In this document: piece by piece, positions 1-64,000 of the stretch
How the letters are laid out: every line of letters begins with the position of its first letter
How positions within the stretch are numbered: the stretch's first letter is position 1
Origin: Haliclystus octoradiatus
Lineage: Eukaryota > Cnidaria > Staurozoa > Stauromedusae > Haliclystidae
Reading direction: 5' to 3'
Length of the DNA stretch: 64,000 nt
Assembly (NCBI GenBank): GCA_916610825.1
Contig: OU744448.1
Span: forward strand, 33,622,493 to 33,686,492
Made by a program: the position numbers and the translations under genes
Notes under the pieces: generated by a model
The model's input: the letters and a program-made list of their open reading frames with translations, nothing else
Told to the model about the DNA's origin: nothing
Databases searched by the model: none

Positions 1-660
1 AGTACCACCTGTTATTACACAATTTCCAAATAGTTGCCAATCGTTCATATATTTTTAAAAGAGCACTAAATTTTAAAATATTTGCCAATTGTTCATATAT
101 TATATTAGCAAATCACAACTTACTGCCAAAAGTGACAGTGGAAAGAACAATCAGTACTCTAAATTTGACGCTAATATACAGACGGACTATACAAAGAGCA
201 AGTATGTCTGCACACAGGCTAGCTCTTGGTTAAGAAAGAAAAATTTGATATTGTGTAAAATGTTAATACTTTATCAATTTTTTGAACCACAGTCATTCAG
301 ATATTGATACCGGTTGCTCTGCAATCTGAAAGAATCTGAAGTCTCTCTTGTGGTTCATGAGGGTTCAATTAAATCTAATTTAATAAATCGCAAGGAATAT
401 TTTTTCTTACAATATATTTTCACAGTGTAGTGGATAGGGTGTTTGGCTATTGATTGCATTTCTTCGGCCAATTTTCCAAGCATAAGTTAAATCGTAATCG
501 ATATAATGAGATTGGGAATAGAAGATGACCTACTTGAGTTCAAGAACCTTCCATGAACATTAAATGGTCCAATTTTCATGAAATGTTCATGAGCAGTCAA
601 TTAATCTTCTTGGACTCGACTAGGAAACATATGCGCTTCGTATATTGACAGAAAGATTGA
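1..660. other. left edge, non-coding
   Basis: Holds a diverged 50-bp direct repeat (TTGCCAATYGTTCATATAT at about 35 and 85), a SINE head fragment and scattered AGTTCATGAAC units. Confidence 0.45.
281..330 (-). repeat. SINE head fragment
   Basis: About 50 diverged bases matching the inverted tRNA-like head (GAACCACAGTC...GGTTGCTCTGC). Confidence 0.5.
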
Positions 661-670
661 TTTAAAACTA

Positions 671-1025
671 CCCCTATGAAAAAGATCATTGAGTTCCTGG
701 ACTTCCTTAACTGTTTCTGAAAAGACTAAGAACAGTTAATCAATAGTTCATGAATTTTACATGGCCCAATTTTCCTAAAATGTTCATGAAACTCTATGAA
801 AATTTCATGAAAAAGTCCATGAAAATGGGGTCATCTAGCATTCTTGAACTACAGTTAATGAATTGTTCATGAACTCCTGAACTTTCCTGAACTTTGTTCA
901 TGAACTCCAATTTCTTCAACGCCATGTTATGAGATTCTCTATAAACAGGTTCTTCAACAAGTTGATGGGTTCTTTGTGTAAAGTGATAGTGATTAAGGAT
1001 GGTCCTGAACTGTTTTTTGTAGGGG
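671..1025. mobile_element. AGTTCATGAAC inverted-repeat element (family A), copy 1
   Basis: Ends CCCCTATG...GTAGGGG with TA on both sides. The interior is a run of 10-11 bp palindromic units. The right TA is shared with the next copy. Confidence 0.7.
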
Positions 1026-1027
1026 TA

Positions 1028-1614
1028 CCCCTGCGAAAACAGTTCAGGAGTTCATTAACAGTTTATGAACAGTTTATGAACAGTTAACAGTTCATGAACG
1101 TTAAATGGCCCCAAATTTCCATGAACTGTTCATGAACTGTCTATGAGGGTTCATGAACAGTTGAGGAGGATTATTAGGATTAGGCAAAGGAGGATTAGCT
1201 CAGATGGCAGAGCAACCGAACTTCAGATCGGATCATATCTGATCGACCGTGGTTCAAATCCCCCTAAGGTCAACTCAGCCTTAACTTTATCAGAAACATC
1301 AAATCAGTACCATCTGAGGATGGCGGATGGAATGGTGATTTGAACTGCATTGTGAGTAGCTGCGGCGTAACGTTGCGCATTGACAATCAAGACCTATCTG
1401 CCATGAAATCTGTTGAAATTGATCTGCAGTGTCGCGGCTGAGATCAACAAAGAGCGTTTAAAATCATTGCATCTAGAAATAGAGGAGTGGTACGGGTGCC
1501 TTCAGTACGGCGACACTGTCTACATTACTTTTTTTTATGAACAGTTCAGTAAAATTGGAGCCATTTAACATTCATGAACTGTTCATGAACTCCTGAACAT
1601 TTTTTTTGTAGGGG
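1028..1614. mobile_element. family A element, copy 2, interrupted by a SINE
   Basis: Ends match CCCCTGCGAAAA...TTTTTGTAGGGG with TA flanks. SINE copy 1 sits in the middle, so this element is older than that SINE insertion. Confidence 0.8.
1189..1537 (+). mobile_element. tRNA-derived SINE copy 1
   Basis: Starts with a tRNA-like head carrying A box TAGCTCAGATGG and B box GGTTCAAATCC, then a shared body of about 270 bp ending near GACACTGTCTACATTACTTT. It is inserted inside an inverted-repeat element (1028-1614). Confidence 0.85.
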
Positions 1615-2257
1615 TAATAATGTCTTATAGTGTGAGCCAACAAACAATGGAATAAGTATAAAAATCATTGAATTTAAGATAAACAAGAACAAAAACAACA
1701 ACAACAAATGTGTTTAATCAAATGGCATAGCATTCAATTCAATATTATCTTTGATATCATTATAAGATGTGAGAGGTCAGATAATATTTTCACAAATGTT
1801 TGCAAATATTTCATATATTCCAAGGAGAAAGTTTGAGTTGTAAGAAAATCAAGATTTTAGCCTGCAATATCAAATAAGATAGAATATATATAATTATATA
1901 TATAAAGCAAAACCTGTATATAACATTCATTAAAACGTGAAATTGTCGAGTTCATGAACAGTTCATGAACTTTCAGGCAATTTCACATTCATGAATTCAT
2001 GAACTCTTTTTAAACATTTTTCTCTTAATAAATTACATATTAAGATAAAGCAATATTCTCACTTTACTCTTTAACTTCTTAATGCAAATCCATAAGAACA
2101 ATACCGTTAGTGTAATGTTAAGTTTTATATACAGGTATCACAGTGGCAATGCTTCCCAGATGATGTCACTTTCCAAAAATGCAATGACGTCATGATATGA
2201 CGACCCTATCAAGATTGTATAATAAGAAGTAAGAACTTGTCAGTACTTTGCTGAATA

Positions 2258-2418
2258 CAGTCAAACCTCTATAAAGCGGCCACCTGTCTATAGTGATCAC
2301 TCTTGCAATGTCTAAAATAGTACTTTCTATTGAATCAAACATGTATATAGAGGTCATATGTCTATAGTGGTAAATTTATCTACCTCTTGTAGCTGGCTTT
2401 TATATACAGGTTTCACTG
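2258..2418. mobile_element. pogo/Tigger-like MITE (family B), copy 1
   Basis: CAGTCAAACCTCTATAAAG at one end and the inverted ...ATATACAGGTTTCACTG at the other, flanked by TA. Confidence 0.75.
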
Positions 2419-2777
2419 TATATCTTATTCAAATAATTTATTTTAATCTGCAATTTTGATGGTTTGTTTGTCAGTACTTAGCCCAAACTTTAATTTAATT
2501 GGGAAACAAAACATAGAAGGGACAATTCTCATGTGTAAAAAAATGACCAATTTTAATGAATTTTCAATGCACTGCTCATAAAAACGTATATGAAAAACAT
2601 GCCATTTGACATTCATGAACTGTTTATAAGATGTTCATGACCAGTTCATGAACATTTCATTAACATAGTAAATCTTTTACTGAGGATATCGCATACCAAT
2701 TCAAATGACAAAATATAAAGAATTTAGATTTAGCAATGTAAAAATATAACTGCATTACTCCACCTTGATACATTTGT

Positions 2778-2887
2778 CTAACACGAGTCTTGCATTGATG
2801 ATGAATCTAAACAGCGTCTTTCCGTTTTTGATACTTGAACACAAATTTTGTTACATCCGCCATTTAAAATGGAACAAAGTGATTCTC
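2778..2887 (-). CDS. NID: nidogen exon 19: C-terminal Cys-rich tail and stop
   Basis: After a poly-T acceptor the frame reads ESLCSILNGGCNKICVQ, then two more cysteines (RRC, DSC), and stops at TAG. This resembles the terminal NNGGC...C EGF of nidogens but is shortened. Confidence 0.88.
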
Positions 2888-5800
2888 CTTATAAAAAAAA
2901 AAATCAATAGTTCAGCAATTTGTGTTAGCTAACAAGATTTAATTGACACAGGATATTTAAGATATTGGGGGGCTGATCCCTGCAAAAACAGTTCAGGAGT
3001 TTATGAACAGTTCATGAACAGTTCATGAACGTTAAATGGCGCCAAATGTTCATGAACTGTTCTTGAACAGTTTATGAACAGTTCAGGAAAATTGGAGCCA
3101 CTTAACGTTCATGAACTGTTCATGGACTGTTCATGAACTCCTGAATTGTTTTTCTCAGGGGGAGTCTGTAACTTCGTATTAGAAACTCTTCTTTGTTGAG
3201 TAGTCTGCATATTATTCCTGCGAATGAACAGTTCATGAGTTTATGAAACGTTAAAGGAGCAAAATTGACCGGCAGGCGCCTCGCACTTGGGATCACGTGC
3301 ATGTTTATTGTTCATAACACAATGTACATTGTTGACATGAATTTAAAACAGATTAGGCCTGCGTATAACAATAGTTTCAAAGCGAGACGGTTGAATTACG
3401 CTAAGCATAAATTCAACTTGTGCTCGCAGCGGTCACCGGTCAATCTTGCCCCTTTAAATGGCCCAATTTTCATGAACTTGTTCTAATAAAAAGTTCATAA
3501 ATAAACATGGAAAGATCATGAAAATGGGGGACATCTGAAGGTCTGCCATTGACAATTTCAATAGCTTTATCACTGCCCAGGGGGTCTGACAAAAGTAGGA
3601 ATCCTGAAATTCTAGATTCTGGAAGGCTAGAGAAAATTCAGAAGAAAATTAATATTCTCAATGATTTATTGGTCAAACCTCAACAAAACAAATCAGTAGA
3701 AAACACAGAAACTCTTCTAGGACGTTGCAATTTCCGCAAGCAGACACTGTCTAACGCGAGTACCTGTTTAAGTCTTTTATGGTCAAATATCCTGTTATAA
3801 GCGGACAAATTCCCTGTTCTGCAGTCTTTGTTTACACAAAGTTATTTCTGTAAAACTTCTTACATATCATTGCAAACAAACTCTGTGAAAACAAAGCGGC
3901 AAATCGTAATGAAATTGATGGATGAAAATTCTTAATTCATAAACAAAACCGCATAGAAATTTATGAATTCATGAACATGCTTTAGCAGAGAAATCGCCAT
4001 GGTGATAGTGACACAATAAGACATTAATACTCACTGTTAGGACATGGTTTCACTGATTTAATGTCATATAATCGTCCGTCGCTTCCCATTCCGCTTGACA
4101 ATGCCGTTAACTTTTCTCCAGTGCTTTTCTTGATCCTCTCTATCATTCCAGATTTCCAATCTGTCCAGTACAGAATACCATTATGAATGGAAAGACTGAA
4201 GGGATAATGAGCCTAAGCCATAATAATAATTATTATAAAATCAAACGAGTGAAGCCTTCATTAAAGCCCTAATATTGATGAGGAGGATTAGCTCAGATGG
4301 CAGAGCAACTGAACTTCAGATCAGATCATATCTGATCAACCGTGGTTCAAATCCCACGAAGGTCAACTCAGCCTTGACTTTATCTGAAACATCAAATGAG
4401 TACTATCTTCTGATGGCGGATGGAATGGTCCAGAGGGAATTGCATTGTGAGTAGCTGCAGCGCTTCGTTGCGCATTGACAATCGAGACCTTTTCTGCAAT
4501 GAAATTTGTTGAAATTGATCAGCGTCACGGCTGAGATCAACGAAGAACTTTTAAAATCATTGCTCTCAGCGAAAAAAGCCACTCATCTAAAAATAGAGGA
4601 GTCGTACGGCTGCCTTTGGTAGGGCGACACTGTCTACATTACTTTTTTTACTAATATCGAAACGATATCAAGAAAATGCCACACAAACAATCTTCAATAT
4701 GTAATTCGAATGAATTTGAAAGTCATAATTTATCTATGACAAACGGTAACCTAGGTAAATCAGAACATTTCTTCAATCATAGTTCACCGACTCAATTCAA
4801 AGCAAGCAAGCTTGCAAGCTTTTCTCATATTGCACAAGATTTGTGATAATTTACAACTATATTGATATTCGTTAATTACGACCATAGTGATATGATGTTT
4901 GTCATCGTAAATGCACAGGGAAGAATTTGTTGAAAACTTGATATTTCCTTATCATAAATCAAGTATTAAACACTTTTTTATTCAATGTGGGTTATATAAA
5001 CACTTGGGTTGCTATGAGGCACTCAAAAGGCTTCTGAAAATCTTTTGCCGCTGCGGCTCTTGATTTTTTCAATTCTTCATTGTGCCTCATGATGCAACAC
5101 TCATGTCTATATAACCCATATTGCACAAGAAAGTGTTTAATATTTACATAACACCATTACAGTCAAACCTGTTATAATGGTCCCCATTTTACAATGTCCG
5201 CCTGTCTATAGTGGTCATTCCTGTAATGACCAAAAAAAATTAAAAACTCCAGCATTTTCTATTGAATAAACACTGTATATAAAGGCCATCAATCTATCTA
5301 TAGTCGAACCTGTTATAATGGTTACCTCTATACAGCGGCCACATGTCTATAGTGGTCACTCTTGCAATGTCTAAAATAGTGTTTTCTATTGAATCAAACC
5401 TGTATATAAAGGCCACCTGTATATAGTGGTCAGTTTATCTACCTCTCGTAGCTGGCTGTTATGTACAGGTTTCACTGTATCTATAATAGCTGGTTGTTAC
5501 AAACAGGTTTCATCGTAGGTTTCATAATATACCTCATTGTAGAGTGTTCGTCTTCTTTGACCATTATATTCAATACATGATATGGTACTTCTACCTGCAT
5601 CAGTCCAACATAATTCTTTATTGCCATGGTCAATCGTTAAACCATTAGGTAAAATTAATTCTGAATCAACAAGAACATGTCTGTTGCAGCCATTCATTGA
5701 TGCAACTTCAATCTTTGCTTTACCTCGAACCCAATCTGTCCAAAAGATCAATCTAAAATATCAAAGGAAAAATTATATTTATTCATTATACAAGGTTAGA

Positions 5801-8800
5801 GCCATCAATACCCCCGCGGAAATATGTTGAGTTCATGAACTAGTTCATTAATCTTAAATGGCCAAATTATGATGAACAGTTCATGAAAATTGGGACATTT
5901 AACATTCATTGATTATTTTCACTATAAAAAAAATTCAACAAAACGTTTCAAGTTTTAGATGGTAATATTCCCTTGTTTACCTTATTATTTTTTATCGTGT
6001 TGCTATTTAGCCATCGATAAACAAATATGTTTTGTTTGAGTGAAAATATTTTCCTTCAAAAAAGATCAAAGTGGCATCAAGAAATACTTTTGCCAAGTCA
6101 ATTGAATTTGCAGAGAATTTCATTATAAACATGATTCTAGCAGCAACGGGGTATTTAAAATGATAATCATGTGCGTGTTTATGTTACGGTTGTCATCTGC
6201 ATTGTTCCTGTGCCTGAAACAATGCTGAAACTTGAAATTTGAAGCCATGCAGAAGCCAAGACTGACATTGATCGTTGAGTTACGCTAAGCTTAATTCAGA
6301 ATTAAGCTCGTAGCGACTGCAAATCAATGTTGTCCCTTCAACGTAGATTTTTGACAAAATAGCAATTTCCAAATTATATAAGGAGTTCAATTGAAAGCTT
6401 GACATTGTTGACCGCAATAGAGCTGTCAATGCTGGCAAGGTCTTCATTCTTAAAGTATCTTTCATACCCATTAACATTTAATGGCTTTTTCAATGTGATA
6501 TTAATTTTTATTGAAAACTTGTGGAAACATTTTCAACAAATAGCATTTTCCAAATTCTGTAACGAAATTGAAATCAATTGAAACCAGTGACGCCATTGAC
6601 CATAACAGAACTGTGAATGCCGGCAAGGTTTTCCCACTTAAAGTATTTTTCAAACACTCACCCTTCAAACGGATCACAAACAATTGCTCTTGGATTCAAC
6701 AGACCTTTATTGATGATTACAGTACGATGACGACCATCTAATTTTGATATTTCAATTCGGTCTAATCCTGAATCTGTCCAGAAAATGTTTTCACCAAGCC
6801 AATCTACTGTTATTCCTGTAAAATAAAAAAAATAAAGAAAATAAATAAAAAAATATGGATACAGTAATTATCAATGAAAAATCAGTTGATTTCTACATGA
6901 AAAATAATATATAAAACTACCCCTGCAAAAAAAATCCATGAGTTCATGAACGGTTCATGAACTTCATGAACAGTTCATGCACAGTTCATGAACAGTTCAT
7001 GCACAGTTCATGAACAGTTCATGCACAGTTCATGAACAACTCATGAACTTCATGAACAGTTCATGAACATTTTTTTTGTTGGTTCATGAATAGTTTATGA
7101 ACAGTTCATGAATAGCCACAAAGAGTTCTTGAACACTTCGTGAACTCATGAACTTTTTTTTGCAGGGATAAAAACAAGGATCGCCAAAGGCGTGAAACTA
7201 CTTGTAGCAAATACGAATGTCTGATTTTTGGCGTTGATTAATCATTAATAATAAATTAACAGATTAATTCCATTGAATGTAAACTCTTATACAAATGTAT
7301 ATGAAAATGCTCCTCGCGTTGGGTAAAACAGAGTAGAATAAAAAGAATAATAAATAAAGATGAGGCCTTTAAGCCTTTTCCATTACTCAGAGATTCATGC
7401 GTTTGATTGCGATCTTATCAGACTGCATATCAGTGTAGATTGCATAAATATGCATTATGTAACCCTGTGAAAAACATTTCAGGAGTTCATGAACAGTTCA
7501 TGAACAGTTCATGAAAATCGAGGACTGTTTTTGCAGGGATCAGCCCCCCATTCATGAGCTGTTCATGAACTCTTGAAATGTTTTTTGCAGAGGTAATTTT
7601 CCTATGCTTGACTGTATACAAAAAGACTTTTAATGGTATATTTTTCATACAAATAAATATGAAAATGAAAACGAAAATGATCTTCAGACGGTGATAATAT
7701 TTCCTTTGTTCTCTATTATTCATTAACAACTAAAACATTTACCTTCTGGATAAACAAGATCAGAGACAATCAATTTTTGTTGCGAACCATCCAAATTTGC
7801 AGCGCTAATTCGACCATTTGAAATATCAGTGAAATATGCACGTTGGTTACGACAGTCATAATCAACCCCAACTAAGATACCATCGTAATGACTTCTTGCT
7901 ATGTTACCATATCCCATTTTGACATATGGTAAGGATAAACGTTTGAGATTTCTGCCTTGTGTAAACACCAAGAATTCATTCCCAACTGAAAGATATAAAG
8001 TCAACAAAATTATTTATTTTCGTTAAGCAACCTGGATAGCTTAACTTGACTACACATTGTTTAAATGTGAATTATCACGAGATACAGCACACATCAAGTC
8101 AAGTGTGTAAAGGCTATGAAAAGATGTGACATAGATTTTACTTTGAGACTTGATAGATTTTTAACATGCCCCTTGAAAATAACAATTTTTATCAATTATT
8201 ATTTGAAAATATTAGATAAAAAGTTAAAATATGTTGATATATGAAAATTTGATGAAAAACAGGCCATTTAATGTAGCCAATGAGAATCAAATGTTGCCAA
8301 TCAACTTTTATCTAAATACTGGAGATTGAATTCCTACTGAAATTTTGAACGATTGTTCAAAATTTATCTCAGCTTTCTTGGCTCATGCCCTTGCGAAAAA
8401 AATTAATCGAGTTTGTGAACTTTACAAAAAGTCATGAACTGTTAATGAACACCTTATAAACAACTCATAAACAGTTCAGGAAAGCAAAATAACCCAATTG
8501 TCATTGAACATTTTTCATGAACTTTTCATGAACATCGTATAAGCAACTCATAAACAGTTTGTGAATTTCAAATCACCCAATTTTCATTGTACGTTAGACA
8601 GACACAGTATTCCATCAAGACACCTGTGAAACTATTAGTTGAGTTTATCAACAGTTCATGAACATTTCATTGACAGTTAATGAACTGTTTTCCTATGGGT
8701 GTTTCATGCGACTATAAAATAAAACCTAATGTATTGCTTACCCCATTGACACATCTTTCCAAAATAGCCTAACTGGCATTTACAAATATTATCTGGTAGA

Positions 8801-11800
8801 CACAATCCACCATTAAGACACCTTGGACATACAGCTATAGAGATAAATAAGATAAAATAGAATTTAAGGCAACATTAAAACCTGTCATAGCAGGAAAGCA
8901 GTCTATTCTTACTGATACCATCCTCAGACTGTCTATGTGATTGATAAGTTGATTATGAACTTTCTCATGCACTGTTCATTAAGCTGTTTATGAAAACGTT
9001 CATGAAAGGTTTTCACGGGGTAATCAACATCCAACAAAGTCGTTTAGAGCAGGTGCTTCAATCATGTTAACATAATCCAATCATTGAAAGAGTTTTATTC
9101 GTTTTGTGTAAAAAGTAAGGTAGATGGTGTCGCCCTACCGAAGGCACCCGTACCACTCCTCCATTGCTAGAGAGGTGGCTTTTTTCGCTGAGAGCAATGA
9201 TTTTAAACGCTCTTTGTTGATCTCAGTGGCGACACTGCAGGTCAATTTCAACAGATTTCATGGCAGATAGGTTTCGATTGTCAATGCGCAACAATGCACC
9301 GCAGTTACTCACAATGCAATTCCCTCTTGACCATTCCATCCGTCACTCCTAAGATGGTACTCATTTGATGTTTCAGATAAAGTCAAGGCTGAGTTGACCT
9401 TCGGGGGATTTGAACCACAGTCGATCAGATATGATCCAATCTGAAGTTCGGTTGCTCTGCCATCTGAGCTAATCCTTGTATGTATGTTTTGTCTGCCATA
9501 CCAACATAGGTGTTTATCATTTGATTGGTGTGCAATAGGATTTGATGCATGTACAAAACAGCGTATAAAAATATTATTATTCAATAGCGCATTATTCAAT
9601 CAACTATCAACAAAGTACCTTGATTGTAAAGGATATATGTGTCGTTTTCATTAATTTAGAATATTTATTCATCCAATGTCTCCTTTATGCCCCTGCGAAA
9701 AAAGTTCAGGAGTTCATGAAGAGTTCAGGAACTGTTCAGGAACTGTTCATGAACGCCTGAACTGCTTTTCCCAGGGGCGGTGTAAAATTCAGAGAAGCGT
9801 TATCTTTCACTCTTTTTTTATTTAAATCTTTATTCTTTTTGTCAAAAACTGTATAAAATCAGTGTAGAATAGGCCTGGCATCCTCTAACTGAGTTCTGTC
9901 CATATAGAAAGGGTGATTCTGTCATTAACATTTTTATTCCATTAGACCCAGCATTGATCAAAAACCATGAACCAAGAGCTACGAACAAACGCAAGATTTT
10001 CAACCCAGTCATTATCACTGAGTTTTGGATAGTTGATTGATTTATTTCAACCAATTCAGGGTAGATGAGTAATATTATACATAAAAATTTGATATTTACA
10101 TAAAAATTTGATATTTACATAGAGTTGAGTTACATACATGATATGAGTTTATTTTTTTAGATACTTTTAATTGTTTCAAACGATTAAATCAATGAAAAAT
10201 ATGATGGAATAGAAGGACCTGTTAATATATGAAAGATGTTATGGGCACTTAGATTACATTCCTTACATATACATTGTTCATTTGGCTGATGATATGTTTT
10301 GTTTGTGCATATGTAACAGTGAAAAGCATGAACCGAAGTACGTGATAATAAATACTTGTTTGGTTGCTCTTCTTGTTTCCACCATGGAAGATTCATCATG
10401 GGAGCACTGAGTTCTGGATAGAATTTATGTATTATTGTTCAGTTCATGGAGGCAGCTGCTAGCTATGACATGTTTTGACAAAGACTTGCAACTTTATGAC
10501 AATTAATTTTTTGTGACGGTGTGTGAATCATTTGCCAATTATTTAGGTGTTATTTTTGCTGGGCAGAAAATCATGCATTGGTTAACAGACCTCATAAGAA
10601 ACAAACCTAAAGGCTGGTACACAGGCTAAAATTATTTAATATTTAAACTTAGCCGTTTAAACAGTTCAGGAGTTCATGAACGTTAAATGGCTCAAATTTT
10701 CCTGAACTGTTTATGAACAATTTATGAACAGTTTATGAACAGTTCAGGAACAGTTCAGGAACAGTTCATGAAAATTTGGGGCCATTTAACGTTCATGAAT
10801 TGTTCATGAACTCCTGAATTGTTTTCCGAGGGGTGGAACTTACTCTCTGCAAGTTAATATAATATTTTAAGCTCACCTATGCAATCTCTTTTGTTTCTAG
10901 TTTTTACAAAACCCCTTTTGCATTTACATTGATAAGAACCGTCATATTCAATGCAGTCTGAATTTTTTCCACAGGGTGATACTTCAGAAGAACATTCTTT
11001 TATATCTGAGAGAAAAAAAAATTATAGAATCAGAAAACGAAAAAACACCAAAATAATACTATTCCATGTTGTAAAAAATAGGGTGCTTCTCATTGCTGAT
11101 TGCGGATTCTCCATTGATAAAATTTGATGAGTTCATGAAATTTCTATGCACAGATAATTAACAAACAGTTCATGAAATTGAAGGACAGTTCATGAACCTC
11201 AAATGGTCAGTTTTTCATGGAATTTTCATGAACTGTTTTCAAAGGGTTTCACAGAGTTGCTTGATGATTGAGCCAAATCTTTAATAGCCGGTTTCATATA
11301 CCCTATTTACTCTCAAAAGAATATAGTCTGTTATAATATGTTTTGCTGTTCTATCAATTATTGTGTCTGTTTGGTAAATAATTCACCGTACGGCGTACTT
11401 GTGCAAGGTTTCTTCGCCTTCTGTGTGACATGCGACGGATGTATTGTTTTGAATTTTTAGTTATTTGTCATTACTTCGGAATTTTATGGGGTTGTGCATT
11501 ATCTCTAAATGGGAAACCCCCAACAATATATTTTGGGGAGAATAATGACGGGGTTCTGTTGTGTTTCATGGATTTGTTGTACTCCTGAATTCAGCGTCAC
11601 ATATCCAGTCTTTGTTATGCACTTCATGCATACAGTATAGTACCATCAAATGAGTACCATCTGAGGATGGCGGATGAAATGGTCCAGAGGAAATTACATT
11701 GTGAGTAGCTGAGGCGCATCGTTGCGCATTGACAATCAAGACCTGTCTGCCATCAAATCTGTTGAAATTGATCTGCAGTGTCGCGGCTGAGATCAGTAAA

Positions 11801-14800
11801 GAGAATTTAAGATCATTTCTCTTAGTGAAAAGAGCTACTCCTCTAGAAATAGAGGAGTGGTACGGGTGCCTTCGGTAGGGCGACACCGTCTACATTACTT
11901 TTAATAACAGTTATAATGTAAAACAAAGATGTATCAATACAACAAGTTGACTAAATAAGCAAGTTATTTAGTAATAGATAGATACATAAAAATCAAAACA
12001 AATTCATGAGTTTATAAACAGTGAATGAACTTCATTAACAAATATCTATGATTCAATTATACCACCACTAATGTAATGGATTCATGAACGATCAATAAAC
12101 ATTAATTATGCGTCAAGTATCGAAACAATCATGCTTGTTAAACGGTATACATTTTACAAAACTGCTGTAAAAGGAAATATAAAGGTTCTAAACTATCACT
12201 CAACATTTTTTGTAAAACTCGAGAGATTTTCGAATGTTGTTCTAGTAATTTGATTGGCTAGCTCCGGTGTTTGGATCACGCAAGCCAAAACAACTCAAAA
12301 GCTGAAAAACACTCGCCCTACGAGCTCTGTTTTTCTGATGCTTTCTTGTGTCTCCCAACACCCCGCGTGTTGGCATCAGAGAACCCAGACACGGCTGCCG
12401 TGCAGTAACCCTTTAATACAAACTTCATTGCTTCTTACTGTTTCTGATTAATCATATATTACCCACTCACCTACACATGAGCTTCTTTTGCTTTGATAAC
12501 CATTTTGACATTTACATGTGTATGAGCCAGGCAGATTAAAACATTTCATATTCTTTCCACACGCTTTAAAATCTCTATTACATTCATTGATATCTAAAGT
12601 AAATATACTATAGCATTACACATCCATTGTAAAAATTGTTCATGAACGACAAATGGCTATTGAAGGTTCACGGAAAGTTCATAAAAGGTTTATTAAAAAC
12701 CAAAGATGAGAATTCAAGTTTCGAATTCAATAGGAATAAGGTAGTATCTAGATTTTAAAAAGTACAGCTAAAATCCGCAGCTAAAAGTCTGAAAATTCTC
12801 ATATCTGAAAAACAAACCATTCAAGGTTCATGAAGAATTCATGAACGTTGAGTTTTACTAATAAAACACATTCAAAATTACTGTTGTCTTTGATTTTTGT
12901 TATCAAATGCTTTAAGAAGAAGCTACTCATCAAATCGCTTTAAAGCATAAGCAACAATCAGCTGCAATTATTACAGAGACTGGAGAAACGCAGCATTAAA
13001 TTCATTAACTGCCAAGCTACAATTGAATTCAATCGTCTTTGTTTGAACTAGGGTGTGATGCCAACATTCGCCAAAGTTCAATCCACTAAGGCAAAAAGGT
13101 GGAAACAATCCACTGAGTCCTACCAACAAGACATAATTAGAGAAGAAATATGGGTAACCTAGTAAGTTCAAGTAATTAATTAGAAATAAATAAATAATTT
13201 ATAGTATAAAAGTTAATTAAATAAAATAAAATTTCTTTCACTCTTGAAAATGGTCACAGATGATGGCCGAAACGCATTCAAAATTACTGTTGTCTTTGAT
13301 ATTTGTTATCAAATTCATGAATTTCTTCGAAAAACATTTCAAGATAAAGGATAGCGACAAAAAATAAACAGACTTAGGTTTAAACAATGTTTCACAATAG
13401 CTCAATTGCATCTTCAGGTTAAAAGGAATAATCAAAGAGCTAAGTCCAACCCTCAACACTCAGAAAGATTCCGTCCGGTCTAGGCTATTTGTATAACTCT
13501 ATCTAAGTAAATAATATATTTTCTTTGTTGTATTGTTTTGTATCCAATTTTATATCATGTAAATTTTCACTATAAATACTTGCAATTTTAATATGTTATT
13601 CCTTTTAACCTGAAGATGCAATTAAGCTATTGCAAAAACGTTGTTTAAACCTAGTCTGTTTATTTTTTGTCGCTATCCTTTATCTTGAAATTCTTACGGT
13701 TTACGGTAAAAGGGCTTACGGTATGCATAGGTTGCTGTGCTTTATCCCAAAATTCTTGTTGGAGGATTGTTGCCCAACTGAAGCATAATGTGAGTTCATT
13801 CTAGCTTTGTGAATGTCTCTCAACATCCACGGTTAATTGTTTTCAGGGGTTCACATAACCTTAGAATTGAAAAACATCAGTTATTTTCCAGCTGCCAGAT
13901 TTGGACAGGCTTTGATTGCTTTACTTCACATTCTGTTTTTCATAGCTAAGGAAAATATACTGTTCCAATTGTAGCATTTTAAGGTATCAAATTTCACGAT
14001 GTGTCCTATTTCAAGAGCAAATCAACTTAGTTGAAACATTCATTATTGCGTACTTCTTATTTCAATTAGCCCAGCGATGAGGATGACTCATTTTTTCATA
14101 TGAACCATTTATGAAAAAAGGACCTATGATTATTTACCTTGACAATATTTTCCATCTCCTTCGTAACCAGGGTTACAATAACAAGCAGCATCACCTTGTC
14201 CATTACGGAAGCATGATGCTCGTTTGTGGCAATCACAAGGTTTGTTGCCTAAAATAACATTTTGTAAAATACATCAACACGTTTACATAGGCTACAATCA
14301 ATAAAGTCCATAAAGTTCATTAAATATTCATGAAGTGTCCATGAAACTTTGTGCTATTTCAAGTTTATAAACTGGTTCATTAACTGTGACATGCGAAGCC
14401 CAAGAAAATTTTGCATGAACATTTAATAAAGTCTGTGAATGGTTTATTAACTGTTCCTGAACTGTTCATCCCCTCCCAAAAAAAATGGTGATGAATTTCA
14501 TGAACTCCCCTGCAAAAAACAGTTCAGGGACAGTTCATAAAAATTTGGACCCATTCAACGTTCATGAACTGTTCATAAGCTCCTGAAAGTGTTTTTGCAG
14601 GGGCTGTTCTGAATTGTTTGGAAAATTTTATGACTAGTTTGAAATTCATGAACAATTATCTAATGACTCATGATTGTAGCTGGTAATTCATGAATTGGTA
14701 ATAAATTTATGTGAAACTTCATGAATGGTTCACAACTGTTTTGAACATTTCATGGGTTAAGTCATTAGAAAACTTATTAGCATGATATCTCCAATGACAT

Positions 14801-17800
14801 ATTATTCCTGAACTTTTTTCTGACCTAGCTGACTAAACTTTCATGAACTATTCATGAACTGTTAACGAAAAGTGTAAAATCGAACGTAAATCAACTTATT
14901 ATAAATTAATATTATCATAAAACCATATTATAGTAATCATGAAATGATCAATGTATACTTTTTAAAAGGGAGGAAATTTTTGCTTAAAGTATCGAATAGT
15001 GAAACTATTTTCAAAGGAAAATCTTGTTCAACATTATAAATTTCAATATGCTCCTGCATAAAAACAGTACATGCCAAACGTTAAATGGCCCCAATAGGCA
15101 GGTCCACTAAAAATTTCAAAGTTGATTTTATTCGTGTTTCGGATATATCATACCCGCAGAATTCCATAAAACTGATAAAAATTCCAAAAAAATTTCCAAA
15201 AACCCTTCATTTTTGAGTTTTAAATCCATAAATTTCGTAGAACGTCAAAACGATTTGTGATTGGCTTGCTATATTATGACGTCATTTCCCGGACAGAACA
15301 TAATCACACTCCGCTAAACAATGGAGACTTTAGCATTTTTGTAATTATTGGTATCGTTGAACGTCAAATTTAAATGTAATCATTTCCATTAGCACTGCTG
15401 TTCCTGTTCAAAATATTGAAGGCTGACTTCAAAAAACTTATTACGGTGACCTGAAATATTCATCAATGGAAATCGCTCTGAAATATTTATATCAATTTAT
15501 GTTGTTTTTGTCTACGTTCGAGCATGGTTCGAGTGTCGAAGCGAGAAGGAACAAGGATGGTAGACTAGCTTAGCAAATTATTTGAATTTCAAATAACACA
15601 CATAAAGTTTCAAACAAGTTGGAAAATAATTGGATGGAGTTGTATGATCTACCATTTATTAGCAAATTATCCACGTTATTTTCTTGCAAATCATATGGCC
15701 TATTATAGGATCAAATTTATTGTAGCTATGATTCTACCATGATTCTACAAAAACTACATTCACTGTCTTCGCTGATCAATGGGATAAAATATATAGCTAA
15801 ATATAGCTACTACATCAATATCGTCCATTGCCTTCACACAAACTGCATGATTAATCATTGGTCCAAGTAAATATTTGTTAATCAATGCAAAATGAATCAT
15901 AAATTGCTTTTCGGTTTTCAGAAAATTATACGCCTCGACGTAAACTGTCATAGCATGCGTGATCGATGCGTAAAATATTTCATTTAAACGGCAACTTTAT
16001 TGAATTTGAATTCTGATTTACTAGAATAAATCCAAATCTAGAATTGGTAAAGCGTTAATAGGTCCATTTAAAGTGTTTGTTAATTCAAATAAATGCACAC
16101 TGAATGCGATTTCACCGTCTTATATCTGGTGATAATAACACAAGCAACAGTTGATGATGCATGACAGACGAAATAAAAGAACGAAGATTTGATAAATAAA
16201 AATAACACTACTTTGATGCTCGAGTGATGATCTAAGCCGTTTATATATGAATGAGGTTTCTTCTCTAAATATCAAATATATATATATACATTTCCAAGTG
16301 AATGCTGCCTACTTTTTGGTGAGACTTTGGTAAAGACGAGTGAACCTTTTCGTTTTGATGTGAACGAGCACTTTGAAGGTCTTTGACAAAAACAGTGTGC
16401 ACGTGTAGCCTGCGTGCAGACTCAAAACAAAACTTCTCTAAAGTGTAGATCGGCCTGGCCGAGAACTTTTGTTCGTTTGCGGTCGGGAACCGCGAGAGAA
16501 AGATATGGAAAAGATTTGTTTTGTTTCGCTACAAAAAGGACAAACCGAAAAAAGAAACAAAACTTTACCCTTAGTCTCGTTTAAAAATCAGCGGTTCTGA
16601 TTATACTATTCACAAAAAATTTGGATAAAAAATGACGAATTGATGGATGAACGGTTTTGGATATCAAGTCATGATAAGTAGTAGATTTCTCACTTTGTCC
16701 GGATTATGACGTCACATTCCTTCATCCACCAAAACTTGCCGTTTCGTAACCATGGTTACGCAATGTCATTTGAAGTCAGATATCTCGATGGTTTGTCGAT
16801 ATTTTTGGAAAAAAAAATCGGGGATATTAAACTTATCCTTTGATCTTCGTATGGATATGTTTAAAGTACATACTTAAATTTTAGTGGACCTGCCTATTGT
16901 CATGAAATGTTCCTAAACTGTTCATGAAATGTTCATGAAAAATTAAATAGAAGTTGGGACATCTAACTTTCATGAACAAGTTCATGAACAGTGAACAGAC
17001 TCTTGAACTGTTTCTTGCAAAGGTGGCTAGTGTGAAGCAAGATATATCGGATAGGAATATAGTTGCCAACGTCTCCACAAACAAATAGCTGAACACAAAG
17101 CAATCGGTATTCATGTAACAGAACATCACTGCCAGAGAGCACAGAAAATCTGAATGAATCGTTTTCAGTTTTACAATGTCATTGAAAAACCAAGTTTAAT
17201 TAAAATAGTTGCTATGGGTCCCAAGGGATAGAACTAAATCAGTTGGGCCTATCCCTATATTGAAAGAAATTGTAAACTTTATTAACTTCATTAATTAGTA
17301 TAGATTAGTTAAGTTTTCATGCCAATTTTCATAGACTTGATAATGGCTTTCTGTTTAAGTCGAAACGCTGTCCAAATAAGAAACAAACTTAAGCGCTAGC
17401 ATTTCTGTTGCGAAATATATGTCTATCTAAACACTATTCTTGGAATCAACAGTTTGATTTCAAATAAAAATAACTGTCAGTGTTGAATTTCACTAAATTG
17501 GTTAATTAATGTTGTATAGATAATTTAAATTCTTACGTTCACAAATTGTTCCATTTCCAAAATAACCAGACTTGCAAACACAAAGCTCTACGTTTTTGAT
17601 ATCTTGACATTCTGCATTTCGATCACAAAACCTTCCATTACAGATAACACGTTTCCCTTTCGTTGTATCAACTTTATCAAACTTTGGAGTGTTGACAATA
17701 TCTTCATTATATGTCGTAGTAGGTTGTTTAGTGTTTAAATCTTCCGTTGGGATCGGCGGATCGATGATAAATGAACCAATAGATTCTGTAGGACGGTAGT

Positions 17801-20800
17801 TCTTTTCTTCCTTCATTGCTGTAGTTTTATGTAGGGTGGGATACAGTTTTTTACTAGTTACTACATTTTCCTCCTCTGTTGTTTTCTTATAATAAGGAGA
17901 TGTCTGTCTCTTTGCTGGTGTCAATGATGTAGGTCGGGCTATAATAGAGTCTGTTTGTGCTGTAAAAAAGCGATGGAAAATTGGGGTTATAAAATATTAA
18001 TAGAATTAATTAATAAACACAATTGCCAAGTGACAGCACATCCTCCTGGCAAATAGCCGTAGACTAACGCGGCATATCTGAGTTCCTTTAACACGGTTTT
18101 AAGAGCTACATTGTACGGGTATGCCACATTATTAATCTATCTTGAAAGTGATGAAAAGAGAGGCTGGAAAAGAACAGTTCTTAAACTTTGTGTAAAGTTT
18201 GAATAATATATTTTTTTGAATGGCACTTGTATTGCATACTAGCAATGAGTTACTTGCGTTTCTGGGTTTAATGTGGGTCCATCAAAACATTCAAGTAAGT
18301 GAAGTGGTCAAATAAATCATGCATTTGTATCATTCAACAGCTCCTCCCCGTCCGAGCGTACAAAATCCCAAAAGCCGTGAACTTGCAGCTTCAAATGAAA
18401 GGCTGTGCAATCAGAAAGAGCACATGCGATTTTACTGAGCGGTCATGATTGATTGGGGAGATCCATGGGGAGGTCCCCCACAAATAATAGCAGCAATGAC
18501 GTAAAGCCGCAAAGGCCTCAAAATGAAAAGATACATTTTGTTTCGATACAAAGAGTAAGAACATAAATGAAATAGAAACCCAAATAAAACACAGATCATA
18601 AAATGGTGATTCGAATGATACTACTATTGATCAATTTGATAGGGAATTGTGAGAGTTATTAGCATTTATTATTTATTATTATTTATTATCATTTTGCATA
18701 CGTTTGAAGGGACTCTCTTTTATATGTTAGGATATAGAGGCAACAGGAAAATAGCTCTGCAATGCATTCATTCACTTTTTGAATAATCATCAACAGTCCC
18801 AAAAACTGTCAAACAAGAAATAGTTATTCAACTTTGATGCAATAACAAAGGCATTGAGGGCCTGGTTTTTAACAAGTGAGTCCCTCCAGATACGGTGGAA
18901 ATTACTTGACTTTAACACTTGCCGATTGTTAACTTCCTGGGTGTTTTCGCTGTCATTTGACTAACGCATAATGCTATGAAAGCTTAAAGGTCAATTGAGA
19001 AGATGGTATTGTAAATGTTTGCTTGAGAACATATATAATAAAACAACAAATAGAATAGGCCAGAGAAAATTAAAAGCATAGAACTTTAACAATCTATTCA
19101 TATGACCATACTCTATGGTCCCAACACGAACAGTGAATTGGAAATGTAGAACGAATTCAGTTAGAAACACAGCAATGATTATGATATGTGAGCAGGGCTA
19201 TTATGAACAAAGCATGAACTGTTCTTCGTTCGTACAAATTATTTATTTATATACGAATTTTGTCCCTTATTTCAGGAATTCCGTAAATTTGTTATGCATC
19301 CCTGTGAAACAGTTCATGAACAATTTCTAGTAATGAGTTCATAAACAGTTCATGAAAAAGTTCATAAAAATAAAGCCATTTAAAGTTCATGAACTAGTTC
19401 ATCAACAGTTCATGAGCTCAACACAAATTTTCAGAGGAGCAGGGAAATATAGATAACAAGGAACATAAGCTTTACCTAAGCAGCTTTTAGTGAATTTATC
19501 TTGTCCATTTTTACACATGCAAATAAAACCAAGCGGAGACGACTTCAAAACCAAACAATGAGAATAAAGAGGACATGTCAGCTGTTCTCTTGTCGTGCAG
19601 GGCGGCGTTACCTCTGCAAGAAATAAAATCAATAATAGTATTTACATTAGTTAAAGTATCAATATTCAGACAACAATTTAAATGAAAAACATTTAAATTC
19701 AAAGCCTTTATGAAAACAAGTTTTTGACTTCAACCCCTGCAGAAAACAGTCCAGGAGTTCATGAAAAGGTTCATGAACAGTTTCATGAAAAGGTTCATGA
19801 ACAGTTCATGAACGTCAAATGACCCCAATTTTCATGGACCGTTCATTACCAGTTCATGAAGAGTTTGTAAACTTTCATGGACAGTTTATGAACAGTTCAT
19901 GAAAACTTGGGACCATTTAACGTTCATTAACTTTTTATGAACTTTTCATGAACTATTCATGAACTTTTCATGAACTATTCATGAAATTTTCATGAACTAT
20001 TCATGAACTCCTGAACTGTTTTTTGCCGGAGAGAGATAATTATCCTTACCTGACATTGTTTGCAAAATCGTTGAATATTGAAAACGTAATAATTTTCTTT
20101 GTGGATTAAACACAGTTCTCTTCTTAGAAAATTCTAGAAACATTTTATCAGGAATTGTTTGGCCAGTATATTCTTCAAATTGAATCATACGATTAATTTT
20201 ATATTTGTACAGTTTTCCATCAGCATAAAATTGCAAATCAGAGTCGCTAACAAAATGACCAAATCTTTGATGTATAAACTCTTCTTTGTGGTTTGAATAG
20301 ATGATTCTTGCGTTGTTTCTAATGACTGGACTACGTCCGTGAATTTTTGTATCAAGTCGAAAATAGCCAGCACTATTTTGACCAAGAAGAATTTGATTGA
20401 TAAATAGAACTTCACCTGATAACAGAAATAAATTATTATTCTCTTGAAGCACAGGTCTTTTTATTCCCCACCCCTGCGAAAAACAGTTCAGGAGTTCATG
20501 AACAATTCATGAACAGTTTTAGTCTGTGTTTATAGACCGCGATTCATTCACAAAAGAATAGGGTCTGTGTGTTTTGCACAGTTCTCTGTCCAGCCACTCT
20601 ACGAAAACGTAGAGCGGAAGTTTCTGATCGATGCCTGGTAAATCTATTGTTCTTAGATAATAAATTCATCACCTCCGTTCGATCAATTAATTGTCATAGC
20701 TACGAAGCCTAAAATAGAACTTATTGCAATCATGTCAACTGAAGTGAACAAAGTAATGTGAGAATCCCGGTGAGAATCATCCTAATCTTGCATAATTATG

Positions 20801-23800
20801 TGACATCAATCTTATTCTGATACGAGGCCCGGACAGAGAAACCGAGCAATTCACACAGACCCTATTCTTTTGTGAATGAATCGCGGTCTGTAACGCAGGC
20901 TAGAATAGTTCATGAATGTTCAATTTTCATGAATTGTTCATGAACTCCTGAACTGTTTTCGAAGGGGCAACATAGGTAGGATTTAGGATTTGGATGTTGG
21001 CAAAATAGAAAGTCATTTGGCCATCCTCAAGATGTTGCTTGTTGTTGACTTGTGTTGAATTTCGTTTTATTTGATTTTCATGACATTTAAAAATGTTGAC
21101 AACATTGTGAATATTCTATTGTTCTCAAACTAGTTACACACACTTTTTTATTTTGCCAACATTGGTAAAATTTGATTAGATTTGTAATTCTATATCTAAA
21201 TGAGTCGTCCTGTGTTACCCCCTGCGAAAAACAGTTCAGGACTTCATGAACAGTTCATGAACGTTAAATGGCTCCAATTTCCTGAACTGTTCATGAACTG
21301 TTCATGAACAGTTCATGATCCCTCACAGACAGCTCATGAACAGTTCATGAATAGTTCATGAAAATTTGGGGCTATTTAACGTTCATGAACTGTCCATGAA
21401 CTGCTCATGGACTGTTCATCCAAATGCCGAAAAACCATATATGATGTTTATTTTGTTTCGATCGAGGATCAATAATATCAATGTAATTAAAATATGAAGG
21501 TATAAGCGGTTGATTTGAGGTTGTCAAAATGAAGCTAGAATCAATATTTTCCATCTTTACAAGAAATATCACATTCATAGATTTCTAAACAGGAGAACAG
21601 TATCAAATGTGCACAATGATCTTCATTATGTTTTCTTTGCAAAAATTCCTAATTCCATTTTAAATGGGAAAAGGTCTCAGCGAATCACAGCACATTTTTT
21701 GTAGATTATCATGACTGTTCATCAACTCATCAACTCATTTTGTCCATGGGGAAATACGAAAAACAAATATACCTGTTTCGAATGTGATTGTTGTTTTACA
21801 AGATGCATAAGGTCCAGTTACATCAAACCCTTTCACGTCTGCTGTTGATTTTGTTAAACTAAACAACCAACTCATAAAACCAATGATTTCTGGTATAAGA
21901 GAAAGCGTTTTACCAGAAACACCTTCGACTGGACTGATTGATACAAAAGAACGACCTTTTGAAAATAGCATGCTTATATCAGCGTTATTAATTCTTGATG
22001 AACCAATCCAACCAGAAAGCTTACCAACTGAGCTAACAAACGAATCTATAAAAATAAGATCAATTATTATAATGAAAACGTGGGTGTATCATTAGTTTAT
22101 GAACAGTTCATGAAAAAAGTTCATGAAAATTAGGCCATTTAACATTCATGATCTGTTCATGAGCTGTTTATAAGGTGTTCATGAGCGATTAATGAAAGTT
22201 TGTAAAGTTTATGAACTATTCATGAACTGTTTGTGAACTGTTTATGAGGTGTTCATGAGCGGTTCATGAAAGTTTGTAAAGTTTATGAACTATTCATGAA
22301 CTATTTGTGAACTGTTTATGGGGTGTTCATGAGCGGTTCATGAAAATTTATAAAGTTTATTAACTATTCATGAACGGTTCAGAAGGTTCAAAACAGTTCA
22401 TGAACAGATCATGAACATTTCATTAACTCCACTAATTATTTTGCAGGGGTTAATCCAATTTTCATGAAATCTGTGATAGAAATAATTCCAATCATTTACT
22501 CATTTCATACCAATTTCATGCAAAAGTACAATATATGAGTTAGAAATCATAATAATAGGGGATTCTCCTGCAGTTCAGGAGTTCATGAACATTCATGAAC
22601 GTTAGATAGTTTACCAAACTTAAACAGTTTATGAACAGTTCATGAATGTTAGATGGTTTACCCAACTTACATAAACAGTTTATGAACAGTTAATGAACGT
22701 TAGATGGTTTACCCAACTTACATACACAATTTATCAACAGTTCATGAACGTTAGATAGTTTACCAAACTTAAACAGTTTATGAACAGTTCATGAATGTTA
22801 GATGGTTTACCCAACTTACATAAACAGTTTATGAACAGTTAATGAACGTTAGATGGTTTACCCAACTTACATACACAATTTATCAACAGTTCATGAACGT
22901 TAGATAGTTTACCAAACTTAAACAGTTTATGAACAGTTCATGAATGTTAGATGGTTTACCCAACTTACATAAACAGTTTATGAACAGTTAATGAACGTTA
23001 GATGGTTTACCCAACTTACATACACAATTTATCAACAGTTCATGAACGTTAGATGGTTTACCCAACTTACATAAAGAGTTTATGAACAGTTCATGGACCA
23101 TCAGGCACAGTTCATGAACGTTTATGAAAATAAGGGGCCATTTAACGTTCAAGAACTGATCATGAACTGTTCATGAACTCCTGAATACTTTTTCCTGATT
23201 GATTCTGAATTCAGGGTCCAACAAAGTCCAGAAACTTGGAAACCTGGTTTGAGGAAGGCAAAGAAAATTCAGAAGGAAAAGGCAAAATGCAGCATATAAA
23301 TATAAAATAATTAGAAAAATATGAGAAAAAAATTGATTTTACAGTTTAATGTCAGAAACAGTACTCAAACGTTTATCTCAAAAGTTGAGGTTTGCGGAAG
23401 GTCGAAACATTTGCCGAACCCTGATTCTGATGTATATCAACTGAAACATTGACTAGTAAAGGTTTGAAGCGGATTCAATAAGGAATGACACAGATATCGG
23501 TGTTTTAAAGAACCTATTTATGCCACAAGTTTATTTTTGTGACTTCAATATTCATTTTTGTCTCTAAATAATTTAAAATAATATTGAAAAGTTTGAAAAG
23601 ATTGAATATTTACGTTACAAAATTAAACGCGCAGAAGAAATAGATTTTTTAAAACATCGATATCCTTCATTTCTTATCGGATCAGCTTCAAACATTTTAC
23701 CAATTCAGTTGATATACATCCAAATCAATCATTACTTTAAAAAATATGTTTTTAGTAGAATCCCTCCTGTTGCTATCAATGTATGAATACCCATCAACAA

Positions 23801-26800
23801 TTTCTATACATATTTCATTAACTATTGCATGGATCAGCCATGCCTTTTCTTGAATGCCTAAAATAATTGTGTTACTTACTATCAGAATACCTAATACAAT
23901 ATTTCCCATTGCCAATATGTCCAGGTAAGCATTTACAATGATATCCAGGCCATTTATTTATACATTCAGCATTTATAGCACAAATGATACCATCATTTTG
24001 ACATTCGTTAACGTCTACAGGGTAAGTAAATTGATAATGTAAGGCACTCGTTATATTGTAAAAAGAAAATCAAACTATATCTAATAATCTGGCAAAGAGT
24101 AGACAATAGACTGGTTCAAAAAAAATGCACAATTCATTTTCTCATTTGACGTGTTCTAAAAACAAGTTGTACAAACTTTGAAGTTCATCCGACATCGGGA
24201 AAGGAGCTCCCAAGGTCCCTCTAAACTAATATGTGAAGTTAATGGGAAAAACGCTAATATTTTTTAAACGCAAATAACTTAATCCTTACAATTTAAATTA
24301 TGCAAAATTAAATATAGGGATATGAAACTGACATTGTGAATAATTTCAATAGATTATTTATAATGTTTGAATTTTAATAATTCCAAGAACAATAGACGAC
24401 TTAGAACGATGCATTGAAAAACGTGGTTTCCACTGTGAAAATCGCATTTTCGACAAGTCAAATTGTGTGGTTTTAATTTGTCAACATCAAAACATTTACT
24501 GAAGACATGTTAGCCGCTTCTTCAGTCACATCTTTTCGAGAATTGTAGCTTGGAGATTGTTGCTCTGTAGTTCAAACCATGCTCAACATTAACCTTTGTA
24601 CCAGCCCAAAGGTTTATTGAAAACAAACGCGTGTTTGTCAATTAATATGTAGTGTGTGAATAATTTTAAAAAATGTTTAGATGTTATATTTACTGGGCAG
24701 AAAATCACACATTAGTTCACGTTCCCTTGTGATTCCATATTAATAAATTACGGCTGGTGTGCAGGCTGCGGGAACATTGTCTTTACTACAACCTTGATAA
24801 AAATAAAATAATTAAACTAAAGAATAGGGCTCTTTCACTCCTGGGGTCTGTAATTGATGTACCAACAACATTACCCCTACCAAGATAATAACTTTATAAT
24901 TAAATTTAATGTAGTATACTCACCCGGCACTAATGGTACAATCATACTAGCTGTTGTTTTCGATTCTAAAGAATAAAACCAAATATAAATTAAAATTTTA
25001 AGTTACGTTTAACAGCTCTAAACTGGGCAAAAATGTTTTTCTTGAATGTTCATTGTCAACTTTATGGTGATCTATAAAATCTCAACAATGCATTGATCAA
25101 TGTTAACATCAAAGCAAACACCTATTGTCTTTGCTCTATCTTGAGCTTTACCTTATTGTCTTGAATTTATAACACACTAGGAATTGCTAGTGTTCGACTA
25201 ACCAATGGAAAGTAATAAAACGTCGGAAAAACTTGCCATTAATAATAAAACTAATTATCTTCAAAAAACTATTTATTATAAATTTTAACTTATTAGAAGG
25301 CATCGTCAAAGCAAGTAATTTGATATGTAGTATTACCAGGTGATTGGTTAAGTTGTCTTCTCTTTCTTGAACTTCCTGCAAAATGAAGTGTTTAAAAATC
25401 AGAAGTGCACCTTTTCCAAAGAAATACAATAAATGACAACAAAACTATATCTGGCTCGGTGTACCCAAATCCAGAGAAAATGTTGTGGTCTTGACTGAGT
25501 ACCAAAATAAATAGTTTGCAGATAGGTATATACTATAGGCCTACAGGGTCCTGATCCTTCAGCATAGCCTGAACTGAATCGCTACTGAAAATCTACTGGA
25601 AACCACAATGAAACCCACAAGACACTTAAATGTAGATTTTTCTCATTTTACTGAAAACTATTGAAACACATCTTAATATTTTCAAAATTCATAGTTGTAA
25701 TTACAGTGTAACCCGCTTATGTACAATTCGGATAAGCGGAATTCCCGCTTATCTGCAACCTGGGTTTAAAACCCATTAAACAATTTTCTGGTCAAGTGTT
25801 TGGTAAACAATTTCGGATAACTGCAAATTCGAATAAATGCAATGAAAACCGATCGCACTTTTGACTTGTACTTGAGCGGGTTACACATACTGTAGCACAC
25901 TTTAAAATTTCTACACCAGCTCACCTTTATCCCTCCCTTCTAAAGTAGGTTTGTAGCTTTCTATTCCTCGGAGTAGTACAAACTTGGTAGTTGAAAACCT
26001 TGAGTAGAAATACAAAAATACAATTTTAATTCACAGTTAGGGGATTTAATTTTAGATTTCAAGAATCCAGAATTTCATCCTAGATCAGACTTTTGTATTT
26101 AAAGGTACCTATAGATCATTATTATTATTAAAGTATGAACAGTTTGAATAGGAAATTTACATGTTAAAGGTTACCCCTGCGAAAAAAGTTCATGAATCCA
26201 TGAACCGGCTTATGAATTGTTCATGAACTCTTTGTGACTGTTCATGAACTGTTCATGAACGGTTCATGAACCAACAAAAAAATGTTCATGAACTGTTCAT
26301 GAAGTTAATGAATTGTTCATGAACTGTGCATGAACTGTTCACGAAGTTCATGAACTGTTCAAGAACTCATGGATTTTTTTCGCAGGGGTATCATCAAAGT
26401 TAAAACAATTATATTATCATTGATAATTGTTTTGTTTTTTTAAAGACCAGAAACCAGCCGATGTAATCAAGCAAGACCTTTCACCGCTAAGTAACTAAAT
26501 TGACATTGAAATAAGACCAATTTTTACTAGTCCAAAGATTTTAGACCAGCCAATACATAAAGAAGTAAAACCTGACATTGTATCCAAACAAAGCGTTGTT
26601 TACCACTTTAAGTGTGGTCAGTGTGATATTGACTATGTTAGCTACACATGCCGGCACCTACATCAACTCATTGATGACCATCATTTTACGGCTGTTGAAA
26701 ACATTTAAGAGATGCCCATAACTTTGACACAAAAAATAATGACATTTTACCATTTTTTAAAGTTTTGTCTTGTGATAAAACAAAATTTGAATGTTTAATA

Positions 26801-29800
26801 AAAGAGATGGTATTCATTTCAAAAATTAAACCGTCGTGCAACACACAAAAGGGTTCCTTAAAGTCTCGTGTTTAAATAGATATTTCTTGTCAATTTTATT
26901 ATGTATAATTACATTATTATCCTTTGTATATTGTATTAAATTAGCCCATATCAATAGTCATATGATAAATTTTAAACTTTAACATGAAAATGATTGCATG
27001 ATGCAATCGAAACGTTGTTAATTAATATCAATAAAAATTTAAAAATTATTTTGTTAACTTTTCTTATCAAATCATTGATAATTTGTTTGATACCTGTTGC
27101 TTTCAGTATCTAGCGGCAATTTTCTCATTCCTTGTGGCCCCTCAGACAAATGGAGAGTTTGACAGTAAATATGTTTCTCATCCATAACATAACTTAAAAC
27201 AGCTACTTTCTGAAAATACAAAATTATGTATATATAGAAGAAGTGCAGTTCATTAAATTTTACTTTCCTTTTGGCAACGTTTCGGAGATAACTTGAATTG
27301 CCGTTATCAAGCCATGACTAACAACATAGACAGTGCAAAAATTATTTGATACACATATATTCCATGCGAAAAATAATTCAAGACTTCGTTCAATTCATGA
27401 GCAGTTTTGAACATTAAATGGCCCAATTTTTATGGACTTTTTCGCATACTGTTTGAGAACTTTTCACAAAGGTTCATGAAAATTGGGTCACTTAACGTTC
27501 ATGAATAACTTTTAGGAAAAATGATGCGTAACTTGAAATGTTTTATGTTAATTGGAGGAATCGATTAGGAAACATGTAAAAGGCACCCTTTTGCTGTGTT
27601 TTTGTTTCGTATATTGACAGAAAGAGTATTTGATTTTAAAATTGCTCCTGCAAAAAACATTTTTGAGTTCCTGAAATTCTCATCAACAGTTCATCAACAG
27701 CTCATTGCGGACATTTTCATGAACCGTTCATAAAAATTGGGAGATTTAAAGTTCATGAAATGTTTTCCCTGTGGTAGGCCTAACGTAATTAATCACATGA
27801 AATTAAATGCGTGATTGAATTCATTTTGTTAATTTTCTGTTACCATTTGATGATTGAGTTAAACACCTGAAATTATTTTTTAAGAAATATCATTGAAGAA
27901 GCTACCAAAGGGCAGCGAAATATTTTGACAAAAATTTAAATACATATATCATCTAATCACGTTGTTTTTATAGTTGTTGCGTGTTATTTAGAATGGTTAC
28001 CAAATTACCCAACTACAATTTATCGTACAAAACACGAGATCATACAAAGGTTTTAATAAATCAATTAAGTCAAAAAATAAAACTTTGAAAAATCTAAACA
28101 ATATTTGTATACTCACATCTTATGAGTGAGACTATTTTCCGTTGTTTGTGAACAATGAACCATTGTCTTTGTAAACAATAGGATTATTTAGATACTATTT
28201 GAATTTAACAAAAATCTCAAAATTGGAATAATCAAATATAGCAAATATTTCGGCGTTGAAAGATGGCCTACTTATGAAAATTCAAACTTACATTCAAGAG
28301 GTATGCATCAATCCAAGAAACAGTATAACCTTGCATTGCTCCGCTACTGTTATCATACGTGTTGCGTGTATTGATACTGTTGTACAGATTTCTTAGAACA
28401 TCCTTGTTAAGTTTTTCTGCTATCATGTGATACCCTGTTGTGTCCTCTGTGTTAAGAACTGGGATGATAAAAGATGCATTCTTCTTGAAATCATTGTTGC
28501 TATGATTTGGCAGTGGATTATACGTAACATAACCTTTGTCAGAGAACTAAAAAAAAATACATAAATAGATCAAAAGTGAGAATGTTGTAACCACTGTGAA
28601 CAGGATTAGTTTTGACGTGCCAAAAAATAATGGGTACAGTAAAACCTGTATATAACGGCCAGCTACGAGAGGTAGAAAAACTGACCACTACAGACAGGTG
28701 GCGTTTATATACAGGTTTGATTCAATAGAAAATACTATTTTAGACATTGCAAGGGTAATAAGTAATGTAGACGGTATCGCCCTACCGAATGCACCCGTAC
28801 CACTCCTCTATTTCTAGATGAGTGGCTTTTTTCGCTTTACAGTTAATTAATGACTGAGCCAGTCTTCAGAGTATGGCAGAGCCGCCCTTAAGACAATATT
28901 TCAAACATCTCGAGCCGCCCACAAAATCTTTTACAGGAACCCTATTACTATTATTTATCCACAGAATATTCTTTTTCCACCCGTGGAGAAGGCAAAAATA
29001 TGTTAAAGCAGGCGAGGCGAATATTTTGTCCCGAGATCTCGGCGAAAAGCGCCCTTCTCATTTTCACACGTACTTGTTTTACTATGTCACTGAGCCGCAT
29101 GTCCAGTGCAGCTAGCAATGCTCATTTCATAACTATTCGTGAACTACTTTGAGTTATTTTAAGTTTTCTGGTGCTGGACCATTCAGATTTTATTTTTATT
29201 TCAGTTGAAGCCTATAGATTGAGTTCAGATAAATTCAAATTTGCAAAAGTGATTTCCAAAAACGTCTTGTTGGGAGTCTTGAACATCATCCCCATATCAG
29301 ATGTGAGATGAGATGAAATTCCGTTCCCATCCATAACTTTTCAAGCACATGAACCACTGTGGATTATCAGGCTGTATGATAGGCCCCGGTCTGCAAAGTA
29401 TGGCAGCTGCGCCCCCGAGATGAAAATTTTTCTCGTGATTGCCGCCCCTGGAGCTGCAGTTTTCATCCAAAATCGGCAGTTAAAAATGATTTTTGTCATT
29501 TTCTTCATATTTTTTTTGCTGAAATGATATGGCTTTTGCCGCCCCTGAAGTCAAATTTGATCAAATTTGATCAGTTGCCACCCCGCCCCTAACTTTTTTT
29601 GGCGCTGCCGCTCCCGAGATCTCGTCGAGATTGCCATTATGTGCAGACTGGGACCATAGTGGAATCCTTAAATTTGGAACGCCAGATATTTACGCCAAAA
29701 TCACGCCACGCCAAGTCAGCATATAGTCAAGAATACGCCAAAAAGCCCAAATTTAGTTGAAAACTATAGAAAATTACTAAATTTCCACGCCAAAGAAATC

Positions 29801-32780
29801 AAATTGGCGTAAAATCAACTCATTTCTACGCCGGATATCCGGCTTAACATACGTGGATTCCACTATGGGACTGGGATAGGCCTATGAACTAACATTAACT
29901 ATTCTGTTACTTTATCAATCATTTAACCTATCAAGTTAGAGCTTTTTAAGCCTCAGCTCAACGTGATCTTTGGAGACATAACATAACATGCTGTCTGCTG
30001 TGCTGTGACTGTGATCTTATTAGGTAGGACTGGGAGGCCTAGATCTTCTTAAGTTCTTACCTTTCAATTCGTCAATCGACGATATTTATGAAAATAATAA
30101 CAATTCAGATACTATCCACCATTTGTGCGTGAACGTGAAGAAGTAAACTTAATTTATATCTAATTTTTACATTTATAGATACTTTAGATTAGAGAACTGA
30201 CAGAACTTGAAGCCATAGTATAAAAAATTAGAAATCAGCGATCTTGGTAGTTTGGGAGCCATGTTTTGATTCTCATTTCTCAGAAGCCAAACCGCCCGGA
30301 AATGAGGCTTAGAAAGTAACCATAGCAACGAAATATTGCTTAAAGCAAATTGGTAAAATTGAAATTATTATCAGAAGCAGCAATTTCCATATTTTATATT
30401 TTCAGTGTTTACCACCTTCGTGATTTAGAAATTACATATTTACAATCCATGAATTCAATATAAAGTTAAAACCATTATTAAATATTAAGTCGGATGAAAG
30501 GATTTTCAAGCTTTGCTTTGAGCTTATGCTTTCACAAAAGAATTAAAATCACGAAAAGAAAATACTGTACATTTGAAAACTATACGCTTCCGAAAACCAC
30601 ACCCTGCCAGATTAAAATGAGCTTAAAAACACACATTATCTCATTTAAAGTTATCTTTATCAAATCTATTTTGTCCACGATGAATAACAACATTACAAGG
30701 GTAAATAAACTTTTACAAGGAAACTTTGATTCGATCCCAAACATTTTGTACATATAATTTAAAAAACCAGATATTTCTTCAAACAATAAATAAATTCCAT
30801 ACCAGTACACAAGATTAATAGATTTCAAAGACCGCAAAAAAAAAGTTGAAGTCATTATTATAAAAGGTCACATATTTTAGAGGAACAAAAAAAAGATGGA
30901 CAGCTGTGTAGGTTTTTAACAATTTTTAACTACAAAAACTTAAACAAACAATTTTAAAAGTGCTTGTTCCGCCAATTTTTCCTCTATTGATCAACCTAAA
31001 GAATAAACAGTGTCAGACCTGAACAGTTTGTAAAAATGTTTATAGCCTACCAGGAAAAAAAGCAAAATCAACTCAATTCGTCAAATGACATGTTCTTTCG
31101 ATGCTTAAAAGGAAGAATTCTTAAAACCAAAATAGATTAGGCACAATCATTGACAATTTCTACTTATTTCTAATTATCTACGAAATGATTTGCTATTTGA
31201 TTCATTTTCTTTTGAAATGGCCGAGAAAATCATGAAAACCCACCGGGGAAAACACACAAACACAAATTAGACATTCTCATTTATATATGGTATAGATTAA
31301 AACGTGTTAATTGTCAAGCCGTGGGAAAATTGATTGAAAAGGAAATTAATATGTTGAAACATCGCCATTTCTAAAATGACTGTGTATTTACTGTCTTAAA
31401 CTTTTCGAACTTGATTCAGATCATCAAAGGTTCACAGATTTTTATAAACTTCATGATTTTTGACTATTTGTTAACGTATATCTATCATCATCATCATCAT
31501 CATCATTTATTCAGAAAACCTGATAATTGCTATAAACTTTATTTCAAATGACTGATACAAAATATAGGAATAAGGCAAAAGAACAACATGTTAAAAGTAT
31601 GTATATGGAAGACAAATTAGTTAATTAAAAAATAAAATAACGATTAACTAGATTAAGATATCAACGATCTACTATGCATTTTAATTCCTTCTTGAGGATA
31701 TATTTAAAACTGTAGTTCCACTATAGCAACAACCTTCATCTCGGAGGGAAGTACGTGTGAAAATAAGCTATATGATACGTGAATGAATGGAGGCAATTTA
31801 ATAATTCTGCATTATAGATACCAGCTGGTTGTTAAATGTGTTCCAGTTGAAAAGAACATAATAAAATAGAGATCTATAGATCAAGATAAAAAGAATGGTT
31901 TGGTAAAATTTTAAAAGGCTAGAAGATAAATAATATAACCATACAATATGATAAATATATGAATGATATATGTTAAATATACAGAAAGCTAAATTTGACG
32001 TACTGTTGTATATACATCATGCAAGTAAATATGGATAGTACTACCGTATATAATATATATTGTATCGTATGTATATTATTATGTAATAGATTATATATAT
32101 AATGTGTTCAAAAGACAACAATAAAATTCCAATACAGTATAGTTTCAAATTACTATATCAATATAGACAAATTACTCTACATAACATGAATAGTAAATGT
32201 TTATAACTTTGAGATTATAATAATCATGATTTCTATTATAATTAAATAATTAATGATAGTCATGTAAAGAAAATATAATATTGTGAAGAAAATCCAAATT
32301 TTCATAAAGTTTCATTGTTCTAGCTATCATTTGACCCAGCACACTATGAAATTTTGAAATGTCATGCCTTGAAATTCTTTGTTCATAGTGGTTAAATAAC
32401 CTTGATACTTTGGTTCAACAAAATTCAACCTTTGGACATATTTTCTTTTGCGGTATTTCATCATTTTATGAATACACTACAGTATTTCTTTGCCGATAGA
32501 ATACACTTTTTTATTTTACTTTATTTATACACTCTATATATATCTAAACGTATAACTACATCTATTAATTATTTTCTTTTTATCACAAATAAAATCAATT
32601 CTAGCAATAGGATAAAAGGACACTTACTGTTAAATGATGATTTTCAAGAATTCTTTGAAAAATCTTTGAATCCATATTTTCATATCCATTCTGAACAATC
32701 TTTGCAAAGATTTCTAAATTGTATCCAAGTTTGCAGAAAAATAACAATGTAAAAAAATTACACATCCACATTTGAGCCAT
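2778..32780 (-). CDS. NID: nidogen-like basement-membrane glycoprotein, 19 coding exons, 1098 aa
   Basis: Secreted basement-membrane linker; in the family it bridges laminin and collagen IV. Exons, 5' to 3' on the minus strand: 32628-32780, 28292-28546, 27094-27209, 25337-25371, 24924-24965, 23880-24014, 21773-22045, 20050-20415, 19476-19613, 17537-17959, 14138-14248, 12471-12593, 10877-11005, 8742-8834, 7743-7985, 6662-6815, 5533-5752, 4035-4212, 2778-2887. Every junction keeps frame and the total is 3297 nt. Order: signal peptide (about 1-21), NIDO (about 22-165), EGF-Ca (200-245), G2 barrel (246-458), EGF, Thr/Ser-rich linker plus EGF, EGF, two EGF-Ca, EGF (to 797), YWTD propeller (798-1062), Cys-rich tail. 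Vertebrate nidogens are near 1250 aa and carry thyroglobulin repeats; I see none here. Most introns are phase 1. Exon 1 and the exon 4 acceptor are the least certain parts. Confidence 0.93.
2978..3162. mobile_element. family A element, copy 3
   Basis: CCCTGCAAAAACAGTTC start and GTTTTTCTCAGGGG end around tandem palindromic units, 90 bp beyond the last nidogen exon. Confidence 0.7.
3252..3456. mobile_element. MITE-like element (family G), copy 1
   Basis: Inverted ends TTAAAGGAGCAAAATTGACC and ...CAATCTTGCCCCTTTAA. Related copies lie at 6158-6345 and 45719-45929. Confidence 0.6.
3578..3712. mobile_element. hAT-like MITE (family D) fragment
   Basis: Left end of the CAGGGTCCGACAAAAG family plus body; the right end was not found. 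Confidence 0.5.
4035..4212 (-). CDS. NID: nidogen exon 18: last YWTD blade
   Basis: Encodes AHYPFSLSIHNGILYWTDWK, close to the ANYPFAI...LYYTDW block of nidogens, followed by the blade-closing segment ending KPCPN. GTGAGT donor, phase 1. Confidence 0.93.
4281..4649 (+). mobile_element. tRNA-derived SINE copy 2
   Basis: Full-length copy with both Pol III boxes, in the nidogen intron after exon 17. Confidence 0.85.
4963..5143. mobile_element. long-hairpin MITE (family K)
   Basis: About 40-bp imperfect inverted arms (ATTAAACACTT...AAGTGTTTAAT, with GGGTTATATA against TATATAACCC) around a short centre. Confidence 0.65.
5160..5477. mobile_element. family B composite, copies 2-3
   Basis: Two tandem pogo-like units. 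It starts CAGTCAAACCTGTTATAATG after TA and ends ATGTACAGGTTTCACTG before TA. Confidence 0.7.
5533..5752 (-). CDS. NID: nidogen exon 17: YWTD propeller, middle
   Basis: Two YWTD-type repeats (LIFWTDWVRGKAKIEVASMN and LCWTDAGRSTISCIEYNG), with the LPNGLTID strand between them. Phase 2/0, GTATAT donor. Confidence 0.93.
6158..6345. mobile_element. family G MITE-like element, copy 2
   Basis: Shares the body (GTGCCTGAAACAATGCTGAA) and arm sequences with copies 1 and 3. In the intron between exons 16 and 17. Confidence 0.55.
6662..6815 (-). CDS. NID: nidogen exon 16: YWTD propeller, middle
   Basis: Encodes VDWLGENIFWTDSGLDRIEI and ends in phase 2 at GG|GTGAGT. The next exon is spliced in phase and restores the following FWTD repeat. 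Confidence 0.92.
6920..7168. mobile_element. family A element, copy 4
   Basis: CCCCTGCAAAAAAAATCC to TTTTTTTTGCAGGGA with TA on both sides. The interior alternates AGTTCATGAAC and AGTTCATGCAC units. Confidence 0.8.
7462..7593. mobile_element. family A element, copy 5
   Basis: ACCCTGTGAAAAACATTTC to GAAATGTTTTTTGCAGAGG, TA flanks. Confidence 0.75.
7743..7985 (-). CDS. NID: nidogen exon 15: YWTD propeller, blades 1-2
   Basis: Encodes 81 residues including AYFTDISNGRISAANLDGSQ, an LDL-receptor YWTD repeat. In nidogen-1 this propeller binds the laminin gamma-1 chain. Confidence 0.92.
8397..8699. mobile_element. family A element, copy 6, diverged
   Basis: Recognisable by GCCCTTGCGAAAAAA at the left and repeated AACAGTTCATGAAC units; the right end is eroded. 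Confidence 0.55.
8742..8834 (-). CDS. NID: nidogen exon 14: short EGF module
   Basis: A compact 31-residue EGF of the laminin/tenascin style (CPRCLNGGLCLPDNICKCQL...), directly before the propeller. Phase 1/1. Confidence 0.9.
9110..9476 (-). mobile_element. tRNA-derived SINE copy 3
   Basis: Full-length inverted copy; the tRNA-like head lies at the right end (about 9400-9476). Confidence 0.85.
9690..9777. mobile_element. family A element, copy 7, short
   Basis: An 88-bp copy: CCCCTGCGAAAAAAGTTC to GAACTGCTTTTCCCAGGGG. Few internal units. Confidence 0.7.
10655..10833. mobile_element. family A element, copy 8
   Basis: Starts near AACAGTTCAGGAGTTCATG and ends CTGAATTGTTTTCCGAGGGG. It keeps the inner GTTAAATGGC / GCCATTTAAC inverted boxes. 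Confidence 0.7.
10877..11005 (-). CDS. NID: nidogen exon 13: EGF-Ca module
   Basis: Starts D-I-K-E-C and has the central C-I-E-Y-D-G-S-Y-Q-C pattern. TCTCAG acceptor, GTGAGC donor, phase 1/1. Confidence 0.92.
11644..11902 (+). mobile_element. SINE copy 4, 5'-truncated
   Basis: Only the body is present; the tRNA-like head is missing, as expected from incomplete reverse transcription. Confidence 0.8.
12471..12593 (-). CDS. NID: nidogen exon 12: EGF-Ca module
   Basis: Starts D-I-N-E-C and contains the C-F-N-L-P-G-S-Y-T-C hydroxylation-type pattern of calcium-binding EGFs. CTTTAG acceptor, GTGAGT donor, phase 1/1. Confidence 0.92.
13240..13690. repeat. Penelope-like terminal remnants in inverted orientation
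   Basis: Three hammerhead-like motifs in 450 bp: plus strand 13245-13271, minus strand about 13385-13428, plus strand about 13608-13652. The last two are inverted copies with the core CCTGAAGATGCAATT...CGTTG or GAAACATTG. Inverted pairs of this kind are typical of Penelope-like element termini. Confidence 0.5.
14138..14248 (-). CDS. NID: nidogen exon 11: EGF-like module
   Basis: Encodes CDCHKRASCFRNGQGDAACY followed by C-N-P-G-Y-E-G-D-G-K-Y-C, an EGF module without the calcium signature. Phase 1/1. Confidence 0.88.
14507..14603. mobile_element. family A element, copy 9, short
   Basis: CCCCTGCAAAAAACAGTTC to AGTGTTTTTGCAGGGG; 97 bp. Confidence 0.7.
15051..17023. mobile_element. family A element split by a 1.8-kb transposon
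   Basis: The left part (15051-15096) and right part (16895-17023) together form one family A copy. They are separated by the TIR element at 15097-16894. Confidence 0.7.
15097..16894. mobile_element. 1.8-kb TIR transposon, apparently non-autonomous
   Basis: Inverted ends GGCAGGTCCACTAAAA...TTTTAGTGGACCTGCC with TA duplicated at both sides, as for mariner-type integration. I found no convincing transposase frame inside. The body is AT-rich with a GC-richer patch at 16430-16500. Confidence 0.75.
17336..17370 (+). ncRNA. hammerhead-like ribozyme motif
   Basis: CTTGATAATGG, a GGCTT/AAGTC stem, then CGAAACGCTG; similar to the motif at 27273-27311. Activity is doubtful. Confidence 0.4.
17537..17959 (-). 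CDS. NID: nidogen exon 10: Thr/Ser/Lys-rich linker plus EGF module
   Basis: About 100 residues of low-complexity, charged, probably disordered linker with dibasic KGKR, followed by a six-cysteine EGF module (ICNGRFCDRNAEC...). The linker takes the place where vertebrate nidogens have rod EGFs and thyroglobulin repeats. Phase 1/1. Confidence 0.9.
19476..19613 (-). CDS. NID: nidogen exon 9: EGF-like module
   Basis: Six cysteines in EGF spacing (C-TTREQLT-C-PLYSH-C ... C-M-C ... C). No calcium-binding D.NEC start. TTGCAG acceptor, GTAAAG donor, phase 1/1. Confidence 0.87.
19734..20032. mobile_element. family A element, copy 10
   Basis: CCCCTGCAGAAAACAGTCC start, many AGTTCATGAAC variants, and a CTGAACTGTTTTTTGCCGG end, only 17 bp from nidogen exon 8. 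Confidence 0.7.
20050..20415 (-). CDS. NID: nidogen exon 8: G2 beta-barrel, second half
   Basis: Encodes 122 residues continuing the G2 fold. FRLDTKIHGRSPVIRNNARI matches the TNIxGxxP strand of nidogens. TTATCAG acceptor, GTAAGG donor, phase 1/1. Confidence 0.92.
20471..20967. mobile_element. family A element carrying a nested TIR element
   Basis: CCCCTGCGAAAAACAGTTC to GAACTGTTTTCGAAGGGG, with a 379-bp TIR element (20522-20900) inserted. Confidence 0.78.
20522..20900. mobile_element. TIR MITE (family I), nested
   Basis: Arms of about 48 bp that match closely (core AGACCGCGATTCATTCACAA), with TA at both sides. It shares its outer GTCTGTGTT/GCCTGCGTT end with the 62-bp element at 48279-48340. 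Confidence 0.8.
21218..21420. mobile_element. family A element, copy 12, right end lost
   Basis: CCCCCTGCGAAAAACAGTTC after TA, then tandem units with GTTAAATGGC and GCTATTTAAC inner boxes. The right terminus is not recognisable. Confidence 0.65.
21773..22045 (-). CDS. NID: nidogen exon 7: G2 beta-barrel, first half
   Basis: Encodes 91 residues of the nidogen G2F fold, including the characteristic IIGFMSWLFSL strand. In the family this barrel binds perlecan and collagen IV. Phase 1/1. Confidence 0.92.
22094..22449. mobile_element. family A element, copy 13, expanded
   Basis: Contains three tandem units of roughly 80 bp (GTTTATGAGGTGTTCATGAG type) and ends TTTTGCAGGGG. Confidence 0.6.
22564..23199. 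repeat. satellite-like array inside a family A element, 149-bp period
   Basis: Begins CTCCTGCAGTTCAGGAG and ends CTCCTGAATACTTTTTCC. Inside, GTTAGATAGTTTACC recurs at 22601, 22750 and 22899, and a variant at 23048. This gives three copies of a 149-bp higher-order unit, itself made of three ~50-bp subunits. Confidence 0.85.
23212..23423. mobile_element. family D hAT-like element, diverged
   Basis: CAGGGTCCAACAAAG at the left and ...TTTGCCGAACCCTG at the right; the target duplication is unclear. Confidence 0.5.
23880..24014 (-). CDS. NID: nidogen exon 6: first EGF-Ca module
   Basis: Encodes a six-cysteine EGF module that starts D-V-N-E-C, the calcium-binding signature. The GTAAGT donor keeps phase 1; an upstream AG|GTATTC alternative would shift the frame into the G2 exon. 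Confidence 0.9.
24924..24965 (-). CDS. NID: nidogen exon 5: short linker
   Basis: A 42-nt exon, phase 1/1, encoding a Ser/Thr-rich stretch (SKTTASMIVPLVP). The donor is a strong GTGAGT. Only this frame is free of stops. Confidence 0.78.
25337..25371 (-). CDS. NID: nidogen exon 4: short basic linker
   Basis: A 35-nt exon encoding SSRKRRQLNQSP. The frame requires the acceptor AG four bases downstream of a first TTTTGCAG; using the first AG breaks the frame. R-K-R-R resembles a proprotein-convertase site, which is an inference only. Confidence 0.7.
25704..25892. mobile_element. pogo-like MITE (family C), copy 1
   Basis: CAGTGTAACCCGCTTATG...GAGCGGGTTACAC...CTG with TA flanks. A second copy is at 36390-36574. 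Confidence 0.75.
26174..26388. mobile_element. family A element, copy 15
   Basis: One of the cleanest copies: CCCCTGCGAAAAAAGTTC to TTTTTTTCGCAGGGG, TA on both sides, interior of AGTTCATGAAC units only. Confidence 0.85.
26507..27045 (+). pseudogene. Penelope-like retroelement 3' remnant with GIY-YIG-type domain
   Basis: The plus-strand frame reads SVVYHFKCGQCDIDYVSYTC followed by RHLHQLI, the pattern of the GIY-YIG endonuclease domain of Penelope-like elements (the usual G of YVG is S). It is broken by a stop and frameshift near 26705; another frame continues FECLIKEMVFISKIKPSCNT. A hammerhead-like motif follows at about 26988-27020. It sits in the intron between nidogen exons 3 and 4. Confidence 0.75.
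27094..27209 (-). CDS. NID: nidogen exon 3: end of NIDO
   Basis: Open only in the frame continuing exon 2, with a TTTTCAG acceptor. It encodes the last NIDO strands (KVAVLSYVMDEKHIYCQTLH) and ends in phase 2 at AG|GTATC. Confidence 0.85.
27273..27311 (-). ncRNA. hammerhead-like ribozyme motif
   Basis: Minus strand: CTTGATAACGGCAA, then a hairpin, then TCTCCGAAACGTTGCC. This looks like the Penelope-terminal hammerhead arrangement with a decayed CUGAUGA box. Confidence 0.45.
27645..27770. mobile_element. family A element, diverged copy
   Basis: CTCCTGCAAAAAACATTTTTG to GTTTTCCCTGTGG. The flank CGTATATTGACAGAAAG is shared with the flank of copy 1 near 640, so both may lie in a larger repeat. 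Confidence 0.5.
27890..27935 (+). ncRNA. decayed hammerhead-like motif
   Basis: ATTGAAGAAGCT...GGGCAGCGAAATATTTTG keeps the spacing of the other motifs but not all core bases. Confidence 0.3.
27996..28072 (+). repeat. 77-bp dispersed repeat, copy 1
   Basis: Almost identical to 33936-34012 (shared core ATTACCCAACTACA and ACACGAGATCATA). Confidence 0.7.
28292..28546 (-). CDS. NID: nidogen exon 2: NIDO domain core
   Basis: Encodes 85 residues between a T-rich acceptor and a GTAAGT donor, phase 0/0. The piece SFIIPVLNTEDTTGYH aligns with the NIDO pattern of an aromatic-rich strand followed by an acidic turn. VSWIDAYLLN corresponds to the conserved TW.NV strand. Confidence 0.88.
28637..28759. 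mobile_element. family B pogo-like MITE, truncated
   Basis: Starts CAGTAAAACCTGTATATAAC after TA; its other end is replaced by SINE copy 5. Confidence 0.65.
28760..28838 (-). mobile_element. SINE copy 5, 3' fragment
   Basis: About 80 bp of the SINE tail, abutting a pogo-like element end at 28637-28759. Confidence 0.75.
28860..29645. repeat. possible composite TIR element
   Basis: CCAGTCTTCAGAGTATGGCAG at the left, the inverse of CCAGTCTGCACATAATGGCA at the right, and a related GGTCTGCAAAGTATGGCAG in the middle. GC-richer than the surroundings. Boundaries uncertain. Confidence 0.35.
29654..29868. mobile_element. TIR MITE (family E), copy 1
   Basis: CCATAGTGGAATCC...GGATTCCACTATGG. The second copy, in the opposite orientation, is at 42393-42563. 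Confidence 0.75.
32628..32780 (-). CDS. NID: nidogen exon 1: signal peptide and start of NIDO
   Basis: The ATG at 32780 opens a 51-codon exon with a hydrophobic N-terminus (MAQMWMCNFFTLLFFCKL). It ends in phase 0 at a perfect GTAAGT donor, matching the phase-0 acceptor of exon 2. A TATA-like box lies just upstream. No other candidate 5' exon with fitting phase was seen between 28.5 and 36 kb. A 5' noncoding exon cannot be excluded. Confidence 0.7.
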
Positions 32781-32813
32781 CAAAAACTGTCCTAAGTTCT
32801 AAAAAGAACTGAA

Positions 32814-32822
32814 CTATTTATA
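32814..32822 (-). promoter_or_regulatory. TATA-like box upstream of nidogen
   Basis: TATAAATAG on the minus strand, 34-42 bp before the ATG. A start 25-30 bp downstream would leave a very short leader. The region is AT-rich, so chance is possible. Confidence 0.35.
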
Positions 32823-33935
32823 ATAAAATAATAATTCTACTAACATACTATTTTCTAAAAAATAAAAATCGACTGTTCTAGTTGCTACAGCTTTTGCCCC
32901 GAAGTATAATTTTTATCAATACAATTGTTTATATTTGAATAGAATGTGAAAGGAACAAATAAGCCTATCAGTAAGATATATTTGACAGCACAAATCTTTT
33001 AACAGATCTAAGAAAACGCGGATCTATTTGGGTGTTACTTTCATTGTATTCCTTAACAAAGTAGACATTTCCGCGAGTCTCTACAAATTTTAAAAAATGA
33101 AAAAAAATTCAAAATTAGTTTTCATATCAAATTTGATCCGACATCAAATGAATTGTTCTCAAATGATACGCAGCTAAAAGCAATTCTGAGACGCATGTAA
33201 AGTCTGTTAAGCTTTCCTGTCAATACAAAAATTACAGTTAAATAAATATGTCGTCGGCGTATATAGAATGAAAATAGCAATAACAATCCCGACAAGCCAT
33301 CAAAAATAACAAATATTCAATAAATTATCATAAAGGTCAATGGTATGGTGAACATTTGTAAAATAAAAACGCAAAAACGTTGCGTAGAACTAAAGTCTGC
33401 AGTTCTTCTGGCGGCTCAAAATAATCATTAGATGCGATAGCATCAAGATTAAAATTGGCTTACAGGATAATCGCTCCTTATCTTGCCTTATACAAATCTT
33501 TGAATTACCCCCATATGACCTTCTGTGAGCATCGGAAGCCGTTGTTGCCTAACAGTTCCTATTCCGGGGCTCCATCGTGTGCTTGGGTGCAACAACGTGA
33601 TATTTTATAGTTATATTCGTGACTCCTTGCAAAGTAAATTAAATCGATCAAATTCTAAGCCAGCTCCATCCTTATAATCATTCTTACTCTTATTCTTCAA
33701 GAACCAATGTTTTCATTCATCGAGTCTGAGAACAAAAACTGTTTTGGTCAATGATTAATTGTGAAAAATATAATCATAACATGAAATGCAATGTATTTTA
33801 ATCCGGGATTTTAATGCATCAAAAATGGCAACGGATAATTGCTTTTTTGCCTCTTTTCGCCATAAAGGTTAGAAAACACGGAGCGGTAAATGTAGTTTAA
33901 TAGTTTTGCGTAGTTGGACAATAATTGTTACAAAA

Positions 33936-34012
33936 TTACCCAACTACAGTTTATCGTACAAAACACGAGATCATATAAAGGTTTTAATAAATCAATTAAG
34001 TCAGTATAGGAC
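33936..34012 (+). repeat. 77-bp dispersed repeat, copy 2
   Basis: Second copy of the sequence at 27996-28072, same orientation, with few differences. Confidence 0.7.
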
Positions 34013-34669
34013 AATAATTCGACCAATCGAATTGCTCGATTTGGTTCGATTTCCATATTGACTTTTGGTCAATGACTAAATTATTTGTTTACTTATTTAT
34101 TCCGAATATTTATATAAGATAAAAACTTGATCAAATTGCTGCAGTAAGAGGGTATGACTCCAACAAGCAACTTTTTTGGAGCTATTTTGCAACAGCTGGC
34201 ACTCCCGTTACAAATGTTATTCGACTTCTGTTACGTACAACCGCACCCAACGAATTTGTTACGCTTAGTCACGTTAAGTTATCTCTACCTTTCTTTCAAT
34301 GACTAACTATTCAATGTGTCTGTTACTTTTATTTGTCCGGGGGTCTTTCACATATTTAAGGTGAACCGCAAGGCTACACAACAGATGAGAGCCAGGGGCG
34401 ATGGAGCGATACGAAGATGATAGTGGCAGACACTATCTATAAAAGGGCACCTTACAGCAATCCGAACTTTTTAAGAAAACATTTTCATTGTACAATGTAT
34501 ATTCATACACATTTGTCCTTATCTTTTGTCACCCCTTAATTGTAGTTTACAAATATATATTATGGCACCAACCGTGGCAAGAGTAAAATCATAATTACAA
34601 TTTATTCAGTGCAAACACTTTAATAAATTGCTACTTTGATGCAATAGTAAGAAGTAATCCATGGCCACA

Positions 34670-35320
34670 CAGAAAAAACTAGAATTATTTTTAGAATATT
34701 TTGCTTGAATCAAGGTCCGTTAGACTTGTTTTAAGCAAAACTTCCTTGTTTCGAGCAAATCTGAAATTATTTGCATAAACTATAATTCTTCTTTGGTACA
34801 GTAATGTCCTGCATAGAGAAAAATGCGAGACACTATTAATTGTATCTAAAAAAGAATTATTGTCGATGAGAATTGTTTGCTCAAAACAAGTGAATTAAAC
34901 AGACCTTGATTCAATCAAAATATATTCTTGCAAGAATTATAACTTTCCTGTGTGCAGTGTATACAATCAGTGTACGATTGTATACCAAATTAAGAATTAT
35001 ATTCATGAATAATTTACTATTTGCTCAAAACAAGACGTTTTTGCTTTTAACAAGTTAAACACACTTTGATTTGATTTTGATAAGTATTCTGGTTCATGAA
35101 TATTTTTATTATTTGCACAAAACAAGAAGATTTTTCTCAACTCGAGTTAGACATCCAAACAAAATATTCTTCTTGAGAGAATTTTATTTTTAATTCTAGT
35201 TCATGGATAATTCATTACTTGCTCGAAACAAGAAAACCTGGCTCTACAGTTAAACAGGCTTTGATTCAAGCAAAGTATTCTTGCAAGAATTACAATTTTT
35301 CTGTATACATGACAATTATA
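34670..35320. repeat. decayed inverted and tandem repeat cluster (family J)
   Basis: Segments such as CACACAGAAAAAACTAGAAT and the inverse ...ATAACTTTCCTGTGTGC bracket repeated TTGATTCAAGCAAA / CTTGCAAGAATTA pieces. At least two degenerate elements. Confidence 0.5.
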
Positions 35321-36011
35321 CCCAAATAAGAATTCTAGTTCTGCGAAAAAGCGGAGCCAAATCAGAAATCAGAGATGTACAGAACTATACGATTGATTTT
35401 CTATAAATTCATGAAATGTGCTAATTGGGTTAATACAACCAATATACAATATATACATAGAATAACAATAGATGATTATGTACAATTCTAAGACAATTTC
35501 AAACCTTCTATCTATACTAGATTAATAATATATGAACTATACAATACAGTTGTCAATTCTAATAAATTTTTATTGCCTGTACAACTAAGGTAAATATTTA
35601 AAATTACATGTGCTATATAATATATATAGTTAGTTAAAATTATGAGAGTTAATATGATATATAGATATTCACTCTCATTAAACACTAATTAATAAAATAC
35701 CAAATCGAAATTTGTAAATGCTCGAGTTTGCATCTTCAATCTTAATGCATAAAACGAATAAATTATTAGTAATATTTGTTAAAAATGTGTTCAAGAAACT
35801 ACATATCGGACTGATAATTCGACCGATAAAACGTATGTATCAGATCGGGTTAATGAACGATATATCTGCAATAAATCTTACTATCAGATTCAGATAATGA
35901 AATTAACCCGAATCCGACCCGATTCGAGAAATCAAATATTTCCAAACTTCTTCGATTTATGCAAACTCCAACTGTGTGTTCATTTAAAATGGTTAATTCC
36001 TAGTGTAAAAT

Positions 36012-36170
36012 TCATGGGATATCTTGTCTGTAGTAATAAACTTGTGTAATTTCACCAATTCCCTTTGAATGGCCATCACGAAATAAAATACGCGAACCAA
36101 TTTGAATGTATTCAGGTTTATTGATAAAACGAAAACGAACTTTAGCACGCTGTCCTGTGCAAATTGATTT
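36012..36170 (-). CDS. GTPBP1/2: GTPBP exon 11: C-terminus and stop
   Basis: [20 protein letters not shown] and [17 protein letters not shown] close domain III; the frame ends at TGA. Confidence 0.95.
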   Translation of the reverse strand, partial: KSICTGQRAKVRFRFINKPEYIQIGSRILFRDGHSKGIGEITQVYYYRQDIP

Positions 36171-39100
36171 CTAATAAAAAATAAATGAAATAAAAGATAT
36201 TATAAAATATCCAAAATCTGATTGGAATTGCTTGGATAAATCTTGTTCAAAAGTTCCCGCTTCGAAATTTGATGATAAAATGTTTGTCTGAGGCTTAAAG
36301 ATGAAAAGATGAGGAATGATGGGAAATTTCAACGCATTGATCAAGGAATAATATAAAAAAAATGTGTCTCTATTTACCAAGAAAGACTACAATGTAACCC
36401 GCTTATGCGCAATTCGGATAAGTGAAATTCCCGCTTATCTGCAACATAGCTTTGAAATCCGTTAAACAAATTTCTGGTCAAGTCCTTGGTAAACAATTTC
36501 GGATAACTGCAAATTCGGATAATTGCAATGAAAACCGTTGACAATTTTGACTTGCAATTAAGCGGGCTACACTGTAACATCGTGAAGCTTTTATTTCTTT
36601 CGACAATATTGTAAGTAAGAACACATTTGAATTGAAATTAAAATATAAATAGTTAATTCATAATTCAAAAAACTTCCATGAACTGTATCTTCATTATGAA
36701 ATTGGTTTTACTTTGTAAAAGGGTTCCTACAAACTTGCCGTTTCTATATTCATATTTACTCGGGGATGAGAGTCAAACACAAAAGCCCCCTATAGGAATA
36801 CCAAAACAATAGCAAAACCAGTGCTTTGATGAATTTCCTTTGCTCTGAGGGGGACCTATGAACAGGGTCCGACAAAAGTGGGGATCCTGGGATCCTAGAT
36901 CCCAGAAGGCTGGACAAAATTCAGAAGAAAATTGATGTGTTTAATGATTTTCTGGTCAAACCTCTACAAGAAAATTCAGAAGAAAAAGTTGAAATGCCCC
37001 TAGGATTCCAGAAGGCTGAACCTTTTGTCGGACCCTGCCTATAGAAATACCAAAACAATAGCAAAACCAGTGCTTTGAGGAATTTCCTTTGCTCTGACGG
37101 GGACCTATGAAAAAGCTGTCTATTTGCAGTGAAATGACGTACATACCTTGTTCATTTGTTCAATTATTGCAGTTTGTCTAACGTTATTAATATGAACAGT
37201 ACATTGGTATCGATTAGATATTGATGACGTATGAAATAGAACAAAAACTTCTGCTTCAAACTCAAAGCAACTGTATGGCTTTAATTTAGAATCAACCAAA
37301 ACCAGACCCTAAACAATTAATATATTTTTGCATTACAAGCTATTCTACCACAAAAAATACATGATAAAAGTCAAAAGTGAGTCAATCTAGATAATAATAA
37401 TAATACTAATTAATCAAGGTAAAATCAAATATGGGCATGATTTATACGTTGTTCTGTATATGCGCCGACTTTTAGTTTTTAGTTTTCTCAAGCTTATTCC
37501 TTTTAATTTCATTTCTGTTTTTGGTTGCAGCAATTGAATGCCTACTTGCTAAGTACTGATGATGAAACTGATGAAACATCAAATGAGTACCATCTGAGGA
37601 TGGCGGATGGAATGGTCCAGAGGGAATTGCATTGTGAGTAGCTGCGGCGCATCGTTGCGCATTGACAATCAAGACCTATCTGCCATGAATTCTGTTGAAA
37701 TTGATCTGCAGTGTCGCGGCTGAGATCAACAAAGAGCGTTTAAAAATCATTGCTCTCAGCGAAAAAAGCCACTCATCTAGAAATAGAGGAGTGGTACGGG
37801 TGCCTTCGGTAGGGCGACACCGTCTACATTACTTTTTGCTAAGTACTATGCATACCTTGTTGTATATTTTTATTTTTATATACTGTATACTCTATTGTGC
37901 TCTAATCAAAGATCAAAGAACGCCTTAAACCCGTTTCGAACGACATCAATAGACGTGAAGTCATGCATGTAAATTCTTAAAACGGCATCTGGAACCAAAT
38001 TATTGATTCAGTTGGTTAACTTGAGGGATTGTCGACAGCAATACAGAATCGGCACATACATAGAATGGCGCATGAACCAGGCATTCCCTGTATTTGCACG
38101 TAATTGACAAATAACAATAACAACAACATCATGTTAACCTGTTGACAGTTTACTTAAAACATCTATTCTTAACTCTACTTACACGTCTCAGCGTATTTTC
38201 ATCAACTCCAGAAACAGCAACCGTTGCCGCTTGACCAGCCAATATCACACGACAAGGCGATCTGTTCCGATGAATCGAAGTAACAATAACTGTGACAAAT
38301 TTGCCATGGTCATTTGGACCTAGAAATAGTCGATCGCCCTCACGGACAACGCCCTGGGTTAATGTGCCAGCAAGAACAGGTCCAACGTCGGTAACAGTAA
38401 ATATCTCATCCACCTATAACATTTATTAAAATAAAACAACAAAACATCACTACATTATATCAAATAATGACTATCAAACATAACTCGGGCAGGGTCCGAA
38501 AAAAGTAGGAATTCAGGAATCCTAGATTCTGGAAGGGTAAAACAAATTCAGATGAAAATTAATATTTTCAATCATTTATTGGTGAAACATCAACAACAAA
38601 AATTCAGAAGAAAATGTTGAAATATCTCTCGGATTCCGAAGGATGAACCTTTTGTCTGACCCTGAACACGAGTTTTGATCTGAGTCCGAAATCACTGTCC
38701 GGAAAATAAAAAGTAATTTGTTGAGTTTTAGTTAAATATTCGGTATAAATAAATAAACATAACTATTTTCTTCGAATAGTGTGTTGCAATTATACAATAC
38801 ATATAATTACATAGCATCTGATAACTCACGTTAAATGTAACTGGTTCTTGTAATAATTTTTCTTTTTCTTTCACACTTTGAATTGGTGGGACAAGAAACA
38901 GAAACTTTTTTAATAGATCTAAATTCTCACCAGAGACACTAGAAACTTTAAAGATTGGTGTTATTCTATAAACAAACAAAAAAATAGAAAAAAAATAGCA
39001 TCAATCCCGGGCATCAATCAATCAATCATTATTTATTAAGATGTTTCAAGCCACCCATATTTTTTCAAAAGCCTCATAAATATAATAAAACAGTATACAA

Positions 39101-42100
39101 ACAAATTAATAAATAATTAAATCGCAATTTAAAATGATTAAGAGGATAAATAATCATAGCCTACATCGTTTATTTAGTGTGTAGTTTACAACATTTACAA
39201 CGTTTTGATAACATTCTGATCAAAGAAGAAATAGTATATAGCCCATTAAAGAAATCTTTCTCCATTGGCCTTTACATATTATATTTCAATTTAATAATTC
39301 CAATAACCATTTTCTGTCTGTTAACCAACATGTTATTTTACGAAAATAAAATATATTCATTTATTCATTCCTAATGATTGTTTACTGATAAACTGAAACT
39401 TTTTCCGTGACTTTGTCTACGTTTTTCTCTGCAATTTCTTATTTAAAAGACGGTCAACTGAAAAAAGGTTCAATACAACTTAATTCCACAAAATGTTATA
39501 TTTTACAATTAATTATTTTACAATTTTATTTTCAATTTACAAGTTAGTTGAACTTGTAAGTTGTAACTTGTAAGTTGAAAAGAAAATTGTAAAAAAATTT
39601 ATTGTAAAACAAATTAGATGTAGATTCATATAGAGCCAACGTTTGTCTCCCGAAAAACAAGCAACCATCGCTTATGGGATGACGTCATGATGACCAATGA
39701 AATTATAAGCTGTGATACCATTATGTTTTCCAAAAGTGGTTGAAGTAAAAATTATATTCTAAATTCTCCGTCGTCTACGATCAAATTTTCCCCTTTCAAA
39801 GTCCTTCTAAGTTATTGAGGTTGCTGAATTATGAAATGATATTATTTTAGTGAGATTAACATTGATTGATTGTTTTTCCTTTCAAATTTAAAACGTTCAA
39901 TGTTTGCCTAAATGAAACATTATACATGCAGTAATAACTTCTATTCTATTCTAATTTTAATTTACTTTACCATATCTTATTAACTTATTTCAACGTTTTT
40001 TCTTCCGTTGTTTACATATAGGCTACGGTTAATTGTTCTCTTTATTAATTAATTATATTAAGGTTATTAGTGAGGAACCTACTGAAGCCATCAATGATGA
40101 GTTAGGTTTTACCGTTTTTCCTCGTGAAATATTAAACTAATAACAAAAATAATAATTGAAACATTCTTAGAATTTATAATAGTTCGTAATTCATAAACAT
40201 TTTAAATAATAACATTTGCATATTCTGAAAATCGTACAATTTTAAAAAGTTTGAGCCTGCAGTAATTCTACTGTTCTCGACATTTGCTTGCGACTGGCGG
40301 TTCCAGGGGTCCTCATTTACTTGATTCCTGACTCTACTCTTAGCTAGTTCATTGCACTAAGCTGACACCAAAAACATAAAAAAAAGGGTGAAATTTCATG
40401 GAGTTTTCATGACATTTTCATGGAGTTTTCATGACATTTTCATGGAGTTTTCACAACAATTTCATAGCATTTCATGGTTTTAGTATTCGTAGTGTTGTTC
40501 ATTTCATAAATAAACTTACTTTCCACTTGGGAAATTGCTTGCAGCAATGATAGAATCGTCTTCATTTTCTATAATCATTGGTATTTTTCGGCATACAGGA
40601 GATTTTAGTATTCTATCCAGTTGTTTAAAGATCCGTTCCAAAGCTGCCTCACCACATACATCAATTTTAGTCACAACAACTAGCAATGGGATTTTCAAAG
40701 CAACAGCAAGTCCTAAATGCTCTTTTGTTGTGCCAACTATAAATAAATGAATAACAACAGATAAGACATGATACAGCCTAAAACATGTTAGAATACACTA
40801 CCGACACCAAAACCATGAAAAAAGTCGTGAGATTTCATTGCGTTTTCATGGCAGATTCAAGGCGATTTCACATTTTAATATCGTGAATATGGATGTTTTT
40901 GAACTTTTTAATGGTTTAAAAAATTTGTGGATTCATTTTTCACATTATATGTTGTTTTCACAACACTTTCATGGCATTTTCATGGTTTTGGTGTTGGTAG
41001 TGACAGTCACCTCTATAGAACGACCATCTGTCTGTAGTGGTCACACATGCTATGTCTGATATACAGAGTAACCCTGTTAATATCACTAACTTTTAATATC
41101 ACAATCCGCTTGATATCATTAATTTTTCAGAACCGTTTTCCATCGAGCTCAGCCAATTCATTCTTGTTATTATCACAACCCGCTTGTTATCACAATTTTC
41201 AGCTAAACCAAGGCAGTGATATTAACGAAGTTACACTGTAATAATATTTCTATTGAATCAACCCTGTAGCCTATAAAAAGGCCATCCGGATATAATGGTC
41301 AATTCATCTACCTCTCATAGTTGGCTGCTATATACAGGTTTTATTGAATTATGAAAATTACACAACATTTAATAGTCAAATATATTAAGAAAGGGATTGT
41401 CGATTGGTTGAAAAAATGTCAGCCATTATTTTTAGATAGATAATCAATGATAAATAGGTATTTCTGCATCTAAAACTTACCAATGCCAGTGTTGCCACTA
41501 ACAACCAACATGACCGCTTCAGGGCAATACCCTGTTAATCCCAAAATAGTTGTTTTCATGTATTTCTGATGGCCTGCTAAATCAATTAACGTTATCATCT
41601 TTGTTGCTGCTGTGCATATTTCCTCGGCAGTTGAACATTCTGAACTATTGATGACCTGTGATAAAAAATTTACAAACAGTCCATTGTTAAAGATATAGCT
41701 CATACTCAATATCACCACCGTAGGTAACGGAAATTATTGTCACGTGGAAACACCTTTTTGTAATTATGTAACATTGGTATTTTGTAAATTTCTTTGATGC
41801 ATAGTGATCTCTGTTGAGATAGTAGAAAGTTACATAACTATGAATACAACCAGATTAATTATTTGTTGATCAGTGATTTCAGGAAGATAAACTCAATGTA
41901 AATATTCGATAATTGTTATTCAATTACAGTCAAACCTGTTATAACGGTCACCTCTATACAGCGGCCACATGTCTATAGTGGTCACTCTTGCAATGTCTAA
42001 AATAGTATTTTCTACTGAATCAAACCTGTATATAAAGGCCACCTGTCTATAGTGGTCAGTTTATCTACCTCTTTTAGCTGGCCGTTATATACAGGTTTCA

Positions 42101-45100
42101 CTGTACTGTTATTGTAGGCCTGTATCTATTTCATTTTAATATGTTGTTCAAGTTATATTTCTAGAGCGCGTATTTCGGGTTATCATTCGCTGAGTCAACA
42201 CTCAACCAAGAATTAATAAATTAAAATACTCTCGAGCGCTAGCATGGATTCCACAGATTTAACAAATAATGGAATGTTCAACAGAGATGTAACTAATCAC
42301 CTTGAAAGAAGAGTATATTTGAAACAGTTCATGGGGAGAGTATTTAGAATATTTAAATATCCTAGCAACCGCATTATCAACCCAATTACTGACCATAGTG
42401 GAATCCTTGTATGTACACCGGATATATCCGGCTCAGAACTGAGTTGATTTTACGCCAATTTTGGTTTCTTTGGCGTGGAAATTTGATAACTTTTGGTGGC
42501 GTAATTTTGGCGTAAATATCCAGCGTTCCCCCGGGCCTTCCAAATACGAGGATTCCACTATGGATTACTAAACAGTAATTGAGACGGTATTTGCCCCAGG
42601 GAATTGCATCATTCGCATTGTCTAGAGCAATTGTACATTCACAATTTCGCATCTTTCATCAAAGTATTTACAAAAAATCAATATTACACAACGACCATCT
42701 TATAGTATAGCCATTCTGAAGATGAAAGAAACTGTTGTGACACGATTTTTATCAATTAGACATTAACAGTCAACTTTCAACATTTAAACTAGTTTAAAAA
42801 GCTACAAAATTTCAGATTTTTTTTAGATTCATTATGAACATTTTTGGATTGAATCGCGTTAATTTTTGATCTCGAAATTCTCGGATTCAGATTACAGATT
42901 CGTACTCGTGGTCCATTTTTGGGAAATCTGATCAGACGCACACCTCTAGCCTAGATGAGTACTCTGCCATCTGAGACAGTCCCTATATAACCATAGGTTA
43001 ATGTTGGGTGTTGACATATTCCTACTGCGTACCTGTTCTATCTAAATAAAGCTGTGATTGTCTTCCACATGGAATCTTACATCCTGGATATATCCTACAG
43101 AGCCTATGTGAGCTACTGTTGATCATGGACAAATGAAATTTGAATTTAAAATGATGATTTTGGAATGTAGCATAAATGCATACCTCTCCTTTGCAATCAA
43201 ATCCAATGAATTCATGAGATATACTTGACGTACGTCCAGATTGAATTTCATGAAGATGACGGAATAGATTAAGTCGAGCCCTTCCGCGTCCATTATCCAT
43301 TTCATGGTATGCTAAAACGCCCAACAGTGTACTTTTACCAGCATCAACATTTCCCAAAACAGCAATTCGGACATCAATGAACTACGGAGTAAACATAGAT
43401 TAAAACAAATATATTTCTTCATCTATAGATAGCATGTCCATGCATTGCAAGGTATAATATATTGATGCCATGTTTGTACTCCGAGATTGTTGATGTGGAA
43501 TCTAGTTCTCAGTGTTGTGTGATGGAAATTTGATGGAAATTATTGAGAATAAGATGGTATTTTAAGAGGATGATAACGATGATGCATTGCAGGACTATGT
43601 AATAAGATTACATAGATTACGCCAATGCACAACAGGGAACGTAAGGAGAAAACGAGAAGGCATCAGAAAATCACAAGCCATTGGTGCAAGTAGTTCTCAC
43701 CTTCAAGTTTCCTCCTTAAGAAATTCATGTGTGCCAAATATCAATAGCTAAGCTCATAAGAAACTGTGCGCCAATTGCTTTATAATAACTTAGCAGGAAA
43801 CTTCTCGGTTGAGTGACTGTCTGACGAAAGTTACCGATTTAGTGATATTTTTGATCTTGGTTCCCGGACTAGTAAGATCGATTGCGTTTTCGAACCAACA
43901 GTAGTTTTGTATTGCGTTGATATGGAGATTCGGTGTTTGATTGAATCATTTCCATTTTAATAATTACAAAATAAATTACATATCATATGATTACCTCCAT
44001 GTTATCAGGTACACATCTAACAAGTAATTCAGCAGCATAATGAGGATCAGTTGCCTGGCAATCAACTTTGTATTCTCTGATAACTGACATGTCAGCTCCA
44101 AGCCTATAAAAATAGTTCAAATGGATCATTGAATGATTAATATCATAGTTAGACTGTATTGAATTAGAGAGAGTTTGCAATGGAATTTACCATACTTGTT
44201 GTCATAGCAACAATCATATCACATGCAATCTGTATTCAACAAAGGTTTCTCTGGCCTGTTCTTCAAGCCTCGTCTCTGTTGAACAAGACTCAAGGTCGCA
44301 ATCCGTCGCAGATCTGATAGGCCTTTCCCGTTTTAGGAATGAGGAACGACTTTGCGTAAGTTCAAGTTCCTATATAGCCTGTGTGCAGGCACTCTCAGTT
44401 TCAAACATCGGAAATTGCTAGACATGTTTGCCTAAGCATCATTATTTAATGTTCTATACAGTATTATGCTATGCTATGCTATGCTATGCTATATGTTATG
44501 TTATGTTATGTTCTGTTCTGTTATGTTATGTTATGTTATGTTATGTTATGTTATGTTATGTTATGTTATGTTATGTTATGTTATGTTATGTTATGTTATG
44601 TTATGTTATGTTATGTTATGTTATATTATGTTATGTTATGTTATGTTATGTTATGTTATGCTATGCTATGCTATGCTATGCTATGCTATGCTATGCTATG
44701 CTATGCTATGCTATGCTATGCTATGCTATGCTATGCTATGCTATGCTATGCTATGCTATGCTATGCTATGCTATGCTATGCTATGCTATGCTATGCTATG
44801 CTATGCTATGCTATGCTATGCTATGCTATGCTATGCTATGCTATGCTATGCTATGCTATGCTATGCTATGCTATGTTATGTTATGTTATGTTATGTTATG
44901 TTATGTTATGTTATGTTATGTTATGTTATGTTATGTTATGTTATGTTATGTTATGTTATGTTATGTTATGTTATGTTATGTTATGTTACGTTATGCTATG
45001 TTATGTTAAAGGGTTACCACACACTTTGCCGTGTTTGTATTCCTATTTACTACAAGGGAATTGGTGGAAGATACAAGTGAAGTGCTGAAAGCACGAGCCG

Positions 45101-47526
45101 GCAGGCAAGTGCTTTTAACATTTCCCGACTGTCTTCCGCCATTTCCGAGTGCAGTAAATAGGAATACAAACACGGCAAAGTGTGTGGTAACCCTTTTCCA
45201 AAATAAACAAATTTCATTAAAAAGTTTGTTTATATTGCGGAAGGTTGCTCGAATGTTGAATTAATGATTTAAAATTCAATTTAAATTCAATGTTTTCACT
45301 TACTAAAATGTCCTTGGATCAAATTCAAACTTTAAAACATTAGTCTATTCTCAAATAGAGATATCTTTGTTGATATTATTTCTTTAGTAATACATTGCAG
45401 GTTCCTATTCTTCTTCAGCTTTGACAACCTGACTACGTTTTATCGACAAATTTCAACGGGAATTTTCAAAAAAATGTTTACCTTGTATTTCTAAGCACAT
45501 GGACCAACCAATCAAAATACAGAATTACGTTCGGATATGACGTCATATTTTGGATTGTTATGTTTTGTTATGTTATGTTCTGTATAATAATAATATGCAG
45601 ACCATTCAAGAGAGTGCTCATTTCAATCTTTGTTTCATTTAAATATATGATATAAAATTATAGTTTATAGGTTAGGATCGAATTATAGTTAACAGTTATT
45701 TAAATATAAAGTCAATTAAAGGGGAAAGGGGCAAAATTGGCCGGTAGGCTCTATGTGCTTAGATTCACGTGCGTGTTTTGTTGTTTGAATAATTTCTGCG
45801 CCTGAAACAGTGCTGAAACTTGAAATTTGAAGCCATCCCGAAGCCATGGCTGACATTGATTGTTGAATTTGCGCTGCGCTTAGTTCAAGTTGAGCTCATA
45901 GCGACTGCTGGTCAATGTTGCTCCTTTAAATATAAGTTAAAGTAAGTGATTATTATTGAGCAAATGAACTTATTTCAACGTCTTATTGTAAATTATAAAT
46001 TAAATGTAACTCAATGCATTATTTCAGCCACACACAACCTTAAATCAATCATACATAATACAGTGACCTACTCTTCTGTCATTTTCTTGGCAGTTTCCAA
46101 AGATGAATTCAGATCTGATCTTGTTAATCCAGCAAGACAGCCATTATCTTCTACACCAATTTCATAGACAGCCTCTCCATTTCCTTCTTGTAACCTCCAT
46201 TTCATTTGAGTTACAAGATGTTTGAAACGGGAAATTGATGGATTCACTAATTTTAGCTACAAGAAATAACAGCTCAAGTTTAATTTAAGATGGGTCATCA
46301 ATGAAATAGCTCAGATGGGAGGATTAGCTCAGATGGCAGAGCAACCGAACTTCAGATCGGATCATATCTGATCGACTGTGGTTCGAATCCCCCGAAGGTC
46401 AACTCAGCCTTGACTTTATCTGAAACATCAAATGAGTACCATCTGAGGATGGCGGATGGAATGGTCTGGAGGGAATTGCATTGTGAGTAGCTGCGGCACA
46501 TCGTTTTGCATTGACAATTGAGACAAATCTGCAATGAAATCTGTTGAAATTAATCTGCAGTGCCGGGGCTGAGATCAACAAAGAGCGTTTAAAATCATTT
46601 CTCTCAGCGAAAAAAGCCACTCCTCCAGAAATAGAGGAGTGGTACGGGTGCCTCTGGTAGGGCGACACCGATTACATTACTATTTAGGGGGTTATGACAG
46701 AGAATCTTTTTTTAAATGAACAAGCATGAAGTCCCCCCTCCCCTGAATGAGAGGACCAAGTAGCCCCTGCTCATGCTATCCCTGAGTAATCTGAATATAT
46801 TTAATGATATTTTTCTGAGCACAGGAAATTATGTAGAAAATTATTAGGCCTACTTTCCAGTATCATTAATTAGTAAAATATGAACAATAAACAGTAAACA
46901 ATGCTAGCAGAAACAAACAGATTTTCAATTATATTTTGCTCATAAAAATTAATTAAAAAGCTTTCACTTACCTATTTTAAAAACTTTACTTGCTACTAAT
47001 TGAAAATTGATGAAAACACGATTCTTAATTCAAAATATTTTACATGCACACGGCGGTGTCACAGTCACGAATTTGGTTAGAAAATCTAAGATCAAGCATT
47101 TTTTTAATAGTTTGTAGCTAAATAACACGCCATAATGGAAAATAATATATCTTTCAAAACAATTTCATACAAAATCTAATATTTGAATGTTCTGGTAACG
47201 CCTTACTAATAATCCATAATTATATCAAACAATTCGGTTCCCAAACAATTCACAATGAAAACATCTTTAAATCCTACCTTATATTCTACATTCCCAAATT
47301 CAACCTGGAACACAAACACAGCAAGATAAAATAATGCTATGATAAACTTAATTAGTTATTCTAAATTTCGTGATTAAAATAATATATTTACTTCTGGTGG
47401 AAGACATCCATTTTTATCAGCTTTGCTTTCCATAGAAGATTCTGACCGTCCATTTTTTCGTAAAAAATATGTCTCCCGTCCTCTACTGTCTAAGTCATCC
47501 GAAGCATTTTTCTGTTGTGTACCCAT
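36012..47526 (-). CDS. GTPBP1/2: GTP-binding protein 1/2-like translational GTPase, 11 exons, 577 aa
   Basis: A GTPase of the EF-Tu/eRF3-related GTPBP family, linked in vertebrates to ribosome rescue and RNA decay. Exons, 5' to 3': 47392-47526, 47278-47304, 46072-46256, 43995-44103, 43184-43381, 41481-41655, 40520-40736, 38830-38965, 38183-38413, 37147-37308, 36012-36170. All phases agree; the sum is 1734 nt. G motifs: P-loop GNVDAGKST (162-170), DLAGH (243-247), TKID (299-302), SSVSGE (357-362). Beta-barrel domains follow from 395 to the end. The family block [20 protein letters not shown] lies near residue 70. Vertebrate GTPBP2 is about 600 and GTPBP1 about 670 residues, so the length fits. 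I cannot separate GTPBP1 from GTPBP2; the gene may predate that split. The start is the first ATG, two bases after an AG. Confidence 0.95.
36390..36574. mobile_element. family C pogo-like MITE, copy 2
   Basis: CAATGTAACCCGCTTATGCG to AAGCGGGCTACACTG, TA flanks, in the intron before GTPBP exon 11. Confidence 0.75.
36863..37037. mobile_element. family D hAT-like MITE
   Basis: CAGGGTCCGACAAAAG...CTTTTGTCGGACCCTG, 175 bp, flanked by CCTATGAA and CCTATAGA. It lies exactly between two 74-bp direct copies (36789-36862 and 37038-37111). Confidence 0.8.
37147..37308 (-). CDS. GTPBP1/2: GTPBP exon 10: beta-barrel domain III
   Basis: [15 protein letters not shown] and [15 protein letters not shown] match the FEAEI.LLFH and VGNVRQTA strands of domain III. 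Phase 0/0. Confidence 0.95.
37571..37837 (+). mobile_element. SINE copy 6, 5'-truncated
   Basis: Body and tail without the tRNA-like head, in the GTPBP intron between exons 9 and 10. Confidence 0.8.
38183..38413 (-). CDS. GTPBP1/2: GTPBP exon 9: beta-barrel domain II
   Basis: [20 protein letters not shown] is the standard domain-II entry strand. [20 protein letters not shown] is also strongly conserved. Phase 0/0. Confidence 0.96.
38490..38664. mobile_element. family D hAT-like MITE, copy 2
   Basis: CAGGGTCCGAAAAAAG to CTTTTGTCTGACCCTG with 8-bp flanks AACTCGGG / AACACGAG, a hAT-type duplication with two mismatches. Confidence 0.75.
38830..38965 (-). CDS. GTPBP1/2: GTPBP exon 8: G5
   Basis: [20 protein letters not shown] holds the G5 loop; LFLVPP follows, as in relatives. 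Phase 2/0. Confidence 0.95.
40361..40497. mobile_element. family F MITE-like element, diverged
   Basis: GACACCAAAAACATAAAA at the left and ...TTTCATGGTTTTAGTATTCG at the right, with tandem TTTTCATGGAG / TTTTCATGACA inside. Confidence 0.55.
40520..40736 (-). CDS. GTPBP1/2: GTPBP exon 7: G4
   Basis: Encodes [20 protein letters not shown] followed by KID, then the [18 protein letters not shown] helix typical of the family. Phase 1/2. Confidence 0.96.
40796..41002. mobile_element. family F MITE
   Basis: CACTACCGACACCAAAACC and its inverse CACTACCAACACCAAAACC form 26-bp arms with one mismatch. The interior again has TTTTCATGG units. Confidence 0.72.
41008..41346. mobile_element. family B pogo-like MITE split by another MITE
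   Basis: Both outer parts match family B (ATCTGTCTGTAGTGGTCAC; ATAGTTGGCTGCTATATACA). The element at 41064-41238 interrupts it. Confidence 0.65.
41064..41238. mobile_element. 175-bp TIR MITE nested in family B
   Basis: CAGAGTAACCCTGTTAATAT and the inverse of ATTAACGAAGTTACACTG, with TA on each side. Confidence 0.7.
41481..41655 (-). CDS. GTPBP1/2: GTPBP exon 6: switch II
   Basis: Contains TAEEIC...[18 protein letters not shown] (G3) and [15 protein letters not shown] acceptor, GTAAGT donor, phase 0/1. Confidence 0.96.
41927..42103. mobile_element. family B pogo-like MITE, complete
   Basis: CAGTCAAACCTGTTATAACG to CGTTATATACAGGTTTCACTG minus one base, 177 bp, TA flanks; the cleanest copy of the family. 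Confidence 0.8.
42393..42563. mobile_element. family E TIR MITE, copy 2
   Basis: CCATAGTGGAATCCTTGTAT with an inverse ATACGAGGATTCCACTATGG end. Confidence 0.72.
43184..43381 (-). CDS. GTPBP1/2: GTPBP exon 5: P-loop and switch I
   Basis: Carries [14 protein letters not shown] and the near-invariant [20 protein letters not shown] plus RTSSIS that follow it in GTPBP1/2. Phase 0/0. Confidence 0.97.
43995..44103 (-). CDS. GTPBP1/2: GTPBP exon 4
   Basis: Encodes [14 protein letters not shown] and ends [11 protein letters not shown], just before the G domain. Phase 2/0. Confidence 0.93.
44464..45006. repeat. pentanucleotide satellite (TTATG)n-(CTATG)n-(TTATG)n
   Basis: About 540 bp of 5-bp units in the GTPBP intron between exons 3 and 4. 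The central block (about 44660-44873) is CTATG; both sides are TTATG. All three plus-strand frames lack stops simply because of the unit sequence, so the open frames here are not genes. Confidence 0.97.
45008..45196. mobile_element. TIR MITE (family H) beside the pentamer satellite
   Basis: Perfect inverted arms of about 44 bp (AAAGGGTTACCACACACTTT...). The centre holds AGTGCTGAAAGCACGAGCC. A partial relative lies near 36717. Confidence 0.8.
45719..45929. mobile_element. family G MITE-like element, copy 3
   Basis: AAAGGGGCAAAATTGGCCGG start and ...GGTCAATGTTGCTCCTTTAA end; the best-preserved copy. Confidence 0.65.
46072..46256 (-). CDS. GTPBP1/2: GTPBP exon 3: conserved N-terminal domain
   Basis: Contains [20 protein letters not shown] and EIGVEDNG, the most diagnostic block of the family outside the G domain. 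GTAGGT donor, phase 2. Confidence 0.95.
46318..46684 (+). mobile_element. tRNA-derived SINE copy 7
   Basis: Full-length copy, 62 bp from GTPBP exon 3 on the 5' side. A partial repeat of the A-box sequence lies just before it. Confidence 0.85.
47278..47304 (-). CDS. GTPBP1/2: GTPBP exon 2: 27-nt microexon
   Basis: Encodes VEFGNVEYK between TTCCAG and GTAGGA, phase 0/0. Its C-terminal VEYK plus exon 3 LKLVNPS rebuild the conserved EYKLKLVNPS block. Confidence 0.9.
47392..47526 (-). CDS. GTPBP1/2: GTPBP exon 1: N-terminal tail
   Basis: 45 codons of charged, probably disordered N-terminus ending CLPPE, as in vertebrate family members. It is followed by a phase-0 GTAAAT donor. Confidence 0.9.
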
Positions 47527-47629
47527 TTCTGAAACTGTATGTAGCTACATCTACGTGTCCTTCATAGCATCAAATGCAGCACGATCACTAAACCAAAGAA
47601 CGGATGCAGGGAAATATATATTTTATGTT

Positions 47630-47720
47630 GACATTAGTTCGCCATTTTGGTTGCTATTTTTCACCGCCAACTTTCATCAGCCAATCTTATCCCCTTGCCC
47701 CTCCTGCTGACGTAACGTGG
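47630..47720 (-). promoter_or_regulatory. probable GTPBP core promoter
   Basis: On the minus strand, in order toward the gene: a CRE-like TTACGTCAG (about 47707-47716), a CCAAT box read as ATTGGCT (about 47678-47684) and a YY1-type AAAATGGCG (about 47640-47650). They lie 115-190 bp before the ATG, a typical TATA-less housekeeping layout. Confidence 0.5.
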
Positions 47721-48278
47721 TGCAATCATGAATCCACAATTCCCTAACGATCTGTTGTTGTCTATAGGGATTGGGTACTCAAATTTAAAATATTTTCAGT
47801 AATATTATCTATCAGCAATATTATATATTTAAAGGGTTAATACAATTTCTTCATTTCTTTTCCTTTCTTGAACTTATGAGTCAAAATTTCCCTCAAAGCG
47901 TCGATTAGTTTTATTGCTGATAAAGTATTGTGGTAACAAATCCCCACACCTACTTTCTGTAGGTTCTTATGTAACATGAGGCAACATGCAGGTGCAGCTT
48001 CGATGAAAAAAACATGTCGCTTACAATAAAACAACAACATAATAGAATCACATTTGGAATACCCCTAATTATGAAATAAACATAATATCAATATTTAAAG
48101 CTCACGGCAGCAATTTATTCCAATACTAATCAAATTTCAATAATGTACATATTTAAAGAGAGTCATTACATGTATAGGCAAAAAACTTGTATTTAATGTT
48201 TTAACTTGAATTATTTTTTTGTAAAATATGACACAAAATGTTCCAAAGCATTAAAGTGTAGCATTATATATCATCTTA

Positions 48279-48340
48279 GCCTGCGTTCAGACAGATATTT
48301 TCTTCATATACATACGAAGAAAGAATGTCTGTGCGCTGGC
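48279..48340. mobile_element. 62-bp family I MITE
   Basis: GCCTGCGTTCAGACAGAT...TGTCTGTGCGCTGGC with TA on both sides; ends related to 20522-20900. Confidence 0.6.
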
Positions 48341-48422
48341 TAACATTTTGCAAGAATATGGTTGAAAAATTTGCATAATTTATGTAATTTGATAAATTTA
48401 CAATGTAAAAATTGTAATATAC

Positions 48423-48618
48423 TGTAAGATTGTATTATAGAGTTTTAAGGACGAAATAAGACAAACGACCAAACATCAAGATAACTTGTGTAACTCTGTT
48501 TTATTAATCATATACGTGTTAGTTTTACAACGCTGTGCAATACACTCCGGTGTGCCTAATTTACAACTAAGTGTGATTAGTTTAATGACGTTGTAAATAT
48601 TAGTATTATTAATTATGA
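48423..48618 (-). repeat. 3' LTR of the gag-only element
   Basis: 196 bp, with a 6-bp insertion (TTTAAG) relative to the partner. Its edge supplies the stop codon of gag, showing that the internal region was deleted right up to the LTR. Confidence 0.88.
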
Positions 48619-49682
48619 CCCTTTTTCTTGCATTTGTGACACTCTAAATTGATGGCAGGGCAATCTCCTTTTTCATGTTTGGTTCCACATCGGCCACATG
48701 CGTCATTTGCCGTGTTTTTCGCGCCAGTATTTTTCGCGGCTTGAAACTGTTTCGGTTGTTTTTGAAACTTCTGTTTTTTGTAGGCGGACATCGCTCTGTT
48801 GGCGTTCACGCTTTTTTCTGTTAATTGATCATCAACATTACGACTTGCCTCGTAATTTTGGCAAATGTCTAAAGTAGCTTTTAAACTTAATTTTTCAAGC
48901 GGTGTTTCGAGTACCCTTTGTCTCATTCCTGAGTCCATTAGGCCTGATATGACACGGTCCCTTAATCGTTCTTCACGATGAATTGCATGGTTTGGACAAT
49001 CCTCGGTGGAATATCCACAGTCTTCATCAATTTCCCTCAGTGCGGCGTAATAATTGTTAACGCTTTCCCCCTGTTGTTGATCACGTTGAATAAAAACGCG
49101 TCGGTCTACAAGTGGGTGGCGATGAATTCGCAGATAATCTTTTAATGCCTTAATAATTTCAGCAATATCATCAGTATCTTTTATTTTGATAATTTCTTGG
49201 GTCCACATTTTTGTCCACTCTTCGTTGAGTGTTGATCTTAATAAACCTCGGCGTGCGTTTAAATCACATTCTTGATGTAGTCTCGTAGCAGCCGCGTAAT
49301 CATTAAATCTGATTTCCCAGTCACGAAAATCTATCAATTTCATGCCTTCAGGACTTTTAAGTTTCGGCATTGATATACGTTTGGCTGTTTGAAGATTTGC
49401 TGGTGAATTAGAAGAGCCTTGATGGACATTCGAAGTTGAAGTGCCCATATTCATAGTCTTGAAAGCATTAGTAAGTGACTCACCCTGTGACTTCATTGCT
49501 TCCGCCAACGCCTTTTGCATTTCTTGCTGTTGAGCCATCATTACTTCTTGCATTTTTGTTTGCTGGTCAGTAACCGATTGTAAGATTAACAGCATTGGAT
49601 CTTTCGAGGAATTAGCTAGTTCTTGTCTGAGTTGAACTACTTCTGCTTCCAAATCCGCTTTCGTTGGGTTCTTATTAGCCAT
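48609..49682 (-). CDS. gag: Ty3/gypsy-like Gag polyprotein, C-terminally truncated
   Basis: A 357-residue intact frame. Residues 1-80 are a Gln-rich, probably coiled-coil region. The middle has the retrotransposon Gag capsid pattern (FRDWEIRFNDYAAATRL; FIQRDQQQGESVNNYYAALR). A basic Lys/Gln-rich stretch follows, then a first zinc knuckle CX2CX3HX4C at 329-341. A second knuckle starts at Cys348 but stops after GHN, lacking its last Cys, because translation runs into the LTR. The Ty3/gypsy assignment rests on pattern recognition. The open frame suggests recent origin or function in trans. Confidence 0.85.
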   Translation of the reverse strand: MANKNPTKADLEAEVVQLRQELANSSKDPMLLILQSVTDQQTKMQEVMMAQQQEMQKALAEAMKSQGESLTNAFKTMNMGTSTSNVHQGSSNSPANLQTAKRISMPKLKSPEGMKLIDFRDWEIRFNDYAAATRLHQECDLNARRGLLRSTLNEEWTKMWTQEIIKIKDTDDIAEIIKALKDYLRIHRHPLVDRRVFIQRDQQQGESVNNYYAALREIDEDCGYSTEDCPNHAIHREERLRDRVISGLMDSGMRQRVLETPLEKLSLKATLDICQNYEASRNVDDQLTEKSVNANRAMSAYKKQKFQKQPKQFQAAKNTGAKNTANDACGRCGTKHEKGDCPAINLECHKCKKKGHN

Positions 49683-49799
49683 AATAAACCACGAAATAAA
49701 TACTGAGTTTTCGCTGGATTATAACCATGTAAGTCCGTTGAACATTAATAACAATGATTCAATAAATAACTTTATCTATTGAACTTTATAACTGCGCCA

Positions 49800-49989
49800 T
49801 GTAAGATTGTATTATAGAGTGACGAAATAAGACAAACGACCAAACATCAAGATAACTTGTGTAACTCTGTTTTATTAATCATATACGTGTTAGTTTTACA
49901 ACGCTGTGCAATACACTCCGGTGTGCCTAATTTACAACTAAGTGTGATTAGTTTAATGACGTTGTAAATATTAGTATTATTAATTATTA
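49800..49989 (-). repeat. 5' LTR of the gag-only element
   Basis: 190 bp; read on the plus strand it begins TGTAAGATTG. It matches the other LTR throughout except for a 6-bp indel and one terminal base. It contains AATAAA on the minus strand, a possible polyadenylation signal. Confidence 0.88.
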
Positions 49990-49994
49990 TATAC

Positions 49995-51251
49995 TACATA
50001 TACCTATTTGCTCGAATGTTAAAAAAAAAGTCACTGACTTAATGTTCATAAATTGTGTGATTAGTGTATCATAAAAAGCGATTTGTGCGACCTTCTATGA
50101 TACACATACCCGACGACCGACTTAACTTTTTGAACTTAGGTTAATCAGCATCTCAATGTATTTAGAGATTATTAATCAGGCAATAGACAATTAGGCAAGA
50201 TAACAACAACTAAATGTTATAACAATCTGTAACAGATAATATTTTTAAAAACCAAATGAATAATAATTATCTAAATACAACAATTGAATAATAATAATAA
50301 TAATTAATAATTAATAATACCTAATTTTACATCAATCAACATGATCGAAAGATAGATAATAACAAGCGTAAATATGAACAAAGTCAAAAACAAAGCCCGA
50401 CATAATAATAACTAATAATTATATGATATAAATATATGCTATATATATATAATATATAAATTCGATAAGCAATTTGCAATAAATTGTTAACTAATTAAAA
50501 ATACCTACACTATATAATAAAGTTTTTGTAAATAATTTATATATTTTACAACACAATCTTTTATAATTAAATTCCATGTGTAATAATTACGTTTTTATTG
50601 AAGAGTAAACAAATAATGTATATGTAGTAAAAACTATTATTTTATTTCATTTTACAATCTACAACTTTTTAATTTAAACTGTTTGAGAAATAGGTAGCAT
50701 ATAATCGCCACATGATTATAATTTGTACATTGTTTATTTTTATTAGTTAAACTATAGAATTATACACAACAACGTAATAACAAACTTTTGATCAGCAACC
50801 TTTCAAATAATTAACTGTACCCTTAGAGATTTAGAAGTGAAGATAAATGCGACCATGTAATTTTCTTTATAACTAATCGTTTATACTTGATATGCAAATT
50901 AACTCCATAAAATTGGAGCGTGCAATATTAACATTATTTAGTTTCCCACATACAATAGATAGAAACTAACTTGACATGAATTTATTATAATAAATTTCGT
51001 AAACTGTTGCTTGTATATTATTGCAATAATAGTTCTAAACTTTCCAATGTACATATATTTCATCTTGTAAACGAAACATTTATAATGTTATCGTAGCTAA
51101 CAGCTTTAAACACCACACAAGGCTAATCAAAGACATTATCCCTTGGATAAATCGAGGCCACGCCATCAGAAAATAGACTTTGAATAACCAAAAGCGCACT
51201 ATTATAGCGATTTAAAAATACTTTTTTGAGTCAAAATCAGATAGTGCATTA
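49995..51251. other. AT-rich spacer downstream of the SERTA gene
   Basis: No coding signal. An AATAAA on the minus strand near 50981-50986 could serve the SERTA gene, but AT-richness makes this weak. Confidence 0.4.
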
Positions 51252-52052
51252 TTACATTCCAACTAAAACTTGCATAATTTGGTCTAAATCGTCAAAGAAT
51301 GAATCTCCTTTAGCTTTCTCAACTTCACTTGCACATGTGGTAAGCGGAGGTGTCGATGATGTGCTCCAATCCTCATTCCATAACTGATTAATATTAGCAA
51401 CTAATGAATCCGATTCTGGTATGGTATAGTTCTCAAAATCATTCATATACGTATCATCCATTATATCAAATATAGATGGTAAAATAAAATTAGGTAGGTA
51501 ATAATGTGACGTACGATCTTGTTCAGTCTTATCAGTCTCCGTTGATGATTTCCGACGATCGCCGATACAACCAAATCGATTATTGCATGTTGATGATGAT
51601 GATAATTCGTTTTGATCAAGTTGATAAATATTATTATTATTATTATTTTTGTCATTTTCTTGCTTGTTTGTAAAGGGTTTAATGTCTATTCCAATATCAG
51701 CAAAACTTCGTTCTAATTTGGCTGGATTTGATGCTTCCGACAAACAATTTGCAATGTCTCTATTTGCCCAACTTTCATCAGTTGATTCTAAATTTTTAAC
51801 TAAACTTCCCAATAAACCAGAATCCGATTTTTCATTATTAAAAACCATTTCTCGTTCCATTTCCTTCTCAATTCGATGAACCGTATTTGTTATAAGAACT
51901 GTTCGTAATAATCTTGGTTCGACTTTGCCGTAGTTTCTTTGCATTTTACAAATAGACATATTTAAAATCATCTGTCGTTGTGATAATCTTTCGCTTGCAT
52001 CTGCATCAGATAAACGGCGTTTAGAGCCACGAGAATCTTCTACAGCCATCAT
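51252..52052 (-). CDS. SERTA-domain protein, CDCA4/SERTAD-like, 266 aa
   Basis: A probable nuclear transcriptional co-regulator of the TRIP-Br/CDCA4 family, which in vertebrates modulates E2F and cyclin-CDK activity. The SERTA motif spans about residues 24-66 (RQMILNMSICKMQ...EPRLLRTVLITNTVHRIE). The C-terminus is acidic and ends DDLDQIMQVLVGM (254-266), like the C-terminal activation/PHD-bromo-binding segment of CDCA4 and SERTAD1. The middle is Asn/Ser-rich and probably disordered. The coding region is a single exon, as is common in this family. A TTTGTTTAG acceptor sits 9 bases before the ATG at 52052, so a 5' UTR intron reaching to 53042 is likely. The second Met (51252 frame, codon 2) could also start translation. 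Which vertebrate paralogue is closest cannot be told here. Confidence 0.9.
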   Translation of the reverse strand: MMAVEDSRGSKRRLSDADASERLSQRQMILNMSICKMQRNYGKVEPRLLRTVLITNTVHRIEKEMEREMVFNNEKSDSGLLGSLVKNLESTDESWANRDIANCLSEASNPAKLERSFADIGIDIKPFTNKQENDKNNNNNNIYQLDQNELSSSSTCNNRFGCIGDRRKSSTETDKTEQDRTSHYYLPNFILPSIFDIMDDTYMNDFENYTIPESDSLVANINQLWNEDWSTSSTPPLTTCASEVEKAKGDSFFDDLDQIMQVLVGM

Positions 52053-52061
52053 ATTAATAAT

Positions 52062-53042
52062 CTAAACAAAGAAAGGATTTACTTCAAAATAACAACAACA
52101 CATTAAAACGCGTGTTGATAGACTGCAGACATATTTCAAACCTAATAAAATTATTTTAATGAAACAAAAAAAATTAGCCAAAAGTATTACGAATGTAGTC
52201 AATAAAAAAGTTTATTCTATAAAATAAAAGTGTTTCGAATATCATTACTAAGAAACAGGACATTGTTTTGAATATATTGCTCTTGCACAACGAGTTGTAA
52301 TTTGGTGCAAATTTGAAAGTTTTAATAGACTATTGGCTTATTGTTTGAAAAGATTTGCTTCAATAAAAATTAATGAAATAAAAGGAAATGAACAGTTATT
52401 AAAAGAATAAAATAGGATTACAATTTATGAAACATGATGTTGGGTTTTTTAATCAATATTTCAACCACTAAAATAGTAATAAACGAGAAATAAAATATCG
52501 TGTCTCAAGTTCAACTTTTCAAAATCAGACCAGACGTCTTCAGTTCAAACTGTTCGTTTCAGCTTGAAGACAATTTTTTATGAAGACATTTGTATAGGAA
52601 CTTAGACAAAATATCAAGCATCTTCTGAAAAAGCATGCAAAACACTCATTGCATTTTCAAATGATATTAAACGAGAAATAAAGCACTACAAAAGTGCGAC
52701 AGATAAATTTGAAAAACAAATACAAGTACGAACTTTCACAATCTTCAAAATAACAAAGCGAAAAACAGAACAAGCTTTTGACTTGCTCAGAATAACAAAA
52801 CTGTTCATTGCAGATGGTTCTAAAATTTGCTTTTTTAAATATTCTCACAGCTATCTCTTATTGATTTTAAGGAAACAACTATCATAAATGATAATTATCA
52901 TTGACTTATGGAGCACTCGGTAAAAACTCAGACAAAGAAATTTTATATACTTCAATCACAACCGATAACGTTCGCAAACAACTGATCATAATTTTAAAAA
53001 CATGACTAAGTAACACCACAGATGCTCATGCGATATACTTAC
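52062..53042 (-). other. probable 5' UTR intron of the SERTA gene
   Basis: AT-rich DNA between the GTAAGT donor at 53042 and the TTTAG acceptor at 52062. No repeat or open frame of note. Confidence 0.45.
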
Positions 53043-53340
53043 AAATTAATTGAATATTCAGTGATAGATATAGACGTTATCTTTGAGCTAGAAGGGGATG
53101 GAATCAATACACAAAATACAACAATCATGCGACCTTCCCCTCCTTTGCCTTGAAAATGCGAAAACATCAAAATTCGGGTCGTCGCCACAATGATTGACGT
53201 GAGAAAGATCATTTGGTCACGTGATCCGCATGCGCACATTGGAACGTTGTACTCAATTAGCGGAAGTACGTAAGCATGACGTCAGGATAGAGCAGTGAAA
53301 CCATGGCAGCAAGACAGCTGAACAAAAGACATGCCTATTT
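53043..53340 (-). promoter_or_regulatory. probable promoter and 5' UTR exon of the SERTA gene
   Basis: A locally GC-rich patch. It holds an NRF1-like CGCATGCGCA (about 53228-53237), an E-box CACGTG (about 53218), an ETS-like GCGGAAGT (about 53261) and a CRE TGACGTCA (about 53278). At 53037-53042 there is a perfect GTAAGT donor on the minus strand, pairing plausibly with the acceptor at 52062. Transcription start not determined. Confidence 0.55.
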
Positions 53341-53940
53341 CCGCCCAACTTTATGTTTACATCTACGGAAAAAATATACGTCATAGTGATGCAATGAAGT
53401 TGCTAAAACTCAATTATTTATCGTACATACTATGTATTTGGCTTCATAATAGTACAAAATTCGTTTTCATTTAATTTACATAATATCAACATGTTTTCTC
53501 AAAAGCTATTCTAGTATGACAGAGATCTTTATCTTTTCCCCGAGAATTTGAAGGTGTGAAATCTATTTATAAAATATAGACCTGCCTAAACTAGGTAGGT
53601 ATGGGGCCAGGATGGGGTACGCATATGTTAGTTGTTACACCTAGTTTGTTGGAGAGAAATTCAATGCACCAGTATATTTAAAGTGAGCATAAGCCCTCAT
53701 TTTGTGTTCTATTATCGAAGATAAAATAAAATATGATTCGAAGAAGCTCAAATAGTATGCGTTAAAGGCAGGTCGTGATTATAAACTGTACGGATTACGA
53801 AGTCAAAAATACAACAGCAAAAAATTAAAAAGTATCTAAGAACAATTCGGCAAATCAAAGTAAGCATGACTTGGAGCCATGCAGTCATTCAAAGAACCTG
53901 ATTTCAAATTCGGCTCTGATAACGTAAGAAAGAAATGATG
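53341..53940. other. spacer upstream of the SERTA promoter
   Basis: No gene seen. The right part may be the decayed upstream part of the adjacent LINE. Confidence 0.4.
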
Positions 53941-54432
53941 AGGGTATTATTGCCCGTATGTTTGTGGTATGTTGAAAATATTAGTACTCACTTATAATGC
54001 GTGGCATAAAATGGCACCTGGTTATTTACATGAGCTATTGCTCCCTCATATATAGCAATCATAACTTTGAGATCTAAGGATAAGATGATGCTTGTCCAAC
54101 CAGCTTATAACCTAAAAACCTACGGATGCCGTGCATTCTCCATCGCAGCACCGACATTATGGAATGGTCTTCCATTTGAAATTCACTCTTGTCCCTCACT
54201 TGAACAATTCAAAAAGAAAGTAAAAACTGATCTATTCAAAGAATCGAAATCTTAAACTAAAAGCAAAATCATTATTTGTCTGTTAATAACCTGTAGATTT
54301 AATCAATGAACCTTTAAATTATGCAAAAATTAAACTCATACCTTAATTTTTTACTACCATATTCATATTCTTGTGAAGTACCATTGAATTCCTTAAGAAA
54401 TGGTGCTGTATAAACGCATATTATTATTATCA
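53941..54432 (+). pseudogene. CR1/L2-type LINE 3' end (reverse transcriptase C-terminus)
   Basis: ILVLTYNAWHKMAPGYLHEL then, after a frameshift, YGCRAFSIAAPTLWNGLP and LEQFKKKVKTDLF: the standard C-terminal tail of CR1/L2-clade reverse transcriptases. The 3' end GGTGCTGTATAAACGCATAT followed by TATTATTAT is also typical. The 5' part is missing. Confidence 0.8.
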
Positions 54433-54727
54433 CTATACTTTTTGACATTTTTAACGTTTTCCTTGCAGCGGCTTTTTCATGTTTTGATCTTCTTTTTTCA
54501 GGGAAATATGCAGTTCTTTGTACATAATATTTAGGGTATCTTTTTCAAGATCAGAAGATTTTTTAGGGCCATTCTGAAAAAACGAAGTTATTTGAAGGCT
54601 TAGAACACAACCTTGTCGAAGCAAAATGGAAGCTACCCCCGGGACCGACCTCTGTTGCCGGACGGTACATATTGTACATATTGTCTATATATATATGTAT
54701 ATTTTATATAGATATATATATAATAAA
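54433..54727. other. spacer with AT dinucleotide tract
   Basis: Contains an imperfect TATATATA tract at 54685-54722. Nothing else recognised. Confidence 0.4.
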
Positions 54728-54885
54728 AGGAGTCAAAGACTACACATTCATAATTTTTACTAACAGTTTCATGCTTACACAATCATCAGACAAATAAACT
54801 AAAATCCGTAATGATTGCGTAAGGATGAAATTATTAGTAACAATTATGAATATGTATAGCCTTTGACTCCTTTTGATATATTTAG
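54728..54885. repeat. inverted pair of hammerhead-like termini
   Basis: The two arms carry AAAGGAGTCAAAG and CTTTGACTCCTTTT. The minus-strand copy at 54766-54789 keeps an intact CTGATGA...GAAAC core. The plus-strand copy (about 54812-54840) has TAATGATTGCG...GAAATTATT. Confidence 0.5.
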
Positions 54886-55558
54886 CTCTGTCAAATGATA
54901 TCGAGCACTATTTTTTGCTATTAGATAATATCTAATATATATATATATACATATATCTGTGCAGCCATAAATAAATTATATCATTTCTATTTGTATATAT
55001 TTAATTGAGTACTCTCACATCGGCTACAGCTTGACTAGATGTCATAGATTAGGAACATTTTGAATATAAATAGATCACTCTGAAGTCCTGATTAGATTGT
55101 ATACGATTGCTCACGACATTTCAATGAAATTTTTAGTGTAATTCGATCGCCTTTGTGAGTCCATAGTATGATAGCAAAGAATCTTCAGAATGGTCAGAAT
55201 TTCACATCTCCGATGTAGACTCCGGTTGGTATACGTCAGGAGTTGGTCTCAATCCTGAATGTGGTCCCAAGATACTCACATTAATCACTATGCAAGAATA
55301 ACTTTCAAAATATTTAATTGGGTGCTCAGTCACCAAGAGTGTGAATGTTCCATCCCTGTATTTACCAGTCAAAATATTACGTATGACAAATATGCATACC
55401 TACATACATACATATTACATACATACATCAATCCAAAGGGAGGTTATATAGTTTTTTTTTTGTTTTTTTTTCTGTTACATTTTATTTTCTAAAAAAAAAA
55501 AAACTAGGAAGATGTAAAATCTAAAAAACTAATTACAACTTTGAACTTTGCATATTAT
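54886..55558. other. spacer, no gene recognised
   Basis: Has a short TA-rich tract near 54935-54950 and a T-run at 55450-55470. No coding evidence. Confidence 0.4.
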
Positions 55559-56822
55559 CTACATTTTAAAAATTTCTGCAATGCCATCACAAGTCGGTAA
55601 AGTTCCCATAATGCTTGTGCAGTTACCTCTCTGAGTTGCGGTGCTCAATTTTTGCATCAGAAAAGCTCTTGAGCGCTTTTCTCCAGTTGCTATGGTTAGC
55701 TTCTTGGCAATGGTATCAATAAAATTCTTTGTTCCTTCACTGAATGGTCCCAAAGTTTCAAAAGCGGCTGGTTGTATGATGTAGTTAGCGGATAATCCTG
55801 CATATTTTTTAATCATTTTTCTTCAGCTTGCTCTGCTGCTTTCCCACTTCCTTTTGCTGACTTTGGTATGTTGGATGCAGCCAAGATATCTACACAAGTT
55901 ACGTCCCACACAGCGCATTTTCCATTTTCCATGGGATTTGTGTAGCAGCACCATCAGGTCTTTTCCATCGTCCCTACTTATGCCGGGTGGTTCCAGTATA
56001 GAAGGTACGTGTGCTAATGATAATGCTCTGCAGATGATGTTATTCAGTTCCGCGTGGCGTGACCAACGGCCAGCCGATTTTTTGCAGGCAACGCCACGTG
56101 TCCTATCAACTGAAACGTTTTTTCCGCATCTACAGGTATGCTCTTCGCAGATCTTTGAACCCAGTCGCAGGGGGGTAGCTATCCGAATCTCTGAGTTTGA
56201 AAGGAATTGTCCAAGTGGAGCTGATCGTATAGCTTGGAGCCAAGCTCCAGATTCTTTTGATTGAACAGTTCTCAACCGAGCCATGTCCTTTTGTGACGAG
56301 ACAATCTCTTGCAGAGCTTTTTGCTTTTAAAGGACTAAAGCAGCATCAAGGTCTTTCTGTTTGAATGGTTGTGGCAGCTTTACCAAGTTTGCTTGTGTAA
56401 TATTTTCCCACAATGAAGTGCACTCTTTAAGTTTTGGTACAGTCCTGAAGGGCTGAAGAAAGGAGAGAGTTGACCAAAGATGAAGAGTTTATTATTGATG
56501 ATTTGAAAGCAGGAAGAGCGATGTCTAAAGCTGAGCGTACTCCAATACCACCTGTATATATAGGTAAATTAGCATGTTGCCACTTTTCGTTGTACAATTT
56601 TATATTCAAGATTGACTCAAGACCTTCTTTGCAAGCAGAGTCCCAATTTTGAAGAAGATCGTTCCCAAAGCATGGTGAGCATCTAAGGATCTGTAGAAGC
56701 CTCGGAGTTGAGAAACAATGTTGGAGGAGGTAGAGTGCGTGGTGGGAGTCCAGGAGGGTAAGTCTGGAGTTCATTCTTCTTAGTTCTTCGGTTTTAAGGT
56801 TGAGTATGGTTATATAGTTCAA
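55559..56822 (-). pseudogene. non-LTR-type retroelement remnant with C-terminal nuclease-like region
   Basis: Three minus-strand blocks in order. 56427-56822 has DSHHALYLLQHCFSTPRLLQ and YTGGIGVRSALDIALPAF, a reverse-transcriptase C-terminal region. 55823-56284 has a Cys/His cluster (HTCRCG...C...RHAELNNIICRAL). 55559-55816 has the tail (AAFETLGPFSEGTKNFIDTI). Between them, KRPDG and WDVTCVD occur in shifted frames, resembling the PD...D-x-T core of restriction-like endonucleases. Several frameshifts make it inactive. The family name is not certain. Confidence 0.72.
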
Positions 56823-56828
56823 ATGGAA

Positions 56829-57126
56829 GAAGAGTAACCGAACTTCTGATCATATCTGATCGACCGCCCTGTGGCTCAAAACCCCCGAAGGTCAACTCAG
56901 CCTGGACTTTATCAAAACCATCAAATGAGTACCATCTTCTGATGGTGAATGGAATGGTCCCGAGCGAATCGCATTGTGAGGTAACATCTGTAATGAAATG
57001 TGTTGAAATTGATTTGCAGGGTTGCGGCTGAGATCAGTATTTATAATCAATGCTCCTAGGAATCACATATCTAGAAATAGAGGAGTGGTACGGGTTCCTT
57101 CAATAGGCGATACCGTCTACATTTTT
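56829..57126 (+). mobile_element. SINE copy 8, degenerate
   Basis: Diverged copy with a damaged tRNA-like head and internal deletions, abutting the retroelement remnant at 55559-56822. Confidence 0.75.
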
Positions 57127-57680
57127 ACCTGACTATCAATCCACACTCTCTCCCCTCCCTCAGTATTCACCAAATTTGCTAACTGCTACGAATTGATGAT
57201 CTGAATGTCAACAGCAATTGTTCATCCCTCAACATCTGCAGTTTATGTAGTAGTACATAGTCTCATAGAAAACGGTCAACCAAATAATACTGTAACACAG
57301 AAACTTTGATTATTAGGTCGTTATTGGAAATAGTCTAGAATTAATAACCATAATATTCATAACTAGCCAAATTCAAAAACTACTGTAAATGTACACCAGA
57401 AGTGTTCATCTTGGTTCAACAATTATTATAAGAGCCTGGAACTAGTGCTGTGCACAATTTAAACATTTTTCGACTCTACTTAGGTAAGAACACCATGGTA
57501 AATAATTATAGACTATTTCCAATAGCAATATGCTCCATGATTGGTTGGTTTTTCTTGGTTGAAACCAATGCAATGTGAATGCAACTAACCCGGGTTAACC
57601 CACTCCCAGTTTAAGTGGGTTTGACCTGGACGGTTAGTTGTAAGGTGAAGCAAACTAGTATAGAACCTGCGAGGACATTC
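57127..57680. other. spacer, no gene recognised
   Basis: No repeat or open frame of note. The CCCGGGTTAACCC-like segment near 57588-57602 is a short palindrome only. Confidence 0.35.
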
Positions 57681-57689
57681 CATGCAATT

Positions 57690-57968
57690 CGTTGCATGTT
57701 CACCGCCTGTAAATAATAACATATTTTACTCATTTTTCTATTGCATAATTACGTTATGGAACCAATTAACGGAAGACATTGTGACATGTTCCTCCCTAGA
57801 AAATTTTAGTTTAAGATGGGATAAGTTTGATTTAAGTAGCTACTGTAAGCACTCTCATTTGGCTGCACATCAGTGTAAATTACATTAATATATAATTTCC
57901 CTTTGCTTGCCTGTAAAAAAATACATCTTATGGTTTATTTTTTACAAATAAAAAATGAAATGAAATGA
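57690..57968 (+). pseudogene. LINE 3' fragment with (AAATG)n tail
   Basis: YSFFYCIITLWNQLTEDIV and LENFSLRWDKF resemble a reverse-transcriptase C-terminus (WN.L...V.SLE.F). The fragment ends in ATGAAATGAAATGAA, a usual LINE tail. Confidence 0.5.
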
Positions 57969-58268
57969 ACGTAAGTTTAACCCGGTTGTTTGCTACATAT
58001 ACATGGGCAGTGATGCGGATGAAGGACAAGGATGAGATAAGTGTGCTTTAAATAAAACAGATTATTTAATACCCAATCTCAAAAAGAAATACTAATTATT
58101 AAAATGTGACGTCGAATTATTTTATGCCCATTTATCTTATCCTATTTGACCTTGATTTACAAGAGCTGGTGTGACCACAACTTCTGTGTATTTGATGTTG
58201 TGCAGTGCAAGCCATTTCTGATTGTCTTGATTGATTTCAGCTATAATTGTACTAATCAGAAACGCTCG

Positions 58269-58302
58269 TGATGAGTCCCTTCGCAGGGACGAAAACGTGT
58301 CA
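58269..58302 (+). ncRNA. hammerhead-like ribozyme motif with intact stem II
   Basis: TGATGA, then a perfect GTCCC(TTCGCA)GGGAC stem, then GAAA. The base before TGATGA is G instead of the required C, which would be expected to impair cleavage. Confidence 0.5.
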
Positions 58303-59240
58303 GACCAACTTCATCAACTCTACTAATTTGCCCAGTAATGCTACAGCATACATCTCAGAGGTGTACAGGATCAGGAGTCAAACTCCGACATTATCGAGTA
58401 TTTAAATTTCAAAAGGAGCAGGACTGCCGTGATTTTTTTACCAATCAGGAGCAGAAGTCGGAGCCGGAATCTATAATGCAGTCTTGGTGATTTCTTAATA
58501 AACATTGTGAAGTTTAAAATTGTCTGGAAAGTTCTAGGCCAGGGTGTCACAAAAGTTTCGATCTTCCGTGAACAGTGTTGCTCGGTTGTAAACTTTCTGG
58601 GATTGAATATATAATGCTTCATAGTTTTGAAGAATTGATCTTAAAATTTTAGAAATTTGAGTTAACTTTGAAGCAAGAATCATGGATTTCAAAACTTAAA
58701 AATATGAAATCCAAAAATAATAAATTTTGAATAAGAAAATAATCATGATAAGAATTGAAACCGTCTTATTTTGTGCTGGCTTTCCGGGAACCAGCTTCCC
58801 AGGATCCCGCATTTTGTAACAGCCTGTTCTAGGCTAATTCAATTTGAACCTTTCTATATCTGTTTATTGATAAATTGAACCATTCTCAGACTGCTTACAT
58901 CACTGTTCTGAAATATTTTCGAGTCTATTTTTCTTACATTTTCAGACTCGGACTTGGAGTCAAATGCTTATATATGGAATTTTTCAGAATATATGCAGTC
59001 TAAAAATTCTGACTACGTACATGTCTGAAAACATTTCTCTCATTTCTCCCTTTTGAATAAATCTCGTTTAAAATTTCGAATTTGCGAATCAAGAAGCAGA
59101 TTTGAATGTCCACGAGGTCATACATATGTAATTACAGCCAAGGATTTTATCTGTAGTTCTATTCACCCTAGTTGATCTTGCCCAACAATACTTGATCCAT
59201 GATATGTACAATTTTTATTCGAGATATTAGATAATAGAGC
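58303..59240. other. spacer, no gene recognised
   Basis: The longest open frame (58371-58622, minus) has no recognisable motif and is probably chance. Confidence 0.4.
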
Positions 59241-59439
59241 CGTTGCAAAACTGTTCACGAGTTCATAAACAGTTCACGAGCTTTATGGATAGCTTATCGG
59301 TTCATGAATAAATATTTCAACCCACGTCTGCTGTGATATTTTACCGTCCTCCTTGATGTCTGGAAATGGTAATTACCCGTTAGATTGTTAATTTGTGCTC
59401 TTCATACATAATACACAGTTCATTAATAGATAACATATA

Positions 59440-60665
59440 ATCCACGAACAATTAAAGAACAGTTCATGAACAAATAAAGAACAGTTCATGAACAAATAAA
59501 CAACAGTTCAAGAAAAATTAAAGAACAGTTCATGAATAGTTAAAGAACAGTTCAAGGACTAATAAAGAGCAGTTCATGAACATGAACAACCAAAATATAA
59601 TTCGTGACCAAAAAAGAACAGTTAGGTAGAATTCATGAACAAGTAAAAAACAGTTAATGACTAATTAAAGAACAATTCATTAACAAATAAAGAACAGTTC
59701 ATGAACAAATAAGGAACAGTTCATGAACAACTAAAAAACAGTTAATGAACAATTAAAGTACAAATCATTAACAAATAAAGAACAGTTCATGAACAAATAA
59801 GGAACAGTTCATGAACATGAACAACCAAAATATGATTCGTGACCAAAAAAGAACAGTTAGGTAGAATTCATGAACAACTAAAAAGCAGTTTGTGAACAAA
59901 TAAAGAACAGTTCATGAACAACCAAGGTATAATTAAAGGACAAATAAAGAACAGTTCATGAACAAAAAAGGTAGAATTTATGAACATTTCATGAACAAAT
60001 AAAGAACAGTTAATGGACAACTAAAAAACAGTTAATGACTAATTAAAGAACAATTCATTAACAAATAAAAAACAGTTCATGAACAAATAAGGAACAGTTC
60101 ATGAACATGAACAACCAAAATATAATTCGTGACCAAAAAGAACAGTTAGGTAGAATTCATGAACAACTAAAAAACAGTTAATGACTAATTAAAGAACAAT
60201 TCATTAACAAATAAAGAACAGTTCATGAACAAATAAGGAACAGTTCATGAACATGAACAACCAAAATATAATTCGTGACCAAAAAGAACAGTTAGGTAGA
60301 ATTCATGAACAACTAAAAAACAGTTAATGACTAATTAAAGAACAATTCATTAACAAATAAAGAACAGTTCATGAACAAATAAGGAACAGTTCATGAACAT
60401 GAACAACCGAAATATAATTCGTGACCAAAAAGAACAGTTAGGTAGAATTCATGAACAACTAAAAAACAGTTAATGACTAATTAAAGAACAATTCATTAAC
60501 AAATAAAGAACAGTTCATGAACAAATAAGGAACAGTTCATGAACATGAACAACCAAAATATAATTCGTGACCAAAAAAGAACAGTTAGGTAGAATTCATG
60601 AACAACTAAAAAGAAGTTTGTGAACAAATAAAGAACAGTTCATGAACAACCAAGGTAGAATTCAA
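59440..60665. repeat. satellite-like array of AGTTCATGAAC-related units, 146-bp period
   Basis: Short units such as AACAAATAAAGAACAGTTCA recur. In the right half ACAACCAAAATATAATTCG (or variant) starts at 60111, 60257, 60403 and 60549, a spacing of exactly 146 bp. Earlier copies at 59586 and 59821 have irregular spacing. It shares GAACAGTTCATGAAC with family A but lacks its ends. Confidence 0.88.
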
Positions 60666-63600
60666 AATAAATAAATTTATTTAACTTTGAAACTGCACGT
60701 GTTGGTCAGCGTTTTTGTTTGACTAATATTTGATGTTATAACTTTTTTATTTTTCATTTTATTTAAAAAGCTCGCGATAGATTTGTAGTAAATATACCAA
60801 GGTACCAGATGCAAAAAGAATTTTGAAAATCGGTTGAAACAGAATTTACACGTTTGTGTTTCTAGATTATCTACTTAATTTTGACAAAAGGGCCTGGGAC
60901 TAGTTCAGGTACGCACTTTTTCAGAATTTTATTCTTGGGATTGGGTCTAAGTTAGTAACTGATTGAATCTAGATCATTTCCAGTCCCGTTATATACCAGT
61001 TGAAAAAGATCACTTTTGGGATAAAAGATTTGACGATTTTGCTCGTCGGGGGGCTAAAAGTTTCAAGTCACTACTACTGCGATAAAATGGCAATTCCATC
61101 ATACTCTAAAAACAGATTCCAGGACGTGAATATACGACGTTTGATTTAGTAAACTGTCTATCGTTACATATAAAATTATAAACTATGTTAATACTGCGAG
61201 TGAAACTGTGGAGGAGAGTTCATGAGACGCAACACACATTTAAACGATGTACGATTAATGAAGACATCTCAATTATTTTCTGGTTGAAAGGAAGCTAGAA
61301 CACATCAATACTACAAAAAACAAATACTCAGTCAAATTTCCAAATCCGAAATAATCCAAACAAAAAATATCCCTACTTAGTCGTTGTTTCTATTTTCCTG
61401 AAACCCAAGACCAATTAATTGCCGTTCTTGCTTTTATTTTATATTAATTTGCAAGAGAGTTGATTTTGTTGAAATGTTGAAGCGGCTTCATTTAATTACA
61501 TAAAACCTGTTCCAAATCATTTACTTCAACAATAAATATTTCTTTTTGGTATTTGAATAATAAGAAGTGTCAGTAGAAAGTTTGGATAATGAAATCACGA
61601 TTTCAATACTGTTGGATTCTAAAATTTCTAAACTTTTCTTATAATAAACAAAACGTGTTTATAAATCTATTCACAAAATCCTGTAACGTCTATATAGATA
61701 TGTCATAATATATATGATATAACTAAACTAAATAAATCATCATCATCATTTATAATTTTAAATCAAACATGAGAAGTACGGTGAATACAAATAACTTGTT
61801 TTCAAAGGACCGTTTGTATAGATAGGTCATATATAATGGGTGTGGTTGAAAGTGACAAGACAATTTTTTGATTTCAATTTATAAGTGAATCAAAGGTCAA
61901 TAATTCGACTTTAAAATCATTCAGACGTTTAGATGGTACGTGCATAGGTCATAACTATGAAAGGTTATTTGTGTCAGTAGCTCACATCAAGTGACATTGT
62001 TTTCAGTTAGGCTAGCGTTATATGGACGCACCGAACTCAATTCGAATTAGGTGCGACACCGAATAGCATTAAATTTGCATTTGGGGTTATACAGACGAAC
62101 CAAATGTCAACGATCTTTAAAAACTGGCCAAAATGACACATGATAGGAAGTAGTTTTCTTGGAATTATACCGCATGGTTTGAAACCAGAGTGTTTTGTTT
62201 GCATTATATTTCATTTTCAGCGATTTTTCCGTTCTATTTTGCCTATCAATAGTTTGAAACTTGCAAAAAGTAGTAATTTAAAAGTTTGCAAGCATTTTAC
62301 GGGAAAAAATTCAACTCAGCCCCCTTTCCCCGTCGTTCTAAATGACTAACCCCCTGATAAGGGACTATATGTTGTATTGCCTTGCTTTTTATTGAAACTA
62401 GGTGTTATAAACATTAAATAGGATAAGGGTAAAAACCACACTAGCAACTGACACTTCATTAAAAATATCATTAATTAATAGATTGTTTATGTCTAAAGCA
62501 GGGAAGCCAAAGTAATTGTTTTTGTCATCGTCATTCATCCTGGAAGACATTGTGAAGATTTTGCAATATTCTACAAAATGTCTTCGCAGACCATGGGCTG
62601 ACTGACGATATTCACGAGAATATATTTATCGAGTTGTAACCGTTTACCTGATTTGAAAATAGATAATGTTTAACAATGAACGAGACAGTTAGACAATAAT
62701 CCAATTTAGATAAAAATAAAAATCAATTCAAATAGTTCAACTGATATATATGTACGTGTGTTGACTTTGAGATTAAAACCTTGTCTTTTCTTCATTTCGT
62801 GTGTAGATCAAAAGATTGCCTTGAAAATATTCTCCAAATTAAACTAGACCAATCAAATAGAAATCGAGCTTGACGTTTAATTAAATCAAAAATTAAATGT
62901 TTTCGTGTATGAAGACACAAAGCTAATTAGTCAACGAATTATAGATCAATTTGCATCAAATCTTCACAAGCAAATGCTATTTACATCTATTTCTGTCGTC
63001 GGCATTTTGAAATTTGAGACTAACTGTTTCAAGGTGTCAGGAGATTGACACTTCGCATCATAATATTAAAATCTGTCAACTTTAAGGTTTTTAACAGCCG
63101 GAATATTTTTGCAATGAAATCATCAAATATTTCAGAATTATAAATAGACGAAGGGCTTGCAATGAACCAGTTTACAACATTACACATTCATTTTCTCAAT
63201 CGTAGCTGTAGTTTTCACAGCTGAAATTTAATTGACTCAGGTCTCATCTCAAATGTAAACATTACGCCATTTTATTGTCTACGAAATTTCAAGAAAAACT
63301 AATCAACAAAGGGCATACGAAATCAAGAATGCTTTTCTCCTCCCATTCACTGAATTATGGTTGAGTTGTTATGAAAATATATGTTCATCACTATTTACCG
63401 TCGATATTATCCAAATATCCCTCAAAGAATGTTACTTGGAAATGTTTCAAAACACTGAACAGTATTTAATGGTTAAATAAAAAGATTGTATTAGCCGACA
63501 AAATCAAGACACCAAATTGTTATTATTTAAATACAATATTTTAATCTCCTTCAGATCACTACTCTATTAATTTACATCGTAATGGTATATTTATTATATA

Positions 63601-64000
63601 TCAAGTGATATACTTCAAAATAAATCTCAAACAAATATATTAACGATTCATAATAAAAAGTCTGTGACTATACACGAATCGTATTATATACTTTTTTTTC
63701 TTAATAATAACTACTGTATTTTGTATATAAAATATATGTATAAAGGGTGAAAGTGTTTATAAATTAACTTTTGAGTTTTTTTTGTCTTCTTTTTGTAAGG
63801 ATAAACTAAATTCGAAAATATATCCGATTTTGAGCGCGTCGACGATTTCTATTAACAAAGAACGTTGTAAATAATCTGAGATCTGTCAAGGAAGAACTTC
63901 AATTATTAACAAAACCATAATTTAATGAGCATAATTAGACTAATAATTTCTTTTAAGCTACAAACGGATCATAATAATAATAATATGATAAAAAGCGATG
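60666..64000. other. gene-poor right end
   Basis: AT-rich (about 65-70% by eye). No open frame with a recognisable motif, no tRNA, and no clear repeat except an (ATC)n run near 61738. Confidence 0.45.

Follow-up and report, generated by a model that had tools for sequence, protein, structure and literature searches.

The window analysed here is a stretch of 64,000 nucleotides of the Haliclystus octoradiatus genome. It holds copies of an inverted-repeat element, called the hairpin family below (Table 1). In the body of the copies, 11-bp palindromic units, AGTTCATGAAC, form an array behind a 13-bp terminus, CCCCTGCGAAAAA, and the subterminal repeats are present in both direct and inverted orientation. 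The 11-bp palindrome TTCATGAA occurs 162 times in the window, and among the 79 unit spacings shorter than 40 bp the commonest is 11 bp (26 cases), with 10 bp seen once. A box, GTTAAATGGC/GCCATTTAAC, lies inverted within copies, and there are subfamilies with and without it. An initial annotation of this DNA had described shared termini, palindromic units and the inverted box, and all three are borne out: termini with at most three mismatches number 11 in the window, against 0.01 expected, and in the 262-Mb genome the exact terminus CCCCTGCGAAAAACAGTTC is found 1,233 times and exact double units 6,283 times, with none for the backwards control of either.

Table 1. Copies of the hairpin family in the window, with the insertions that two of them carry.
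Feature	Position	Length (bp)	Strand	Flanks or basis
Diverged copy	671..1025	355	.	Duplication TA/TA; right TA common to next copy
Copy with nested SINE	1028..1614	587	.	Duplication TA/TA
tRNA-like SINE inside the 1028-1614 copy	1163..1535		+	ATGAACAGTT on both sides; BLAST copies and flanks
Copy with GTTAAATGGC box	2977..3161	185	.	Duplication GA/GA
Copy, box-less subfamily	6920..7168	249	.	Duplication TA/TA
Copy with internal terminus at 7527-7539	7462..7593	132	.	Duplication TA/TA
Short copy	9690..9777	88	.	Flanks TG/CG
Short copy	14507..14603	97	.	Duplication CT/CT
Long copy	19734..20031	298	.	Flanks AA/AG
Copy with a different nested hairpin element	20471..20967	497	.	Duplication CA/CA
Arms of the hairpin nested in the 20471-20967 copy	20530-20583 and 20840-20893	54 each		
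Exact left terminus, no right end seen	21219..21237		+	
Degenerate copy with 51/149-bp higher-order tandem units inside	22566..23195		.	Ends placed by eye
Best-kept copy, box-less subfamily	26174..26388	215	.	Duplication TA/TA

A genome search with the 26174-26388 copy, as that annotation had advised, gave 2,747 initial candidates, and the 40 of these that were scored produced 115 match rows. Pairing of ends within limits of 55-320 bp yielded 94 pairs, spanning 66-313 bp; the set leaves out copies above 320 bp or below 55 bp, those with fewer than two units, those lying 10 bases or less from a locus edge, and duplicates. The copies at 671-1025, 1028-1614 and 20471-20967 stand outside it, and the copy at 7462 is paired there with its inner end. 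Six ends that found no partner were inspected by eye and look truncated or rearranged; the flank of one unpartnered end (L035) resembles, again by eye, a host gene. Short and non-coding, with inverted ends, target duplications and a high copy number, the copies have the attributes of a MITE; as had been proposed, they form a mobile element with inverted repeats around an interior of palindromic units in variable number. At 66-313 bp they would be too short for a transposase gene.

How do the copies come to differ in length? The box was found in 55 of 112 ends examined, and in 46 of those 55 the distance from terminus to box is 33, 44, 55 or 66, so that it shifts in 11-bp steps. Unit number and length are correlated over the 94 pairs (r=0.96), a value partly built in, the element being made of units. 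To this extent the view that unit number sets length holds; it does not hold for two of the longest copies, of 587 and 497 bp, which are long mainly because of insertions nested in them, the SINE and the other hairpin respectively. The copy of about 0.6 kb with degenerate ends is long through its multiplied higher-order units, and satellite-like growth of the family's unit is seen at 22.1-23.2 kb and 59.3-60.6 kb. The SINE has further copies in the window and at other loci; its likeness to a tRNA was judged by eye, and ARAGORN, run with the bacterial code, predicted no tRNA gene. The letters ATGAACAGTT that flank it are also part of the hairpin element's own unit.

The target-site duplication is 2 bp long and varied in sequence. 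Perfect 2-bp duplications are present in 22 of 35 pairs not selected by flank, where 2,000 shuffles gave a mean of 4.2 and a maximum of 11. Agreement at 3 bp is found in none of the 35, nor in any of a larger set of 51, which contains 16 pairs chosen as non-TA that the smaller set omits. Twenty non-TA loci were fetched, four of which (L114, L116, L127, L129) yielded no pair, and 15 of the 16 pairs at such termini carry perfect 2-bp duplications (TG, AT, TT, AA, TC, CT). Besides TA, the duplicated sequences seen are AT, AA, TT, TG, CT, CA, GA and TC. In the window, eight of ten checked copies have identical 2-bp flanks, five of them TA and the others GA, CT and CA. One nested empty site is provided by a copy within L015, whose joined flanks align gap-free to uninterrupted copies in L112, L010 and L124 over 103, 100 and 103 bases at 84-85% identity, the other rows being gapped. 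The four copies first singled out for their TA flanks (1028-1614, 6920-7168, 7462-7593, 26174-26388) do have them; as a rule for the family TA fails, preceding 314 of the 1,233 exact termini, more than base composition alone suggests. The initial annotation had staked the distinction from a dispersed simple repeat on shared termini together with TA flanks, and genome-wide the former hold and the latter apply only to a part of the termini. The case carries a caution, that TA-flanked copies picked by eye can place a family in the wrong superfamily.

To which superfamily does the hairpin family belong? It is probably a non-autonomous MITE of the CACTA/TRC type, its interior nearly all subterminal binding repeats. 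We favor this reading because the varied 2-bp duplication and the CCC with which the ends begin match the published TRC signature: passages on the animal TRC elements of CACTA give CCC ends with a 2-bp duplication in 7 of 14 copies (PMC1636069), and the same combination appears in a passage of a second paper (PMC4298943). The direct and inverted subterminal repeats also agree with plant CACTA elements, in which, according to an extract of PMC2613891, such repeats bind TNPA and act in cis. A literature search, judged by titles, turned up no CACTA MITE made of subterminal repeats, which is no proof of absence, and the exact unit letters led only to papers unrelated by title.

The alternative that survives best, though we think it unlikely, is a MITE of some other superfamily, known or unknown, which likewise duplicates 2 bp of unconstrained sequence and resembles CACTA by convergence. 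Its terminus is CCCCTGCG, not CACTA, and an autonomous partner was not found: among 36 Transposase_21 matches in the genome, the 5' flanks of the four that were read hold no CCCCTGCG-ended Transposase_21 element, only weak end matches (2-3 mismatches), none adjoining an array, and one single TTCATGAA. The local CACTA family F1 points the same way, with mainly 3-bp duplications; it was rejected as the mobiliser because its copies start with CACTA and the three read at both ends have duplications of 3 bp (two) and 4 bp (one). Against convergence stand the match of CCC plus 2 bp to the TRC signature, as far as the cited passages give it, and the recurrence of subterminal arrays of ~11-bp units in local CACTA elements, a CACTA motif adjoining a cluster of such units, in both orientations, in three of four sampled Transposase_21 loci. 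Clustering alone is no proof, because 5 of 30 DDE_1 loci also reach at least 6 in the 8-mer cluster test. Homology boundaries, that is, copies starting at CACTA, are stronger evidence, and copies of both F1 and F3 tend to show them, F1 in only 21 of 52 rows (query position 36-37) and F3 in 29 of 43 (positions 22-24). At 16 of 21 places, counting that of the query itself, the F4 array has a Transposase_21 match no more than ~5 kb away; at the F2 locus, L131, no array was found in the ~3.4 kb upstream of its frame. In the flank of L131 lies a reading frame that matches DUF5641.

A Tc1/mariner MITE inserting at TA, the view first taken, is very improbable. The excess of TA before exact termini and the five TA/TA copies of the window speak for it; TA-specific insertion and a mariner/Tc1-type source are nevertheless unsupported, because the 2-bp duplication varies in sequence, and the 15 of 16 non-TA pairs contradict such an origin for the family as a whole. 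Around the 30 pogo-type DDE_1 matches inspected, of 97, no pair of CCCCTGCG ends turned up, and these loci were set aside as candidate autonomous partners. At four of those 30 loci there are CAGT ends that match each other well and are flanked by TA; they are of another type. Among the leads that were dropped is a stretch of 5.2 kb bounded by exact termini, which held five short pairs as well as one left end and one right end separated by 757 bp. For ISL2EU (PHIS) elements, an extract of PMC4482050 gives an AT duplication within A/AT/T and ends that are usually GG. Membership there was rejected too, the duplications being varied and the ends CCCC.

Nor is it at all likely that the family is foldback-like, akin to P/Galileo or to the FB elements of Drosophila. 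Duplications of foldback and Galileo elements are 7-9 bp long, whereas agreement here is already nil at 3 bp in both sets of pairs. The long, internally repetitive inverted repeats do fit, and extracts of two papers (PMC3688188, PMC4079207) describe Galileo ends with multiple transposase binding sites and a satellite that arose from a foldback element; by analogy such elements are a good functional parallel, membership failing on the duplication. That there is no transposon at all, only a dispersed simple repeat or satellite, is scarcely tenable: it would suit the satellite-like growth noted above, and is already contradicted by the fixed termini genome-wide, the nested empty site and the 2-bp duplications far above shuffles. 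It is just as hard to credit that the palindromes are kept for a host transcription factor whose sites the element spreads; the unit sequence itself (AGTTCATGAACT is an inverted repeat of the nuclear-receptor-like half-site AGTTCA, and TTCATGAA fits the TTCnnGAA of heat-shock elements) and the abundance of exact double units favor this, but the prevailing 11-bp spacing departs from the 10 bp of heat-shock elements, and the different units of different local CACTA families are better fitted by transposon-specific binding.

If the hairpin family is of the CACTA/TRC type, how might it move? Each copy may be regarded as two transposon ends set head to head and separated by next to nothing, each end being the 13-bp terminus and its array, in some copies together with fixed boxes. 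Supplied in trans, a CACTA-type transposase would cut at the CCC ends, and the element would be joined to a 2-bp staggered cut of a loosely AT-rich target. Binding of the palindromic units, whether by the transposase or by a separate DNA-binding protein (TNPA-like in plants), would bridge both ends, and units about one helical turn apart would lie on the same DNA face. Because the units would be equivalent, their number could change without loss of the substrate, with replication slippage or unequal exchange adding or removing them in 11-bp steps. A bolder proposal, which we offer tentatively and would not yet lean on, is that this is a transposon reduced to operator arrays: nearly the whole body would be one 11-bp palindromic putative protein-binding site, repeated at one helical turn; copies with 2-20 sites would all be substrates; the site could break out as a satellite; and a TRC-type CACTA lineage would let site number evolve freely. 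If so, CACTA-type mobility would need little beyond subterminal binding sites, the copies would be a natural series of substrates differing in site number, and a route would lead from transposon ends to satellite arrays.

What known systems does the hairpin family resemble? Foldback, Galileo and Tetris of Drosophila belong to another superfamily, with longer duplications. Like the hairpin family they have long, internally repetitive inverted repeats with variable modules, and one of them seeded a satellite (PMC3688188, PMC4079207, PMC2955051). Closer to hand, the local families F1, F3 and F4 (L130, L132, L133/L134) likewise place ~11-bp units in both orientations behind a terminus, but with CACTA ends, other unit sequences and, in F1, mainly 3-bp duplications. 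In plant CACTA elements 3-bp duplications are general. The plant elements En/Spm and Tgm share short direct and inverted subterminal motifs that are bound by TNPA and can form stem-loops; they differ, in the extract available, in that the motifs are 12-20 bp long and surround a coding interior, with a 3-bp duplication in the soybean element (PMC2613891). The TRC elements SmTRC1 of Schistosoma and Spongebob of Hydra have, like the hairpin family, CCC ends with 2-bp duplications, and the ends of SmTRC1 carry an internally repeated motif; in the passages that describe them they are kilobase-sized, carrying a Transposase_21 gene, whole or as a remnant, whereas the hairpin family is gene-less and mostly repeats (PMC1636069, PMC4298943).

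The window lies on contig C4 (33,622,493-33,686,492), one of the 33 contigs that make up a 261.9-Mb genome. Its reading frames include G2F and SERTA matches above the Pfam cut-off, together with a sub-threshold EGF match; these are animal domains and hint at an animal genome. The terminus of the short hairpin-like family is real and far above chance. It matches 11 times in the window, with up to three mismatches allowed, against 0.01 expected, and its exact 19 bases occur 1,233 times genome-wide (649 + 584; reversed-pattern control 0), which bears out the shared termini claimed in the initial annotation. The exact double unit GTTCATGAACAGTTCATGAAC occurs 6,283 times (3,086 + 3,197), its reversed-pattern control again giving 0. 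With two exact termini and six exact double units, the window stands several-fold above the genome average, and the density of TTCATGAA is 2.5 per kb here versus 0.21 per kb (22 in 104.6 kb) around the pogo-type DDE_1 loci.

Copies start with CCCCTGCGAAAAA, often followed by CAGTTCAGGAG, and continue in 11-bp units that read TTCATGAACAG along one arm and its complement along the other. The inverted box described initially was seen, as GTTAAATGGC...AAATTT plus its inverse, in one subfamily; a second subfamily is box-less. Of 112 ends examined, a box was found in 55; for 46 of these the terminus-to-box distance was 33, 44, 55 or 66. Across the 94 copies paired within limits of 55-320 bp (actual lengths 66-313 bp), unit number (2-20) follows copy length with r = 0.96, a correlation partly built in because the elements consist of units, whose median coverage of the element is 51%. 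The proposal that unit number sets copy length stands to that extent; it fails for the 587-bp and 497-bp copies, which owe their lengths to nested insertions, a tRNA-like SINE in the former and a different hairpin element in the latter. The SINE, also present in many of the retrieved loci, shows 77-95% BLAST identity among pieces of at least 129 bp. Single-stranded DNA folding gave -63.4 kcal/mol (z = -11.4) for one family copy and -73.8 kcal/mol (z = -16.9) for another. The hairpin may itself be a side effect of the two unit arrays being inverted.

Features of the window, in window positions
Position	Feature	Details
671-1025	family copy	single TA common to this and the next copy
1028-1614	family copy	587 bp
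1163-1535	tRNA-like SINE	about 373 bp, within 1028-1614
4281-4649, 9110-9476, 46318-46685 and others	tRNA-like SINE	
6920-7168	family copy	box-less
20471-20967	family copy	497 bp
20530-20893	different hairpin element	nested in 20471-20967; 54-bp arms, 91% complementary
22105-22449	74-bp tandem units of family palindromes	ends at right terminus; no left terminus seen for this array
about 22.57-23.19 kb	repeat-driven growth	51/149-bp higher-order units multiplied
26174-26388	family copy	box-less
44464-45008	TTATG pentanucleotide array	545 bp, 108.6 copies
48609-49718, minus strand	369-aa open frame	gag-like zinc-knuckle letters near end, by eye; no Pfam match found
59262-60646	1.4-kb satellite-like array of TTCATGAACAAATAAAGAACAG, related to family unit	22/88/146-bp periods; no family terminus seen within it

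Is insertion specific for TA, as initially proposed? TA precedes only 314 of the 1,233 exact termini, and two A/T bases precede 788. We paired family ends across all retrieved sequence and compared the flanks. Of 35 pairs unselected by flank, the 2 bp on either side match in 22, against a mean of 4.2 and a maximum of 11 in 2,000 shuffles; agreement at 1, 3 and 4 bp was found in 9, 0 and 1 (expected 11.4, 0.9 and 0.1). Pairs around termini picked as not after TA agree at 2 bp in 15 of 16 cases, and the far-side TA is present in 30 of 43 pairs around termini picked as after TA. In a larger set 37 of 51 pairs agree at 2 bp (AT 7, AA 6, TT 6, TA 5, TG 5, CT 3, CA 3, GA 1, TC 1); the selection of 16 of these pairs as non-TA makes the set TA-poor. 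At locus L015 one family copy is nested within another, and its flanks, joined minus one AA, align without gaps over 100-103 bases with uninterrupted copies in L112, L010 and L124, other rows of the alignment having gaps. The pair flanks and this nested copy therefore establish a duplication of 2 bp, loosely AT-rich and without specificity for TA.

In animal TRC elements, which belong to the CACTA superfamily, the ends start CCC and the duplications are 2 bp long (parts of PMC1636069 and PMC4298943). ISL2EU, with an AT duplication and ends GG (part of PMC4482050), is disfavoured by the 2-bp duplication of free sequence, as is the Tc1/mariner (TA) source suggested initially.

The CACTA-type domain Transposase_21 has 36 matches in the genome, and at four of these we read 4.8 kb reaching upstream; no autonomous partner of the family was found at these four. 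At three of them ~11-bp units, present in both orientations, cluster next to a CACTA motif: AGTTGTGAAAA (family F1), CGCGTAAAAAT (F3) and AACCGTGAAAA (F4). At the fourth, L131, no such cluster was found in about 3.4 kb upstream of the frame. The best 8-mer counts per 250 bases are 7, 6 and 8 (shuffle maxima 3, 3 and 4) and, at L131, 3; five of 30 DDE_1 loci also reach at least 6. Among the BLAST matches listed, whose counts are lower bounds, 21 of 52 rows for the F1 end begin at query position 36-37, which is CACTA, and 29 of 43 for the F3 end at 22-24 (CACTA = 24). By our reading, 16 of the 21 places with the F4 array are within about 5 kb of a Transposase_21 match, and one more is 10.7 kb from such a match. 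Judged from these sequences, ~11-bp unit arrays adjoining the terminus are a common end structure of this genome's CACTA elements. For F1 there is also an inverted end on C1, at a distance of about 7.3 kb. The F3 CACTA end at L132 has matches in dispersed pieces of about 149 bp (at least 42 further rows), possibly a second MITE family made of subterminal units. F4 (L133/L134 and 20 further places) has at least 21 end copies, and the 96-100% identity of 17 of these to the query suggests recent activity.

We infer that the family's units are putative binding sites for the mobilising machinery; the 11-bp spacing places successive palindromes on roughly one helix face. F1 duplicates 3 bp in two copies (TAT and TTT) and 4 bp in a third (ATTT), whereas the family duplicates 2 bp, so that F1 is a cousin of the family and not its mobiliser. 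In plant CACTA elements, according to part of PMC2613891, the subterminal repeats are sites of TNPA binding, function in cis in excision and are capable of forming stem-loops.
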